Source: Rhodocollybia butyracea
Lineage: Eukaryota; Basidiomycota; Agaricomycetes; Agaricales; Omphalotaceae
DNA: 64,000 nt
Reading direction: 5' to 3'
Assembly: GCA_015501585.1 (NCBI GenBank)
Contig: JADNRY010000049.1
Location: 186,001-250,000, forward strand
In this document: one piece after another, positions 1 through 64,000 of the stretch
How positions within the stretch are numbered: position 1 is the first letter of the stretch
How the letters are laid out: each line of letters opens with the position of its first letter
Notes under the pieces: model-generated
Database searches by the model: none
The model's input: only the letters and a program-made list of their open reading frames with translations
Told to the model about the DNA's origin: nothing
Translations under genes and position numbers: made by a program

Positions 1-466
1 AAAGCCTTACATGTGTAGACCAATCAAGAGCACAGCATCAAGCCACTGGTACTTTCTTGGGGTTTCTTTTATGAAATGAGTGGGCGTATTGATGTAAATT
101 GCAGCTAGTACTCTAAACGGTGAAGCAACAACCACAACACCATGTCCGGCTTCCACTTTGACCCCAAATTGCACAATAACTATCCAATGCTCCAAACTAT
201 GAAGAAACGTATAGACAAGAAGCGTGAAAAGCGGATGACATTTAGCTTGATTTCACCTGGAAAATCGGGCTGCAGCAGACACAAAATGTCGCACAGAAAT
301 CCTCACAAACAAGACTGGGTCTTGGACGGCCGCAGGGGATGTGGGCAAGGGGGACAAAGACAAGTTAGGCTTGTAAGAGGGCACAAAAATGAATATCAAG
401 ACCTGTTTTACTCTCAGGGAGCTCTCTAGACTTGCTTAAAATTAGTCGTTCTTGTTTCTCACTAGA
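1..466. other. No gene recognised
   Basis: Short open frames exist on both strands, but none has a recognisable motif or convincing splice structure. I see nothing that can be supported up to the CTAGA target-site duplication at 462-466. Confidence 0.5.
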
Positions 467-618
467 TGTAACGCCTACAGCACATTCATTGCCGTTAGCG
501 CCGATATTACATAATTAGTTCACTCTTATCCTCATACCACATACTTGTTTCGGTCTATTTCTCTAATAGAATGAGATCTTGCTCATGGTCTGAGGCATTA
601 AGAGTCAGGGCTCTTACA
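467..618 (+). repeat. 5' LTR of TR-GAG1 copy A
   Basis: This 152-bp direct repeat matches 1792-1943 and starts TGTAACGCC. It is followed at once by CTTTTTTGAGCA, which occupies the usual primer-binding position but lacks the TGG expected for a tRNA 3' end. The same motif follows the 5' LTR of TR-GAG2. Confidence 0.92.
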
Positions 619-661
619 CTTTTTTGAGCAACCTTGTCCTGAATAGGACTATTACAGCAAT

Positions 662-1759
662 ATGACCACACAACAGCACAACTCAAGCCATGACTCTGTC
701 ATGGCTCTGGCTTACTCTTTTCTTTCTCAAATCCTTTCTATGTTCCCTCATGATCCTCTCTCACACATCTCTGGGATCCTGGACTTCTCCTCCCAGGGAA
801 TTCAACAGCTGCTAGTCAACTTTAAGCAGCTCTGGGAACAACATGGTCTTTCAGTGGCTGGTAGGGATTTGGCAGAGGCAGTGGTGCAGGATTCAACATT
901 AAGATGTTGCTGGGCAGTGAAGGAAGAAGGTTTCCAGGCAGAGGTCTGTTTTCAGATGATAGAGTCTATTAAGAGACTGGGAGAAGAGTTTGGGATGGAA
1001 CTGTCCAAATCTCAAACACCACCTCCTGCTCCGAGTTCTCCATCACCTTTGACTGCTCCTACTGCCTCATCACCGACTCCCACGCTCGCTTCGAACACAT
1101 TGAACGCATTGAAATCATCTCCACATGCTCTGACATTGGTTTCACCCTCCAAACCCACTTCCCCTTCATTTCGACTCCAACCAACCTCAGAGTTTGCACG
1201 GGAGGTGGCTGAACTGCGGAAAGCAGGCCGGAAACTCGAAGTATTCATGGATGAACATGTCATGGGGCTCGAACACACAGCTGGCACACCGCCAGCTTGT
1301 GTTCATCTCTCAAACACTCCAACTGAGTGTACACCTGTGCCTTATATTGCCCCTGTGACTGCTGTTCCACCAACAGGCCTTTGTAAACATGTCAAACACA
1401 ATGTGTATGGTGCGTTTGGTTCGCTCTTGTTTCGTTCAAGTCGTTGCCCATCCCTATCTGGTACACTCATGCCATCACCCTCACCCACTGAAACTCCTCA
1501 TCACCATATTTGTGCTCCCAATCAATGCTCCCATTCATGGCGCTGGAGATCTACTGTCTCCAATGTGCCACCACCATCTCAATCTGGACTTAGTGTCAGC
1601 ATCCAGAGAATCCGGCGATTTTCACAGGACACTTTCTCTTCTTCTGCACTTATGGAAATTGCCAGCATACTACATCGTATGTTACCTATTAGATGCCTGT
1701 ATGTTTCTCTTTGTTATGTTTTCCCTTTTCCATCTTTCTCTTTTGTTTTTTTTGGGTAA
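662..1759 (+). CDS. Gag-like protein of TR-GAG1 (365 aa)
   Basis: This is the only protein of a small LTR element and by position is its gag, the presumed particle protein. The N-terminal 115 residues are predicted helical and hydrophobic-patterned. They are followed by a Pro/Ser/Thr-rich linker (about residues 119-170) and a short coiled-coil-like helix rich in E, R and K (about 178-205). The C-terminal third looks less constrained and ends in a hydrophobic run, so the true stop may be earlier. There is no CCHC zinc knuckle, protease or polymerase motif. The ATG lies 43 bp downstream of the 5' LTR. An almost identical protein is encoded by the copy at 20236-21171 on the minus strand, diverging where that copy is interrupted. 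The gag assignment rests on context more than on a sequence match. Confidence 0.75.
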   Translation: MTTQQHNSSHDSVMALAYSFLSQILSMFPHDPLSHISGILDFSSQGIQQLLVNFKQLWEQHGLSVAGRDLAEAVVQDSTLRCCWAVKEEGFQAEVCFQMIESIKRLGEEFGMELSKSQTPPPAPSSPSPLTAPTASSPTPTLASNTLNALKSSPHALTLVSPSKPTSPSFRLQPTSEFAREVAELRKAGRKLEVFMDEHVMGLEHTAGTPPACVHLSNTPTECTPVPYIAPVTAVPPTGLCKHVKHNVYGAFGSLLFRSSRCPSLSGTLMPSPSPTETPHHHICAPNQCSHSWRWRSTVSNVPPPSQSGLSVSIQRIRRFSQDTFSSSALMEIASILHRMLPIRCLYVSLCYVFPFPSFSFVFFG

Positions 1760-1791
1760 GATGGACCTGTGGGGTCAATCTAGGGGGCATG

Positions 1792-1943
1792 TGTAATGCC
1801 TACAGCACGTTCATTGCCGTTAGCGCCGATATTACATAATTAGTTCACTCTTATCCTCGTACCACATACTTGTTTCAGTCTATTTCTCTAATAGAACGAG
1901 ATCTTGCTCATGGTCTGAGGCATTAAGAGTCAGGGCTCTTACA
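1792..1943 (+). repeat. 3' LTR of TR-GAG1 copy A
   Basis: This second 152-bp copy is identical to the 5' LTR except for five CpG-site transitions. It is followed directly by the CTAGA duplication. Confidence 0.92.
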
Positions 1944-1948
1944 CTAGA

Positions 1949-3521
1949 ATCTTGACATTATTATATTTGTTTTGAGTGTGCTCGATTCATGAGATGTCAT
2001 TCGCAATAAATCAAATAAACCCGCGCTGGCCGCACAGATGGGCCGATCAACTAAGGCAAAGAGTTATAAACAATGTAGGACTTCCAATGTACAATATCAA
2101 GATCAGGCTTGATATTGTCTGAGGACATCTTGTTGTGTCACGACATCGTGTATTCTTTCACCACCACAACACATGCTATCCGATCTGGACAAGATTTAGG
2201 CTTCTTCCCCCGATTTTGTCGTGGGCACTGAATGCGCGCCAAACCAATAGGTGCAGCTCAGGATCACCGCAGTATCTACCCCAGGCTAGTACTGCATATC
2301 CTCATTGTAACGTGTTCTGACCACTTGCATGCACCTGCCATTTCGACATGTACACATGACATTTGGATGATATGATCACAATTATCAAGCGCCTCATCTT
2401 AAAAAAAAGAAAATTGGTTTCTTTGTTTCCTTCATTTTGTCTTGGCTTTACATTTCTTTGACCACATATCATTTATCTCTAAATATGACTACAGAGCGCT
2501 AGTAAGAAATCTCAACAGACTCGATGATGCTTCTTTCAGTCATTGCAAACAGGAGTGTAAACATCCCCCCCAATCCACAAATACCTCTTGACACAAGTTT
2601 AATCCCAAGGAATGTGAATTTGCGACTTAACATTCTGCACGTAGCTCTAGTTCACAAGGTTGTTCGAACAGAATTCCTTACACGCACTACGGTCAGCATT
2701 GTATTGCATGATGCATCTTCTTACCAGCAGCCGACGGTTTTGTGCACACTGGTACCCAGTTTTGTATGGCCTTTATCTGGTTCATATGTTTTTTCCTAAA
2801 TAATTCCTTCTTTACAAAGAGTGAACAACTCTGCGTCGGGTTTTTGTTGGAGCCCAGGGAACTAGCCTATGTCAGAGTTGAAGGGCCAAAGTAAGTGTAG
2901 TTCTACTCAGGAAAGAGGCGGTAAAACTGACTAATTCCAGCGTGGTAAATCTGTCTGGCACAACTGTAACGCCCCTACCAGAACGCGCAACAGTTCAATT
3001 TCCAGAGGAAAACAACTCCTTCTGGCTCAGCCCCCCTACCAATCATCAACATCTGGGTATCTTGAATCAATGTTCCAGGGACAGGGGTTCTGGTCCATCC
3101 CATCGAGGATCTAGTACATTGCACACTGAAATCAGTTAGTATTCATGCTCATTCCAAAGCCAGATTCTTTCACTCCGCGTGTTTCTGGTATGTTGGCATG
3201 TCAAGATTTGGGTTGGTGTTAATGCTTATTACATACCAGATTCTTCCCATACTTCTCCCAACAAGCGAAACTACGGTATGCTACTTCCTTCTTGTAAGAG
3301 CTCGGGTACAGGTAGTTAGTTGACTCTCCCCAGGATCATCAGAACCCCACCATACTAGAGATGTGGTTATGACTACTGGTGAAAGATCCAAAGGTATTTA
3401 GTAGTTACACGCATCATAATTTTATCGCCCTAACAATTGTGGTCATCTTAGATCGCCACTCTCTACCTCCACAGCCAGATTGCCGGGAAATGCAAAAGCA
3501 TGCCCAGCACAGTAACCCGAT
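1949..3521. other. No gene recognised
   Basis: Only short unrelated open frames are present, the longest about 91 codons at 2524-2799. I see no domain motif and no clear intron pattern linking them. Confidence 0.4.
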
Positions 3522-4244
3522 TAGCCTGGTTTAAACCAGAGGCATAAAGTAGAAATCTGGTTAAACCATTGTAAAGCACTCAAGCTACAGTTAAACCAGG
3601 TTAAATGAGTTAAAAATTGAGTTTAAACTGGTTAAACTAAGATAAACTGGGTTTAACCTGGTTTAACCTTGAAGTGCATTTGAATCTACATTTTATTACT
3701 TGATTAACATACTGTAGTATGTGATGAGTACCCATGAAAAGTTTATGGATTGTAGACAGGTCATGGAGATTTCAGGTTTCCTTTTTAGTCCCCAGAATAG
3801 CAGGGGCAAGCCCCTGCACCCCATATATATTCTCAACCCTAACCCCTAACCCTAACCCCTAACTAAGTGCTCCCCAGGTTTGGCATGTCTCAGACAGCTC
3901 TCTAATGAGAGCTGCCTTCGACATTGCTTAATATGCCAAAAAGGAAATTAAAAATCTCCGTGAGTTGTCTACAATCCATACACTTCTCATGGGTACTCAC
4001 CACTTCTACAGTATCTTAACTAAGAGCTGAAATGTGTATTAATTCTCTGGTTAAACCAGGTTAAAGCAGATTTATCCCAGTTTAAACTGGTTAAACCAGG
4101 TTTATCTCAGTTTAACCACAGTAAACATAATTTTTAACTCATCTACCCACAGTTTAAAGAGGTTTAAACATTAAATTATGGTTTGACTGCTTAACAGTGG
4201 TTTAACCAAATTTCTACTTCATGCCTCTAGTTTAAACCAGGCTA
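3522..4244. mobile_element. TA-flanked inverted-repeat MITE (GTTTAAAC type)
   Basis: The ends are inverted repeats beginning GCCTGGTTTAAAC, imperfectly paired over at least 45 bp, and flanked by TA at 3522-3523 and 4243-4244, as in Tc1/mariner-type MITEs. The arms are full of short GGTTTAAACC-like palindromes. In the middle lie a second inverted repeat (GGATTGTAGACA at about 3747, partner near 3966-3977), a small hairpin (CAGGGGCAAGCCCCTG) and telomere-like CCCTAA repeats. No coding sequence is seen. Confidence 0.8.
3835..3863. repeat. Interstitial telomere-like CCCTAA/CCCCTAA repeats
   Basis: Four alternating CCCTAA and CCCCTAA units sit at the centre of the MITE at 3522-4244. The unit equals the common fungal telomere repeat (TTAGGG) on the opposite strand. 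Confidence 0.8.
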
Positions 4245-5203
4245 GTCTTGTTTTACCCCAGCAAAACAATAGGGACTTCGTCAACAATGACTGATCTCTG
4301 CTCAAAAGAATCAGGAGATAATAAATAATAAGAGGCTTTAACTTTATTAATTTTTGCATTCTTTGAAATATAGACTTGTTTTTAATAAATCTACTTGGCC
4401 CAAAACATCTAAACATTGTGAGGCTATGGAGTCTACCAAAGTTCCCAGTGGTACGCCATTTGAAGCTCGGAGATAAGAGGGTATTCTTTGGGAGGAAACC
4501 TAAAATTTCACTGCCCATTCAATGCCCATCTATTTTTTTTGGTTCAACTTGTTTAACTGCGATGGGTTTGATGCCCCCAGCAACTTGGTGAGCTGGACTG
4601 CTGCATGGCGCACTAGATGTTGAAGAGGTCATCTCTTGTTTTGACCATTGGAGAAGAAACAAGGGACATGCCAAGAGAATGCAAACAAAACATACCGAGT
4701 GTAAACTTTATCCTTGATATAGTCAACCCGACTCCGCTACCAACAAGACAGTCTCTCACAGTATACGGTACTCCGGATCCATGTCGCATATGGCACATCC
4801 TACTCTCCCTCCCCAAAAACAACCAAGCCTCTCGCCACACGCAGCTGCATATCTGCCACTTCTCTTCCACATCGCATACGTGCTTTACTCTCACCACGCA
4901 CTGAACCAATATCCATGTCCCGACACTCTAATCACATTCTACATCGTTTATTCAATCATTGTCATTGTCACCCAATTTCTGCGTTAGATGGAACTGGAAT
5001 AATCTACGTTACCAGAGAACGAGTGGGCTAGGTGATTTTGCCATGCGGCTGGTGTGTGGTGCATGGTGCGTGCACATGTAGATTACAGAGTAACTTTTGA
5101 CTCTAAACTGAGGAAGAAATATGTATTCCTAAGTTGAACAAGTCAATAAGAGTAAAATATGTTCATTGTACTACTAGAAAATTGGTAAGAATAACTTCAA
5201 ACA
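4245..5203. other. No gene recognised
   Basis: Several open frames of 70-100 codons overlap on both strands between 4376 and 4990. None shows a motif or coherent splicing that I can support. Confidence 0.4.
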
Positions 5204-5600
5204 ATGAAGTGGACTTGGTACTCAGTACTCTCAGTAACCATGCTAATAGCACACAACACGCACTGCATTTGCATGCACCCAGCACGCACCATGCATGGAC
5301 TGCATGGCAAAGTGTATGTGCCGCGAGAGCAAGTGATGGCCAACGGCTGTTGGATACTGAAGATTGGCATGACAAAGAATCTGGCCCATAGGCTGAAGGA
5401 ACATCAGCGGAATTGCCCCAATCCAAATCCTCAATTGTAGTGGTTCAAGGGTGTTGGATTCAGACGGCATATTGGTGTGTGTACTATCGGGTTTTTTCTT
5501 TGTAGATCTAACAAGCTTGCACAGAGGCATTGTTTCACCTAAATGTTGAGGCCATTTCTGTTGATAGGCCTCGGACTTTTGTAGGTTTTTGTTTCCTATC
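5204..5600 (+). pseudogene. T5orf172-type GIY-YIG nuclease remnant
   Basis: The reading frame at 5204-5440 contains GKVYVPREQ followed by WILKIGMTKNLAHRLKEH and RNCPNPNPQ. This is the core of the T5orf172 (MUG113) branch of GIY-YIG endonuclease domains, where KIGMT and the following Arg belong to the active-site region. A likely second exon near 5517-5590 encodes EALFHLNVEAISVDRPRTF, corresponding to the family's next conserved helix, but the frame near its start holds a stop and the following His-Glu-Phe block is not found. The gene is therefore probably truncated or decayed. A related remnant lies at 37720-38110. The biological role of these proteins in mushrooms is not known to me. Confidence 0.55.
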
Positions 5601-6233
5601 TGCGGCATTCCATTCACCTTGCTCCAGGCCACCGACAACATGTCAAACTTTTTACACTTACGCCTCACCAGATCTCAACCGAGCTGCTCCCACTCTTTGT
5701 GTGTCTTTCCTAAATCTAAATCGATGTTTTTTGTACTTGAAAAATTGCTGTATTATTGGTGCTATAGAACACTTTGGCCGTTAACTGTGTATATAAAATT
5801 AACCACTGTTTTTGTTTTGAATACTGCTTTATTTACATTGTACAATATTGTATTACTGTATATTGTAGCTACAGTATTACAGGTTAATCATGGTTTATAA
5901 ATTGTCAATACTACTATAGTGCTTTGTTTTTTTTTTTTAAGTCCGGATTGCCGAAACGGATCATGATCAGTCAGCGCGTGCACTTATTCCATTTTGCGCC
6001 TGGATTCTTATTGCCATGTCCAAACTCAACTCTAGGATGTCTTTATTGCTGCAAATAGAGTCTGAATGACTGGGAAGGCCAAATTTCTCTCACCTCTTCA
6101 TCTCTTTTCTGAATCTTTTTTGATGACACTAGCTCTGACAGCGTTATATACGGCAAGCCTCAAATCCACCTTTGGCGCTACACTGGGCAGAGAAAGATAC
6201 CGGAAATAGTTGGGTCAATTTGTGCCCCTTGGC

Positions 6234-6485
6234 TCAAACCCGTTGGCCTATGCTGAGCTCGTAGAGCAGCTTCATACAATCTCGAGGGTCTGTGGCTCCA
6301 CGCTTCTTGCAGATTGCGCACTCGATTTTGGAATTTTTATCTAGGCTCTGTATCTCAACTTCACTCCAGGTTCGCTGTCCTCTCGCATCCTTTTTTCCGG
6401 CCCCAGTTCTATGCTGTATGGTTAAGAGCATGGCATATGTTTGGGCCCATAGCTTATTCACGGCGGCTCTGTACTTCCTCTCCAT
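6234..6485 (-). CDS. Small unidentified ORF with a C-x2-C pair (83 codons)
   Basis: The frame encodes a basic N-terminal half and a C-terminal IECAICKKRG segment followed by a further Cys. This could be part of a zinc-binding module or an exon of a larger broken gene. No family is recognised and the surroundings show no clear splice partners. Chance cannot be excluded. Confidence 0.2.
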   Translation of the reverse strand: MERKYRAAVNKLWAQTYAMLLTIQHRTGAGKKDARGQRTWSEVEIQSLDKNSKIECAICKKRGATDPRDCMKLLYELSIGQRV

Positions 6486-7929
6486 GTCAGTAAGTTTTCT
6501 AGTTCTTCCTGACTCTCGTGATCAACCGCTGACACTGAAGAGCTGCAGGCTCGACGAAGATGTGCAATCTGATGATGACACGCCTCGTGTCAATTGTGGA
6601 AAAGCTATCTCTTTGTTTGTCTGCCCTATATATTTACCAGCATCTGTAATTCCACTCGCTCTTTCACCATCTCGCATCTTCGCCAATGGCCTCTCCGAAT
6701 ACTCCTCCTCTACCCAGGCGTTTTATCATCATTTCTTTTCCAATCGGATGCGGCCATGGCCGTAGTGAGGGTTTGTCTCTCAAACCATCTATTGCTCTTT
6801 CACTCATTCACTCATTCAGCCTACATAGTGGCTCACAATTGGGCTATTCCCATCCCTATTCCAACCAACCACCACTCATGTCAAACCCAAAAGGAGCTGC
6901 TCAACATCATGCCGGTGGGGCTTATCATAGGGGTTTTGGTAGGGAATATTGACCACGTTGCCAATTGTGAGCTCATTGCTCTTTTGGGTTCTATGAAAAC
7001 TGACGCATTTCTTCAGGTGTTCTCCCCCTTCCCATCAACTTGGATGCCATTGTTGAGAACTTTGCTATTTTCATTGTTCCTCTTTCTGCTCTTTGTCTTG
7101 AAACCTGGGTAAGCATGCAATATCTTTGAGTCTGTGGCACTCTTTAACCATGCCATAGCTTGCTATATATGTCGCCATCGTCGTTACAGTGATGGTCGTC
7201 ACCCTTTTCCATAGAAGTCATGCTTGTACGGAATAGTAGGAAAGAACGGTGTCAGTTCTCAGGAAAGGTCACAATTGCACTGGCGGCAAACTGGCTCAAA
7301 TTAAGTAGCGATTCCTGACCAAGAAACATGAGATTTCTGTAGCATTAGTACTGCTTGAATATCAGTTGACTGCTCTGCCTTCACAACTGGAACATGTCAG
7401 CTTTGAGCATTGATCCCAGTATTAAACGCCTCTGGTTAGGCTGAATGAGGTAAAGTATTGATACAGGCTTTCCACTGGCTCAACTCAAGTAGGAATCAAA
7501 TGGACACCCAAGTGTTGAGCACGGGCTTTGAATGGGCGTCGAAAAACTCAATTCAGTAGCAATGTTGACGCGAAGTTGCCAATTGTTATTTGGCTACTCA
7601 ATCTGTCCCTTGCTTTCCTCCTTTCTCAAAGTCAGCGCAGCGCATGTGAAAGCAGTGTGAACACGGCGAGCTAATTCCTTTGATATCGTCAATCGATGCC
7701 ATGGTACAATTAATGGAAGAGCTCTGTCCCTCTCTGCAAGCTATCTACACAAACAAAGAATTGGAAAGTAAGCTTACGTGTCAGCTTTGAATTTGAGCAT
7801 CAATATCTCAACTTTAATTATGTGGTAAAGCATTGAGATGTCCAAGCAATGGGTGAGCACCCTTTCTCAGCCCTCAAGCCGTCTGTTCAGTGACCAGTGA
7901 AAGCCCATTCAATGCCCACTCATTGCCCG
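6486..7929. other. No gene recognised
   Basis: Open frames at 6594-7112 and 6686-6952 overlap each other and carry no recognised motif. From 7260 to 7560 a loose, diverged repeat of GGCTCAA-x-TAAGTAG-like phrases recurs. Nothing else is seen. Confidence 0.35.
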
Positions 7930-8231
7930 TTGCTTTTCTCGGCCGAAATATAAAACATATTTCAAAGGAGATCGATATTGAAATATGGAACCTTTTTCCC
8001 AGGAAAATATATTTCGGCAGCAATTGGAGCTGAAAAAGATAATTTGATCCAGCAGAAATATTGGCTGCAATATCACTTCTTTCTCAGAGGAAATTTAAGA
8101 GATGTAACTACACTAAAATGTGAGTATTTACAACATATATTTCAGCAGAGATAGGGAGCGTAATATATGATCTTTTTCTGCATATATTACCGGAGAAATA
8201 TATGATATTTCTCTATCCCTTTTTCGGCAGA
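7930..8231. repeat. AT-rich segment dense in short inverted repeats
   Basis: GAAATATA, TTTCGGC and CCGAAATAT-like phrases recur in both orientations, giving many overlapping small hairpins. It lies directly against the first recognisable Gypsy coding sequence and resembles the segment at 63470-64000 in composition and phrasing. No target duplication or clean ends were found. Confidence 0.45.
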
Positions 8232-9569
8232 CATATACCCAGGTGCTGGCAGTGAGATACCACTGGATGGCACTGATTGTATGGCAGTTATTAACACACC
8301 TAACAAAGAGCCTAAACCCAATACAGGTGAAGGCATTTGTAAGTCTAGTAGACTTATGACCAGACCTGACTGAGGTCCAGTCCAAAATTGCCGTCTTATG
8401 ACAGCAATCATTGAAATTGCAGGAGTCGAAGCATTCACACTATTTGACTCTGGCTGCACAATCAAGGCTTTAAGCCCCGCGTTTGTTCGTTCAACTAGTG
8501 AACATCAAAGTCCTCCAATTGGCGGACCAACATTCCTTACAGCTAGGAACTGTAGGAAGTAAAGCCAAATTTAATTTTGGTGCAAATGTACATACCTCCT
8601 ATGGAGGAATAGATGATAAAGTTTACTACAACATTATTAATGTCGATAGATACAACACTATCCTTGGTACACAATTTATGTGTAAGCACGGCATCAAACT
8701 CAATTTCGAGAAAGATGCCATATGCATTAAAGGGAAGGTAGCACCTTCTCTTTCTGTGGGGGAGGATGCGGTAGAATTTTCTCGCCCCACAGCAATGAAA
8801 CAAGAACTTCTCAACGAGAAATTCAGAAGAAATGAGACACAAGGTAGCAAAGAATGACTAGCTGCAGCTACAACTTCTAAGAAGTTGGAGCAAAAAGCGA
8901 AATCCACAGTGGAAATCGAGACTGTCATAGACAAAGATCATCTTTGGTCTGAAATGCAATGCTCTGCAAGGAGCTTCCCTCATAACTTCCCAGTTGTACT
9001 GGAAAGCTACGACAAGACTGATAATTCAGCCAAAGACTTTGATAAATACGTCAAAGTCATACAAGAATTCTCTAGAGAATACTTTCCCCGCAAAGTGGAG
9101 GAACAAGTGGAGTTAAGAACTCAGCATGATATGGAAGAGAATAAATCTCAACCAATGCCTATTATAGAAACAGGCAACAAAATAAAGGATAATCTTATGC
9201 AAGACAATCATGATACAGGGATGAGTTATGAATACATAACCATCCCAGAGAATAATTTGAGATGAACAAGATCTAAAGATCAAGTTCCAATGAGTACAAA
9301 TCGTAAAGGATTGAGAAGTAAAGCTCAATCCACCTCTCGTCAAAGACAAAAGAGACCCACCCAAGTCAAAGTGTGGAAATTCCCACTTGACGATATAGAG
9401 TTCAAAGAACTCTACGCTAATGGTCATGCAGACAATGAGCTTGAAGCACTAAAGGCCATCCAAGAGGAAGACATTATGGACTTCTCATCTTTACCAGAGC
9501 AAGGCCCTTAATACCGTTGCTTCATGCTCATATAATACATGAGCATATGGATATTCTAGGAGGAGTACC
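8232..9569 (+). pseudogene. Ty3/Gypsy element, gag C-terminus and protease part
   Basis: This is the left-hand piece of a fragmented Gypsy polyprotein. From 8232 a gag-like frame runs into a retropepsin with the catalytic triplet in FTLFDSGCTIKALSP (about 8430-8475). After a frameshift near 8480 the protease continues in the frame at 8483-8857 (SLQLGTVGSKAKFNFG, then YNTILGTQFM, the second protease beta-hairpin region). A TGA near 8369-8371 and stops after 8857 and 9265 add further lesions, with collinear frames at 8885-9265 and 9290-9511. The piece ends at the GTACC duplication (9565-9569) and the reading frame resumes exactly at 21372. No LTR of this element was found. Confidence 0.8.
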
Positions 9570-9721
9570 TGTAAGAGCCCTGATTCTTAATGCCTCAGAC
9601 CATGAGCAAGATCTCATTCTATTAGAGAAACAGACCGAAAAAAGTATGTGGTACAAGGATAAGAGTAGACTAATTAGGTAATATCAGCGCTAACGGCAAT
9701 GAACGTGCCGTAGGCACTACA
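9570..9721 (-). repeat. 3' LTR of TR-GAG1 copy B
   Basis: This 152-bp LTR is in reverse orientation. The sequence from 9722 to 9958 is the reverse complement of the gag 3' end and its purine tract. Confidence 0.9.
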
Positions 9722-9958
9722 CATGCCCCCTAGATTGACCCCACAGGTCCATCTTACCCAAAAAAAAACAAAAGAGAAGGATGGAAAAGGGAAAACATAA
9801 CAAAGAGAAACATACAGTCATCTAATAGGTAATGTATGATGTAGTATGCTGGCAATTTCCATAAGCGCAGAAGAAGAGAAAGTGTCCTGTGAAAACCGCC
9901 GGATTCTCTGGATGCTGACACTAAGTCCAGATTGAGATGGTGGTGGCACAGTGGAGAC

Positions 9959-9990
9959 TATGGAAAGCCTAAGTATCACGGTCCAGTAAT
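9959..9990 (+). repeat. Left TIR of the 10.3 kb element
   Basis: It starts TATGGAAAGCC. The first 21 bases equal the reverse complement of the right end, and about 31 bases match if mismatches are allowed. Confidence 0.88.
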
Positions 9991-10329
9991 CAAATCTGAA
10001 GAAATTTCCAATGCCAGGACCCCATGTACTGCTCTTTCAATCTTTATAATTACATAGATAGATGTAGTTGTATAATATATTATTATAGTAATGGTAGTGG
10101 TCGATAATGAATACCGGCAATAATAATAGCTGTATATCCGTTGTTTGTTAATTCTTCCATGTCTTCACAGGTGGAATGGTCATGTATGTGTTTCGCTACT
10201 TCTATATTACTTTTCTGATGAAGTCTACAGACTCAAGTTCTGGTAAGTGTGTCCAGGACTCATTAAGGATACAATTTAATACTTAGATTCTCTTGCCAAG
10301 ATTATCACCTGGATAATGATATTTCTCTG

Positions 10330-13300
10330 ATGGAGGTGGATAAGGAGCCGGATTGTTCAGGACAACAGGAGCCAATGCACATGGGCGATCATAGAGAGGA
10401 TCCGTTGCTATCTGGGATGTCAGGGAATGAACTCATGACCCTTATACGTGCTAGAAAGATTGAGACCCATGAGAGTGAGTGTATCCTTGCTTTATGTATT
10501 CTATTTCTAACTATTATGCAGAGAAAAAGTTTTGTTATGCCCTCCCAACTAGACTTATAACCAATATCCCTTATATATCTGCCAACGATCCTCGTTTTCA
10601 TCACCTTAACTCTTCCTTGTATATCGGCTCTTCAATATGTCCCACCTACAGTGTATTAGAAGCCAATCCAAGTATTACTCCTGATCCCAGCCCTCTGTGC
10701 TTTCCTAAAGCCCCAAAATACATCCTAACCGAGGATCCACAATACCGTCGAGGGTATTGCTATACCACCCCAATAACTCTTACCCAAGAGTCCAAAGCAA
10801 CTGAGGTTGAAAACCTCTATAAAGTCGCTGTTCCACCTGGAGTGCGCCCTGTAGGATATGATACTGCTTCCCAGTCCTACATCATGTCTCCAGTCGAAGG
10901 CATGATAGAAATGCCTCCTGGAGTTCCCTTTGCGGTGCGCATTGATGACCACCCTGACAAAATTATTACTGTTGGTTGTGTCCAGACGTTGGACAGCTTA
11001 TGTGGATATTCCGAATATCCTCAAATATCTGAGGTATTCCATGAGCTTTTTGATATAACCTGGGGTACATCATCCACTGAACCAATTTTCCGTCTTGACG
11101 GTATCAAACTCAATCAACGGTCTCAGGCTGAGAAACCTGACTGCTATGACGGATCTGCTAGTCTTGTGATTACCGTTGAAGAGCTGTCTTCAGGGTTTGT
11201 GCAACCTGCTGTACAAGCTGTTACGGATGAAGCGCAAGTCATTCTGGGGAAGCTTCTGGTGCTATTGGCAGAGCTGTATAAGATTATTGTCCCACTTTGT
11301 ATTTCTAAGCAAGAATGGGAGGCATGGCTGTTTCGCCTCATGGATGTCAATGCATTATGTTGTGGGGCATTACACTCAGGCTTCTCCGGTGTCCAGAGAA
11401 ATCTATCGTCGTCATTTAATGGAGGATCACTGGCGTTGGTATTGGGCATCCTTACTGGGGCTTTTCATGTTGACTGGAATGATGACCCGAATGGGTACAC
11501 ACTACTTATAGCATTATTCTGGTTACCGCCAGGTATGCCCAAATACTTTATTCAGATTTTCTGGTACTGACAACTTGATAGGTAGCGCTGTTGGTGATTT
11601 TCTCCTTGCTCAAAGTGGGCTATATCTGCGGATTTCACTGGCTTCGAGTCACAAGGAACTGCCCATACTTTTGCCAATGATGGTTTTCCAGCCTGTGGGA
11701 CTTTCAATGACTGGCAATGTTTAATGGCGCTAGAGCAATACATGCAAGATTATAATTTTGCATGAATGGCCCGACGCGAGCCTAATCGGATCCCTCCGAC
11801 ATTTACCAACCTTCATGGCAATCTTGTTACTGTTGATATACCCTTCGATCCAGAGTTTGATAAGGAAAAGGTTGATTTCATGCGTGGACTGTTTCTAAAT
11901 ATGCATCAACTGTGCTCTTTTTACAATTTGGGGATGACCAAACATATGTTCAAACAGAATCAGGCAACTGCTTTGGCTGAGGCTGAAGCTCGGTATCATG
12001 ACTTTTGGATACCAGATAAACCATCACAATCATCTCTCACAGCCTCATCGTCCATGTCTACTGTATTACCGTCAGTGGATACTGATGGTACTGTGGTGCT
12101 GCATCGATCCTTGTGGTCTCATACTTCATCTCAAACAATGTCAGTCCAACCCACTAGAACCGGTCAGGGTGCCCTTCGTGTTTCTGCCTCTCAAACAACC
12201 ATGTCTGCTAAAGAAAGTAATTCTGCCCAGGCTGAGGACAATGGTCAGATATTTGAAGTTTCAATGATTTTAAAACATTGTTTCAATTTTGTGGTCTGTT
12301 TTCAACTGATTATCTATCACCATCTCTCTAATATTATCTTAACACAGACAGGAAATTATGAGTATGCGGTGCGATGGAAAGGGTTTGGGAAAAAAGATGA
12401 TTCATATGTGGCCGAGTCATTAATGAAGTGAGTTTAAGCCTATGCAATTATTACCAGTTTATTTACCTGGCTCCTTCAGTGCCCCCGATCTTATCAAAAC
12501 ATACAAGCAGATACATGGCACAAGCTTTGGACTAAATATTGTTAAAAATCTTGACTGTCATTTCCCACTATGACACGATGATAACCGTACCATCAAGGCC
12601 TTGAAGGAGCTTCTAGATGTCCAGAGGATGTCCCTAGAGTATAAGACTTTGGCTGCGATTGTCTCTAAAGCTGGCTCTGCATTGTTAGTCACACCAGCAG
12701 CTTGTCAAGTTGCAGTTGATTCAACGTCAAAGTGGAATCATTGCTACAAGGAATGGTCTGAAGATACTTCTCTTCTTCAACAAGATATCCTTCTTGATCA
12801 TCTCTTTTCTGCTGCCACTACTCTTAATCATGCAGTTTTGCTTACTCAAAACCTTGATATCATGATGTCGTCGTTATCATTATCCATTTGCCGGAGCCTG
12901 CGATTCATTTATCAGTTTTAAATGGTATTTGGACGGCATCTCTTTACTCAAATTGTGCAACAATATCTGGATGATGGAAAAGCAGCAGTAGAACGTCAGT
13001 GGCCAAGGTTCTCTGCACTTGTACACTCAGTTGTTATTTGGATTCAGCAAATCCAACAATACCGCATCTCTCAAAATTCAAAGCGGAAAAGAGGGGCCAA
13101 TCCAACAGAAACACCAACCGACTCAGTTCCTGAGCCGCTTTTGCTTGCAGAAGAGTGTTTTGCATTGTTCGATTTGCAAGACAAGCCTGTAGTGACCATA
13201 CCCGTACCCTCGAAAAGCCAGTCTCTACACACTCAGGAACTTCTGGTTGGGTTTGCTCAACAGTGTCTGGTGCAGATCTTAGTCAAATCAGTGATTTCTC

Positions 13301-14729
13301 CTGGCCTGGCATCTTTCAACAAGTATATCAACCAGTACCGAGAAAATGCCCCAACTCCCACCGCATCTGCAATTTTTTACTGTTGTATAACTCGTGGAGC
13401 CTTCCTTGATGCTTTGGTTGACTGGTTGGACAATGACAGTCTCTTTGCATCCAAAGTGATGCTACAAGTTGTATCCAATCCCATTCTGTTACTTGACACT
13501 GGGAAACATGGGGATGCATTCATTGCTAGCCAGATATTGCTAGGACATAATGTTTTTGCTTCAGTGGCTAGTTGGCTGGTCAAAGAATTTGAAGCAGGAG
13601 AAGTTCAAGAAGTTGCATTTGAACTATTGGAAATTGCTTCAGATGGCCTTTCACAAATGGCTAAATCCCGATGCCATCATAATACGGGTGGAAGCTTACA
13701 GCGGTCTCAGGCTCATCAAGTCACTCACAATAATCTCTTCATTGATGTTGCTCCTGTTCCATCTGATGCTCCTCTTGCCAATCTTCTCCCGTATGCCGAT
13801 GGACTGTGTATTGATATGCTTTCATTTATGATATGTGAAGCACTCAACAAGCAGAAAGGAGACATGAATGTTGGTGTGAGCTCCCTTTGGCGTCTCATTC
13901 GTGGAATGGATCCTGTCACCAACACAAAATCCAGTGTTCGAGACCCTGACCATTACGAACCTATACGTGCATTCAATTTCTTTCAATCTCTTGTCCGAAA
14001 AAATTTTGCCAAGCGGAATCTTCTTGCTAATGACTATACTCTCTCCAACCTCTTGGTGTTGCTTGGAACTGGTCAAGGTGTAATGACCCAGAGGTTTTTT
14101 AGTCATTATCTGGAAAAGAAATGGTTTACCACTGCAGAATCTTGGTATTCGAACGAGCTTATATGGTGGATCCTACACTTCCGGTCGATAATATGAAATG
14201 TTGGGGTACACCTTGTTTTTGGCTTGCATTTGAGCGCGATCCAGCTACTCATTGCCCTCTATTTGGTACCCGACTTTGTCCAATGTTTTCCGAAAATGTT
14301 CTGAAGCTTTGGTGTATATTTCGTGCTAAAGCTGATCAAACATACTCCGATGCGCTTGAACTAGCCAAGAACATTGGAATTGCAGGATTTGGCTCAGGTA
14401 TCACTCGAATGCAGTTTGCTAACACCTTTGCACTCTTAGCGCTTTGTCCTTTGCCTAGTTGCAACACTATGGCAAAAATTGTTCTAGCCAATAAGCATAT
14501 GGGTGCGTTCAAAGGATTGCAACGTCTAGGCCTTCGAGTGGATGCTCAGTCACCAGAAATGCATGTTCAGGCTGCCTTCCGCTGTGTATATGATGCACTC
14601 GACCATATGCTTCCCACCAGTTATCAAGCAAAAATCTGTTTCAATGCCATTTTTGTTGAACACTTGCTTTGCAAGGTTTCTCATTGGGAGAAAATGTTTC
14701 CAAAAAAAGCATACAACACCCTTCAATGA
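10330..14729 (+). pseudogene. TET/JBP-type 2OG-Fe(II) dioxygenase fused to a chromodomain and a large helical region (decayed)
   Basis: One long spliced reading path runs from the ATG at 10330. An intron of about 44 nt near 10468-10520 joins the first exon to a 350-codon frame. This contains FHVDWNDDPNGYTL (near 11465-11505), an H-x-D iron motif in the TET/JBP context, and after an intron at about 11532-11581 the segment GSAVGDFLLAQSGLYLRI. A frameshift near 11635 leads to GTAHTFANDGFPACG, whose His fits the second iron ligand. After a TGA (11763-11765) the path continues at 11766 with a PNRIPP block and a chromodomain-like segment (GQIFEV, then after an intron YEYAVRWKGFGKKDDSY). A helical C-terminal region follows (12601-14729). 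In-frame stops at 12571 and 12919 and a frameshift near 14150 show the gene is dead. Expected role when alive: oxidation of 5-methylcytosine in chromatin. I infer a single gene; two adjacent genes are possible. Confidence 0.72.
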
Positions 14730-14933
14730 ATGGCAGAGGTAGCACGCAAAGAAGAGACCGTGGTTGTAGGCAATGATAGTGATTCACAATCCTTTCCGTT
14801 TGACTTATCTATAGATTGAAAAGAGTTGGAAAAATGGATTGCAGAAGATTGACTACGTATTGGTATTTTAGTTTAAATCTGATTTTTGTGTGATAGTTCT
14901 GAATGTCAATAACCCAGTAAATCTAGATACATA

Positions 14934-16572
14934 TCAAAGACGCAAATTGCCAACTCCAAAATCTTCATTGTCTGAGTCAAACTCGATCTGAACATCAGGC
15001 TCGTCCTGGATTGGGATAGCGTTGTCCATAGGAATCTCGCCATTCTCATCGCTAGAGTCACCGTCGCCTGCTAAAATGATTCCATTATTAATTTACAGAC
15101 AGCTACCAGATTCAGTTTTCAATAACGTATCAGGTCCAGCCCCACCGTTTACTCCACCAAGATATCCTTCCACCTCGATCAATGGTTCCCCAGGCATTTG
15201 TTCAAATGCATCATTGTCCCAGCTGGGATCGCGAGCAAGACTAACATTTTCATCCCATTCTTGCATTTTCTGTGCCGAAACTGAACCTGGATCCTGGCAA
15301 AATCTTGCAAGCAGAAGATTATAGACATCCCAGACGTTCGATCTAGATATGACAGGCGTGCCCAGTTCATTGTAAAAAAATGAAATGGTCTCCTCAAAAG
15401 ATGGAGGAACAAGCTGGAATACTGGATGATCAGACAGGGCAAATATTTTTTCAACAGTTTCTACCTGAGCTAAGTCGGCAGGAAGCTAAAAACAGTCATA
15501 TTAGACTATTTTCTAATGCTCCAGTATTCTGTGTACTGACTGCAAAGTTCACTGCATCATAATCTTGGGGCAACATCTTGATATGAGCAGGGACACTGTG
15601 GGGAAGCACTTTGTTCTTGTCGTGACGTTTGCTGCACAGATTTCGCCGGTTATGGTAGAGATCGAGCTCAGCTTGAAGGTATGGAATAAAAACCCAACAA
15701 AAAACCAAACTAATACCTGTTTCAGTACTTGCAAAGATATAGATGTCTTTTGTACCTTTCAAGAGTGTTTTTGACTGAGTACCATCCATTATGCACACTG
15801 ATATCTAACAAATCCTCAAAACCAGGTGTCCATCAGTGCCGCAATTGACTCCACTCAATTTCTGGCATAATGTTCTTTTTATCCCACATATAACAATGTT
15901 GAATTGTTCTGGCAAGACTGGGATCTAGAGATTGTCGCAGAACAGTATGTGCATTAGCGATTCCAACACTCTCGGTTCCCATATCACTCTGCGTGACAAG
16001 ACAGATCACTGGAACAAATATATCAACAAGTATCAGCATCTTAAATTTTTGACTACACACCTCCATCACGTTTGACCACTTCAAAGTAGTAGAATAAATC
16101 ACGTCAAGTATAAAGGAGAACTTTTGGAGTACATACTTGGAAACTGCTATATCACACTCATGAAAGAGCAAGCTTTTCATCTCCAAAATACCAGCTTTTG
16201 GATACATTGCCCGAAGTTTTTCTACGATAGGCTTGATAGAGTCAGGAGTATGCTTTTGGGTATGTGTACCTTCAAGCCCCATTGCCACAATATATTCCTG
16301 GAAACAAGTAAGTCTGGATTGAACAGGTAAGATTAATCTATACAGAAAAATATTGCATACCCGATAGAATATTTTTGCTGATCCAAATGTTCTTTGTTTA
16401 TTGTTTTCCAAATTTTATTGACAGGCCACCACATCTTCCAGTAGACTAGGATTAGGTCTTGAATCATCTCCAGCGGTGCTGTAAGCTTCTTGTGAGTACA
16501 TTGCTAAATACTACATTTAAATAAAAAAAACTCACGGAGCTCATGTTTATACTGGTTCTTGTGGCAAGCCAT
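14934..16572 (-). pseudogene. rve/DDE integrase-like transposase of the 10.3 kb element (decayed)
   Basis: A spliced minus-strand gene starts at ATG 16572. Recognisable blocks in order are VYWKMWWPVNKIWKTIN, EYIVAMGLEGTHTQ, LRAMYPKAG, LLFHECDIAVS, LVTQSDMGTESVGIANAHT (the second catalytic Asp region), MPEIEWSQLR, TPGFEDLLD, FIPYLQAELD, KRHDKNKVLPHSVP and FYNELGTP-xxx-RSNVWDVY. It ends in an acidic tail with its stop at 14934-14936. These match, from memory, a widespread agaricomycete family annotated as integrase core domain proteins. The segment that should carry the first catalytic Asp, between AVS and LVTQSD, is reduced to about 120 nt of unrelated sequence. TGA at 15833-15835 replaces an expected Arg. 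The gene is thus inactive twice over. It is the presumed mobilising enzyme of the surrounding element. Confidence 0.78.
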
Positions 16573-16747
16573 GATACTCTGAACCTAACGTAGGAGTCAA
16601 AACAGAGTGGTGGCTTATAACTGACGAGGTTTCAAATCATCGCGTGATTCCAACTTGTTTTGAATTCGCAATTTTGGCAATAGCTGGAATTTCGCGTGAC
16701 TTCAATTTGTTTTGACTTTACGATTTGGACTGTTTCCACCCTTCTTT

Positions 16748-19641
16748 ATGGCTGCACAGCAGACTCACTTCTCAGTTGATCTCTCAACAAAAAATGAAGC
16801 TTCTGTATCTTGTCGATTCTGTCGTCAAATAATTGCACCTGGTGTAAAACGTCAAGGCTTTAAGAATACACGCAGCAACAATTGGCACTATGCCTGTGAA
16901 AAGTGTATGCCTGTCCTTCTTGACATGCAACAGAAGCAGTCCCAATGTCTGGTATTTCTCATTCTCTTGAGAGCTTATTGCTTTAACTGTTTGTGACAGG
17001 TACTGGAGGAGTCTATTTACAAGACACCACTATACAACGACCGCCAGCAACCCCTGACCATGCTGAAATTCATACAGCACTGAAAGCAGCACAAAGTAAA
17101 GGTAGTCATTGATATTCATGTTCTTTTGACATATTTGCATTGATGTTTTCTATTTCCAGAAGCGCCTGCTTCTATGCGCTTACCTGTTGCATTTGGAGAA
17201 GCACATAAAGGTCCCACAATAAATGTCCCTCAATCAAGATACATAAATCAAAATCAGTATTCTGCAGCGCCATATAATGGAATACCGCCTCCTTCCTTTA
17301 TTCCAAACTCATCTGGTCATTCTTCATCGAGTATGTCTTATTTACTTGAATAGTTTGAAGACTTAATGAATTATTTCCTACAGGTCATATGCCCCAATTG
17401 CATCGTGCGGAGTTAGCAAAATACGCTAGTTGTTCCTATGCTGCTAGTGCAGGGAGTGCAAATGAGGTTATCAACTTTGAATACAGTATTGGTTATGGTA
17501 CTTTGACCAAGAATTTCACTGCATTGGAGGTAAATATTATTGCCCTAGTTGATTACTTGTACACTAATAGATATACAGGGGAGTCCAATTGAAGGCCATT
17601 CTGGAGTGTCTGCACAAGTGACAGTCCCCGAGATCAAGTTGAATATAGAGAACATTCTATTCCCCAAGCTTTTTGCGGCATTCCCTGATTTTGACTTTGA
17701 CTTTTCTTCTATGACTCTAAGGCACATTGACAAGTGGCAGGACCTTGATATTGTTCCAGAGGACCAACCCATTTTTTATTCGGCCTGTCTAGTCAAATCT
17801 AATGGCACCAAACCACTGAAAAAGGATACGTATCAGTTTAAAAGGCAAAAGCCATTCCGTGTAGCATGGGTTCTCGACAGAGCACAGTTTATCTGCTTTG
17901 AGACTTTTCAGAATCCAGTATTTGGTTTACCTGCAGTTGCGTAACTTGTCTGACTATTATTTGCAGGATGAGAAGTCTAGTGTAGTAGCGTCGCAGCCCC
18001 AGCTAAATAAAGGTTGATCTCATAAGCCTGATTAATATTCTTCTCTTTGTTCTACCTCATATCTCAATAGATTCAAAATGTGTACCTTTGACAGCTTCAT
18101 CTAGGAAGACCAGATTGTCATCATTGAGCTCAAATGAGAAATCATCTTTCTTGCTACCAGACGCCGAGACAGACTCCTCCACATCAGAAGCCCCTATATC
18201 AATAAGCAAGATATCGCAACCTCTATTTCTACCGTCAAAGCAAACCCAGGCATCCAGAAGCACTGGTTCATTATCGTTGGCCTCAAACAAGGAACCCTCC
18301 CCATCAGCCTTTGACAATAATCAGCAATCACTGTCTGATGGCACGGATTCTCAGTCTGTACTTGCCCAAGTAGCTTCCAAATGGAGTAGCTCAGTGAGTT
18401 TTAAAACTTCATATGTCTGATTTACTGGTAACTTATATCAACTAGGCCATAAGTCCTCCTCCTTTGCCTCAGCGGAAGTATACAAAGGCAAAGACGTCGA
18501 CTGAGCTATATCGCTCACCAGATGCACAAAAATTATCACGAGGATTATTTGCAGGTGGAATTCCTATGTCACAAACTCAAAGTATGTGGTCATTTTTCAG
18601 TTGCCTCTAAATATTTGAACCAAACTGGACTTTCAGAGCTTGGCGGTGCAGACACTAAGATTGTGCGGGTATATCCGGTTCCTGTCCTGCTCTTTCCAGC
18701 ACTTATTGACAATGACCAAATTTCCAAAAATTTTGATCCTGAAGCTGCCAACTGTTGCAGTTTCCATGGGACTCTCGAGATTCACACCACCAGTCTTGGG
18801 TGTGGAGCCATGAAGGATTGCGTTGAAGGATATCTTTCTATCATTGTCTCGCCTACCAAACACTACAAAGGTCCTCAGGGTTTGGTTGCTGTAAAGCGCC
18901 CTTTTGTTTCTGGGAAATTGGACAGCAACTTGAGCCATTACCCAGCTAGGACAAAATACACCAAATGTTGCATGGAGTGTGCTTTACTGATACGGTGCAA
19001 ATCACTTCACCGCCATGTTCTCAACTATGTATCAGTTCTGGAGGCGAAAAATGGTCCTTGTCCGCTTGGTATCTACGACTTGTGCTTTGTACTGGCTGCG
19101 ATGGTATCATGCAAAGGGGAGGGTACCAGAAAGGCTGAGTCATACATTGTTGAAGACCGTATTGAAGGAACGTGGCAGAAGTATATCCTTAACTCTCGTG
19201 CTGTCCCCTTGATGGCTGCCAATGAGCAGGGATATGAACGTGCACAGTTTATGTGTTTTCTACAACACCTGCAGTTTGACAAGACAAAGGGGCTAGCGTA
19301 TATCTCAGACTGGCAAGGTACATTGTTTTTGATTCTAAGCAAATAGGGAATCTGATCAATGGTCGACTGTAGGTGTTGGTGATGAGCTATCTGATCCCCA
19401 ACTTATGACTCATCCAACGAGACTGAGCGAGAGCATAATGGAACAAGCCTTCGTGGACAAGGGTGACACCATCTCACCTCCAGCACTCTATGGAGATGGG
19501 AATATTGGTTCGGCCTTTATGCGCTTCCCAAACAAGCACCAGTGTAATTGTTATTGTCACTGGGCAGAGCTCAGCCGTCCCAGTCATGATGAGATCTCAT
19601 TTTTGACAGCAATGGACCTTGGTACTCAGATAGCACAGTAA
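16748..19641 (+). CDS. Alpha-kinase (MHCK/EF2-kinase type) with N-terminal Cys-rich domain, multi-exon
   Basis: This is an atypical protein kinase gene. The first exon (ATG 16748) encodes a Cys-rich module with CRFCRQII and, after about 30 residues, HYACEKC, likely zinc-binding. Downstream exons encode a beta-rich region (17579-17940) and a Ser/Lys-rich linker (18070-18530). The alpha-kinase domain carries ESYIVEDRIEGTWQKYI, FLQHLQFDKTKG, AYISDWQG, LSDPQLMTHP, the glycine loop GDGNIGSAF and the zinc motif HQCNCYCHWAEL. Introns are short with GT-AG borders, for example 16952-16999, 17102-17159, 17331-17383, 17530-17578 and 19318-19372. I found no stop or frameshift in the spliced path of very roughly 700 codons. 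It lies inside the 10.3 kb transposon as cargo. Substrate unknown; alpha-kinases of this kind are numerous in basidiomycetes. Confidence 0.8.
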
Positions 19642-19862
19642 ATCCTCAATCGCTTCTTTTATGCTTCATCAAGTTATGCTTTCTACTCGTTACTTTTTAT
19701 GCTTATGCCTATATGTCTCTCCATATGAATATGATTATGAACCATGCTCATAAATCCTCAATCGCTTCTTTTATGCTTCATCAAATTATGCTTTCTACTC
19801 GTTACTTTTTATTCTTATGCCTATATGTCTCTCCATATGAATATGATTATGAACCATGCTCA
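19639..19862 (+). repeat. 112-bp tandem duplication after the kinase gene
   Basis: Two head-to-tail copies (19639-19750 and 19751-19862) differ at only two or so positions. The first copy begins with the kinase stop codon TAA, so the 3' untranslated region is duplicated. The contents are AT-rich without a gene. Confidence 0.85.
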
Positions 19863-20257
19863 TCCATGTTTGCCCACTGCCTTCTGAGAAGCCTCTGAAG
19901 CTACTGTTCTGGTGCATTAACGAAGGTCCATACATATCTCAGAAACAATTATCCCTCATGCCAATGTTTACAATTGGTTCACTTTCCTTCCTCATTTCAT
20001 ATTTTGGCATGACCCAGTGCAACAATGGTGGCACTCTTAGCTTTCTCAAATAATGTATTCTATGTTGAGAGTTATCCCTGTCATCACTGACTATCGTCAA
20101 GCTTGTTTGTTAAAGTTTGTTTGTGCGCTCCAGTGCATGAACAGGCTCTAACAAACAAATTACTAACCACAAATATAGGTTATCAATTGTTAAAGGTGTC
20201 TTCGGGGTCCTTAGCCCCGATATAGTATATCAGTATCAAATCCAGGGTTGATAGAAA

Positions 20258-20289
20258 TTTACCGGAGTGTGATACTTAGGCTTTCCATA
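20258..20289 (-). repeat. Right TIR of the 10.3 kb element
   Basis: Read on the minus strand it starts TATGGAAAGCC and mirrors the left end. It is followed by GGAGAC (20290-20295). Confidence 0.88.
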
Positions 20290-21171
20290 GGAGACAGTTG
20301 ATCTCCAGCGCCATGAATGGGAGCATTGATTGGGAGCACAAATATAGTGTTGGGGAGTTTCTGTGGGTGAAGGTAATGGCATGAGTGTACCAGATTGGGA
20401 TGGGCAACGACTTGAACGAAGCAAGAGCGAACCAAACGCACAATACACATTGTGTTTGACATGTTTACGAAGGCCTGTTGGTGGAACAGCAGTCACAGGT
20501 GTACACTTGGTTGGAGTGTTTGAGAGATGAACACGAGCTGGCAGTGCTCCAGCTGTGTGTTTGAGCCCCATGACATGTTCATCCATGAATACTTCAAGTT
20601 TCCGGCCTGCTTTCCGCAGTTCAGCCACCTCCCGTGCAAACTCTGAGGTTGGTTGGAGTCGAAGTGAAGGGGAAGTGGGTTTGGAGGGTGAAACCAATGT
20701 CAGAGTGTGTGGAGATGATCTCGATGTGTTCGACGCGCTCAAAGCGAGCATGGGAGTCGGTGATGAGGCAGTAGGAGCAGTCAAAGGTGATGGAGAACTT
20801 GGAGCAGGAGGTGGTGTTTGAGATTTGGACAGTTCCATCCCAAACTCTTCTCCCAGTCTCTTAATAGACTCTATCATCTGAAAACAGACCTCTGCCTGGA
20901 AACCTTCTTCCTTCACTGCCCAGCAACATCTTAATGTTGAATCCTGCACCACTGCCTCTGCCAAATCCCTACCAGCCACTGAAAGACCATGTTGTTCCCA
21001 GAGCTGCTTAAAGTTGACTAGCAGCTGTTGAATTCCCTGGGAGGAGAAGTCCAGGATCCCAGAGATGTGTGAGAGAGGATCATGAGGGAACATAGAAAGG
21101 ATTTGAGAAAGAAAAGAGTAAGCCAGAGCCATGACAGAGTCATGGCTTGAGTTGTGCTGTTGTGTGGTCAT
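20290..21171 (-). pseudogene. Gag-like protein of TR-GAG1 copy B, truncated by insertion
   Basis: From the ATG at 21171 the protein is nearly identical to the gag of copy A, with small in-frame length differences in the Ser/Pro linker and before the conserved KHVKHNVY segment. At 20290 the frame runs into the TIR of the 10.3 kb element and continues only about 18 codons into it. The rest of the gag lies on the other side of the insertion, at 9722-9958. Its function is as for copy A, and the break is due to insertion rather than point decay. Confidence 0.8.
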
Positions 21172-21214
21172 ATTGCTGTAATAGTCCTATTCAGGACAAG
21201 GTTGCTCAAAAAAG

Positions 21215-21366
21215 TGTAAGAGCCCTGATTCTTAATGCCTCAGACCATGAGCAAGATCTTGTTCTATTAGAGAAATAGACCGAAATGAGTATGTGGTACA
21301 AGGATAAGAGTAGGCTAATTATGTAATATCAGCGCTAACGGCAATGAACGTGCCGTAGGCATTACA
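21215..21366 (-). repeat. 5' LTR of TR-GAG1 copy B
   Basis: This 152-bp LTR is in reverse orientation. On its inner side the reverse-strand sequence CTTTTTTGAGCA follows, as in copy A. The GTACC duplication follows on the outer side. Confidence 0.9.
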
Positions 21367-21371
21367 GTACC

Positions 21372-22163
21372 ACCGGTACTCCCACCATTTCAAGAGATTA
21401 CTAATCATCAGATTAATCTCATAGACAAACAGCATAAGTATAACTACTATATGCCAAGATGCCCAGATCATCTGAAAACGCAGCTTAGTGATAAGCTTGA
21501 GAAATACACCAGTGCTAACTGGTGGATACAACAAGCTGTCCCACAAGCAGCCCCGATGCTGTGCATCCTGAAGAAAAATGGTACTCTTTGTACCATTATC
21601 AACTATTGTCAGCGTAATGCTAACACGGTAAAGGATGGAACTCCTTTCCCCGACCAAGACAACATCCATACAGATGTTGCCAAACACAAGTATTGATCTA
21701 AGATCAATCTCAGTGATGCATATGAACAGACTCAAACTGAGCCTGGAGATGTATGGAAGACTGCATTTGCATGCATCTTTGGGAGATTCATTATCAATGT
21801 CATGATGATGGGAGACTGTAATGCTCCCGCCATGTTCCAGCGATTGATGACATCCATCTTTCACAATGCAATTGGACGATATGTCTATGCATATCTAGAC
21901 AATATATTTGTCTTCAGTAATACACTTGAAGAACATGAGAAGCATGTCAGAGATGTACTAGCAAGACTCAGGAAACATCATTTGTTTCTAAGAGCAGCAA
22001 AGTGCAAACTTTACTCCGAGTCTGTAGACTGCCTTGGGCATGTCATCAATGATAAAGGTATCCATGCAGATACCGATAAGATGTCAAGGATTCGCGAATG
22101 GCAAACCCCGCACACGTACAATGATGTACAGTGCTTTCTTGGCCTTGTACAGTACATTGCACC
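21372..22163 (+). pseudogene. Ty3/Gypsy element, reverse transcriptase part
   Basis: The frame continues exactly from 9569 across the TR-GAG1 insertion. It contains the RT leader (LPPFQEITNH), the finger/palm motifs LCTIINYCQRNANTVKDGTPFPD, a stop at about 21694-21696, then SDAYEQTQTEPGDVWKTAF, and the palm with AYLDNIFVFSN, where YLDN stands in place of the usual YxDD. SVDCLGHVINDKGI and a connection segment ending YIAP follow. The stop and the altered catalytic box suggest a dead copy. The piece ends at GCACC (22159-22163) and resumes at 27998 in the same frame. Confidence 0.85.
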
Positions 22164-22486
22164 GTTATTAGGCCTAAAATCGGCCTAAGGGGTGTAACTG
22201 TACATTTTGACATTTTGTACATGTTATACAATGCAATAAGAGAGCTATACAGAGCCCGAGCATGATAGCTGTTGCCGAGGCAAAGAACTTAACAATAATA
22301 CTCAGCAAGCCATGAAGGTACGCCTACAAGCGTAGCCTAGAGCCAAGCTAGCGAGGATACCTGGGCTGCCCAGAGATATAACACTAGATCTACAATCTAG
22401 TTATACCCAAGGGTGTATACTCTCTGAACTACAGGACATCTCGAAGCGGGATAAGTACTAAGCCAACATGTTACTCGAGGGAAGGA

Positions 22487-22739
22487 TATAACGCGCCCTA
22501 TGGGCAAAGTCCTTAAGAACACCGGTGAACACAACAAATAGGATACTATTGTGTGTACGACGGTGTAAAAGACTAACTAGACTCTTAAGTAATTGTACGA
22601 TACTTATAGTAACGGATTTATTATATAATTAATAATAAATAGAAAGATAAGATAGACCGTTTGGTCTATCGGCGGTGTCTAGGATGACTGTATCGCCGGA
22701 TACGGTCAGTGGTGATTATGGAGAGGCGGAGGCGTTACA
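22487..22739 (-). repeat. 3' LTR of TR-GAG2
   Basis: This 253-bp LTR starts TATAACGCG on the plus strand and ends CGTTACA. It is nearly identical to 25955-26207 and 30727-30979. Confidence 0.92.
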
Positions 22740-23080
22740 CCCTCCCCCACCAGATTAACATCAGGGATGTGAATCAAAAATGGTAATGACATCATCACCA
22801 TCCAAACCATTTCTAATTTGGTTTAACATAGAATGATCCCGCATCAAGTACGGGATTTAATTGATGCGGCGCATCAGATTTTCGGACTTGTCCGAATCAA
22901 ACGATAGTGGGGCGTACCACTAGAGTATGATTTGATTCGGAAATGTCCGAATGTTCAATGCGCAGACTCGGAAGTTTCCGAGTATTGCTTAATGAGGATT
23001 CTCAGTGAGAATCCGGGCTGAGGATAAGTAGTGATGCCCAGGTAAGGCATATTACCTGGGCGTCGGAATAAACCAATAAA

Positions 23081-25786
23081 TCATTCGGAAGGTTTATCCT
23101 TTCCGATACTTACGGAGGTGTCCGACTCATTGGGGTGTTCTGATGATTCAAGTTCATCGTCTCTATTCCTAGAAGAGACATAATATTTAGTGAGGGCCGT
23201 GTGGTCCTCAATGCGTGTGATGGCTCTGACCATCACTTCTAATTTGGCATACTCCGGAACGATCCCCTCGTTCGTGAGTTGCCTGATAATATTGAAGGGT
23301 AATCCCTCAATGAACCGTTTCCGCATTGTTGCATCATCTGGTGTTTGGAGCATCCGTGATGCCCATCGTGTAAGTGAGGAATAATAATCCCTCACACCCG
23401 TATCGGGTGAATACTCAATAAGGTCAAACTGCCGTGCAGCTTGAGGAATGGTCGTTGCTTGGATGCAACGATCAAAGACACCAATGATGGCGCCTTCAAA
23501 TGTCCACTTAAGGACAGTGCGGTGTATACCAGCGACTTCGTCGTTATACCAGTCAAGGGCTTTGCCCTTTAGAAACATGCCAAGCACGGCAGTCCGTGTA
23601 GCATCGTAATTGTCACCACACATGCGGTTGACTACCATCCATTGGAGAAGTGACATTAGCCACCGCTCGAAGACATCGACATCCGGAGATCCGTCATAGA
23701 CCTCCGGAGATCCGTCATAGACCTCCGGAGATGGAACTTTAAGAGCTTTACGGCTCTCAATGGGAGGGATAGGATTCCCTACCTTATCTCGAATTTGTTT
23801 ACGGTACACTTTGTGTACCTTGTGTTTCCATCGGGAACGACGTTTGTCGTCACCTGTTGTTTCTCGCATCTTAGATGCAAGTGAACGCAGTATTTTACGG
23901 CGCTCATTAGGAGTAATTTTACCCTTACAGGTAGCAAATTTGTCTAGCCAAGAGGCATCAGACGAAGAGTCAGTATTTGACTCGGTATCACTAGAGTCAG
24001 ATGATTCATCCGACCATGGCCTGCGTTTGCGGCCTTTCATCAGGAAAAGCCGTTTTTGCCTAGGTGACCCCAGAGTGGCCTAAAGCAAACTAGGTGACCT
24101 ATGAATCCTATGGCATCCTAGGAATTTGGGCTCGTCCCTTGCCAGTCAAGGCTCTTGAGGATTCCCTAGGGTATCCTAGGCAAACCCAGGGCAAGCCTAG
24201 GTTTGCCCAGGTTTGCCCAGGTGTTCCCCAGGTGTTCCCCAGGAGCACCTGGGCAAACCTGGGCAAACCTGGGCAAACCTAGGCTTGCCTAGGGAGTCCT
24301 CAAGAGCCTTGACTGGCAAGGGACGAGCCCAAATTCCTAGGATGCCATAGGATTCATAGGTCACCTAGTTTGCTTTAGGCCACTCTAGGGTCACCTAGGC
24401 AAAAACGGCTTTTCCTGATGTTGGATTTAGCACTCTTGTGCTTCCTCCCCCCTTCACGGGATTTTTTGCTAGGCACTTTCGCTCCTGCATTATTGCTTGG
24501 TCCTGGAAAGGACTCAGCGGGTGGAATGTAAAATTGATCCCAGATTTCTCTGGGAGTAGTCAATTTATCAACGGGTATTCCGTCGACATTATATCCCACC
24601 ATTTGGTCGGGAAGCCCAGATGGCGCGAATCCGAAATCTCGGAGACTGGTGTTATGTTGGCGTTGAATCGCTATGCGACTCATCCAATCTTTAGCTACTC
24701 CCAACGGAAGTGGCTGTGGTTGCAACTCAGCCAATACCGTTGGTACTGGCATTGAACTTGGCTCTGGTGCATTGCTGGGCGGCAATTTGGGCAGTCTTAC
24801 GGTAGTGTGTACTACCGGATGGGCAACACTTTGTGTCGCCGGGGCGATGGATATGGTAGTAGGAACTACCGGAAGGGTACCGTGTTGCGGTCCCATACTG
24901 GAGTGATCTCCAGTAGTGTTCGGTACAACTACTGGAGGTGTAATAATATTGGGTACCACTGGCGCCCTTGCAGTAGGTAAGTACATTGTCTTTCCTGTGG
25001 TGGTATCGCTACTACCTGATTGAAGTTACGAGGTAACTTCGGTTTATTGTTGATGTTCACCACGCTTTGTGGTGAGTGGGATTTGGTCACAGGTAATGGC
25101 CTGGCACCTCGCAGTGTCTGAGACGCTGCCTCCGCATTGGGACTCTGTCTCATGCGGGATGTGTTTATGGGTGTCAGTGTAGTTACTGACACTGGTGCGT
25201 ATTCCTGTCGAAATACAGGAACATGACGGAGTGACTTGGTCATCCCTTGTGAATACTGTTCGTCCAACAGTGATTGTTGGACTGACGGTGCCTTGGGCAC
25301 AGTCTCACGCCATTGGCATACCGAGTTGTTTGTCTCGGTATGAATATATGGTGTTGTGTTGTGCAATACCGGTGGTGTGACGGCAGGCCGTCTCGGTGTG
25401 GGTGCAGCAATAGTGGTTCTATTGCTGTTTCTTGATGAAGAAGATCTTTCTTCATCAGATCGGATGCTAGATGCATCCCATTTCTCAGTTATATTGAGAA
25501 TACGATTGAGTACTTGCGTACTCTTGTCGAGTGATGCCGCTACATCTCGTAGCGCAGAAGAAATCTCACTTAAACCCTCTCGGGTCGGCCGTTTCTTACA
25601 AATAGTCATAGACTGTTCATTAGGTGGACTCTTGTCCTGCCTGTAGTGCCGTCCTTCAGACACACGCACGGAATGAGTCGCTGATGCGACTGAATAGATT
25701 GATTGTGGTGACACGTCACCACGAATGGAAGGTGCGCGATCGCGCACGCTCCGATATGACTTCTCTGATTGATTTCGAGAGGTCAT
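23081..25786 (-). pseudogene. Gag of TR-GAG2, about 790 codons, split and frameshifted
   Basis: From ATG 25786 a Ser/Arg-rich N-terminal region and a Pro/Thr/Val-rich middle run to about 24975, where one frameshift occurs. The frame then continues to 24418, is cut by a foldback element and resumes at 24040. The last part (24040-23081) starts with an acidic Ser/Asp tract and contains the gag core FERWLMSLLQWMVVNR, KGKALDWYNDEV, FDRCI, YYSSLTRWASRM and FIEGLPFNI, typical of Ty3/Gypsy capsid regions. The sequence EVYDGSP occurs twice in tandem. There is no zinc knuckle, protease or polymerase. Removing the foldback and one AT restores the frame. Confidence 0.85.
24041..24417. mobile_element. CAGGAAAA foldback element (copy in TR-GAG2 gag)
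   Basis: This nearly complete 377-bp palindrome has arms of about 170 bp that begin CAGGAAAAGCCGTTTTTGCC. It is flanked by AT on both sides (24039-24040 and 24418-24419). The centre contains tandem TGGGCAAACC-type units in both orientations. It interrupts the gag frame precisely, with one AT serving as the duplication. Related elements are at 34707-35032 and 50907-51124. Confidence 0.85.
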
Positions 25787-25954
25787 TGAGACAGCAAATG
25801 ATATAGCGGGACGGAAAATGGAGCGGGTTTTGTATAGCTTGTGATGTGAGTTGGAATAGTGGTTGTTATACTTGGTAGTATAACTGTTTTTAGCTTGTTA
25901 AACTAATAGCTTTGTGTTATTCACACAATAGTAATTTTTTGATGTTCAAAAAAG

Positions 25955-26207
25955 TATAACGCGCCCTATGGGCAAAGTCCTTAAGAACACCGGTGAACAC
26001 AACAAATAGGATACTATTGTGTGTACGACGGTGTAAAAGACTAGCTAGACTCTTAAGTAATTGTACGATACTTATAGTAACGGATTTATTATATAATTAA
26101 TAATAAATAGAAAGATAAGATAGACCGTTTGGTCTATCGGCGGTGTCTAGGATGACCGTATCGCCGGATACGGTCAGTGGTGATTATGGAGAGGCAGAGG
26201 CATTACA
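25955..26207 (-). repeat. 5' LTR of TR-GAG2
   Basis: This 253-bp LTR is followed by the AAGGA duplication at 26208-26212. Confidence 0.92.
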
Positions 26208-27633
26208 AAGGAATTATGAGGGAAGGCATCCCTTGCACTAAGACCCCCAACGAGCTATGTTAAGATGTGGACTTTACAGTCCGTAACAACGGACCAGAAC
26301 AATCCCGAGGAAACCATAGAGGTCTATTTGTGGCACCGGTCATAACTGTGAAGATGGTAGAAACATGCTTAGCGGTCCCACGGAAAGCTATGCGCTGGGA
26401 TAGCCTTGGCAAATTGAAATGTTTGATCTTAGAAATCAAACACGGGAGGTCTTATCCATTAAAGCCGACTATCGGGAATCACTTGTACATACTCAGCACA
26501 GTTGCTTGAGACTATCATAAGTGGTGTTGTTGGAAAGCTAGACAACAGGCCTTCTCAAGAGAATGTTAATTACACTCAGGATGGACAGAACTATCCGAGG
26601 AATAGAATGAAACTCACCCAAGGGAAACCAGGCGGCGAGTGATCATGAAGCATAAAGGTACTCCTGACCCCGGAGAATTGTGGAGTAATTGGAGAAACCT
26701 TGCTCAGATCAAAGCACTTTAAAATTATGTTAATCCTCACAAAATCATATTTTACCTCTGATATATATCCAAGAATGGACTATTTCTTTATTGTGTGTAC
26801 CATAAATAGGCTGGAGTTTCCTTTCCGAGCCAGATTCCTCTGTTCCACTCTCTTTCCGTCTCTCTCTGTATCTGTTTCATCTATTTTTCATATTAAACTC
26901 TCTACTCAGTATATAAGCCAGATATATTTATTCAATAAGACAAGTTACTTGCCACCTCCCCTGTACAAGATTGGTTGTGTTCCTTCACCTTGAAGTTTCT
27001 TGCCCTCGACTTGACTGCTAAGACCAGTGCTCCATAGAATGTCTCCTCAGGACTAGTAGCATGATGCCTGCTGACTTGGTTATCTTTAGAAAGTAATAAA
27101 CTTCATGAAGTTACTTACCACCTCAGTGTTTGAGATTGGTTGTGTTTTCTTCACCTCAGAGGATCTTTCCCTTGATTTGTATGTTAGGAAGTGAGTAGTT
27201 TCTTCAAGGAGTCTGATTTACTGTCATATTACTTGCTTGGCAGAATTTGGCCTGTAATAGAATTTCACAAATGTCCTTTGGCCCACTTGAGAATCTGATT
27301 GAGTCTTGAGCGTGTGAGTTCCCTCGAACTCCAGATCAACCTTAAATCTAGTTGCTTCCTTAGAGGGGATGGCTTCTAGTAAGGAATTATCAGCTCCAGA
27401 GTGAGGGTTCCTTAGTCGACTTCCCTGTGAAGTTATGCAAGCCACTAAGATTGTGGTACGAGTTCCTAGTGATTAAGTTCACTCACAATATCATAGCTTG
27501 GCCCAGAGTTTGGTTGAGGACTTTACGGCACCACAGCAGCTAGTGCCAGAGTTTGCCTAGGGTTGTTGACAAACCTCGAGATTACTATTCTAGCTAGAGC
27601 CAGAGCTTGCCCAGGAGAATCTTAGTTTTGTTG

Positions 27634-27741
27634 TATTGGTTTTGGTTTTGATTATTTGGTTTTGGACACATACACATTATTGGTTTTGGTTTGGATTATT
27701 TGGTTTTGGACACATACACATTATTGGTTTTGGTTTGGTTA
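27634..27741 (+). repeat. 44-bp minisatellite, about 2.4 copies
   Basis: The unit TATTGGTTTTGGTTTGG-x-TTATTTGGTTTTGGACACATACACAT is repeated head to tail within the unassigned insertion. It holds no coding sequence. Confidence 0.8.
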
Positions 27742-27997
27742 TATTGATTCGGACATCCTGACATTCCCTTGTACATATGTACACCCAACGAGGCCTCCCT
27801 CGACTCAGTTTTAAGAGTTGTCCAAGCTTAGTTACCCATGTTAATGCAATGGTCTTGAACCTGGAGCAACCGCGTGCATATCTCCAATACTATTGAACTT
27901 TCCCTCGGGGAATCTCTGACAACCCGCCCTCACTCCCTTACATATCGATAGTCTGGTTAGGTGCGGTAGTGTTTTTGTTAGGTTGTTTTATAGCACC

Positions 27998-29133
27998 TTT
28001 CACACACCTACACCTAAATACCCAAATACTGTACATGCCTGAAGTAGCCCAGTTCACTGGACCACTTTTGATTATGGTATGGAACAATGTTCCGTTTGTT
28101 TGGATGCCAACACACAAAGTGTGTTTTCAAAACATAAAATGTTTAGCATCTAAGGCTCCAATATTGAAGCCCATTGATCCAAGTACAGAAGAGCCAATAT
28201 GGGTCATCTGTGACGCCTCTGTATCAGGAGTCGGAAGTATGTACAGCCAAGGCCCTACTTGGCAGACATGTAGACCTGCGGGATTTTTGTCCCGCAAATT
28301 CATGGCTGCACAACATAATTACAGAGTATTCAAATTGGAGACTCTGGCCATCCTCGAAGCTCTTCTCACATGGGAAGATAAACTTCTTGGATATCATATC
28401 CATGTGGTCACTGACCACAAAGCTTAGAAATTTCCTTACACAAAGGAAGCTTTCAAGGCGTCAAGCACGCTGGATGGAATATCTATCCAGATTTGACTTC
28501 AATATTTGTTATATCAAAGGTATAACAAACAAAGTAGCAGTTACTACAAATCCGATATGCCTAATGAACATCATGAGGCACACAAATATGTCAATGGGGA
28601 TGTCCACATTGACCGAAATCTTGACAATCTACTGCAAGGAAGAATTGAAGAATTAGTTAGCGAGCATCTTGCTAGCATGAACACTTGTTGATCTGCTAGA
28701 ATTCTACAAAAGAAGAATCAAGCAAATCCTGTCGCCGAGACTATAGAGTCTCGTGACACTGAAGCAGCAGAATTACAATCTGCCATTAAGGAAAAGGAAC
28801 CAACAGTTCCTGTTCCCAATACTATGGAAGAAGATATTACTATCTTCAAATCTTGCGCAAGAGGTGAAGAACCTCTTACTAGTCATCCTGAAAAAGATGA
28901 TTTTATAAAGAACATTAAGTGTTGTTACGCTAATGATCCCTTATTCTCAAAGGTACTCAATAATCCTGAGCACCATAAGCCATTCTCAGTTGAGAACGGC
29001 CTTATCTATACTGTAAACCAGGGCAAAGAAAAAGTTCTTTGCATTCCTAACAGTAAAACTGTTAAAGGACAGAGCTTGAGAGGCATAATAGCCGAACAAG
29101 CTCATGAAGTGTTAGGACACTTCAGAGGTCAAA
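27998..29133 (+). pseudogene. Ty3/Gypsy element, RNase H and integrase N-terminus
   Basis: This is the continuation of the fragmented Gypsy polyprotein. RNase H motifs are WVICDASVSGVGSMY (first Asp), FLSRKFMAAQHNY, FKLETLAILEALLTWEDKL (Glu) and HVVTDHKA (third Asp). A stop-like lesion follows near 28426, and RQARWMEYLSRFDFN with YIKGITNKVA continues in another frame. The frame at 28824-29133 holds the linker and the first half of the integrase H2C2 zinc module, EQAHEVLGHFRGQ. At AGGTCAAA (29126-29133) a MITE interrupts the module, and the second half follows at 29824. Confidence 0.85.
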
Positions 29134-29815
29134 TAGGGTTTTAAAGTGCGGTGCAGTTTGGTTTTGTCAGCCATTTTGGGCAAACCGATAACTGCACCAG
29201 TGGTATATTTTTTAAATTTCAGCAAACCTTGCACTGAACTGATAAGAACCGCCTCACCGGTGCCGGTTCAGTGCAGTTATGCGGTTTTGAACCGGTTTAG
29301 CAATAACCCGGTGCAAACTGGTGCGGAACCGGTGAAAACGGCGGTTATACCAGTTTCAAAACATCATATACCCTGTAGTGTTGCCTAATAAAATAATCTC
29401 TACTTACGAACAGTGTATAAAGGTATTCTTACATTAGTATAAAGTAAATTTGATGTGGTCATCAAGATTTTGATTGTATACAGCTCACAGGCGCCCAAAT
29501 CAAATGTGGCACATGGGCGTCTGTGAGCTGTATACAATTAAAAATTTGATTACCAGATCACATCTACTTTACAATACATAAAGTCAGGCTTGAAAAACAC
29601 AGTTAATAAATTATTTTCATTATGTAAATTGCACCGGTTGACCACCGGTTACCACTGGTTTTGATCAGTTATGCAAATTCTTCAATTTCCAAGAACCGCA
29701 AGCGCACCGGATGCAAACCGCTGCACCGGTGCAACCTTTATTTACCCTCACTGCGGTTCAGTGCAGTGCGGTTGTCGGTTATCCAATGGTTTGTGCACCG
29801 CACTTTAAAACCCTA
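29134..29815. mobile_element. hAT-type MITE (TAGGGTTTTAAAG ends)
   Basis: The terminal inverted repeats start TAGGGTTTTAAAGTGCGGTG and pair for about 22 bp. The 8-bp duplication AGGTCAAA lies at 29126-29133 and 29816-29823, the size expected for hAT transposases. The interior is rich in ACCGGT-type short palindromes and has a central inverted repeat (GATTGTATACAGCTCACAGG at 29472, partner ending near 29539). It has no coding capacity and would need a hAT enzyme in trans. Confidence 0.92.
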
Positions 29816-29823
29816 AGGTCAAA

Positions 29824-29932
29824 GGACTTCCGATTACATCCGTCGGTGGTACTGGTGGCCGAGGGCCAACAGTAACATCGAAGAATTTTGTAAGGCATGC
29901 GTTGAATGTCAACGTGCCAAAACTAGTAATAA
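29824..29932 (+). pseudogene. Ty3/Gypsy integrase, second half of the zinc module
   Basis: Directly after the MITE duplication the frame resumes with RRWYWWPRA and FCKACVECQRAKTSNK. This supplies the two cysteines of the H2C2 integrase zinc-binding domain whose histidines lie before 29133. The sequence then enters a long foldback element and the integrase catalytic core is absent from the window. Confidence 0.85.
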
Positions 29933-30415
29933 GAAATCAGAACATTTTGTGGAGAGAATAGGCTGTAATTGCCCGCTCTAGGCCGGAGGAGGTCAAAGCT
30001 GTATGACCAAATAGGGAAATATATGATTACATACAGGTGGTGTTGAGTCAAAGTTGGGCTCAGTAATGGCATGGCTTCTCAAGGTCTGAGGTCAGTAATA
30101 CATATCTGAGTGCTGTAGTATACTAGCTACGCCCTCCAGGTGTTATATTTGACAATATGTGGGCAGGAATATGTACATGGAGTGATCAATGGTGAGTAAC
30201 CATCAAAATTCGCATTTTTGAGGAATTAAATACTAATAATGAGTGTCTAAGCGCAGGTAGGACCTTAAACCTCGGTAGGTATACTCTCCAACATAGTATG
30301 CACTCGATCCGTGTCCAAGAACCATTTATATGGCACCAGATGCGATGGTATACACTGATCTTTATTGATTTTCCCTCAAAACTCGATTTTTTGAGGAATT
30401 ATCATGGAATATTGG

Positions 30416-31242
30416 GGCCTTAAAAGTATCCAGGGGGCTAAGACGTCGTATATAGACTGTACTATATAGTATTAGTCTTTGTCATATGCAAGAACAATTT
30501 ATGCAGCACCTGAAGCGATGGTATTCCCTGATCTGTATGGATTCTGCCAAAAAATGCGATTTTCAGGAAATAAAACAGGCATAGAGTGTGCTATACACCT
30601 CAGACTATGCTCAAACTTGGGTAATCATGTATTCGAATCATGTGGAGGCCCTCCAGACCAAAAGGTTTGAGTATGTACATCTCAATGTCACGATCTGAAC
30701 TTTGAGCCAAGTAGAGATATCCTATATATAACGCGCCCTATGGGCAAAGTCCTTAAGAACACCGGTGAACACGACAAATAGGATACTATTGTGTGTACGA
30801 CGGTGTAAAAGACTAACTAGACTCTTAAGTAATTGTACGATACTTATAGTAATGGATTTATTATATAATTAATAATAAATAGAATGATAAGATAGACCGT
30901 TTGGTCTATCGGCGGCGTCTAGGATGACTGTATCGCCGGATACGGTCAGTGGTGATTATGGAGAGGAGGAGGCATTACACTATATAACACCTGGTAGTTG
31001 TTGAATTCGATTCGAAGACATGTTTCCCAAGTTTTTAGTATGATCTGAGACTTGTAGCACACTCTATGCCTGTTTTATTTCCTGAGAATCGCATTTTTTG
31101 GCAGAATCCATACAGATCAGGGAATACCATCGCTTCAGGTGCTGCATAAATCGTTCTTGCATATGGCAAAGACTAATACTATATAGTACAGTCTATATAC
31201 GACGTCTTAGCCCCCTGGCTACTCTTAAGGCCCCAATATTCC
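30416..31242. mobile_element. Foldback element B inside element A
   Basis: Inverted arms begin GGAATATTGGGGCCTTAA and run for about 240 bp each (from 30416 and back from 31242). They share features such as AAGACGTCGTATATAGACTG and GTGCTGCATAAAT with their partner arm. The centre is occupied by a solo TR-GAG2 LTR. It has no coding sequence. Confidence 0.75.
30727..30979 (-). repeat. Solo LTR of TR-GAG2
   Basis: This single 253-bp LTR is nearly identical to 22487-22739. It is flanked by the perfect duplication CTATA (30722-30726 and 30980-30984). It shows an earlier full insertion reduced by LTR-LTR recombination. Confidence 0.92.
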
Positions 31243-32410
31243 ATGATAACAGTAACCCCATAAGCTCAGTTCAAACCACAGTGGTTTCAGTCAGATTTGA
31301 GTTTAACTGGTTTAAACTACAGAATCTTATTGTAGATCATAAATACATGAATATAAAAACATATCAAGGTTGAAACTGAGTGAAACCAGGTTCAACCAGG
31401 CTAAGCTGATTGAATCTTGACAAACCAGAGCAAAACCTACAAAATCCTAAACCAGTTTGAACTAGTTCAAACCACAAACTAGAGCGAAACCTAAGAACTC
31501 CTAAGCCCGTTTGAACTGGTTCAAACCACAAACTAGAATTGTATCCAGAACAGTTGCAAGTAGTCTCGTTGAACAGTCACCGCGGTGGGACATCGTATGG
31601 TATCTAAGTTGAATTCGATTACAAGTAGCTGATAGCCTCATTCATTAGCATTATGATGTTCCAAGAAAGGGTGGACTGCCTATACCTTACGGTTAAGTAT
31701 AGTATCGACGGTTAGGTATAGTATCGATAATCAAGTAACCCAGGGGAGCGCTTGAATGACAGCAACTTACAAAGTTGCACAATCCAGTGGCGAGAGACAG
31801 ACAGTGAGGGAGAGAGGAGTGAGGGAGTGAGGGAGAGGGAGAAAGAACAATAGCCGCCAAAATGATCTCGTGACACGTAATAACAATGATTATTATGGAG
31901 GTCAAACCGTCAAAGTGGCAGTTACCAAACTTCAAAAAAAAATTGATCATTAAGTACATTGTCTTTGCCTCAACGGAAATGTAGGGTGCGTGCAATACTT
32001 TCACATATGATTGGCGGTGCTTTTTGCATTTCCAGGGCCATCTAAGATTTAATGAGACTACTGGCTGAGATGAGGAGAAGATTGACTTACCATCTTCACG
32101 TTTACTGCAATTGCGAAGGAGATCATTTTCCCTGGCGCATGGTGGCTTTCTCGTTTACTTTAATCAATACTGTAGCCTCCACTGGACGGTAAATTTTGCA
32201 ATGCATTTCGCGGAGGATCATGCATCTCTGGACAAAAGAAAAGACCTGTGGATCTGTGGCCCCAATCAAAATAGGTCAAACTGTAGGTCAAAGTATTAAT
32301 GTTTATTGTTCTCAAAGTTATAAAAAGCTTTCTCCAGGCGTCTCGACCTCCCCTTTCAACTTGAGCTTCAGCTACTTGTGATATCATGCCTCCTTGACGC
32401 AACACCAACA

Positions 32411-32635
32411 ATGCCGAGCCTGTCACTCCTCCTCCTGGCTGCACTCCTCCTGAAAGACCTGTTTGCTGGCGTAGCAGCTGCGCCTGCAGTGGTAATTCCC
32501 GACTCGAACAGCATTCAGGGTGATATTAAAACAACCATCGAGAAGGAGTACCTCAAAGACTACCAAACCTGTTTGAACTCAGTCAGCTCGAAGAATGTAG
32601 TTGCAATGTATGAAGATTATTCAATCCGTATCTGA
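32411..32635 (+). CDS. Putative small secreted protein, 74 aa
   Basis: From ATG 32411 the first 26 residues form a signal-peptide-like segment (MPSLSLLLLAALLLKD, then a small-residue stretch ending AAAPA with a plausible cleavage site). The mature part is about 48 residues, mostly hydrophilic, with a single Cys. No domain is recognised. It lies in the central region of foldback element A, so it may be a captured gene, or a fragment that has lost downstream exons. The lack of Cys pairs makes a typical disulfide-rich effector less likely. Expression would have to be shown. Confidence 0.4.
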   Translation: MPSLSLLLLAALLLKDLFAGVAAAPAVVIPDSNSIQGDIKTTIEKEYLKDYQTCLNSVSSKNVVAMYEDYSIRI

Positions 32636-33374
32636 ACAGGTTACAAGAGTGGTAGATTTATTTAAACCAAGTTTAAACTGGTTAGATTGGTATGTAGACT
32701 TGAAACTGGTTACCAGTTCAATATTTATTCACAATTAACTGCAATCTAGCAGTTCAAACCAGTTGAGCTGACAGTTTAATCAGTTTAAACTAGGTATAAA
32801 GTACTGTGAATGATTCTCTATTACAGTACTACAGTTTAAACTAGTTAAACTGAAATATGATTGTAACCATGTCAGTTTAAACTGAGGTCATTGTATTTTA
32901 TATGATAATTCCTCAAAAAATCGAGTTTTGAGGGAAAATCAATAAAGATCAGTGTATACCATCGCATCTGGTGCCATATAAATGGTTCTTGGACACGGAT
33001 CGAGTGCATACTATGTTGGAGAGTATACCTACCGAGGTTTAAGGTCCTACCTGCGCTTAGACACTCATTATTAGTATTTAATTCCTCAAAAATGCGAATT
33101 TTGATGGTTACTCACCATTGATCACTCCATGTACATATTCCTGCCCACATATTGTCAAATATAACACCTGGAGGGCGTAGCTAGTATACTACAGCACTCA
33201 AATATGTATTACTGACCTCAGACCTTGAGAAGCCATGCCATTACTGAGCCCAACTTCGACTCAACACCACCTGTATGTAATCATATATTTCCCTATTTGG
33301 TCATACAGCTTTGACCTCCTCCGGCCTAGAGCGGGCAATTACAGCCTATTCTCTCCATAAAATGTTCTGATTTC

Positions 33375-34411
33375 GCTTCAGGCATATATATATTATGCAG
33401 AGACCATGCCTGTACCACTAGTAGTATATTAAACATCCCTACTTTTATTTCGATTTGTTACAACACAGCCACAGACCCAAACATCGAAGTAGTGCTACTA
33501 TTACACCATATACCTGCTTTAATTTTGCTTTAGGTGCCTACTGTACATCTATAAATACTGTCTAGACTGCTATTAGGTAGAATACCCATGCATAAACAAG
33601 CTTTTAGGCCGCTTTGCTGGCATTCTAAATATGGTAATAAAACAGCTTTGACCGCAGCTATCGCTGTAATTTCGCTTCAGGGACCTATTATATATGTAAA
33701 GATACTATCTACACTCTTATAGGGCAGAATATCCATGTAGAAGCAGGCTTTTTAGGCCGCTTTTACTGTTTTGATGGCATTACCCAATTTGGTAATGCTC
33801 AGCCAGCTTTGACCGAACGTCATCTAGATTTTTTAATGTAATCCATCCCCTTATAGTGCCTAATCCACCTCGGAGTAGTGCTCAAATATTAATACATTAT
33901 ATATAGTCTTTTTTGGGCTAGCTACCATCCCAGAAATTGCCTAAATAGGCCCGTAAATAACCTATTTTCATCCAGCCACCCAACAGCTGCAACAAACGAG
34001 TCACATGACTTCATCAAATGCGAACACAGAGGGATTAAAATGCCCCTACACTCTTACTGTACAGTAGCTTACTGGGTTTATTATCATAATCTCCACAACA
34101 GGTACTGGGGGTATTTAAATAATGCTACTGCAATGGGTGTGATTTAAGCAATGCCTCGTAGAGGCTTTACAGGCCCGGATTCACGTAGGTGCCAAAAGAA
34201 TTGGCTCCAACATGATATGTCCCCACACAACCCTCCCCATCCTAGTACCTCCCATAATTCCAGCAGAACAGCTAATTTTACTTGCGAAACATTAACAAAT
34301 AGTATAGATTAAAATAGAATGCAATTTATTGATACCATCACAAAATTTCCTAATGGAGATCTGCAAAGTTAGAAGTTAGGTGAAAAATGCCCTAAAATCC
34401 CCTCTCTAGAA
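33375..34411. repeat. Diverged tandem units, no gene seen
   Basis: Phrases such as TTTCGCTTCAGG, GCAGAATATCCATG, TTTTAGGCCGCTTT and CAGCTTTGACCG recur about every 145-155 bp at roughly 33370, 33525 and 33670, indicating three decayed tandem units. The remainder up to 34411 shows only scattered partial matches (AGTAGTGCT) and no coding sequence. Confidence 0.5.
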
Positions 34412-34442
34412 ATGCCAAGTTTTACTTATGTAAGAACTCAGA

Positions 34443-34706
34443 ATGAGCCTGGAACTCAAATGTCCTATATGCCCTCAGACCTTTACAAGACCTGGTGGTT
34501 GGGACAAGCACATAAAACAGAGGCAAGATTCTGCCCATCAGAAGGAACATTCAAGGCAAATTGCCAGCCAGATGACTATGATCTCAAAAACTGTGCAAAG
34601 AGTAGAAGCACATCACAGTGCCATGCTGTCTCGCCAAGTTGGTCGAGCACAGCCTCAGGCTTTGCAACAGCCTGACTCTGACTTACTAGATTCCAACACT
34701 ATGCAT
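34443..34706 (+). pseudogene. C2H2-type zinc finger fragment, probably the N-terminus of a transposase gene
   Basis: The frame from ATG 34443 contains LKCPICPQTFTRPGGWDKHI with a second His eight or so residues later (C-x2-C-x12-H-x8-H), followed by a Gln/Ser-rich helix. Such single N-terminal fingers are usual in basidiomycete Tnp2/Plavaka-type transposases, which is my inference for its origin. At 34707 the frame runs into a foldback element and ends after about 14 more codons. Confidence 0.5.
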
Positions 34707-35032
34707 CAGGAAAAGCTGTTTTGCCTAGGTGACCCCAGAGTGGCCTGAAGCAAACTAGATGACCTATGGATCCTATGGCATCCTAGGAATTTGGGCTCAT
34801 CCCTTGTTAGTCAAGGCTCTTGAGGATTCCCCAGTGTATCCAAGGGTATCCTAGGAAGCCCCAGGACAACTTTGGGAACATCTGGGCAAACCTGGGCAAA
34901 CCCAGGGGCCTGCCCTGGGTTTGCCTAGGATACCCTAGGGAATCCTCAAGAGCCTTGACTGGCAAGGGACGAGCCCAAATTCCGAGGATGCCATAGGATT
35001 CATAGGTCACCTAGTTTGCTTTAGGCCACTCT
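34707..35032. mobile_element. CAGGAAAA foldback element, right end truncated
   Basis: The left arm starts CAGGAAAAGCTGTTTTGCC after AT, and the right arm mirrors it but stops within GGCCACTCT before the terminal bases. The sequence is about 90 percent like 24041-24417 over the shared arms, with a different centre. Confidence 0.8.
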
Positions 35033-35454
35033 GCACTACGAGGAATTGACCATTTGCACAGCCCGAAAATGCGAGGATTATGCCAAGTAAATGTACAAAT
35101 TACTCAGCATACAATCACATTTGTTCCCAGGTAGAAAATAATGTGTTTTTTTTAAATTATCAAACCGCGAAAGAGGCACAAATCTTTAATAAACGCTCAG
35201 TTCAATTGCAATTATAAAATTTTATATAATTCCTAGCAGATGTTGTTAAAAATCCTCAATTCATACTCAGCGTTGAAATCTTAAATATTCCTGACTTATG
35301 CGCAGTGTGAAAAATATGAGAACTTATAAAAAAAGCCTGCTGAGAAAATTTATGCGGACGTCACAACAAGGTGCCGTCGCACAGTCAAGGCGTCACGTCG
35401 TCATGACGTCGCGACCTCAAGACAGTCACTGGTGTGATGTCATGACATCGAGAG
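35033..35454. other. No gene recognised
   Basis: AT-rich sequence followed by a stretch with many GTCGCGAC, CATGACGTC and TCATGACATCG-like dyads (35350-35450). No coding sequence is supported. Confidence 0.4.
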
Positions 35455-35585
35455 AGAGGGGGGTAGCATGGACCATACCAGCTGGACGTTGCATGTCAGC
35501 TTATGCTTGATGTCGGGCACGGGCCTCCTGTTCCTTGTGAGTTCCACAGTCACAAACTGAGAACTGAGAGAAAGTCTTTGGTGTG
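35455..35585. repeat. Dispersed repeat, copy 1
   Basis: GAGAGAGG, TACCAGCTGGACGTTGCA, GTTCCACAG and CACAAACTGAGAACTGAGAG occur in the same order and spacing as at 51985-52105. Its nature is unknown; an LTR or MITE fragment is possible. Confidence 0.6.
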
Positions 35586-37179
35586 GACCCGATAGTAGTC
35601 AAACAGGAATCTTGCAGAAATCTACACAGAAAATCATCCAACAGTACTTGAGCTGGGCTGGCAATTGAATAAGAACCAGGCAGGAAACCATAATCAGATA
35701 AGCACTGACATGCAGCAGCCAACCCCCATGTTCAACAGACATTGTTGACGCAAGTACACTAGACAAAGATGCCCGTTGCAGCCTAACGATGCATGACATT
35801 TGTCAGCATTTGTCTTCTACTGCCAGCCTGCAGATGCAACGCTGGTGCCCTCATGTATCAGCTACAGTGATTTAGCCCAAGCTGGCGCAAAGGTCAATAA
35901 GAAAAACTGGTATACCTATACATAGAAACAGGGAAATGAAGCGACGAAGGAGGACAGAGCAGGAAAAACTATAGCTATAGCCAAAGTAAAGGCTGCCACC
36001 GAAAAGTAATTGAGCCCAGTGAACTGGTATTTTCAACTGGTAGATGAACTGAGAAAACTGGTCGATATGAAACATGAAAATCAAGCACAGTACTGTACAA
36101 TTATCAGAGGTTAAGTGAAAGGATTACATCAGTGGATTACTTTGAGACGAGGGGGGAAGAAGCAGAACTCAAGGGGAGGGAGTGTACGGAGAGGGAGGGG
36201 CAGGGGGAGAGTGACAAAGAGAAGGAGAAGGGGATGATGGGGTGAGGCTGATGCATGGCGGCAGAGTTTGTTTGCATTTCAAACATACACTCAAAGTAGG
36301 GAAGACATGCTGGGGCTCCTGGGTGCGGCGGGTGAGGAGGGAGTCTGTGTATTATGAGAAAAGGGTTGCGCAGCTTGGGCACTTTCTGAAATATAGGGGA
36401 TATTTGGTGTCATGTATCATCGGCAGGAGCATCCCAATGATGGGGAATGCCTGCGATGAATCCAACAGCACAGCCACGAGTAATTGTTACTGATGGTGTG
36501 TCGGGAGGTTAAGTAATGGTACCATCTGTCTGATCAAGCCATCTGTGTGCACAAGTTCCATTGAAAAGTTGTAGCTTTGTCCTTGTCCTGACCTAGCAGT
36601 AGACGTGCCAAAGAAAACGTCTCATGTGCACTTTTGAATTGCGTTGCGGATGAGTGACAGGGAGTTGTTCATCGTCCAAATCTCCATGCCTTTGAAAGTC
36701 CCAAGTGCAGGTGAGGATGTGCATAAGCAGCCTCGGTCTTGGAATGACGATGGCAGTTAGCAGGCCATTTGGTCATTCTGAACGGGGAGTTGTTTGTCAT
36801 CAAAATCTCCCTGTCTTTGATTTTAGCGACTCTTAGGGGGATTTTTTTTGTAAGTTCCAAGTGCAAGTGAGGATGTGCATAAGAGATACTAAACCAGGCA
36901 CACTGCTTGAAAATGACATGTTTGCTTATCCCGGGAGAATAGTCTCTAGATATTACTAGTCAACTTATGAGAGTATAACCCAAGGAGGCATCACTTTTGA
37001 TTCCCCTTCCTACAAGTTTGTTCTCGCAGTGAAGCCATATCCTTTCTCAAGACGATTGTTTCCCATTATAGCTACAATTATGGTCAAGTCTTTCTTCTCC
37101 GCAACACCCCGTTCTATTCAGGCCATCTCGTCTTGTTCTTGCTGCCCCATCGTTATCTTATTCGACTCGAATAGATACC
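35586..37179. other. No gene recognised
   Basis: Contains a purine-rich tract (about 36145-36240) and a directly repeated phrase of about 65 bp (AAATCTCC-x-TGCCTTTGA and GTGAGGATGTGCATAAG) near 36675 and 36805. No convincing gene was found. Confidence 0.4.
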
Positions 37180-37611
37180 TCTCTACCCTCCTAACACGTG
37201 GCTTGTCCTCACTCACTCATATCAAACTCAACCCTGAGAGCCTTTCCAACCTGGAGCACTGTTTCCTCCTACCCACTCTCTTATCCAATTGGAACCCACC
37301 CTCACTGTCCTACCTCTCATACAAGTAATCTCAATTTTGATTCCTTGTCTATTATCTCGACCAATTGAAATCCACCCTCCTGTCCCACCTCTCATCCAAG
37401 TCCCAATTTTGATTCCTCATTCTACTATCTCGGATAGATAGCTCCCTACCCTCCAAACAAGTGGCTCATCCTCACATCCAACTCAACCCCGAGAGCCTTT
37501 CCAACTTGAAGCGCCACTTCCTTTTACCACTCTCTTATCCAATCGAAACCCACCCTCCCTGTCCCATCTCTCATCCAAGCTGTCCCAATTCTGATTCCCC
37601 GTCTGCTATCA
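37180..37611 (+). repeat. Tandem repeat of about 263 bp, roughly 1.6 copies
   Basis: The phrases CTACCCTCC, GAGAGCCTTTCCAAC, CACTCTCTTATCCAAT and CCCAATTTTGATTCC recur at the same spacing from about 37182 and again from about 37446. The strand is pyrimidine-rich. It ends just upstream of the GIY-YIG remnant, so it may be its promoter region. Confidence 0.65.
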
Positions 37612-37719
37612 ATGACTTGATGGCCGTGTCATGTCTTACAGGAGCTTTTTCGACGCCGTAGCCTTCGCACAATCTCTGCCACAGATGGCTTGGGAATCAT
37701 TTAAATTCTATTCGAAGGG

Positions 37720-38110
37720 GTGACCGCAGGGGGGGACTGGATTGTCAAGATTGGGATGACGATAGATTTCTATCAGAGACTCGCTGAGCATGACCGAGTT
37801 TGTCCAAACCCAGCGCAGGTGCCAATAAACACTGTACCAGTAAATTTCCGGCGGCGCCAGGGTACGTGGATTTTCTTCCAATCTTTTTTTTGTTTGTTTG
37901 TTTTTGCGGTGCTACCCCCCTCTTCAATCTAGAAGCGCTGTTTCATTTATACGTCAAAAACCTCTGCATCAACCAACTTTGCATGCTGTGCCAATATTGT
38001 ACGTTTTTCAATTTCCTTTGCCTATCCTCTGTTCACCATTTGTCAGGCCAACAAAGACATGCGGAGTTGTTTAAGCTGGCTCCTAGCCAGGTCTTAATGG
38101 TCTTATATAC
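37720..38110 (+). pseudogene. T5orf172-type GIY-YIG nuclease gene, probably decayed
   Basis: The first exon-like segment encodes GGDWIVKIGMTIDFYQRLAEH and CPNPA, the conserved KIGMT-x(n)-R core of T5orf172 domains. After an apparent intron, EALFHLYVKNLCINQLCMLCQYC (about 37933-38000) corresponds to the next conserved helix and zinc-like Cys pair. A further segment, KRHAELFKLAPSQ-like (38043-38090), corresponds to the conserved His-Glu-Phe block. No start codon or complete N-terminal GIY part is evident upstream. The order of three blocks supports a real gene ancestry, more complete than the copy at 5204-5600. Confidence 0.55.
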
Positions 38111-38245
38111 TCATAGCCTTCTTTCCTAGTAGTTGTATCATAGATATATCGTAACTACATTTTGATCGTCCATATGTATCGCTTTGCCCGCTAGCAATTC
38201 GGATATCTTTCCACGTGATTGTAAAGCTTTTTTTTAATTATATCG

Positions 38246-38593
38246 TGTTGGAACTAAGAGACACGTTAGTACGTAGTACAACTAAGCTCAGCCAGAAGTG
38301 ATGAAGGCTAAATCATATTACCATACCTAAGAGACACGTTAGTACGTAGTACAACTAAGCTATAGGTATAGTGTGAGCATAAATGGCATAAAGCATAAGT
38401 ATAACAGACATACCTCAGCCAGAAGTGATGAAGGCTGAGGAAAAGAAGGGAACGTCGATATGTACAGTATAAGTAGAAATCCGTATCAATGAAATAAAAG
38501 TTAAAACAAATGATAAGAACTCGGGTCTGATATCTACTTGGTATTGGAGCTGTACATACCGGCGGCCATATACCGCGGACCAAATATCCAACA
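38246..38593 (-). repeat. 3' LTR of the Copia element
   Basis: This 348-bp LTR contains two internal direct repeats (a GACACGTTAGTACGTAG block and a CAGCCAGAAGTGATGAAGG block, each present twice). Confidence 0.94.
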
Positions 38594-38600
38594 CTCCCCC

Positions 38601-41600
38601 TCAACGAGAATGCATTGGGACAAGTCCCAGTAGTCGAGTTGCCTGTCGATGAGTTTCACCATCAAGAGCTTTGGTGAATATGTCGGCAACATTATCCCTA
38701 AAAGCAACAACAGCTGTCTGAATATCACCGCAATGAACCGTTTCACAAATCCAGTGGTGGTGAATTTTGATATGTTTGTTTGCATTAGTGACTTGGTCGG
38801 AATTAATGTTCTTCAAAGCCAAAGATGAATCAACAAACATCTGAGTTGGCTCAGGTTGAGTGAAGTCGAGTTCCTGGAGAAGGGAGCGGAACCAAACAAC
38901 TTCCCTACCACAAGATCCAGCTACATAATATTCGGCTTCACTGGTGGAAGTCGCAACAGCAGTCTGTTTCCTCGTATACCAGGAAAAACAACCTGTACCG
39001 AAAGTGAGGGCGGCGCCAGACACCGAACGACCATGTTCAAGGTGATCAACAAAGTTGGAGTTGGTATAGGCAAAGAAAAGGAGTGACTTGCCACCAAGGA
39101 TGAGGAGGAAGTCAACAGTCCCCTTCAAATAGCAAATAATCTGTTTCACTGCTTTCCAGTGGATATGACTGGGATTATGCATGAACTGCGCTACTTGTTG
39201 GGTGCTGCAAGTGATGTCCGGGCGCGTTCGAGTGGAGGCGTGCATGAGAGAACCAACACCTTCAGCGTAGGGCACCAAGCGCATCTCTCTCTGCTCAGGA
39301 GAATCATCAGAAGGACAATCAGCTTTGGACAATACCGTCTTTTCCATGGGTGTTCCAACGGGGTGAGCATCATCGAGTTGGAAACGCGAAATGAGAGACA
39401 AGATGTAGGAACATTGGGAAAAGGAAATGGTTCGAGCAGATCTATCACGAGTAACAGTCATACCCAAAAATTGAGAGATCTCCCCCTTATCCGAGATATC
39501 AAAATGAGTACGGAACTCATCCTTGAATCAAATAATCTGTAGAATGGAGGAACCAAAGAGAGCTAGATCATCAATGTGAGTTGCAATGATGATTATTGCA
39601 TCGGAAGAACAACAAAAGAAGACACAAGGATCAGAAATGCAAACCTGAAAGCCAAGTTCAACCAAAACACTTTTTAGTTTCTCATACCAGAGAAAACCAG
39701 ACTGCTTAAGTCCATAGAGTGCATTGTTAAGCTTCCAAACCCACAAATCCTTTCCTCTGACTGCAAATCCGGGCGGTTGCTTCACATACGTTGGCTGGTC
39801 ATCAGGGATGGTGCTATTAAGATAAGCAGATTTCACATCAATGACATGAATTTCCCAATCCTGGATGGCCGCTATGGTTGCAATACCACGAATGGATTCA
39901 ATATGAGCAGTCGGAGCATGGATATCGATAAAGTCAATACCCGGAATGTGGGTAAAACCCTGAGCTACAAGTTGAGCTCGGTAGACCTCAATGGCCTGAG
40001 TGTCGGCATTGCGCTTAATAGCGAAGACCCAGCGCGTCACGGTCAGGAGGTGGTGGAATGAGAGAGTAAGTCCCAGTCTCCAAGAGCTGGTTAAGCTCAT
40101 AATGACAAGTGGCTTCCCACTCTGCATGATTGGGAGAGTTGAGGAGCCTGCGAAACGTTGAATGGAATTTCACCACTCAAGATATGAGCCAGTTCAGGCA
40201 TCTCCCCCTCATCCCCGCTATCATCCATATCAAGCTCAACATGCGGAGGAATATCCTCATCAATCTGTGGCTGGACTTCTGCTCTCGCATGAGAGCGAGT
40301 CTTAGCAGGTGTAGCATCAGATAGAGATGTCCACGAGTCCGGATCCAAGTATACTTGGATCCGGAGCGCAAGTACTTGTGGCCTAAAAGGCCTGACTCGT
40401 GGGAAACGGGTCACTGACTCGCAAGTATTATCTGCAAGTACTTGCGGGTCTCACAAGTACTTGTGGATCTGCACACTAATCAAGTAGTTACAGCTATATT
40501 CACAAGTATTTACCATTATTTACTTGCATACAGTGATTGTACAGTGTATAATGCTATTAAAAACCTGTACTTTACTTGTTACACTAATTTCATACTATGG
40601 TATGAAGTAAAAATGTACTGACAGTTAGGCTTTGGATTGTAGACAGCCTACGGCGATTGGGCGCTAAAATAAGCGCTCAGTCGCTGTGAGCTGTCTACAA
40701 CCTCAAACATGTGTGGCAGTACTTGATAAGTACTATAATAAATATGATACTATTAATTACTGTAAGTTTTGATCACCAACAACAAATATATGAGTTCATA
40801 TTGCTTGCACAAGTCACACAAGTACTTGCAAGTCAACCGAAAATTGCAAATGTCTGACTTGTGACCCGCGCCTGACCCGTGGGAAACGGATCCTGGGATC
40901 CGCGAGTCACATACTTGCGGGTTTTCCCACGGATCTTACCTGCAAGTACTTGTGAAGACTTGGACTCGTGGACATCTCTAGCATCAGAAGGGATGCCGGG
41001 ATTAGGACGAGGGGCACGGGGTGGAGGAGTAGCAGGAGGAACAGGAACAGGAGGGTCAGGTGGGAGAGCGGATGGAGCGGTTATAGGGGAAAAACTCATC
41101 GTCATCTTTATAAGTAGGATTTTTGAGAGACAAATAATCATAGGACTCCCCTGCGGCGCTCAAAAGTCCATCTCCATTAGTGTTGTCATCAAACTTCGCA
41201 GAGATTGCTGAACGTACACCTTTACCTGGCGTGTACACATAGTACGCCACCCGAGTCTCGTCGAAACCTAGTAAAATACCAGGAGTACCATGAGCGTCAA
41301 GTTTATGCTCCTGCGAGTTGTTGTATACCCAAACTTTACATCCAAAAGAATGCAATTTTCGACGGTCAGGGTGCTTCTTGTACCAGAGATGATAGGGTGT
41401 CTCCCCTTTAGGTAGAGGACTAGCATAAGTCCGGGCACGGATATTAAGAATGTACCAGACAGCGTAGCCCCACATAGAGAGAGGAAGTTGAGAGTGAATA
41501 AGGATAGTGCGTACCCGGTCAAAAATTGTACCATTGAGGCGCTCAGAACAGCCGTCCTGTTCAAGAGTGTAAGGAGCGGTCTTTTCCCAGCGGATACCGT

Positions 41601-43623
41601 GCTTCTTCATCCAATCGCGCCACTCGTTGGTTATATATTCCCCACCATTGTCAGTGTGGAAAACCTTCAACTTTTTGCTGGTTACCTTCTCTACTTTGAC
41701 TAACCACTGCTTAAAAGCAGTAAAAGGATCACTCTTGCGGCGAAGCAAGTAACCCCAAGCCATACAGGAGCAATCATCAAGAAACGTGATGAGATACCCC
41801 ATGCCGGTCGTGGTCAAGACCGGAGCTGGTCCCCAAAGATCTGAGTGAACTAGGCCCAGTGGCTCTGAAGCTCTAGAGTTCGATTCAGGAGGGCACGCAT
41901 GGGTGAACTTTCCCTGCACGCAGGCATCACAGACAGGGGGTTCTGCAGCCAATTCTGAGGCCATAAGTTTCATGGTCATCCCCTCAAGCGTACCCAAATG
42001 GTACAAGTCACAACAAGCGGGATAGTTCAAATGCCCAAGCTCGTTATGAAGCTGAACCAGTTTGGAGTAAAGCAGAGGTTTGTCCGAGGTGGAAGATGTA
42101 AACGCAGAGGTGGAGGGAGCAGAGTCAAGGTGATAAAGTCGAGAATCATCCTTTGTTCCAGTGAAAACAACATCCTCCTCATCAATAAGGCGCTGGATAA
42201 AAGTACCAGCATCATCCTTACTGAATGTTACACATTTCCCTGCACCGAAGACAGTATAACACTTAGCTTCGTCAAGTCGGGAAACAGAAATGAGGGTAGG
42301 AGAGGAGTCAGGAACGAAAGCAGTGTCCTTCAGATTGAGATGGACAAGTTGACGATGGCGACAACGCGCAAGAAAAACGGCTATACCTCGACCCACAATC
42401 TTCATAGTACCATGACCAAATCCAGTAACCTTCTGCGAAATGGCTGGATGGTGGAAAGACGTGAAGTTGGCACGAACAGAATGAATGTGAGACATAGTAC
42501 CAGAGTCGATAATGATGGGAGGCCTATCGGCAGTAGTACCAGCTGGATACACTGACTCAGACATAGGCTGGAAGGAATTCACATTTGTAGAAGTCTCGGT
42601 CACCGGGTAAGCAGAGAAATTGATAATATTGGCGCCTGAAGAAGATTCTACGAAATGTGATGAGGTAGACTGCTCAGTTTCACCTCCTCCCCCACTATCC
42701 ACATGGTGGGCTTTCTCTTTGCCCTTCTTCTTATTTTTCCCCTTTCTGTTACCTCCCTTAGCCTCCATAGCATGTTTCCCACCACCGGGCTTACGGCAAA
42801 AATCCTTGGTGTGACCGGGAGTGTGGCAGTTGACACAATAATGATCTCCACGGGCCGCATAGGAGCGTTCAAGCACAGCGATGGTGGCTTCTATGTTCGA
42901 CATGCCGGAATTAGAGTTCTTGTCGGGATGAGCCGAACGGTAAGAACCTAAAATCTGTTGGACAGTCGACTCAAGAGTAGTGCTGGAGGTGAGAGAGAAA
43001 CTGCGGATCCAGGTGTGCCAAGACCCGGTCGCACCTTCCTCATTGGGGAGAGTAGTGACAAGAATAGCAGAGGCAAACCCTTCCTCCTCAACATACCCAG
43101 CTTTCCGGATATCCTGCAGAGCGGATTCAAAACCCTGAAGATGGGTGGACAAAGAATCAAAGCTATGCTGGAGCGGAAGTCGGCAGGTGAATCGGGAGAA
43201 GAACATCATGATGAGACCAGAACCCTGAGGACCATAAGTACCCGAAAGTCGTTTATAGGCGGCGGCGCTCGTAAGACCTTCTACCATGCTGACCATGCTC
43301 TCAGAGATACACTGGAGAAGCATGTTCATCATATAAGAATCCATCCGTTGCCAGATAAGATACTTAGTGTCGGTATCAGAAGGACAAACAAGTGCGCCCG
43401 ACAAAATAGACTGACATCCTACTGTGCGAGCACCAGCGAGGAAGATGGCAGACCAAGACAAAAAATTTGTTTTACCTTTGAGCTTAGTGTCACAAAGGAA
43501 GAGCGAATTTCCACCACTAGGGATGGTCCAATCACTCGGAATAGTCGGCGCGGTCATAGTGGTCTGTGTACTCAAAGTAGTCTGAGTAGGTTGGGTAGTA
43601 GGAGCGGAAGGGGTAGTAGACAT
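38601..43623 (-). pseudogene. Copia Gag-Pol polyprotein, frameshifted and interrupted
   Basis: From ATG 43623 an open frame of 855 codons encodes gag (residues 1-250) and a CCHC knuckle (CVNCHTPGHTKDFC, about 264-277). The protease has IIIDSG (about 374) and the integrase zinc module has HNELGHLN with CDACVQGK (527-570). The integrase core has Asp in HSDLWGP (596), Asp in HTDNGGEYI (659) and Glu in CSERLNGT (695). Frameshifts near 41090, 40110 and 39480-39530 break the path. Beyond a MITE at 40322-40980, RT follows with VIDVKSAYLNS, PPGFA, LYGLKQS and THIDDLALF (HIDD for the usual YVDD). RNase H has ARTRPDI, TSTSEAEY and KHIKIHHHWI. All domains are present, so decay is recent, but the copy cannot make an intact polyprotein. 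Confidence 0.92.
40322..40980. mobile_element. hAT-type MITE (TAGAGATGTCCACGAGTCC ends), copy 1
   Basis: The terminal inverted repeats are TAGAGATGTCCACGAGTCC, with the 8-bp duplication GCATCAGA at 40314-40321 and 40981-40988. Inner parts are rich in CAAGTACTTG palindromes and the phrase GACTCGTGGGAAACGG. The centre is a hairpin (GGATTGTAGACAGCCTACGG at 40633, partner ending near 40702) with a GCGCTAAAATAAGCGC tip. It is non-coding and inserted in the Copia coding region. A second copy is at 62560-63244. Confidence 0.93.
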
Positions 43624-43722
43624 CAATAGAGACGAGGGTTATGCGGGAAGAGAAGATAAAAGATTTGATTCTGGTAATCACTATAAGGCTGGCTGTATCA
43701 GGCGGACTCGGGGCCCATAACC

Positions 43723-44070
43723 TGTTGGAACTAAGAGACACATTAGTACGTAGTACAACTAAGCTCAGCCAGAAGTGATGAAGGCTAAATCATATTACCA
43801 TACCTAAGAGACACGTTAGTACGTAGTACAACTAAGCTATAGGTATAGTGTGAGCATAAATGGCATAAAGCATAAGTATAACAGACATACCTCAGCCAGA
43901 AGTGATGAAGGCTGAGGAAAAGAAGGGAACGTCGATATGTACAGTATAAGTAGAAATCTGTATCAATGAAATAAAAGTTAAAACAAATGATAAGAACTTG
44001 GGTCTGATATCTACTTGGTATTGGAGCTGTACATACCAGCAGCCATATACCACAGACTGAATATCCAACA
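43723..44070 (-). repeat. 5' LTR of the Copia element
   Basis: This 348-bp LTR has lost most of the CpG dinucleotides that are kept in the 3' LTR. The inner flank on the minus strand starts GGTTATGGGCCCC, a possible primer-binding site. Confidence 0.94.
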
Positions 44071-44397
44071 TATTGTGCTCTCATACATACATCGGCAAAA
44101 GAGGGCCAACGTCGGCACATCATGATTTAACATATCAATTCAATTGAGATGTAACAGCGATAAGTTGCAACTCAAGTATACAACTATACAATACCATTGC
44201 TATGGAATCATAATTATATCCAAGCTTTCAATTTCATTGCTCAGACGATGTCAACGGCAACTATTACATGAACCAATGAATATGTAGAGGAACCAACGCT
44301 ACCCGCAACACCAGTAGCACACACCCTCTATTATCCCAGAACCCTCATCGACATACATGGCACAAACAGCGGCAATGCTAACCCAGAACCAATTAGC

Positions 44398-46590
44398 ATG
44401 GCAATTAACAACAGGAACACGGAAGAAAACGTACCCCAGACATTAGGAAGAGAACCAGGTAATGGGGGACAAGGAACACCGAGATCCCCTAGCCCCTGTA
44501 TCAACTACAACCCCATTTCACCAACAACTAATGTAACCACAGACTATCTTCAAGGAAACCGTAGGCAAAATCTACAATCGGACTTGTCAGATTTAGAAGA
44601 GCGAAACAAGGAAGAGAGCTTACACAGTGAATTGAGGAGAGCAGAAGGAGGGACACCTCGATTCCTCCGAAACGGAAATGGAAGACCCCTTGACTCATAT
44701 GATATGGGAAGTGAATTTGGAAATCTATCTAGTCTGAGGAATGAATACAATACCAGTACCAACCGACGACTTTTGGAACTGATAAATGATCATAGCTTCA
44801 GCCGACAGCCAGAGCTAGACGTAATACACAACGTTAACCATGAAGAAATCATGACAATGGAAGCGCATGTGGTAAGGAGAATCGCGAGGAGGTGTTGCCG
44901 GGTAATCCTGGATATGGAAATATTCGGATACGATTGGGTACAGCTAGTAAGAGGGCTAGACCGCATGGACCAGGAGACTGACACCTGCACTAATAAACGC
45001 AATGTTGTCTGACGACTTCCTAGATGAATTTGAGGAGTTGCGACAAGAGATTAATCGAGGGATTGTCATCAACTATTATCCGGATATTGACTACCGCAAA
45101 CATAACTACACAAGAAACGAAATTGTTAGTATGATAGCCAATAACCAAAACAAGAACTTACCAAGACAAAAAGCTTGTAACTTAAAACCAGATACCAAAT
45201 CCATCACAGAAGACAGGGATAGCGCAGAAATTCTGACCGGGGCGAGGACTATGGCTGACAAGTGGACAGAAGGAACCAAGAATCCGGACTTGGAGTCACA
45301 GTTAACAGTGGCTAGGGCCATTATCAACTCAAATAACTATGTACCAACAGGTCAAAATCCAGATGAGTGCAAACCTGGTGCTGACCCAAGGGGGAGACTC
45401 CAAAATTCCGGAAATTCAAATGAAAGAGAACCGACACAAGAGAATGATAAGGAACTAAAAAAACAGAGTGCTGAGTGGCGAAACAACAAGGAAAGAGTAG
45501 GGTCTGAACACGGGTCACGAGTTGGAAGTATAGGACCAGGAGACAAGCACCTGAGATCTGAGAGCTGAATCCAAGCCTAGAGAGGCAAACAGTAAGAAAA
45601 AAGGAAAGACAAAAGAAAACGCTGGGCAATGGCCTGCCACAATGGCCCAGCGCTGCTGGAAGGAATATCGACAAGCTGGACACGTGGCGAGCGCCAGTAA
45701 ATAATATCCTCGGACCGAGGGTAAGCACCCTCACTTCAGGAGTCATTACCTCGACTACCTCGACTCCGACAACCAATAACTACAATTATTATGCTAACGG
45801 AGGGATACCTGGACCTAGCAGGAACATCAACCTCCCAACTAACCCAAGAACGGATCTGATCAGCATAAGTAAATGGAATTCAAAGGTAAATTCTGCTATT
45901 ACTAACTTTCCTTCAACCTCGAATAACAAACCGCTAGTTTCTACAAACCTCGCTACTGGACCAAACAGCATTCCTGTAAGTACGTCAAAGTTCCAAGGGG
46001 TAAGTAACCTACACGGGACAAATACTTTTATTTTACCATCTCAATCTGTACCCCCTAACCTACTAGGAACAACGCAGAGAGGCTCGGGAGGTCCGCCGCC
46101 GCCTCCAGCTCCTCCACCACCACCACCGCCTGGACCACCACCATCTGGGCCACAAGGACCACAAGGACCAAAAGGAGATACAGGAGATACAGGTAGACAC
46201 AATAGTCATAACAATGAAATCAGAGAAAAAATTGCTCTTGAATCAAAACTTGATATTCAAAAACCTGAACCGTTTGATGGAAGCAACCGGAAACTATGGA
46301 GAACATTCCTCTGAGACTGCTATCGGATGTTTGCAGCGAAACCAACAATCTATTGAGAATCTTTGGCTTGGGCCAAGCCAAAGTTACCTATGCAGCGTCG
46401 TGGCTAACGGGAGCTGCAGCACGTTACTATCAGAATATGCTGGAACGAGAGAGTTTGAACCCATATGAACGACAGCTTGACTCCTTACATGAATGGTCAG
46501 CATTTGTAGAAAGATTCTCTCAGATGTTTGGTCTGCACAATGAACAATTACACTCACAGGCAGCATTGGAAAACATTCTACATTGGAGTG
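44398..46590 (+). pseudogene. Degenerate Ty3/Gypsy Gag with polyproline and collagen-like tract
   Basis: A plus-strand coding path of more than 650 codons runs from ATG 44398 through frameshifts near 44995 and 45560 and again near 46310. The first two thirds are polar, Asn/Glu/Lys-rich and apparently disordered. At about 46090-46195 a run of prolines (GGPPPPPAPPPPPPPGPP) is followed by GPQGPQGPKGDTGDTG, a short collagen-like Gly-x-y run. Then comes the gag core PEPFDGSNRKLWRTFL and, in another frame, TYAASWLTGAAARYYQNML and LHEWSAFVERFSQMFG. The match to Gypsy capsid regions stops near 46590 in unrelated sequence, so the pol genes are missing. Confidence 0.75.
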
Positions 46591-48600
46591 GCGGATCAAT
46601 GCTGAAGGTAGGGTTGTTGTTGCACCAGGAGGGATCAAGGACCAGGCTGAAGTGCCCAAGGATGATGTGGCCGCCTCGAGTATGGTTGTAACGTCCTCCA
46701 GCTGTGACAGCACAAGGTATAGTGGAGTCGTTTTTAGAGTCGGTATGGATGTAGACCACATCAATGGCCCAAAGTTGACGACCGCACACGAATAGACTGA
46801 GTTGTCAAAGTTGAACTCCAATTCGGGCAGCATTTTGCAAAGCTCACAGTTCTTGCAAGTTCTGGCTGTGGAGCTTGCCGTAGTTCCTGGGAAACCAATT
46901 TGCAAAGGCAGTTAGGTAACAAGGAGCAACACATACCTCGGCCGTGCTGTTGAGAGCCGTTAGCGGAGGTCCCTGGGAGTTGTTAGCCCAGAAATCCATT
47001 GAAAGGACTAAGTTGCCTGGAGTGAGCGCTAGTGAGCTGAGGCGCTTTTGCTACTAAAGCATGTTCATGCCCCATCCAAACGCAACACTGTATCTGAAGC
47101 ATCCGAGTACCGAACGCAGCAAACGACGTGGCGCAAGAACTTCGACCATGAGCCTGCCGGTTCAATCAGACGCGTCTATATGTGTCAAGCACACTGAAAT
47201 GCATCCAATGAAAGAAAGGGTTGCAAAAAAAGAAAGACTCATCACCATTTCAACAGTACACACAAAAATGAAAAGCAAACAAGGCGTTAAGAACAAACAA
47301 ACCAATGCCATGTTATTCTTGTTTTTGCGTGAAGCCTGGTACTTGGTTTCACAGTTTGTACAGGACATCCTAAGGTGCATACTTTTGTCTCTAATATTCT
47401 TATACAGGTCACTTAGATGCTTTGTAGAACCCTTAACGACCTGATAGAATGTACAGATTCAATAGATTGGTTAGACAACACCCTGTGTACATTGTGCCTT
47501 TATTCCATCTCTTAACCTGGCCTACTCGATGTCTGATATGTGAAATGAGTTTGAAATGCCCTAGCTCCATCCACTCCCTGGTTTTTCTTTCAAAAGAGCT
47601 GCATCCTGGCTGGGCTGTTGTAGCAAAGTAGCACCTCTGTATTCTACCTCTTGATGCGGCATGCTGGTGCTTAGTGTGTGGTAGGTTAAGTTGGGGCGGC
47701 GTAGATGTTCTTGAGTTAGGTGCTGGGGCCTGTGCGCTGGGTTGTAAGCCAAGTTTGGAGATACCTGGGTGCCATAATCTTGTGTTGGATGCAGCCTCTC
47801 TGGTAGACGTATAATTTGTCAGTTCCACTACAGCTCTATAACTTCAGAAGTGACCAGAAGGGGGCAGACTGTAACGGTGCATCAGGTATGTTCCAGAAAT
47901 CAATGCGCTATAGTCCTGCCAACCTCAAATAAACTTTCATGTCAACTTGCCAAACTTGCGGTTTTCTCGGTCTATTCATTTAGTCATAACTGCTTCTTCA
48001 AAGTGACCAACTATAACAAACGGGGGGCAGAATCATTCCTATGGCGTTCAGGATACCCTTGCTGCTACTACAACCTATACTGGCAAGACTAAACCAGCTT
48101 GTCAAATCGTCCTCAAAATCTGTCGTGTTTGTTGGCCATGCACTTTTTGAGACTCAACACATAGTAGAGCGATATGCACATAAGTAGGTCCCATGAATTT
48201 TATCCCCATCCCAACTTCATTTGAGTGGAAAGTATTACAGCTCATTATCGGCAAAACCGTGAGGTAGAGCAATGCTCCGCCTCATTGCAAGCTGAGTTTT
48301 ACCTCGTGCTCAAAAACTGCGATCCCCATCTAGATAGAAACTGACATAGCTGTTCCCACTACTGCTATCTTTGTTCAGGCACCGGGATAGACTTATGTCG
48401 GTGAATATGCTGGTGAAGGATCTGGTTAACCTTCCAGACATCACCAAAATGTACCAACAATTATATAGCTATTATACAGCCTGTAATCCAGTATCACCAC
48501 CGCCACCCGGGACAGGATATGACAACCTGGTTAAAACACTGCTCCCCCCTGCTGATCATCAGCTGCCATGTGTTATCATTCCCCCTCATTGAGACCTGAA
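46591..48600. other. No gene confidently recognised
   Basis: A minus-strand path from ATG 46999 with a possible intron (about 46874-46936) encodes a short unfamiliar peptide ending at 46761. Other open frames at 47061-47444, 47433-47828 and 48371-48592 overlap and lack motifs. I cannot support any of them as genes. Confidence 0.35.
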
Positions 48601-48735
48601 ATGGTCATGCATGAGAGTGGTTATCATGGATGGTGAGGATTATAACAGTTGACGGCGGTTATCACACATGGCGGGGGGTTATCACAACTGACATGTATGG
48701 TGGCAATTATCACATATGGCGGGGATTATGATAAA
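48601..48735 (+). repeat. Irregular TTATCA-TGGCGG minisatellite
   Basis: GGTTATCAC-x-ACATGGCGGG-like phrases repeat four to five times with spacers of about 22-30 bp and many changes. No coding potential is seen. Confidence 0.65.
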
Positions 48736-49804
48736 TTCTGTACAATATCAGAGCGCAATGTGAACAAAGGATACATAAGAACAACAACGCAAACATAATA
48801 TACACATCACAGTACTAGTCCATCACAACCCAGCGAATCCTGCAAGTTCATATCGAGAAGAGCAAACATAGCATTTAGAAAAAAAATGTAAGCAACAGTG
48901 GAAAAAAAGTTTTGAGCCATACCAATTAATGCCTGGTCTATGAGTGGAGCTCCGAGTCTCTTGCGTGGCCCAGCTGTTGAATCTTCGTCATCGCTTATGG
49001 CACGGCGTAGCTGCCGCCGATTCCAACCGAAGATTCCATATTGCTATCTTCAACGCATGCTTCAATGAAACGGTAATAGTCTGAGAGTAATTGCCGTCGG
49101 GTTCATTGTCAGAGAATCCCGTGTTGCAAAAGTGCCTATCGTTGAATGTCATTGTCAGAGCATTGGCTGTTACCAGAAGCATGGTCATTTTCAAAACTCG
49201 GAAGTCAGGGAGACAACAAGTAGAGCGAGCTACCGCATGAACTAAATTGGGACGAGGTTTAAGTGGTGAAGCAAGAATAGATGGGCCAGCGCGAGAGTGA
49301 ATTGAGGATTTTTGTTCTCGCTGGATGATTCAGCGGTGGCAAGGTTGTGGGCATCTTGTCTGAGGTCCTTGAACGACTACAGGAATCCATTTGACGGCAT
49401 TATCCCCGAGTGTCTTGCAGTCATTTTGGGCACCTTCTGTGACGCGTAGCTGAAGCTACCAGAAGAATCAGAAAAGCCACACAAGTCACGATGGATGAAG
49501 ACATACTGTTTTGATGATGATATCAGACACTCTTCAGTCCCAAATTCCATGCATAGATTGAATCATTTTTCGACTTGAGGGTAAAGGTGGATGAGACGGT
49601 AGTAGCTGTTCCTGCGCTACTGCCCTGTCGGAGAATGAGATTTTTCGAAAAAGTATTCAGCTCATACACGTACTAGACTTCAGGTTCTTCAACTTCACTA
49701 TTGATTTGCTGCTATTTTTGCGATGGTAGCACGTCGAGCCTTCTTGACATCCTGCTTCTTGCGAACTTCATTGTCGAGTCCATCAAAGATAGCGGCTACT
49801 GGAG
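48736..49804. other. No gene recognised
   Basis: Short frames only, for example 48988-49194 on the minus strand. No motif is visible. Confidence 0.35.
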
Positions 49805-50194
49805 TTACTGACATCGAGACCATCGAGACCATCCAAAGCCTTTGCCAACTTCTAGGAGAGGGTCATGGACGTCGAATTCTCTGTGAAAACTACATGAGTA
49901 GCATGCATATAAGGTAACAAACAACTTTAGAAGCTCACTTTTTACTGCCTTTTGCAATTGTAGCCCATTCCAATTCTTCTGCAAAGTTTCACGCGTCTCT
50001 GTATTGTTATCAATGTATTGATTGAAGCTAGTAGTCAGACGAATTGCACACTGAGCAACCTGTTGTCGAGAAGCTGTTTGAGCATGAGAAGAACAACCAG
50101 AGCGTGACGCTGGAGATTTTTGAGGATGAGATGAGTGTTGTTTATGCTGATCTAGTGGTCGAGTAGGCCGGCGGATATGGCGACATGATAGCAA
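49805..50194 (-). CDS. Hypothetical protein, Gln/Ser-rich with predicted helix
   Basis: A 129-codon frame encodes a basic Gln/Ser/His-rich start, then a helical segment (VAQCAIRLTTSFNQYID and TRETLQKNWNGLQLQ) that looks like a genuine protein helix with coiled-coil spacing. A potential intron (GTGAGC near 49938 to CAG near 49882) would keep the frame open, as does reading through. A separate frame at 49698-49790 (AAIFDGLDNEVRKKQDVKK) could be a further exon. I do not recognise the family. Start codon and exon structure are uncertain. Confidence 0.35.
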   Translation of the reverse strand: MLSCRHIRRPTRPLDQHKQHSSHPQKSPASRSGCSSHAQTASRQQVAQCAIRLTTSFNQYIDNNTETRETLQKNWNGLQLQKAVKSELLKLFVTLYACYSCSFHREFDVHDPLLEVGKGFGWSRWSRCQ

Positions 50195-50906
50195 GCGGAA
50201 AAAACTTTGTCAGCTGGGCACCAATCACCAAGTTTTTTCTGGTACTTTAAACTTTTCAACATCGTGCTATGGTGTATGTATTGCCGTGAAAAACGGTTCC
50301 TTAGTCAAGCTAGCCTTTGTGTACACCAATTTGTCTGCTCTTCCCGTTGCCCAAGAATCTCTTCATAAGTTGAGCTACGGCAATCAGATTGACGGATGTG
50401 TTGTAATATTATTGAAGAGCAAGCAGCAAATCATTAGTAAATACACTCTCAGAATTAGAGTCAAATACCTCCATACTTGAGCAAAAACATCCCACCATTA
50501 GATGTGTAGGCTTGTTGCAAAACATATCCAGGAAGCGATCTCTTCAAGTTGACCTCCGAATGGAAACTAGTAGATAGTAGTCCTAGTCAGGGCCGGCATT
50601 AATCGCAGCTCGGGAGTGCGACCAGAAACCAGAAGCTTTTCATATCCTAACAGACAAGCAGCCTTGGTCCTCGTCCACCATGATATATTATACACCCTCA
50701 TTGCAACGATACATGATTACAAGTCCTCATCACAATGATACATGCATTATATACCTTCATTACGATGATAATGCATGCCACCTGCATTATAATACTCTCA
50801 TTGTGGTGACAAGGCATGATAACCCTGGTATCATCCAGTTTTCACCATGGCAAGGGTATTACATTTCCTCAAAACTATGAGGGGGCATGATAACCCCCCG
50901 TCACAT
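50195..50906. other. No gene recognised; loose repeats at 50675-50830
   Basis: Between 50675 and 50830 phrases like CTCATTGCAACGATACATG and ATGATACATGCATTATA repeat imperfectly about every 35-40 bp. The rest shows nothing recognisable. Confidence 0.4.
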
Positions 50907-51124
50907 CAGGAAAAAGTTCATAAAGCCCAGGCTCCCCAGAGACACCCCCCCAATCCTAGGCAACCTGAGGTAACCTGGGATACCCAGGCTCCCCCAGGTC
51001 ATCCCAGGCCAACCCCAGGGCAGCCCAGGACAACCTGGGGAGCCCTAGGTATCCCAGGCTGCCTCAGGTTGCCTAGGATTGGGGGGGTGTCTCTGGGCAG
51101 CCTGGGCTTTAGGACTTTTTCCTG
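50907..51124. mobile_element. CAGGAAAA foldback element, short variant
   Basis: This 218-bp near-perfect palindrome has arms of about 105 bp beginning CAGGAAAAAGT and containing AGAGACACCCCCCCAATCC. It is flanked by AT on both sides (50905-50906 and 51125-51126). The interior differs from 24041-24417, but the terminal octamer and the AT flanks are the same. Confidence 0.85.
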
Positions 51125-51126
51125 AT

Positions 51127-51984
51127 GCACTGTTACATCAGATGATAACTTGGTTAGTTCAGTGTTCTCATTGTTACGAGTTTTTATAAGCCTCTGGAAC
51201 TGGTTACAATGGTTCGGACATTTTGGTGATGGAAGTTGCCTGGAAGAAAAAGTGTTGAGCTATAGCTCAACGCCCATTTCGACTTTCACTGCCAACAAAT
51301 GATTACCTGTCTTTCTTCTTGTTATTTTTATCTGCCCAACTCTCTATATCCTCTTCACCAGCTTCATCAATACCGTCAAAGTCTTGAGGCATTTCCGACA
51401 GAGATGCATCAGCTCCTGTAATATGGCTATCAATGCCAATCGGCGCAATATCAGCCAGTCGCAAGCCCTTTGTTCATAGAGGCAGAACAAGGGAACATGA
51501 GGAGAATTGTAGGAACCTGAAGAGATTGCAGAACGTACAATCACCCTGAGACTCCTCGGATCTGAAAGTACATCCCTTGCAAATAACTGCTTTCCAGCTG
51601 GGGACTAGCCTGTCCATCCTCCTAACTTTAAGTCTAAGGGCGGATTCTATCCAAAGCCAGTTTGGAACACGACATCATGCTGGCAAAGAAACATCGAAAC
51701 GCGAAAGCTGCGAGAGTGTCCAGTGTAAGTATGGCATATACTTTTCTTACACTGCCACTGTCCTTTTATATCTACGTTTTGTTATCCTTCTTCTGTAGAG
51801 TACCCACCATGATTGTTCTTCTAATTCTTGTTTAGTCATCGTCTTCTTAGTTCTTCTGCCGCTCGTAGCATCATGTCTCGCCAGAGAATAAACCGCGGTT
51901 CTGTCAATATCATGTGACCACTTCAAAGTGTCTGTCGACACTGGCGTGATGTCATGATGTTGGATCGTGACCTGTCGTGATGTT
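51127..51984. other. No gene recognised
   Basis: Several short frames overlap on both strands with no motif. No supported feature lies up to the dispersed repeat at 51985. Confidence 0.35.
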
Positions 51985-52105
51985 GAGAGAGGGTAGCGTG
52001 GAGTTGTGAACCATACCAGCTGGACGTTGCACATCAGCTCCTGTTCCTGTGGGTGTTCCACAGCCACAAACTGAGAACTGAGAGCAAGTCTTGTCTCAAC
52101 ACCTG
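51985..52105. repeat. Dispersed repeat, copy 2
   Basis: This is a counterpart of 35455-35585 with the same ordered phrases. Homology seems to extend a little to the left through GTGATGTCATGA. Confidence 0.6.
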
Positions 52106-52395
52106 TGATAGAGAATAGAGTTGTTTGCAAAGTAAGAGCTCACTGTGTGATTTCAGCCTGGATGTGCACCTGTTACTTACTGTTTCTGTACCTTATATAC
52201 ATAATCTAATTACAACTTAATGGCTTGCACTGTCATACTTGCTTCAACTCATAGCAAGACTCATAGTGGCCGGGATTGCCGAAATGGATCATTCTTCAAT
52301 GACTCAAGCATTATTCGACAATCTAAGCATTATTTGGTTTATCAAACTATCTCTTTATATAATAGACCATTGTAGAACCAATACCACTAATGCAA

Positions 52396-54455
52396 CTACA
52401 TTTTATGTAGCATATCAAAGCTGTCTAAGGTGTTGAGAATCAGAACGCCTAAGGGACAGTCAAGACACACCTGGAAAAATGGTTTTCCTATATCTCCGAA
52501 TGCTTCAAGTACAGACCTGGATCCACTTTCCGAAGCTGTTTCGACCTGCTTTCCTGAGGATGCAGTGTAAGGCAAAGGCGACAGCACAGCGGTTACACTA
52601 TCTTTGATTACTTCCTGCCAATGCCCAGGCAGGCAATAAATAATCACAAATAGAAGCCCCACCACTGTAAGTATGTTATGAGCCAGACTAACGAGTATTG
52701 GAACCTGACTACGCATTAGTACATAGGAAATGGAGATGAAATTAGTAGACACACAGGATTCGAAAGGCTTGCCATCTGACTGCCAACCTCGTCCAAATCA
52801 TCAGAATCTTCTATCCAAACCTTGATTCTAGTATTGAGTTCGCAGTTTCTATCCCCTGTTGCCAGCATCTGTGAACCTCCGGTTGGGAAGACATATGCCT
52901 GAAAGAAAGTCAAGAGATGAACAGTAGCACAAAGTGTTTAAAGGTATGATTTATACAAAGTGTCCGGACTGGGGATTGAACCCAGGACCTTCTGGTGAAA
53001 TCCCAAGATGCTCTAACCAACTGAGCTATCTGGCCATGGTTACAACTACTTGGTATCTCATCAATGTAGTGACAGAGGTGCCCTAGTGTCCTCAACCATT
53101 ATAAGGCATTACATGGATATCTTTTGATCCAACCCCCTAGGTTGATTATATAGACAAGGGCATTTACACATAACACATACATCTCACCATTGTAGGGTGT
53201 CAGGATTGATTATTAATCCCAACACAAAGCCCTGAATACTTGCAAGATGTCTTATCTGGAAAGACGTAATTAATGAGCACAAAGATAACTGAAAACTGAA
53301 AAGAACAGCATACCACTACCATGATCTAAGACAGTAACTCTCCCACCGGATTTGGCGTTGAGGATCACTGCTTGGCCTTTGGTTGAACCCATGAGAATGG
53401 CTTTACCTTTTTCAATGAATAAGACAGGTACAGGGATGTTGGCTTTGTGATTTGGGGCAACTTCAAGCGATGAACTCATTTTTTTGCACTTTTCCCCGAC
53501 GATCTTAAGCCAGTGTATGCCACTCCGTATATTTGTGGCCGCAATACCTGTAAGATCGGGAGAGAGAGCAGCAAACCCTCTTAACAGTCCAGGTTAGCAC
53601 AACCGCATATGTTTAATACCTTTGGAGGACGTACACTTTTTCATCCAGGCCCCAAAGCAGAGTGTTTGTACCAGCTTCCAATTGGCATTTCCTGGCGTGT
53701 ATGTTGATTACATGACTACAATAGGAAGTGAGGCTTACCAGATACTGTGGTGGAGATAGGTTACAATACACTCCTTCTCACTTTGTAAGAAATGTGCGCT
53801 TGTCGCCACGAGTGGAGGCTTGGCAAAGCCATCCGGGGCGCCAAATTCTTCAATCTCCTCAAAGGTTCTTGGCTGATCTAGGTGACATTTAAGTTGCCAT
53901 TGACCTGATTCTAAACAAGTTCAACTTAACCTCCCAGTTCGATCCAATAGTCGGCCACATACTTTTCTGGGTAAACATGCTAGTAGCACACAATCCTGGG
54001 CAAACAAGCAGCGAACTTCCTGACTTGCTGACTTCTAATGAGGCAATTGGGGAGTAAAGTTCGGCAACAAGAATTTTTTCCTGTTTAGTCGAAGACCAAA
54101 ACTAAAAAGATGAACAACATATATCTACATCAGTACACTTTCAAAAACTCACTGTTACTGGATGGAAGAGTGACACTTCACCATTGCTAGTTCCGGCTAT
54201 CAGAGACTCTTCAAGCCACGCGGTTACAGTGAAAGGACCTCTTCCTTTATAGGTCTGAACAATGGAAAATTGGTGTTTAACGTTGTAGACGCATACAGTC
54301 ATGTCATTGCTCCCGCTAGCCAGATAGCGTTCATTGGTGGAGAACGCGAGGGCATTCACAGATTTAGTGGGGGCATTGATAGTACCAAAGAGATTGTAAG
54401 AGGATCCCAGCATCACGAAGAGGTGGTGCAGTTTGCACGTAGTGGCATCTTATAA
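52396..54455 (-). CDS. WD40-repeat protein with C-terminal membrane segment, multi-exon
   Basis: Minus-strand exons separated by GT-AG introns encode consecutive beta-propeller blades. One exon (about 54450-54154) has VNALAFSTNERYLASGSNDM and TVCVYNV, followed by AGTSNGEVSLFHP. Others encode KILVAELYSPIASLEVSKSG (about 54095-54035), a segment near 53900-53760 (QWQLKCHLDQPRTFEEIEEF) and NWKLVQTLCFGAW. Next come LSPDLTGIAATN, IEKGKAILMGSTKGQAVIL (53420-53370) and FPTGGSQMLATGDR (52890-52850). The last exon has a hydrophobic span ILVSLAHNILTVVGLLFVII (about 52700-52640), a likely membrane anchor, and a cytoplasmic-type tail to the stop at 52396. Many basidiomycetes carry families of such genes; the function is unknown to me. 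The N-terminus is not resolved, and a tRNA-like sequence lies in one intron. Confidence 0.65.
52962..53035 (-). tRNA. tRNA-like sequence, probably a tRNA pseudogene or tRNA-derived repeat head
   Basis: On the minus strand a 74-nt segment has an intact A box (TAGCTCAGTTGG), a perfect D stem (GCTC/GAGC), a perfect T arm (CTGGG-TTCAATC-CCCAG) and a B box (GGTTCAATCCC). The acceptor stem (GGCCAGA with TCCGGAC) has two mismatches. The anticodon arm carries one extra base and lacks a canonical U33, so no isotype can be assigned. It sits within an intron of the WD40 gene, on the same strand. Confidence 0.55.
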
Positions 54456-54917
54456 ATATTTGCAATATACACGTGAATAACATGAGTGTCTAACCAACGT
54501 GGTCCCATGTAGGAACTGCCAGGCCCAAGCCACATGTATCGCGCCAAATAAGTACATGCCTAAGATGTATAGCCTTCACAATGCTGTGACTCAATGTTGC
54601 GACCAGCACCCATTGGATGTACTGTCGCACACACGTCAAGACTGCACACGAACAAAAAAGAAGGCGTTACCACCCAACAAATAAATCTCAAATTATCCAA
54701 GTAATCTAGCATTGAAAATGATATTGACTATAAAGATATACGGCACCTGATGCACAAATACAGCAAGGACATTGAAGATATACCTATGTAGCTGTAAGAG
54801 TTAGAATCAACCGGGTGATTGGGCTACAATTCAACAAGAGGGACCACTGTGGTACACAGCTTACCGTATCTAATACAAATCACGGTCCCGAATTCCCTCA
54901 AATAGTTGTCCTTGTCC

Positions 54918-55318
54918 TTACAATATTCGCAGATCAGAGCGGAAGCTTGGTCCTAAAGGCAGAATACTCCTAACGTGAAAATAAATAGTATTGCCAATGC
55001 GCCCATCACATAAACTCCCTTCCCTCGTATCTGTGGAGATGACTGTAAGCCTATTATTAGGAACGCCTTTTCTTTGGCACCCGAAACTCAAATTCAATAA
55101 AGATGCCGCACATCTTTCTAGGTCTTTCTGCAAACAATGATTGTTCAACTACCAAATACTTGAACTCAATTTGCATTAATATTTGCTAGGTACAAATACA
55201 TCCTCCTGTTACTCATGTCATCATGCCCACTATGTTTTCTTAATCATATTTAAATTTGTATACTTACATACAAAATGGCAACCACTCGCTTCTCCTTGAA
55301 GAAAGTATGTTCCGCCAT
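54918..55318 (-). CDS. Hypothetical protein, two-exon
   Basis: From ATG 55318 a first segment (MAEHTFFKEKRVVAILY) splices with plausible GT-AG borders (GTAAGTATAC near 55267, TTTGCAG near 55136) to KDLERCAASLLNLSFGCQRK and LTVISTDTREGSLCDGR, ending at 54918. The open frame extends upstream of the ATG with LETLAEEIIRLFHGREP, so the annotated start may be internal. The amino-acid pattern looks like a real globular protein, but I do not recognise it. It is separate in frame from the WD40 gene downstream. Confidence 0.4.
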
Positions 55319-55416
55319 GGGCTCGCGACCATGAAATAACCTAATGATCTCCTCCGCAAGCGTCTCGAGGCTCTACATGCACCAACCCTGTTTGGCGCAT
55401 GTATGATTCAATTTGA

Positions 55417-56433
55417 TTATTCTGATGCACAGTCGCAGTCCGAGTTGCAGTAATCAGATGAGTGCTGAGGATGTGATTTCAGGTTGCGAACGCTTGCCTT
55501 AGACATGGAAGCATCCCGGGCTGACTGCATATGAAAGTGGTGGACCTGTGCTGATGGAAACTGGGAGTAGGTGTAAGGAGTCGAGTAATGAGGCGGCGTC
55601 AAGTCAGATGCCCGTGGTGGATGATTGTAGATACAAGGACTCCCAGGACTGACATGTGGACTCATGAGCAAATTGCTCACAGAGGTAGAAGATACAGCTG
55701 CTAGTAAATGAGAATATCCGGGGATAGGTTGACTATGAGAGGAGTCGGTGTCTTCCTTATCACTGTCTGTTTCTGGACCAGCCTGGAAAGTTCTAGTGAT
55801 ATGCCTGGATGGCAATTTTCTGGTGAACAAGCTTGCCAGTAGCGGAGGTATACGTACTGAAGCTGTCTGTGTAGTTCTGAGACCAAAACTGTTTTCAACC
55901 ACGACATTACTACCCGTTGGTGAGTATCCACCCCAAAACCCGTTTTTGATATTATGTCGATGCTTAAAGTTCTCCACCCATCCTGATGTCATACCATGCG
56001 ATTGGGCGATGGACCTAGCTTTTTCAGAAAGAGCCGTGTTGGTAAAAGGACCGCGGACAAGTGCAGTTGCATGAGCATTGGGCACATAGAGCGAGGGCTT
56101 AGGATGGCTGGCATCGGGAAGTGCCTCGTAGTACCTGTCGCTGGCTTTGACTAGCCATTGTTGCATTTTGAGGTCTACTACAGGAAATTTAAGTGGACGG
56201 TCCCTTGCAAACCCCACATGCAACGCCGAGTCATATGTGATGTAGCTATGTGCATCAGCATTCAGCCATTTTTCTTTGTGCTTTAACAGCTTGCTGATGG
56301 TGCTCCTCTCTACCCCGTACTTCATGGCAATATCTTCATGCAATGCTGTTGGATGTCCAAGATGGTATTCACAGATTGCTTTTTGATCGATGTTATACAG
56401 GTGCTGCTTGCCTCGTTTATGTGACACTTGCAA
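55417..56433 (-). CDS. CENP-B-type HTH DNA-binding protein, no DDE domain
   Basis: The protein starts with a Psq/CENP-B N-terminal helix-turn-helix (about residues 8-58: DQKAICEYHLGHPTALHEDI, YGVERSTISKLLKHKEKW). A Tc5/CENPB-type DNA-binding domain follows (about 75-170: FPVVDLKMQQWLVKASDRYY, NTALSEKARSIAQSHGM, GWVENFKHRHNI). The C-terminal half is Ser/Pro/His-rich and disordered, ending in an acidic Cys-containing tail. The DDE domain that follows these modules in pogo/Tigger transposases is absent, so it is probably a DNA-binding regulator or a truncated transposase. The open frame has no ATG at its 5' end (first codon TTG) and a possible acceptor (GCAG near 56475) suggests an upstream exon. 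Confidence 0.65.
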   Translation of the reverse strand: MQVSHKRGKQHLYNIDQKAICEYHLGHPTALHEDIAMKYGVERSTISKLLKHKEKWLNADAHSYITYDSALHVGFARDRPLKFPVVDLKMQQWLVKASDRYYEALPDASHPKPSLYVPNAHATALVRGPFTNTALSEKARSIAQSHGMTSGWVENFKHRHNIKNGFWGGYSPTGSNVVVENSFGLRTTQTASVRIPPLLASLFTRKLPSRHITRTFQAGPETDSDKEDTDSSHSQPIPGYSHLLAAVSSTSVSNLLMSPHVSPGSPCIYNHPPRASDLTPPHYSTPYTYSQFPSAQVHHFHMQSARDASMSKASVRNLKSHPQHSSDYCNSDCDCASE

Positions 56434-56766
56434 TAAGCCTCTGACATGATTTTGCGAGGAACGCGATGGAAGATTCTGCGATTGCAGAGTTTATCGATGA
56501 CCTTACAGCCCATATCCGTCAAGGTGTTGACACGCAAGTGAGCAAAGACTTGGGCAAGAACTGAAATCCTTGTGAGTGATATCCTTGTCATTTTCTTCCT
56601 TGTATTCATGATAAACAACATTAGTCTGTATCTCTACCCCTATTCCTGTAGAATGCAATGTATCATATTATTCTCGGAATTCAGAATTTTACCATTGTAC
56701 CATAGCCAGAAGAATCGTTATCATGAAATGTTAGCAGCTGCAGCTAAATCAGTTCAATCTTGAGTA

Positions 56767-59700
56767 TCAATGTCGTGTACTTACTTTTGTTTCAGGATAT
56801 ACATGTATGACAGACTTTCCCTGGATGCAGAGATTTGTCCTTGAAAACGGAGAGAGTATATCCTCCAGTGAGAGAAGCTGCCGCCTAGTCTGTGATAGTA
56901 GGCATAACCAACCACACCCCAGTTTCCGATAAAGATCATCTGCCTCATTGATTGGTTCCAACACAAGCACTTCTACAAATACTGCTGTCTTCATAGAACC
57001 AAATATAGGATGAGGATGCTCGTGTGAAATAATCCGTTTGATTGTTCCAGCTACATGTCGTCCTTTGAGATGGAAAATGACTGAGCTCTCTCGGGTATTG
57101 GTTGAAAAGACAACTTGCCTCATCACTGCGACTCCCTCAAGTATATGGGCATCCTGGGTAAGTTTGGTGTTGAAAGCATTTGTATGCATGTTGTATCTTT
57201 GAGAGAAAAGGTTCGAAATGTCATCCAGGGTAGACTCGGAAATCACAGTAAGAGTCTTCTTGAAGTCATGATCAGGTGAAGTCCAAGCCGATAAATCTGT
57301 TCCCGAAAACATTCCTCTATGATCTTCTAGCTCCATGGCTTGCAAAGCGTCTATGGCTTCACCGAAGTCTTCCAGAAGGTTAGGGTCTGTGATATTGTCC
57401 AATACCAACTTAAGGTTGCCTTGTCGGCAATAAGTTTTCATTCTAGTCACCTCAAGTTCTCCTACAACCTTGCATTTAGTAACGCTGTAGATGCCATATC
57501 GGAAGGTACATATCAATTTCATACCTGAACGTTTATTGGAATTCATTTCTTGTAAATCGCCATTATTGCGTTCCCAAATGGGAGTACTTCGAGCATGCCC
57601 CGGTCCCAGATTTTCCAGACCTTTGACCGCATGAACTGCATAATGCTGATTCGGCTTAATTGAAAAATCTGGAAAGAGCTTCCTCAGAGAGTGTAGATAG
57701 TCAAGAATATGGGTTTGGTATTCAACCCTTAAAGGTGCTGACGTTTCTCGAAGGAAAAGGATGCGAAGTGCATGAACCATATGCAGATAGTTCAGTAAAA
57801 TCTGGAAAAACCGGCATTCTGGGTCTTTTTCGTAACGGTACCCCCATATGCAAATCAAGGTTATTGGTACGTGGATTGTACCCGCAACTTTCCATTCATC
57901 GGTGCTGACGAAGGATGTGGAGCGGGGTTCATCCAACTGGGGAGGACTGTTTGTTTCATGTCTTTGGCAATCTCTTCTGAAACATCCTTTCCCAAAATTC
58001 TTTGAGGAGTCTTCATCCACGGGGTTGTTAGCGGTGACGGGTGGTTCTCTCGACACTGTACAGAAGCCTTAGTTCATCTACGGAGTAGATTCGTGTTCAG
58101 GCTCACCCAAAGGATCAAATGCTTAGCCATTTCCTTTTCTGAGGGAGTGAGAGGGGCGGCGACATCATCGGTGAACAGCGGAATCTTCATTTCAATACAC
58201 ATTTGCTTCAGATAATCCTTCCGCTTTTGGGTGAATGAGAACCATGAAGGCTCTGTGGTTTCGAAGCTGTTTTTGATTTTTGCATAATCTGCCGGGACGA
58301 AGGGTTTCTTAAGCTCTGCCCGCTGTGTACTATTATCAGTTACTGCAATTGCCTGAAAACAAAACACAGATGTAGACGTTTAGACGTTTGATGAGACCAC
58401 TCTTCAATTTGGTCGTACTGTAAGGAATATCCAACTTTTTGCATAATCCTTGTAAGATGGATGTATCCAGTCCACTGAATCGCGGCCCCTCCTTCTCCTG
58501 CATTTGTTCTGCTAGTTTGTCAAATGTGCTTCATCGATGCTAGAGGTGATTGAATCCTAACCAAAGATTGGCACCAAACATACTTACTTGAATACAAACT
58601 TACTGTATCAGAAGATTCACTTTCAAGACCATCGTGGATATTGACTGAGTAGGAGAGGACTGGGATGGTGGGTACGTCCTCAGCTTTGGACTTTTTGTGC
58701 TACAATGACATTCAGCAATTATCTTTACATATTTATAAGAGACAACGCACCAATCCAAAATATCTGCTATAAGTACGTCTTTTATCCCAGCGGTGGAGAG
58801 CTCTAGTTCAACGCAAATATACAAGAGAGTATCCTTCAATTGTTTCTTCAATTTTGTAGTTAGGTCAGGCTTGTTCTGCCAAATCTCTTCCCATAGAAGA
58901 CGCGTGACCGAGTTTGAGGGACATTTCCCGGATATCATAGGTTGACCCTCTCCACCGTTGTTCTTGTGATCCACTTTCATTACATCCGATATGTGGGGAT
59001 TGATAAGGCCAAGTAGCCCCATGTGCATGTCATCAAACATGGTCATAGTAATTGGGTTGAAATAGGGAAGCCTTAGCAGCTCAGTATATCTAATTGAACT
59101 GATTTTGAAGAAACTTTCGCACTCTGCCTCTGAGGAAGTGTTCAACCACCGGAGAGCCTGTGCTCTGTGCTCCTCTAGGTCTCGTCTGGGCCATGCCTTA
59201 GGATCAAAGTTTTGAGCAATCTGGCTCTTCATTAGCTTACAGCGTCGACAAAAGTATGTGGCAGAATGAGAACTGAAGCCTGAGACTTGATGTGCTGCCT
59301 CCGTGTCACAGACAACAAGGATCAAGGCCAAGAGTATGTTTCATCCCAGAGGGTGGTCCGCAGTACAGGTATAAAAAACACCTTCCCAAAAATCAAGGAG
59401 TTGGTCAACCAGAATTTTTAATGGATGATTTATCTCGTGAGTACGTGGATTTCCGGACATCAAGGTGACCATAAACATATATTCTCGGCGGTATTGCAGG
59501 TGTTCAGGAAGAACCAGTATAACATGGAAGGAGCATGATTGTGCCCTACCCTCATGTGAAATGAGCTGAAGGAATCAACCCCAAGACTCATCAGAAGACG
59601 TAAGTCGGGCGTCCCAGAAGACCCAGGGTGTTCCTCCATAAAAGGTTTACCATCCGGGCCTTGAAAATCACGAAACATTGGTGAATCCCGAAGTCACTTT

Positions 59701-60962
59701 CTCTGTCAGGCAGAGTATTACAACATTGATGCTCAGTGAGCGAGTGCTCTATACCAGGGATAGCTAAAATTCTTCCCAGCCACTCCTTTAGATCTTGAAA
59801 TATCTGCTTTCGAACAGGGATAACATATGTACGATCCCCAATTTGGCGCGTTCTCCACAGAGGAGTACCACACTCAGTAGAATTGGGATGCGATTGGGCA
59901 GTGCAAGATGAAAAGGAAATTTCGGCTTTGTATGCTTCCTTGTTGCTGCTAAGTGCGTCATCCGTGAAGGGGTATAACGCAAAACATGTGGGGCAGGATA
60001 CAAAGGTGCGAGAACTTGGATCAAGATCATACTGAGAAAGGATGGTATGAATGTCTTTTGGTATCTTGGATGAGACGTCTAAGCCAATAACAGTGCGAAT
60101 TCTTTGCCTTTGTTCCAGAGCGTGTGCTATTCCACGGTGCCAGGCAAGTATAAATCTCATATGTCAAACAGGTACCTGGAACTTAATATAGCAAACAAGA
60201 GCTCCCAGCAAAACTGACGCGAGAATAGGATCTTGATGAACCCAGGTTCTAAAGTATCGTGCTATGTGCTGTCAGTCAGCCCAAGCATCGACGGAATGCA
60301 AATTGTCTTACTGTTGTCAATAATATAACGGGACACCTCTTTCAGAGATGATTGTAACTGCCATTCCCTTTGTTTAAAGAGATGCAGTCTCTCTAACCCA
60401 GCATACAAAGCATCTTCCATCAATCTCTGGGTTTTGGTATTGTCATCAGGGGACGCCATCTGAGCTTGCCTTAGAAGGTAGCAAAGTCGCCCTTCAGTAT
60501 TGATGAATCGGCGGTTACAGGGATTTGATGTTTTTAGGGAAAACTGGCCGGAGTTCGCATGGAGCAAAGTCTCCGGATCTGGAAACATGAAGGAAATATT
60601 TTCGGAAGGAAAAACTGTGAACTCCAATTGAGTTTGGGACTTGTAGAGGGCTGCTATATGGGCATTTATTTCCAATTCAATGTCCTCTAGTTGAGCTTCT
60701 TCAAAAGCCGCGGCAACGGAAGGAGGAGCAGAATGAGCAGCAGGAGCCGGGGGAGAAGGAGCGGCGGAAGTGCTCGGAATCTGTGAGGTATATGTCGAGT
60801 CAGGCTGAAGCTCTGAAAAGCTTGTTGTACTTTGAAATTGATCGTGAAGGTGCTGAGCTTTGTTATGGGTAGAGAATATAGTGGATGTAACAATAACTCC
60901 GGTTGCGCAGCGAGCAACACTGTACATTCATCACATCGACAGGTCTTATCCTTGGGAGACAC
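56767..60962 (-). pseudogene. Tnp2-type (CACTA/Plavaka-like) transposase, decayed
   Basis: Minus-strand exons follow the basidiomycete Tnp2 order. First is an N-terminal Cys motif (KTCRCDECT) with a frameshift immediately after it, then VIVTSTIFSTHNKAQHLHDQ. Next come a Pro/Ala-rich linker, FVSCPTCFALYPF, CGTPLWRTRQIGDR, EWLGRILAIPGIE, FRDFQGPDGKPF and SGTPDLRLLMSLGVDSFSSF. These are followed by VVCDTEAAHQVSGFSSHSAT with FCRRCKL, LLRLPYFNPITMTMFDDMHM, and downstream LHSLRKLFPDFSIKPNQHY with GPGHARSTPIWERNNGDLQ. A TGA lies near 59339-59341 just before the VVCDTEAA block. Frameshift plus stop make it a pseudogene of about 4.2 kb. No terminal repeats were identified. The start codon is unclear (GTG at 60962). 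Confidence 0.8.
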
Positions 60963-61415
60963 TCAACGACCCATTTACTGGAGGACAGTATTGCGTCAGG
61001 AGACCTTGTACAAATCGAGACTGGATGTACTGCTATATATATGCCGCTCGCATTGATATTGTCACTAAAAAAAACCTCGCTCACATCTGTTTCTAACATG
61101 TAGCAAAGTGGTTCTCAGATATCAGTGCCCATGTGCTCATCTGGACTAGTACTGTTATAGGTTGTAGGAAGATCCCAATTTAGATTTTCAAACCAGCACA
61201 TAACCATCCCAAGGACTTTCTAAAAGTTGGCTGAAGAAAATGGTATTACCAACGCTCAATAACCTACTTATACCAATAGCAACTATACATAGAGGGAAAG
61301 AACAGAGTTACAGTGGATCTATTTAGCTTTGAGCTTGAGTATCGGATCTGTGCGACACAACATCATGAATCAGCTTGACATATTCAATCTGTTTGTAAGT
61401 GAGTTACAAAGGTGT

Positions 61416-63445
61416 TCAAGCAACGCCAGCTACAGAAATGCTTACCTTGTTGAACAGGAATTTCAGAGAATCATCAATATCAGATACTTGAACCAGTACG
61501 TTATTGAACACTTTCGAAAAATGCTCAACCTTGGAGATGAGATCAATCAGCAAGGTGATGCAAGAGTGACACGTTGAGCCGTCGTTTACCAGTGGTCCAA
61601 TGGAATCCTGAGTTGTCAAAATGCTGTAGCTTTGCACCAGGGCCTGATATAGACGGTACAGGATTTTTCCAGTTACATTCTGAATTTCCAACAAGAGTAT
61701 GTCCAGGTGTGCTCCTATAAGTGAGCATTCCTCACTGGCTGCTTGGATAGAGGAGAGTAAGATGGCAGACAATGCTCCAGATTGCTCATAATCTTTAATC
61801 TGCGGAACTATTGACTCAGTTTTCGGTCGACAATCACAGATTGACAGTTACCTCCTTTAAGGTCGCATTTACAACCTGCTTCAGACTGCGAACACGACCT
61901 CGCATTCCAAGGAATGGGGGATCAGAAGTCTACAACTTGGATTAGAACAGAAGAAGGGCATAGTAACAACTTGAATTACGCTCAATTCAGCAATCGAAAG
62001 GAGAATCTCATGGTGTTGCTTCTTTTGGTTATGAATATCAGATAACAAAGTTTCTTGGAACATTTTAAACTGTTGTTTCAACTCCCAGTAGGGTGATATC
62101 GCAGCAGGGATAAGGAAAGCATTGTCATGAGCATTCATGTCAGAGGAGGGAAACAGTTGAGAGCCACAGGATGTGCATACGCCCAATTTATAGTGAAGGT
62201 CATATAGGACTGTCCCATTGGCGCTTTGACAACGAATGGGACATTTGAAAGACAAAGAACAAAGGTTAGGTTGGCATCAGATTGATTAAAGGCCGTACAA
62301 GCAGTAAAAGACCCTTACCAGATGACCAGGGGGTTGGCGTTATGGTGATGCAATTGAAAGAATCCTTCGTCAAGGGGGTCATAAAAAGCTGAAGATATGT
62401 AAGGCTGAAGTGGGATGCAAAATTATGGATTTCCAGGATATATATGCCTTTGTACAGGATCTTATAGGCATCATTATCTTGGGATGGCTCTAGAGTGGAA
62501 ATCTTGCTCACTGAGAGAACGGAACTGACAATCTGACAATAGCACCCTCGCGTCAAGGATAGAGATGTCCATGAGTCCAAGTCTTCACAGGTACTCGCAG
62601 GTAAGATCCGTGGGAAAACTCGCAAGTATCTGACTCGCGGATCCCAAGATCCGTTTCCCACGGGTCAGCCACGGGTCACAAGTCAGGCTTTGGGAAATTT
62701 CGGTTGACTTGCAAGTACTTGCCTGACTTGTGAACTCATATATTTATTTATTGGTGATCAAAACTTACAGTAATTAATAGTATCATATTTATTATAGTCC
62801 TTAACAAGTACTGCCACACACGCTTGAGGTTGTAAACAGCTCACGGCGATTGAGCGCTAATTTTAGCGCCCAATCGCCATGAGCTGTCTACAATCCAAAA
62901 CTTAACTGTCAGTACATTTTTACTTCATAACATAGTATGAAATTAGTGTAGCAAGTAAAGTACAGGTTTTTGATAGCACTATACACTGTACAAGCAATGT
63001 ATGCAAGTAAATAATGGTAAATACTTGTATAATGGTAAATACTTGTGACTATAGCTCTAATTACTTGTTTAATAGACAGATCCACAAGTACTTGTATGAC
63101 CTGCAAGTACTTGTGGATAATACTTGCAAGTCAATGACCCGTTTCCCACGAGTCATCCACGGGTCACAAGTCAAGCCTTATAGGCCGAAAGTACTTGCGC
63201 CGCGGGGCGCAAGTATACTTGACCCGGACTCGTGGACATCTCTAGTCAAGGACCTTTTGAATTTCTTCTGCCCTTTCAGCAAGTATCATCTCCTGCTGGG
63301 GTTTGGTCATTCGCCATAGTCTGAATGAAAATGTCAATGGAATTAAAGGAAAGAATACTGATGTTTCCTTGTCTTCTTTGCTACTGTAAAGGCCATCCGA
63401 CAGATCCAAGTCATAGTTTCTAGACAATTGTGAACTTTCATTCAC
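61416..63445 (-). pseudogene. Unidentified multi-exon gene, interrupted by a MITE
   Basis: Minus-strand coding segments occur in a consistent order. The segment at 63445-63253 ends AERAEEIQKVLD and continues after the MITE at 62551 with SLTRGCYCQIVSSVLSVSKI. A segment at 62397-62330 could splice out with a GTAAGG donor. Then come 62255-61990, with a Cys-rich stretch (LGVCTSCGSQLF) and a helical region, and 61772-61416, fully helical (GAHLDILLLEIQNVTGKILY, VEHFSKVFNNVLVQVSD). No family is recognised. The MITE at 62560-63244 inserted in an exon with an 8-bp duplication. It could belong to the Tnp2 element just downstream as an accessory gene, but this is speculation. Confidence 0.4.
62560..63244. 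mobile_element. hAT-type MITE (TAGAGATGTCCA ends), copy 2
   Basis: The terminal inverted repeats match copy 1 (40322-40980) in opposite orientation. The 8-bp duplication GTCAAGGA lies at 62552-62559 and 63245-63252. The central hairpin (TTGTAAACAGCTCACGGCG at about 62830, partner ending near 62896) carries AGCGCTAATTTTAGCGC at its tip. It is non-coding. Confidence 0.93.
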
Positions 63446-63469
63446 ACTGCCAAGATATCATTTTTTCTG

Positions 63470-64000
63470 CCGTAAAAGGCTAGGAAATATATCACATTTT
63501 TCAGTTCATTTTGCAGTAATTTTGTCCCCTGTAAAATATCATATTTTGCATCCGTGAAAGGTATGGGAAAATAAACCCTTTTTCGGCGCTTATTCCACTG
63601 GAAAAATTACATATTTTACCAAATCTATTTTCCTTGAAATATTTGTGATTTCTCCATAATTTTTACCTTTGTAAAAGCTTTGTTTGACCTTTGTAATATA
63701 TTGGCTTTTTCAAAAGATTTTACTTAGGAAAAATATGCTGCGAAAAGAAACGGGCGATAAACGGGTCAAAGGAATCCTTTGTCCGGGCCGGCCGGCCCAG
63801 CCGTAAAATAAATCCTTTTTCACAAGAAAAATACAATATTTTGCCACTGTTATAAAACCACTTTTTCAGTGGCAAAAAATGTAGAAAAATAACAAATATT
63901 TCCGGAAAAATAGCTTGTGTAAAATATGTTATTTTACAGGTGAAAAAGAATCTATTTTCCCACAGCTTTTTCTTCTGAAACAAATGATATTTTGCAGGGG
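63470..64000. repeat. AT-rich segment dense in short inverted repeats, runs off the window
   Basis: Phrases such as GTAAAATATCATATTTTGC, GGAAAAATTACATATTTTACC and CAGTGGCAAAA with its complement occur every 40-70 bp, giving a chain of small hairpins. A GC-rich island (GGGCCGGCCGGCCCAG) sits at about 63785-63800. It resembles 7930-8231. The right boundary is outside the window. Confidence 0.5.

Follow-up and report, generated by a model that had tools for sequence, protein, structure and literature searches.

The element analysed here is best explained, with a probability that we put at roughly 0.75, as a decayed representative of an IS3EU-type family of DNA transposons present in few copies, whose chromodomain-TET protein would counter silencing of the family by methylation. 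It occupies positions 9959-20289 of the window (the whole 64,000-nucleotide stretch of DNA analysed) as a single insertion in the genome of the mushroom Rhodocollybia butyracea, its left end TATGGAAAGCCTAAGTATCAC starting at 9959 and the exact reverse complement of that sequence terminating at 20289 (table 1). Once the element and one GGAGAC are removed, the joined flanks form a single alignment with the opposite strand of 535-1943 (1,410 columns, 94.6%). The claim of the first-pass annotation, one insertion with perfect 21-bp terminal inverted repeats (TIRs), a GGAGAC duplication and an uninterrupted copy of the target, is thereby borne out in all its parts, the empty site falling at 1556-1565. 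Perfect 21-bp inverted pairs lying 5-20 kb apart number 0 in 20 shuffles against 511 in the window, the latter made up of the element itself (1), the target repeat against its own inverted copy (417) and others (93); thus, what proves the insertion is not the TIR alone but the duplication together with the empty site and the further copies.

Table 1. Features of the element and its target in the window (positions counted from the first letter of the window).
Feature	Position	Strand	Basis
Uninterrupted target copy (empty site), within inverted copy of target repeat	1556..1565	-	Flank alignment
Target site duplication GGAGAC, left	9953..9958	.	Direct reading
Left TIR, 31 bp, first 21 perfect, TATGG start	9959..9989	+	
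Gene 1: predicted TET-fold dioxygenase, chromodomain and C-terminal region of ~700 aa; broken here	10330..14843	+	Homologue alignment
Iron-binding HxD motif (HVD) of the predicted TET domain	11466..11474	+	
Site of missing 220-bp piece, distal-His (LHSG) stretch of the predicted TET domain	11636..11637	+	Piece present in 3 other copies
Chromodomain, three exon pieces	12250..12532	+	Pfam and profile match
Transposase, rve/integrase type; broken here	14934..16572	-	PF24764 on spliced C459 copy; end points by eye
Site of missing 307-bp piece, first catalytic Asp of transposase	16091..16094	-	Piece present in C459 copy
Alpha-kinase gene, last two exons open	16748..19641	+	PF02816; start codon and upstream exons by eye
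113-bp tandem duplication, 3' of kinase gene	19639..19863	+	98.2%
Right TIR, CCATA end	20259..20289	-	
Target site duplication GGAGAC, right	20290..20295	.	Direct reading

Three copies of the family bounded by TIRs and a fourth that is truncated were found in the genome; every TIR-bounded one has a 6-bp duplication. Recurrence of the ends, duplications and cargo genes, which had been proposed as a check, was found throughout: TATGG..CCATA termini and 6-bp duplications (GGAGAC, TATTGG and AGAAGG) occur in 3/3 complete copies, and sequence of both the dioxygenase-chromodomain gene and the kinase is kept in these and in the truncated one (4/4). Across the four, the left TIR, gene 1 and the part downstream are collinear at 95-98% identity; E759 has lost the transposase and kept part of gene 1. 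Over 31 bases the TIRs pair at 28 in the window copy and at all 31 in E759 and E927. A TIR search allowing up to 3 mismatches returned 8 matches, compared with 2 for a backward control, and a match on C238 with 3 mismatches was taken as chance. E927 also bears an 8-kb insertion with an open frame that looks gag-like by eye.

Gene 1, whose start was taken from the C459 copy, follows homologues of 1454-1529 aa that occur in several Agaricales, with a full-length example in Dendrothele bispora CBS 962.96. Residues 18-1470 of homologue P0002 (1475 aa) align to 10515-14828, and the alignment of P0004 reaches 14843; frames at 12.6-14.8 kb, missed at first pass, are the C-terminal half of the same protein. 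By fold alone, as modelled on the Dendrothele bispora homologue P0013 (pLDDT 87.1), gene 1 is predicted to encode a TET/JBP-type dioxygenase: TET chains top both fold comparisons, the best being CcTet, CMD1, TET2 and NgTET1, with TM-scores of just 0.3-0.4. An earlier model, which had P0010 as its first row, was of poor quality (pLDDT 54.1), its best 50 of 335 PDB matches being to chromo or chromoshadow domains with none better than E 0.03; that of P0013 replaced it. Sequence profiles give no such assignment. The Pfam profile Tet_JBP (PF12851) matches neither the window frames nor the 8 homologues scanned, and across the genome it has 4 weak matches below cut-off, none within the element copies; NCBIfam and Pfam searches assign no TET to the domain. 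Run with the TET part against solved structures, a profile search returned no CcTet chain at E up to 10 and one chance match, not a TET, and a second sequence search of solved structures gave no match. The viral contigs searched yielded no match either, and none of the 15 hits of the TET profile search is named from rusts. The iron ligands are nonetheless legible in the alignment. HxD stands in 23/24 rows with letters at that position and HxE in 0/24, which excludes a TET of PE type, whose hallmark is HxE; the one exception, P0001, has an unrelated N-terminus (this entry, named Rhodocollybia butyracea, contains the frame of the C927 copy). The distal His of the 2-His-1-carboxylate HxD/E..H set is present in 18/18 rows and absent in the window copy. 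The chromodomain scores 16.1 bits in the window copy, under the Pfam cut-off of 25.1, is above that cut-off in 4/5 homologues, and matches a solved chromodomain by profile at 3.8e-14.

The transposase of the window copy has no Pfam match; on the spliced C459 sister copy the integrase core PF24764 reaches 25.4 bits, just under its cut-off of 26, and the D, D and E residues of that copy were chosen by eye. The alpha-kinase is matched directly in the window by PF02816 (28.2 bits, cut-off 21.3) and its profile is detected in 3/4 copies, E927 being missed; it lies head to head with the transposase, on the plus and minus strands, respectively. A search for kinase homologues at E up to 0.001 found none, a result of little weight, since its query words were drawn from the N-terminal 500 residues, which precede the kinase domain. 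Judged from its sequence, the window copy is dead: deletions have taken the distal iron-binding His from the predicted TET and the first catalytic Asp from the transposase, and with parts of both active sites gone, a loss that went unnoticed at first pass, it would be capable of neither transposition nor oxidation.

These features place the family beside elements already known. The transposase of IS3EU is an IS3-like DDE enzyme. IS3EU have TA..TA termini and usually a 6-bp target site duplication (PMC10045372 and PMC12730594, accessible text). Kojima (2025) described TET-carrying IS3EU in seven Pucciniales species and one Tuber indicum family, with 6-bp duplications, TIRs above 30 bp, TAYGG..CCRTA ends and, in all families, an alpha-kinase opposite in orientation to the transposase (PMC12730594, accessible text). 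The window element shares the duplications, the end motif, the TIR length, the opposed transposase and kinase, and a predicted TET/JBP gene. The first-pass picture of a TET-chromodomain gene and an alpha-kinase aboard an IS3EU-like transposon was right, and it recurs in 3/3 TIR-bounded copies; the link itself, thought undescribed at first pass, had been reported (PMC12730594). What is new relative to the accessible text of that paper is the Agaricomycete host, its survey having found no TET-carrying IS3EU in Agaricomycotina; the TET-chromodomain protein of ~1,470 aa, the word chromodomain being absent from its main text; and the gene order, here TET, transposase and kinase, whereas in the published elements the TET lies between transposase and kinase. 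New as well is a TET lacking HxE: rust IS3EU carry the PU type and the Tuber family the PE type, the sole type reported on IS3EU outside rusts and marked by HxE, whereas HxD is found here (PMC12730594, accessible text). CcTet and the AG-type TETs of Kyakuja/Zisupton share with the window family the TET fold, the HxD..H ligands and an Agaricomycete setting, but belong to another transposon superfamily, and CcTet chains give no profile match at E up to 10; the AG type is marked by residues equivalent to CcTet Gly331 and Asp337, and the accessible text of PMC12730594 mentions no chromodomain in it. Duplications measure 7 bp in Kyakuja and 8 bp in Dileera and Zisupton (PMC12730594), and the 6-bp duplications of 3/3 copies rule out membership of these KDZ elements.

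Under the preferred reading, a transposase acting at the TIRs would have moved the element, with the kinase as its old partner. The chromodomain would guide the predicted TET-like enzyme to copies bearing both histone and CpG methylation, at which oxidation of 5-methylcytosine would ease silencing of the family. Elsewhere in this genome, an alpha-kinase adjoins related transposases without a TET; since the two occur together without it, the TET gene looks like cargo. One such element (C823:25737-31684) resembles that of the window in its 6-bp duplication (AACGAG), TACGG ends, perfect TIR (70 bp), alpha-kinase, opposite gene orientation and the related C-terminal part of its transposase, but is 5,948 bp long and has no gene-1 match, and its transposase match is weak (E 5e-7, 26% over 113 residues). 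For a kinase-transposase pair on C712, ends were sought and none were found.

Such cargo could be passive, a host TET-chromodomain gene picked up by the transposon family without any part in escaping silencing. The homologues in several Agaricales would fit this, as would the part of gene 1 retained in E759 despite transposase loss. CpG loss in the element copies, moreover, is about as heavy as in the window's other repeats, so that no protection by the TET is seen; the suggestion that the element carries its own tools against DNA methylation stands as a putative role, with this observation weighing against it. Yet gene-1 sequence is kept in 4/4 copies, and the published pattern, in which 11 transposon lineages captured TET repeatedly (PMC12730594, accessible text), suggests that the transposon gains from it, and we consider a passive passenger distinctly improbable. 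Somewhat more weight, within what is still unlikely, goes to a dioxygenase used on another base or for another product (6mA, thymine or a hypermodified cytosine), for instance as a transcription mark instead of in demethylation. The nearest folds include CMD1, whose product is a glyceryl adduct, and CcTet, with 6mA as an additional substrate (activities from the accessible text of PMC12730594), the sequence being distant from both; CpG-specific transitions in the copies, on the other hand, indicate 5mC as the mark that the elements met. That gene 1 might belong to a second transposon nested inside an IS3EU is scarcely credible: nesting does occur in the family, as the insertion in E927 illustrates, but the collinearity of the left TIR, gene 1 and the following part in four copies speaks against it. 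Beyond the preferred reading of a chromodomain-TET countering silencing of its family, we offer tentatively, and at less than even odds, that gene 1 may represent a further TET class besides PU, AG and PE, a fusion with a histone-methyl reader captured independently by mushroom IS3EU; a single protein would then locate silenced heterochromatin and oxidise the DNA methylation there, and the transposon family would relieve itself of silencing at the two linked marks together.

Chromodomain and TET fold in one transposon protein would amount to a reader-eraser directed against the link between H3K9me3 and DNA methylation. The H3K9me3-HP1-DIM-2 pathway that forms this link is, we take it, that of Neurospora. 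In the fungal pathway as described, the HP1 chromodomain recognises H3K9me3, the mark that directs DIM-2, a cytosine methyltransferase (PMC13297926, accessible text). Full-length homologues in other mushrooms make the reader-eraser idea testable. If it is true, IS3EU would have acquired TET genes on more than one occasion, alongside a single backbone of transposase and kinase, and whole TET families would escape sequence profiles, to be found by fold.

The first-pass annotation had read window 9959-20289 as a single insertion with 21-bp terminal inverted repeats (TIRs), a GGAGAC duplication and an empty target, and this was borne out by its ends and by a one-piece alignment of its flanks. The element measures 10,331 bp, terminates in 21 identical bases in inverted orientation (28 of 31 positions paired across the full TIR) and has GGAGAC at either side; joined without it, the flanks align in one piece to window 535-1943, on the opposite strand, at 94.6% over 1,410 columns. 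In the Rhodocollybia butyracea genome (95.6 Mb, 1,381 contigs), a search with the 21-bp end at up to three mismatches gave eight places, against two for the backward control. Three elements, E816 (the window copy), E759 and E927, account for six of these places with both of their ends, and a seventh is a lone end on contig C459, where a fourth copy stops short of its second TIR; the match on C238, with three mismatches, was regarded as chance. E759 (6,823 bp, duplication TATTGG) and E927 (16,910 bp, duplication AGAAGG) have TIRs paired at 31 of 31 positions and, leaving aside short TIR matches, aligned blocks between copies are 95.0-98.4% identical. 6-bp duplications, together with TET and kinase sequence, are present in the three TIR-bounded copies. 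E759, without window 13113-16832, misses the whole transposase. E927 is devoid of window 15950-17463 and carries an 8-kb insertion (table). No copy enclosing the transposase alone or unrelated filling, the arrangement deemed contrary to the earlier reading, was found among those located by their TIR, to which our copy count refers; all four copies keep sequence of the alpha-kinase (its profile detects three, missing E927) and of the gene for a TET-fold dioxygenase fused to a chromodomain (gene 1).

On C459, joining the exons of gene 1 at GT-AG sites yields a reading frame some 1,470 residues long, interrupted by two frame shifts and three stops, and in E816 an in-frame stop lies immediately ahead of window 11766. 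The best protein match, P0001, is from R. butyracea, and the same frame is contained in E927; P0001 is a misleading gene model, in which a gag-like frame (by eye) of the E927 insertion is fused to the TET gene. Homologues of 1,454-1,529 aa occur in two species of Marasmius and in Stygiomarasmius, Dendrothele and Paramarasmius. Longer homologues come from Stygiomarasmius, Mycena and Paxillus, and partial ones from Lentinula and Gymnopus. Residues 18-1470 of the homologue P0002 (1,475 aa) align piecewise to window 10515-14828; thus, the frames at 12.6-14.8 kb correspond to the C-terminal half of the gene-1 protein. The Pfam chromodomain scores above cut-off in four of five scanned homologues, P0003 falling below, and the family profile matches a solved CDYL chromodomain (3.8e-14). 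The N-terminal 500 residues gave nothing above chance in Pfam, NCBIfam and solved-structure sequences. Some 700 aa at the C terminus (window 12600-14840) match no Pfam family in the window frames or the five homologues scanned, and are conserved across Agaricomycetes (P0002-P0005, P0007-P0009, P0011, and P0012), the class to which R. butyracea (Agaricales, Omphalotaceae) belongs. The minus-strand transposase, spliced by eye on C459, reaches 25.4 bits with PF24764, slightly below the cut-off of 26; its three acidic residues were chosen by eye (WAFDQH, TQSDMG, and LQAELD), and a 307-bp piece holding the first is missing from E816 and was observed in the C459 copy only. The alpha-kinase scores 28.2 bits with PF02816 (cut-off 21.3), and the last two exons of its gene are open in E816.

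The genome contains 14 matches to PF02816, three of them within the element copies. Six of eight further kinase contigs were examined; in three (C712, C583, and C823) a match to the element's transposase lies within about 2 kb of the kinase, and gene-1 matches (E up to 0.01) are absent from all six stretches. The complete element on C823 encodes a transposase distantly related to that of the TET-bearing copies. Because kinase-transposase pairs occur without gene 1, transposase and alpha-kinase look like the backbone in the R. butyracea genome, with TET as optional cargo. The kinase-bearing inverted-repeat structures on C180 and C850 may represent kinase-carrying transposons of a sister group.

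Features outside the E816 element (contigs are those of the R. butyracea genome)
Feature	Location	Characteristics
Insertion in E927	C927, within 180154-197063	8 kb; gag-like frame (by eye)
Complete element without TET	C823:25737-31684	5,948 bp; TACGG ends; 70-bp perfect TIR; duplication AACGAG; alpha-kinase
Kinase in inverted repeats	C180:54335-59550	apparent 7-bp duplication GTACTAG (by eye)
Kinase in inverted repeats	C850:91764-96756	apparent 7-bp duplication ACCAGGC (by eye)
Short palindromic elements	window 24038-24420, 50904-51127	ends CATCAGGAAAA..TTTTCCTGATG
Direct repeats	window 38240-44070	354 bp, 96.9%; surround long open frames
Inverted repeats	window 29933-33374	473 bp, 99.4% identity; spanning 3.4 kb end to end

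A TET gene and a kinase on an IS3EU-like element, initially believed undescribed, are in fact on record: the main text of Kojima (2025, PMC12730594) reports TET+ IS3EU families from seven species of rusts and a single one from Tuber indicum. The rust elements display 6-bp duplications, TIRs above 30 bp and TAYGG..CCRTA ends, and in all published families TET lies between transposase and alpha-kinase, the latter two oppositely oriented (PMC12730594; for general IS3EU features, PMC10045372). Our literature search met the combination of alpha-kinase and IS3EU solely in that paper, which is also, by title, the only one fitting alpha-kinase, transposase and fungi. The TET+ elements of Agaricomycotina listed in its main text are Kyakuja, Zisupton, EnSpm, Plavaka, and Helitron2, not IS3EU, and neither "chromodomain" nor "Rhodocollybia" occurs there. 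The R. butyracea element is very likely a TET+ IS3EU element and would work like one, yet its host, the order of its genes, the fusion to a chromodomain, and the sequence of its TET set it apart from those described in that text.

Among the remaining repeats of the window, the palindromic elements have ends resembling those given for PlavakaB, CATCA..TGATG, in the main text of PMC12730594. The direct repeats likely delimit a Copia-type LTR retrotransposon (by eye), and the inverted repeats possibly a young TIR element, around which no duplication was seen by eye.

Substitutions among the element copies were polarised against the majority of copies. On either strand, 211 of 1,676 CpG cytosines changed to T (12.6%), and 68 of 11,624 non-CpG cytosines did so (0.6%), a pattern of the kind left by 5-methylcytosine deamination. 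TCG shows the highest rate among CpG contexts (87/553), and 74 of 478 CpG positions are changed in E816. CpG loss amounts to 75/153, 64/129, 35/62, and 71/112 in pairs of element copies and, as a control, to 24/43, 8/22, 7/13, 4/17, 2/4, and 1/6 in six other window repeat pairs. The strong CpG decay of the window repeats contrasts with hypermutation being stated, in the main text of PMC12730594, to be undetected in Agaricomycotina. Compared with the other window repeats, no protection from CpG loss is visible in the element copies, whose CpG pattern may be plain decay. Methylation is likely a threat to this transposon family, and it is plausible that the TET of the element would serve to relieve its own silencing.
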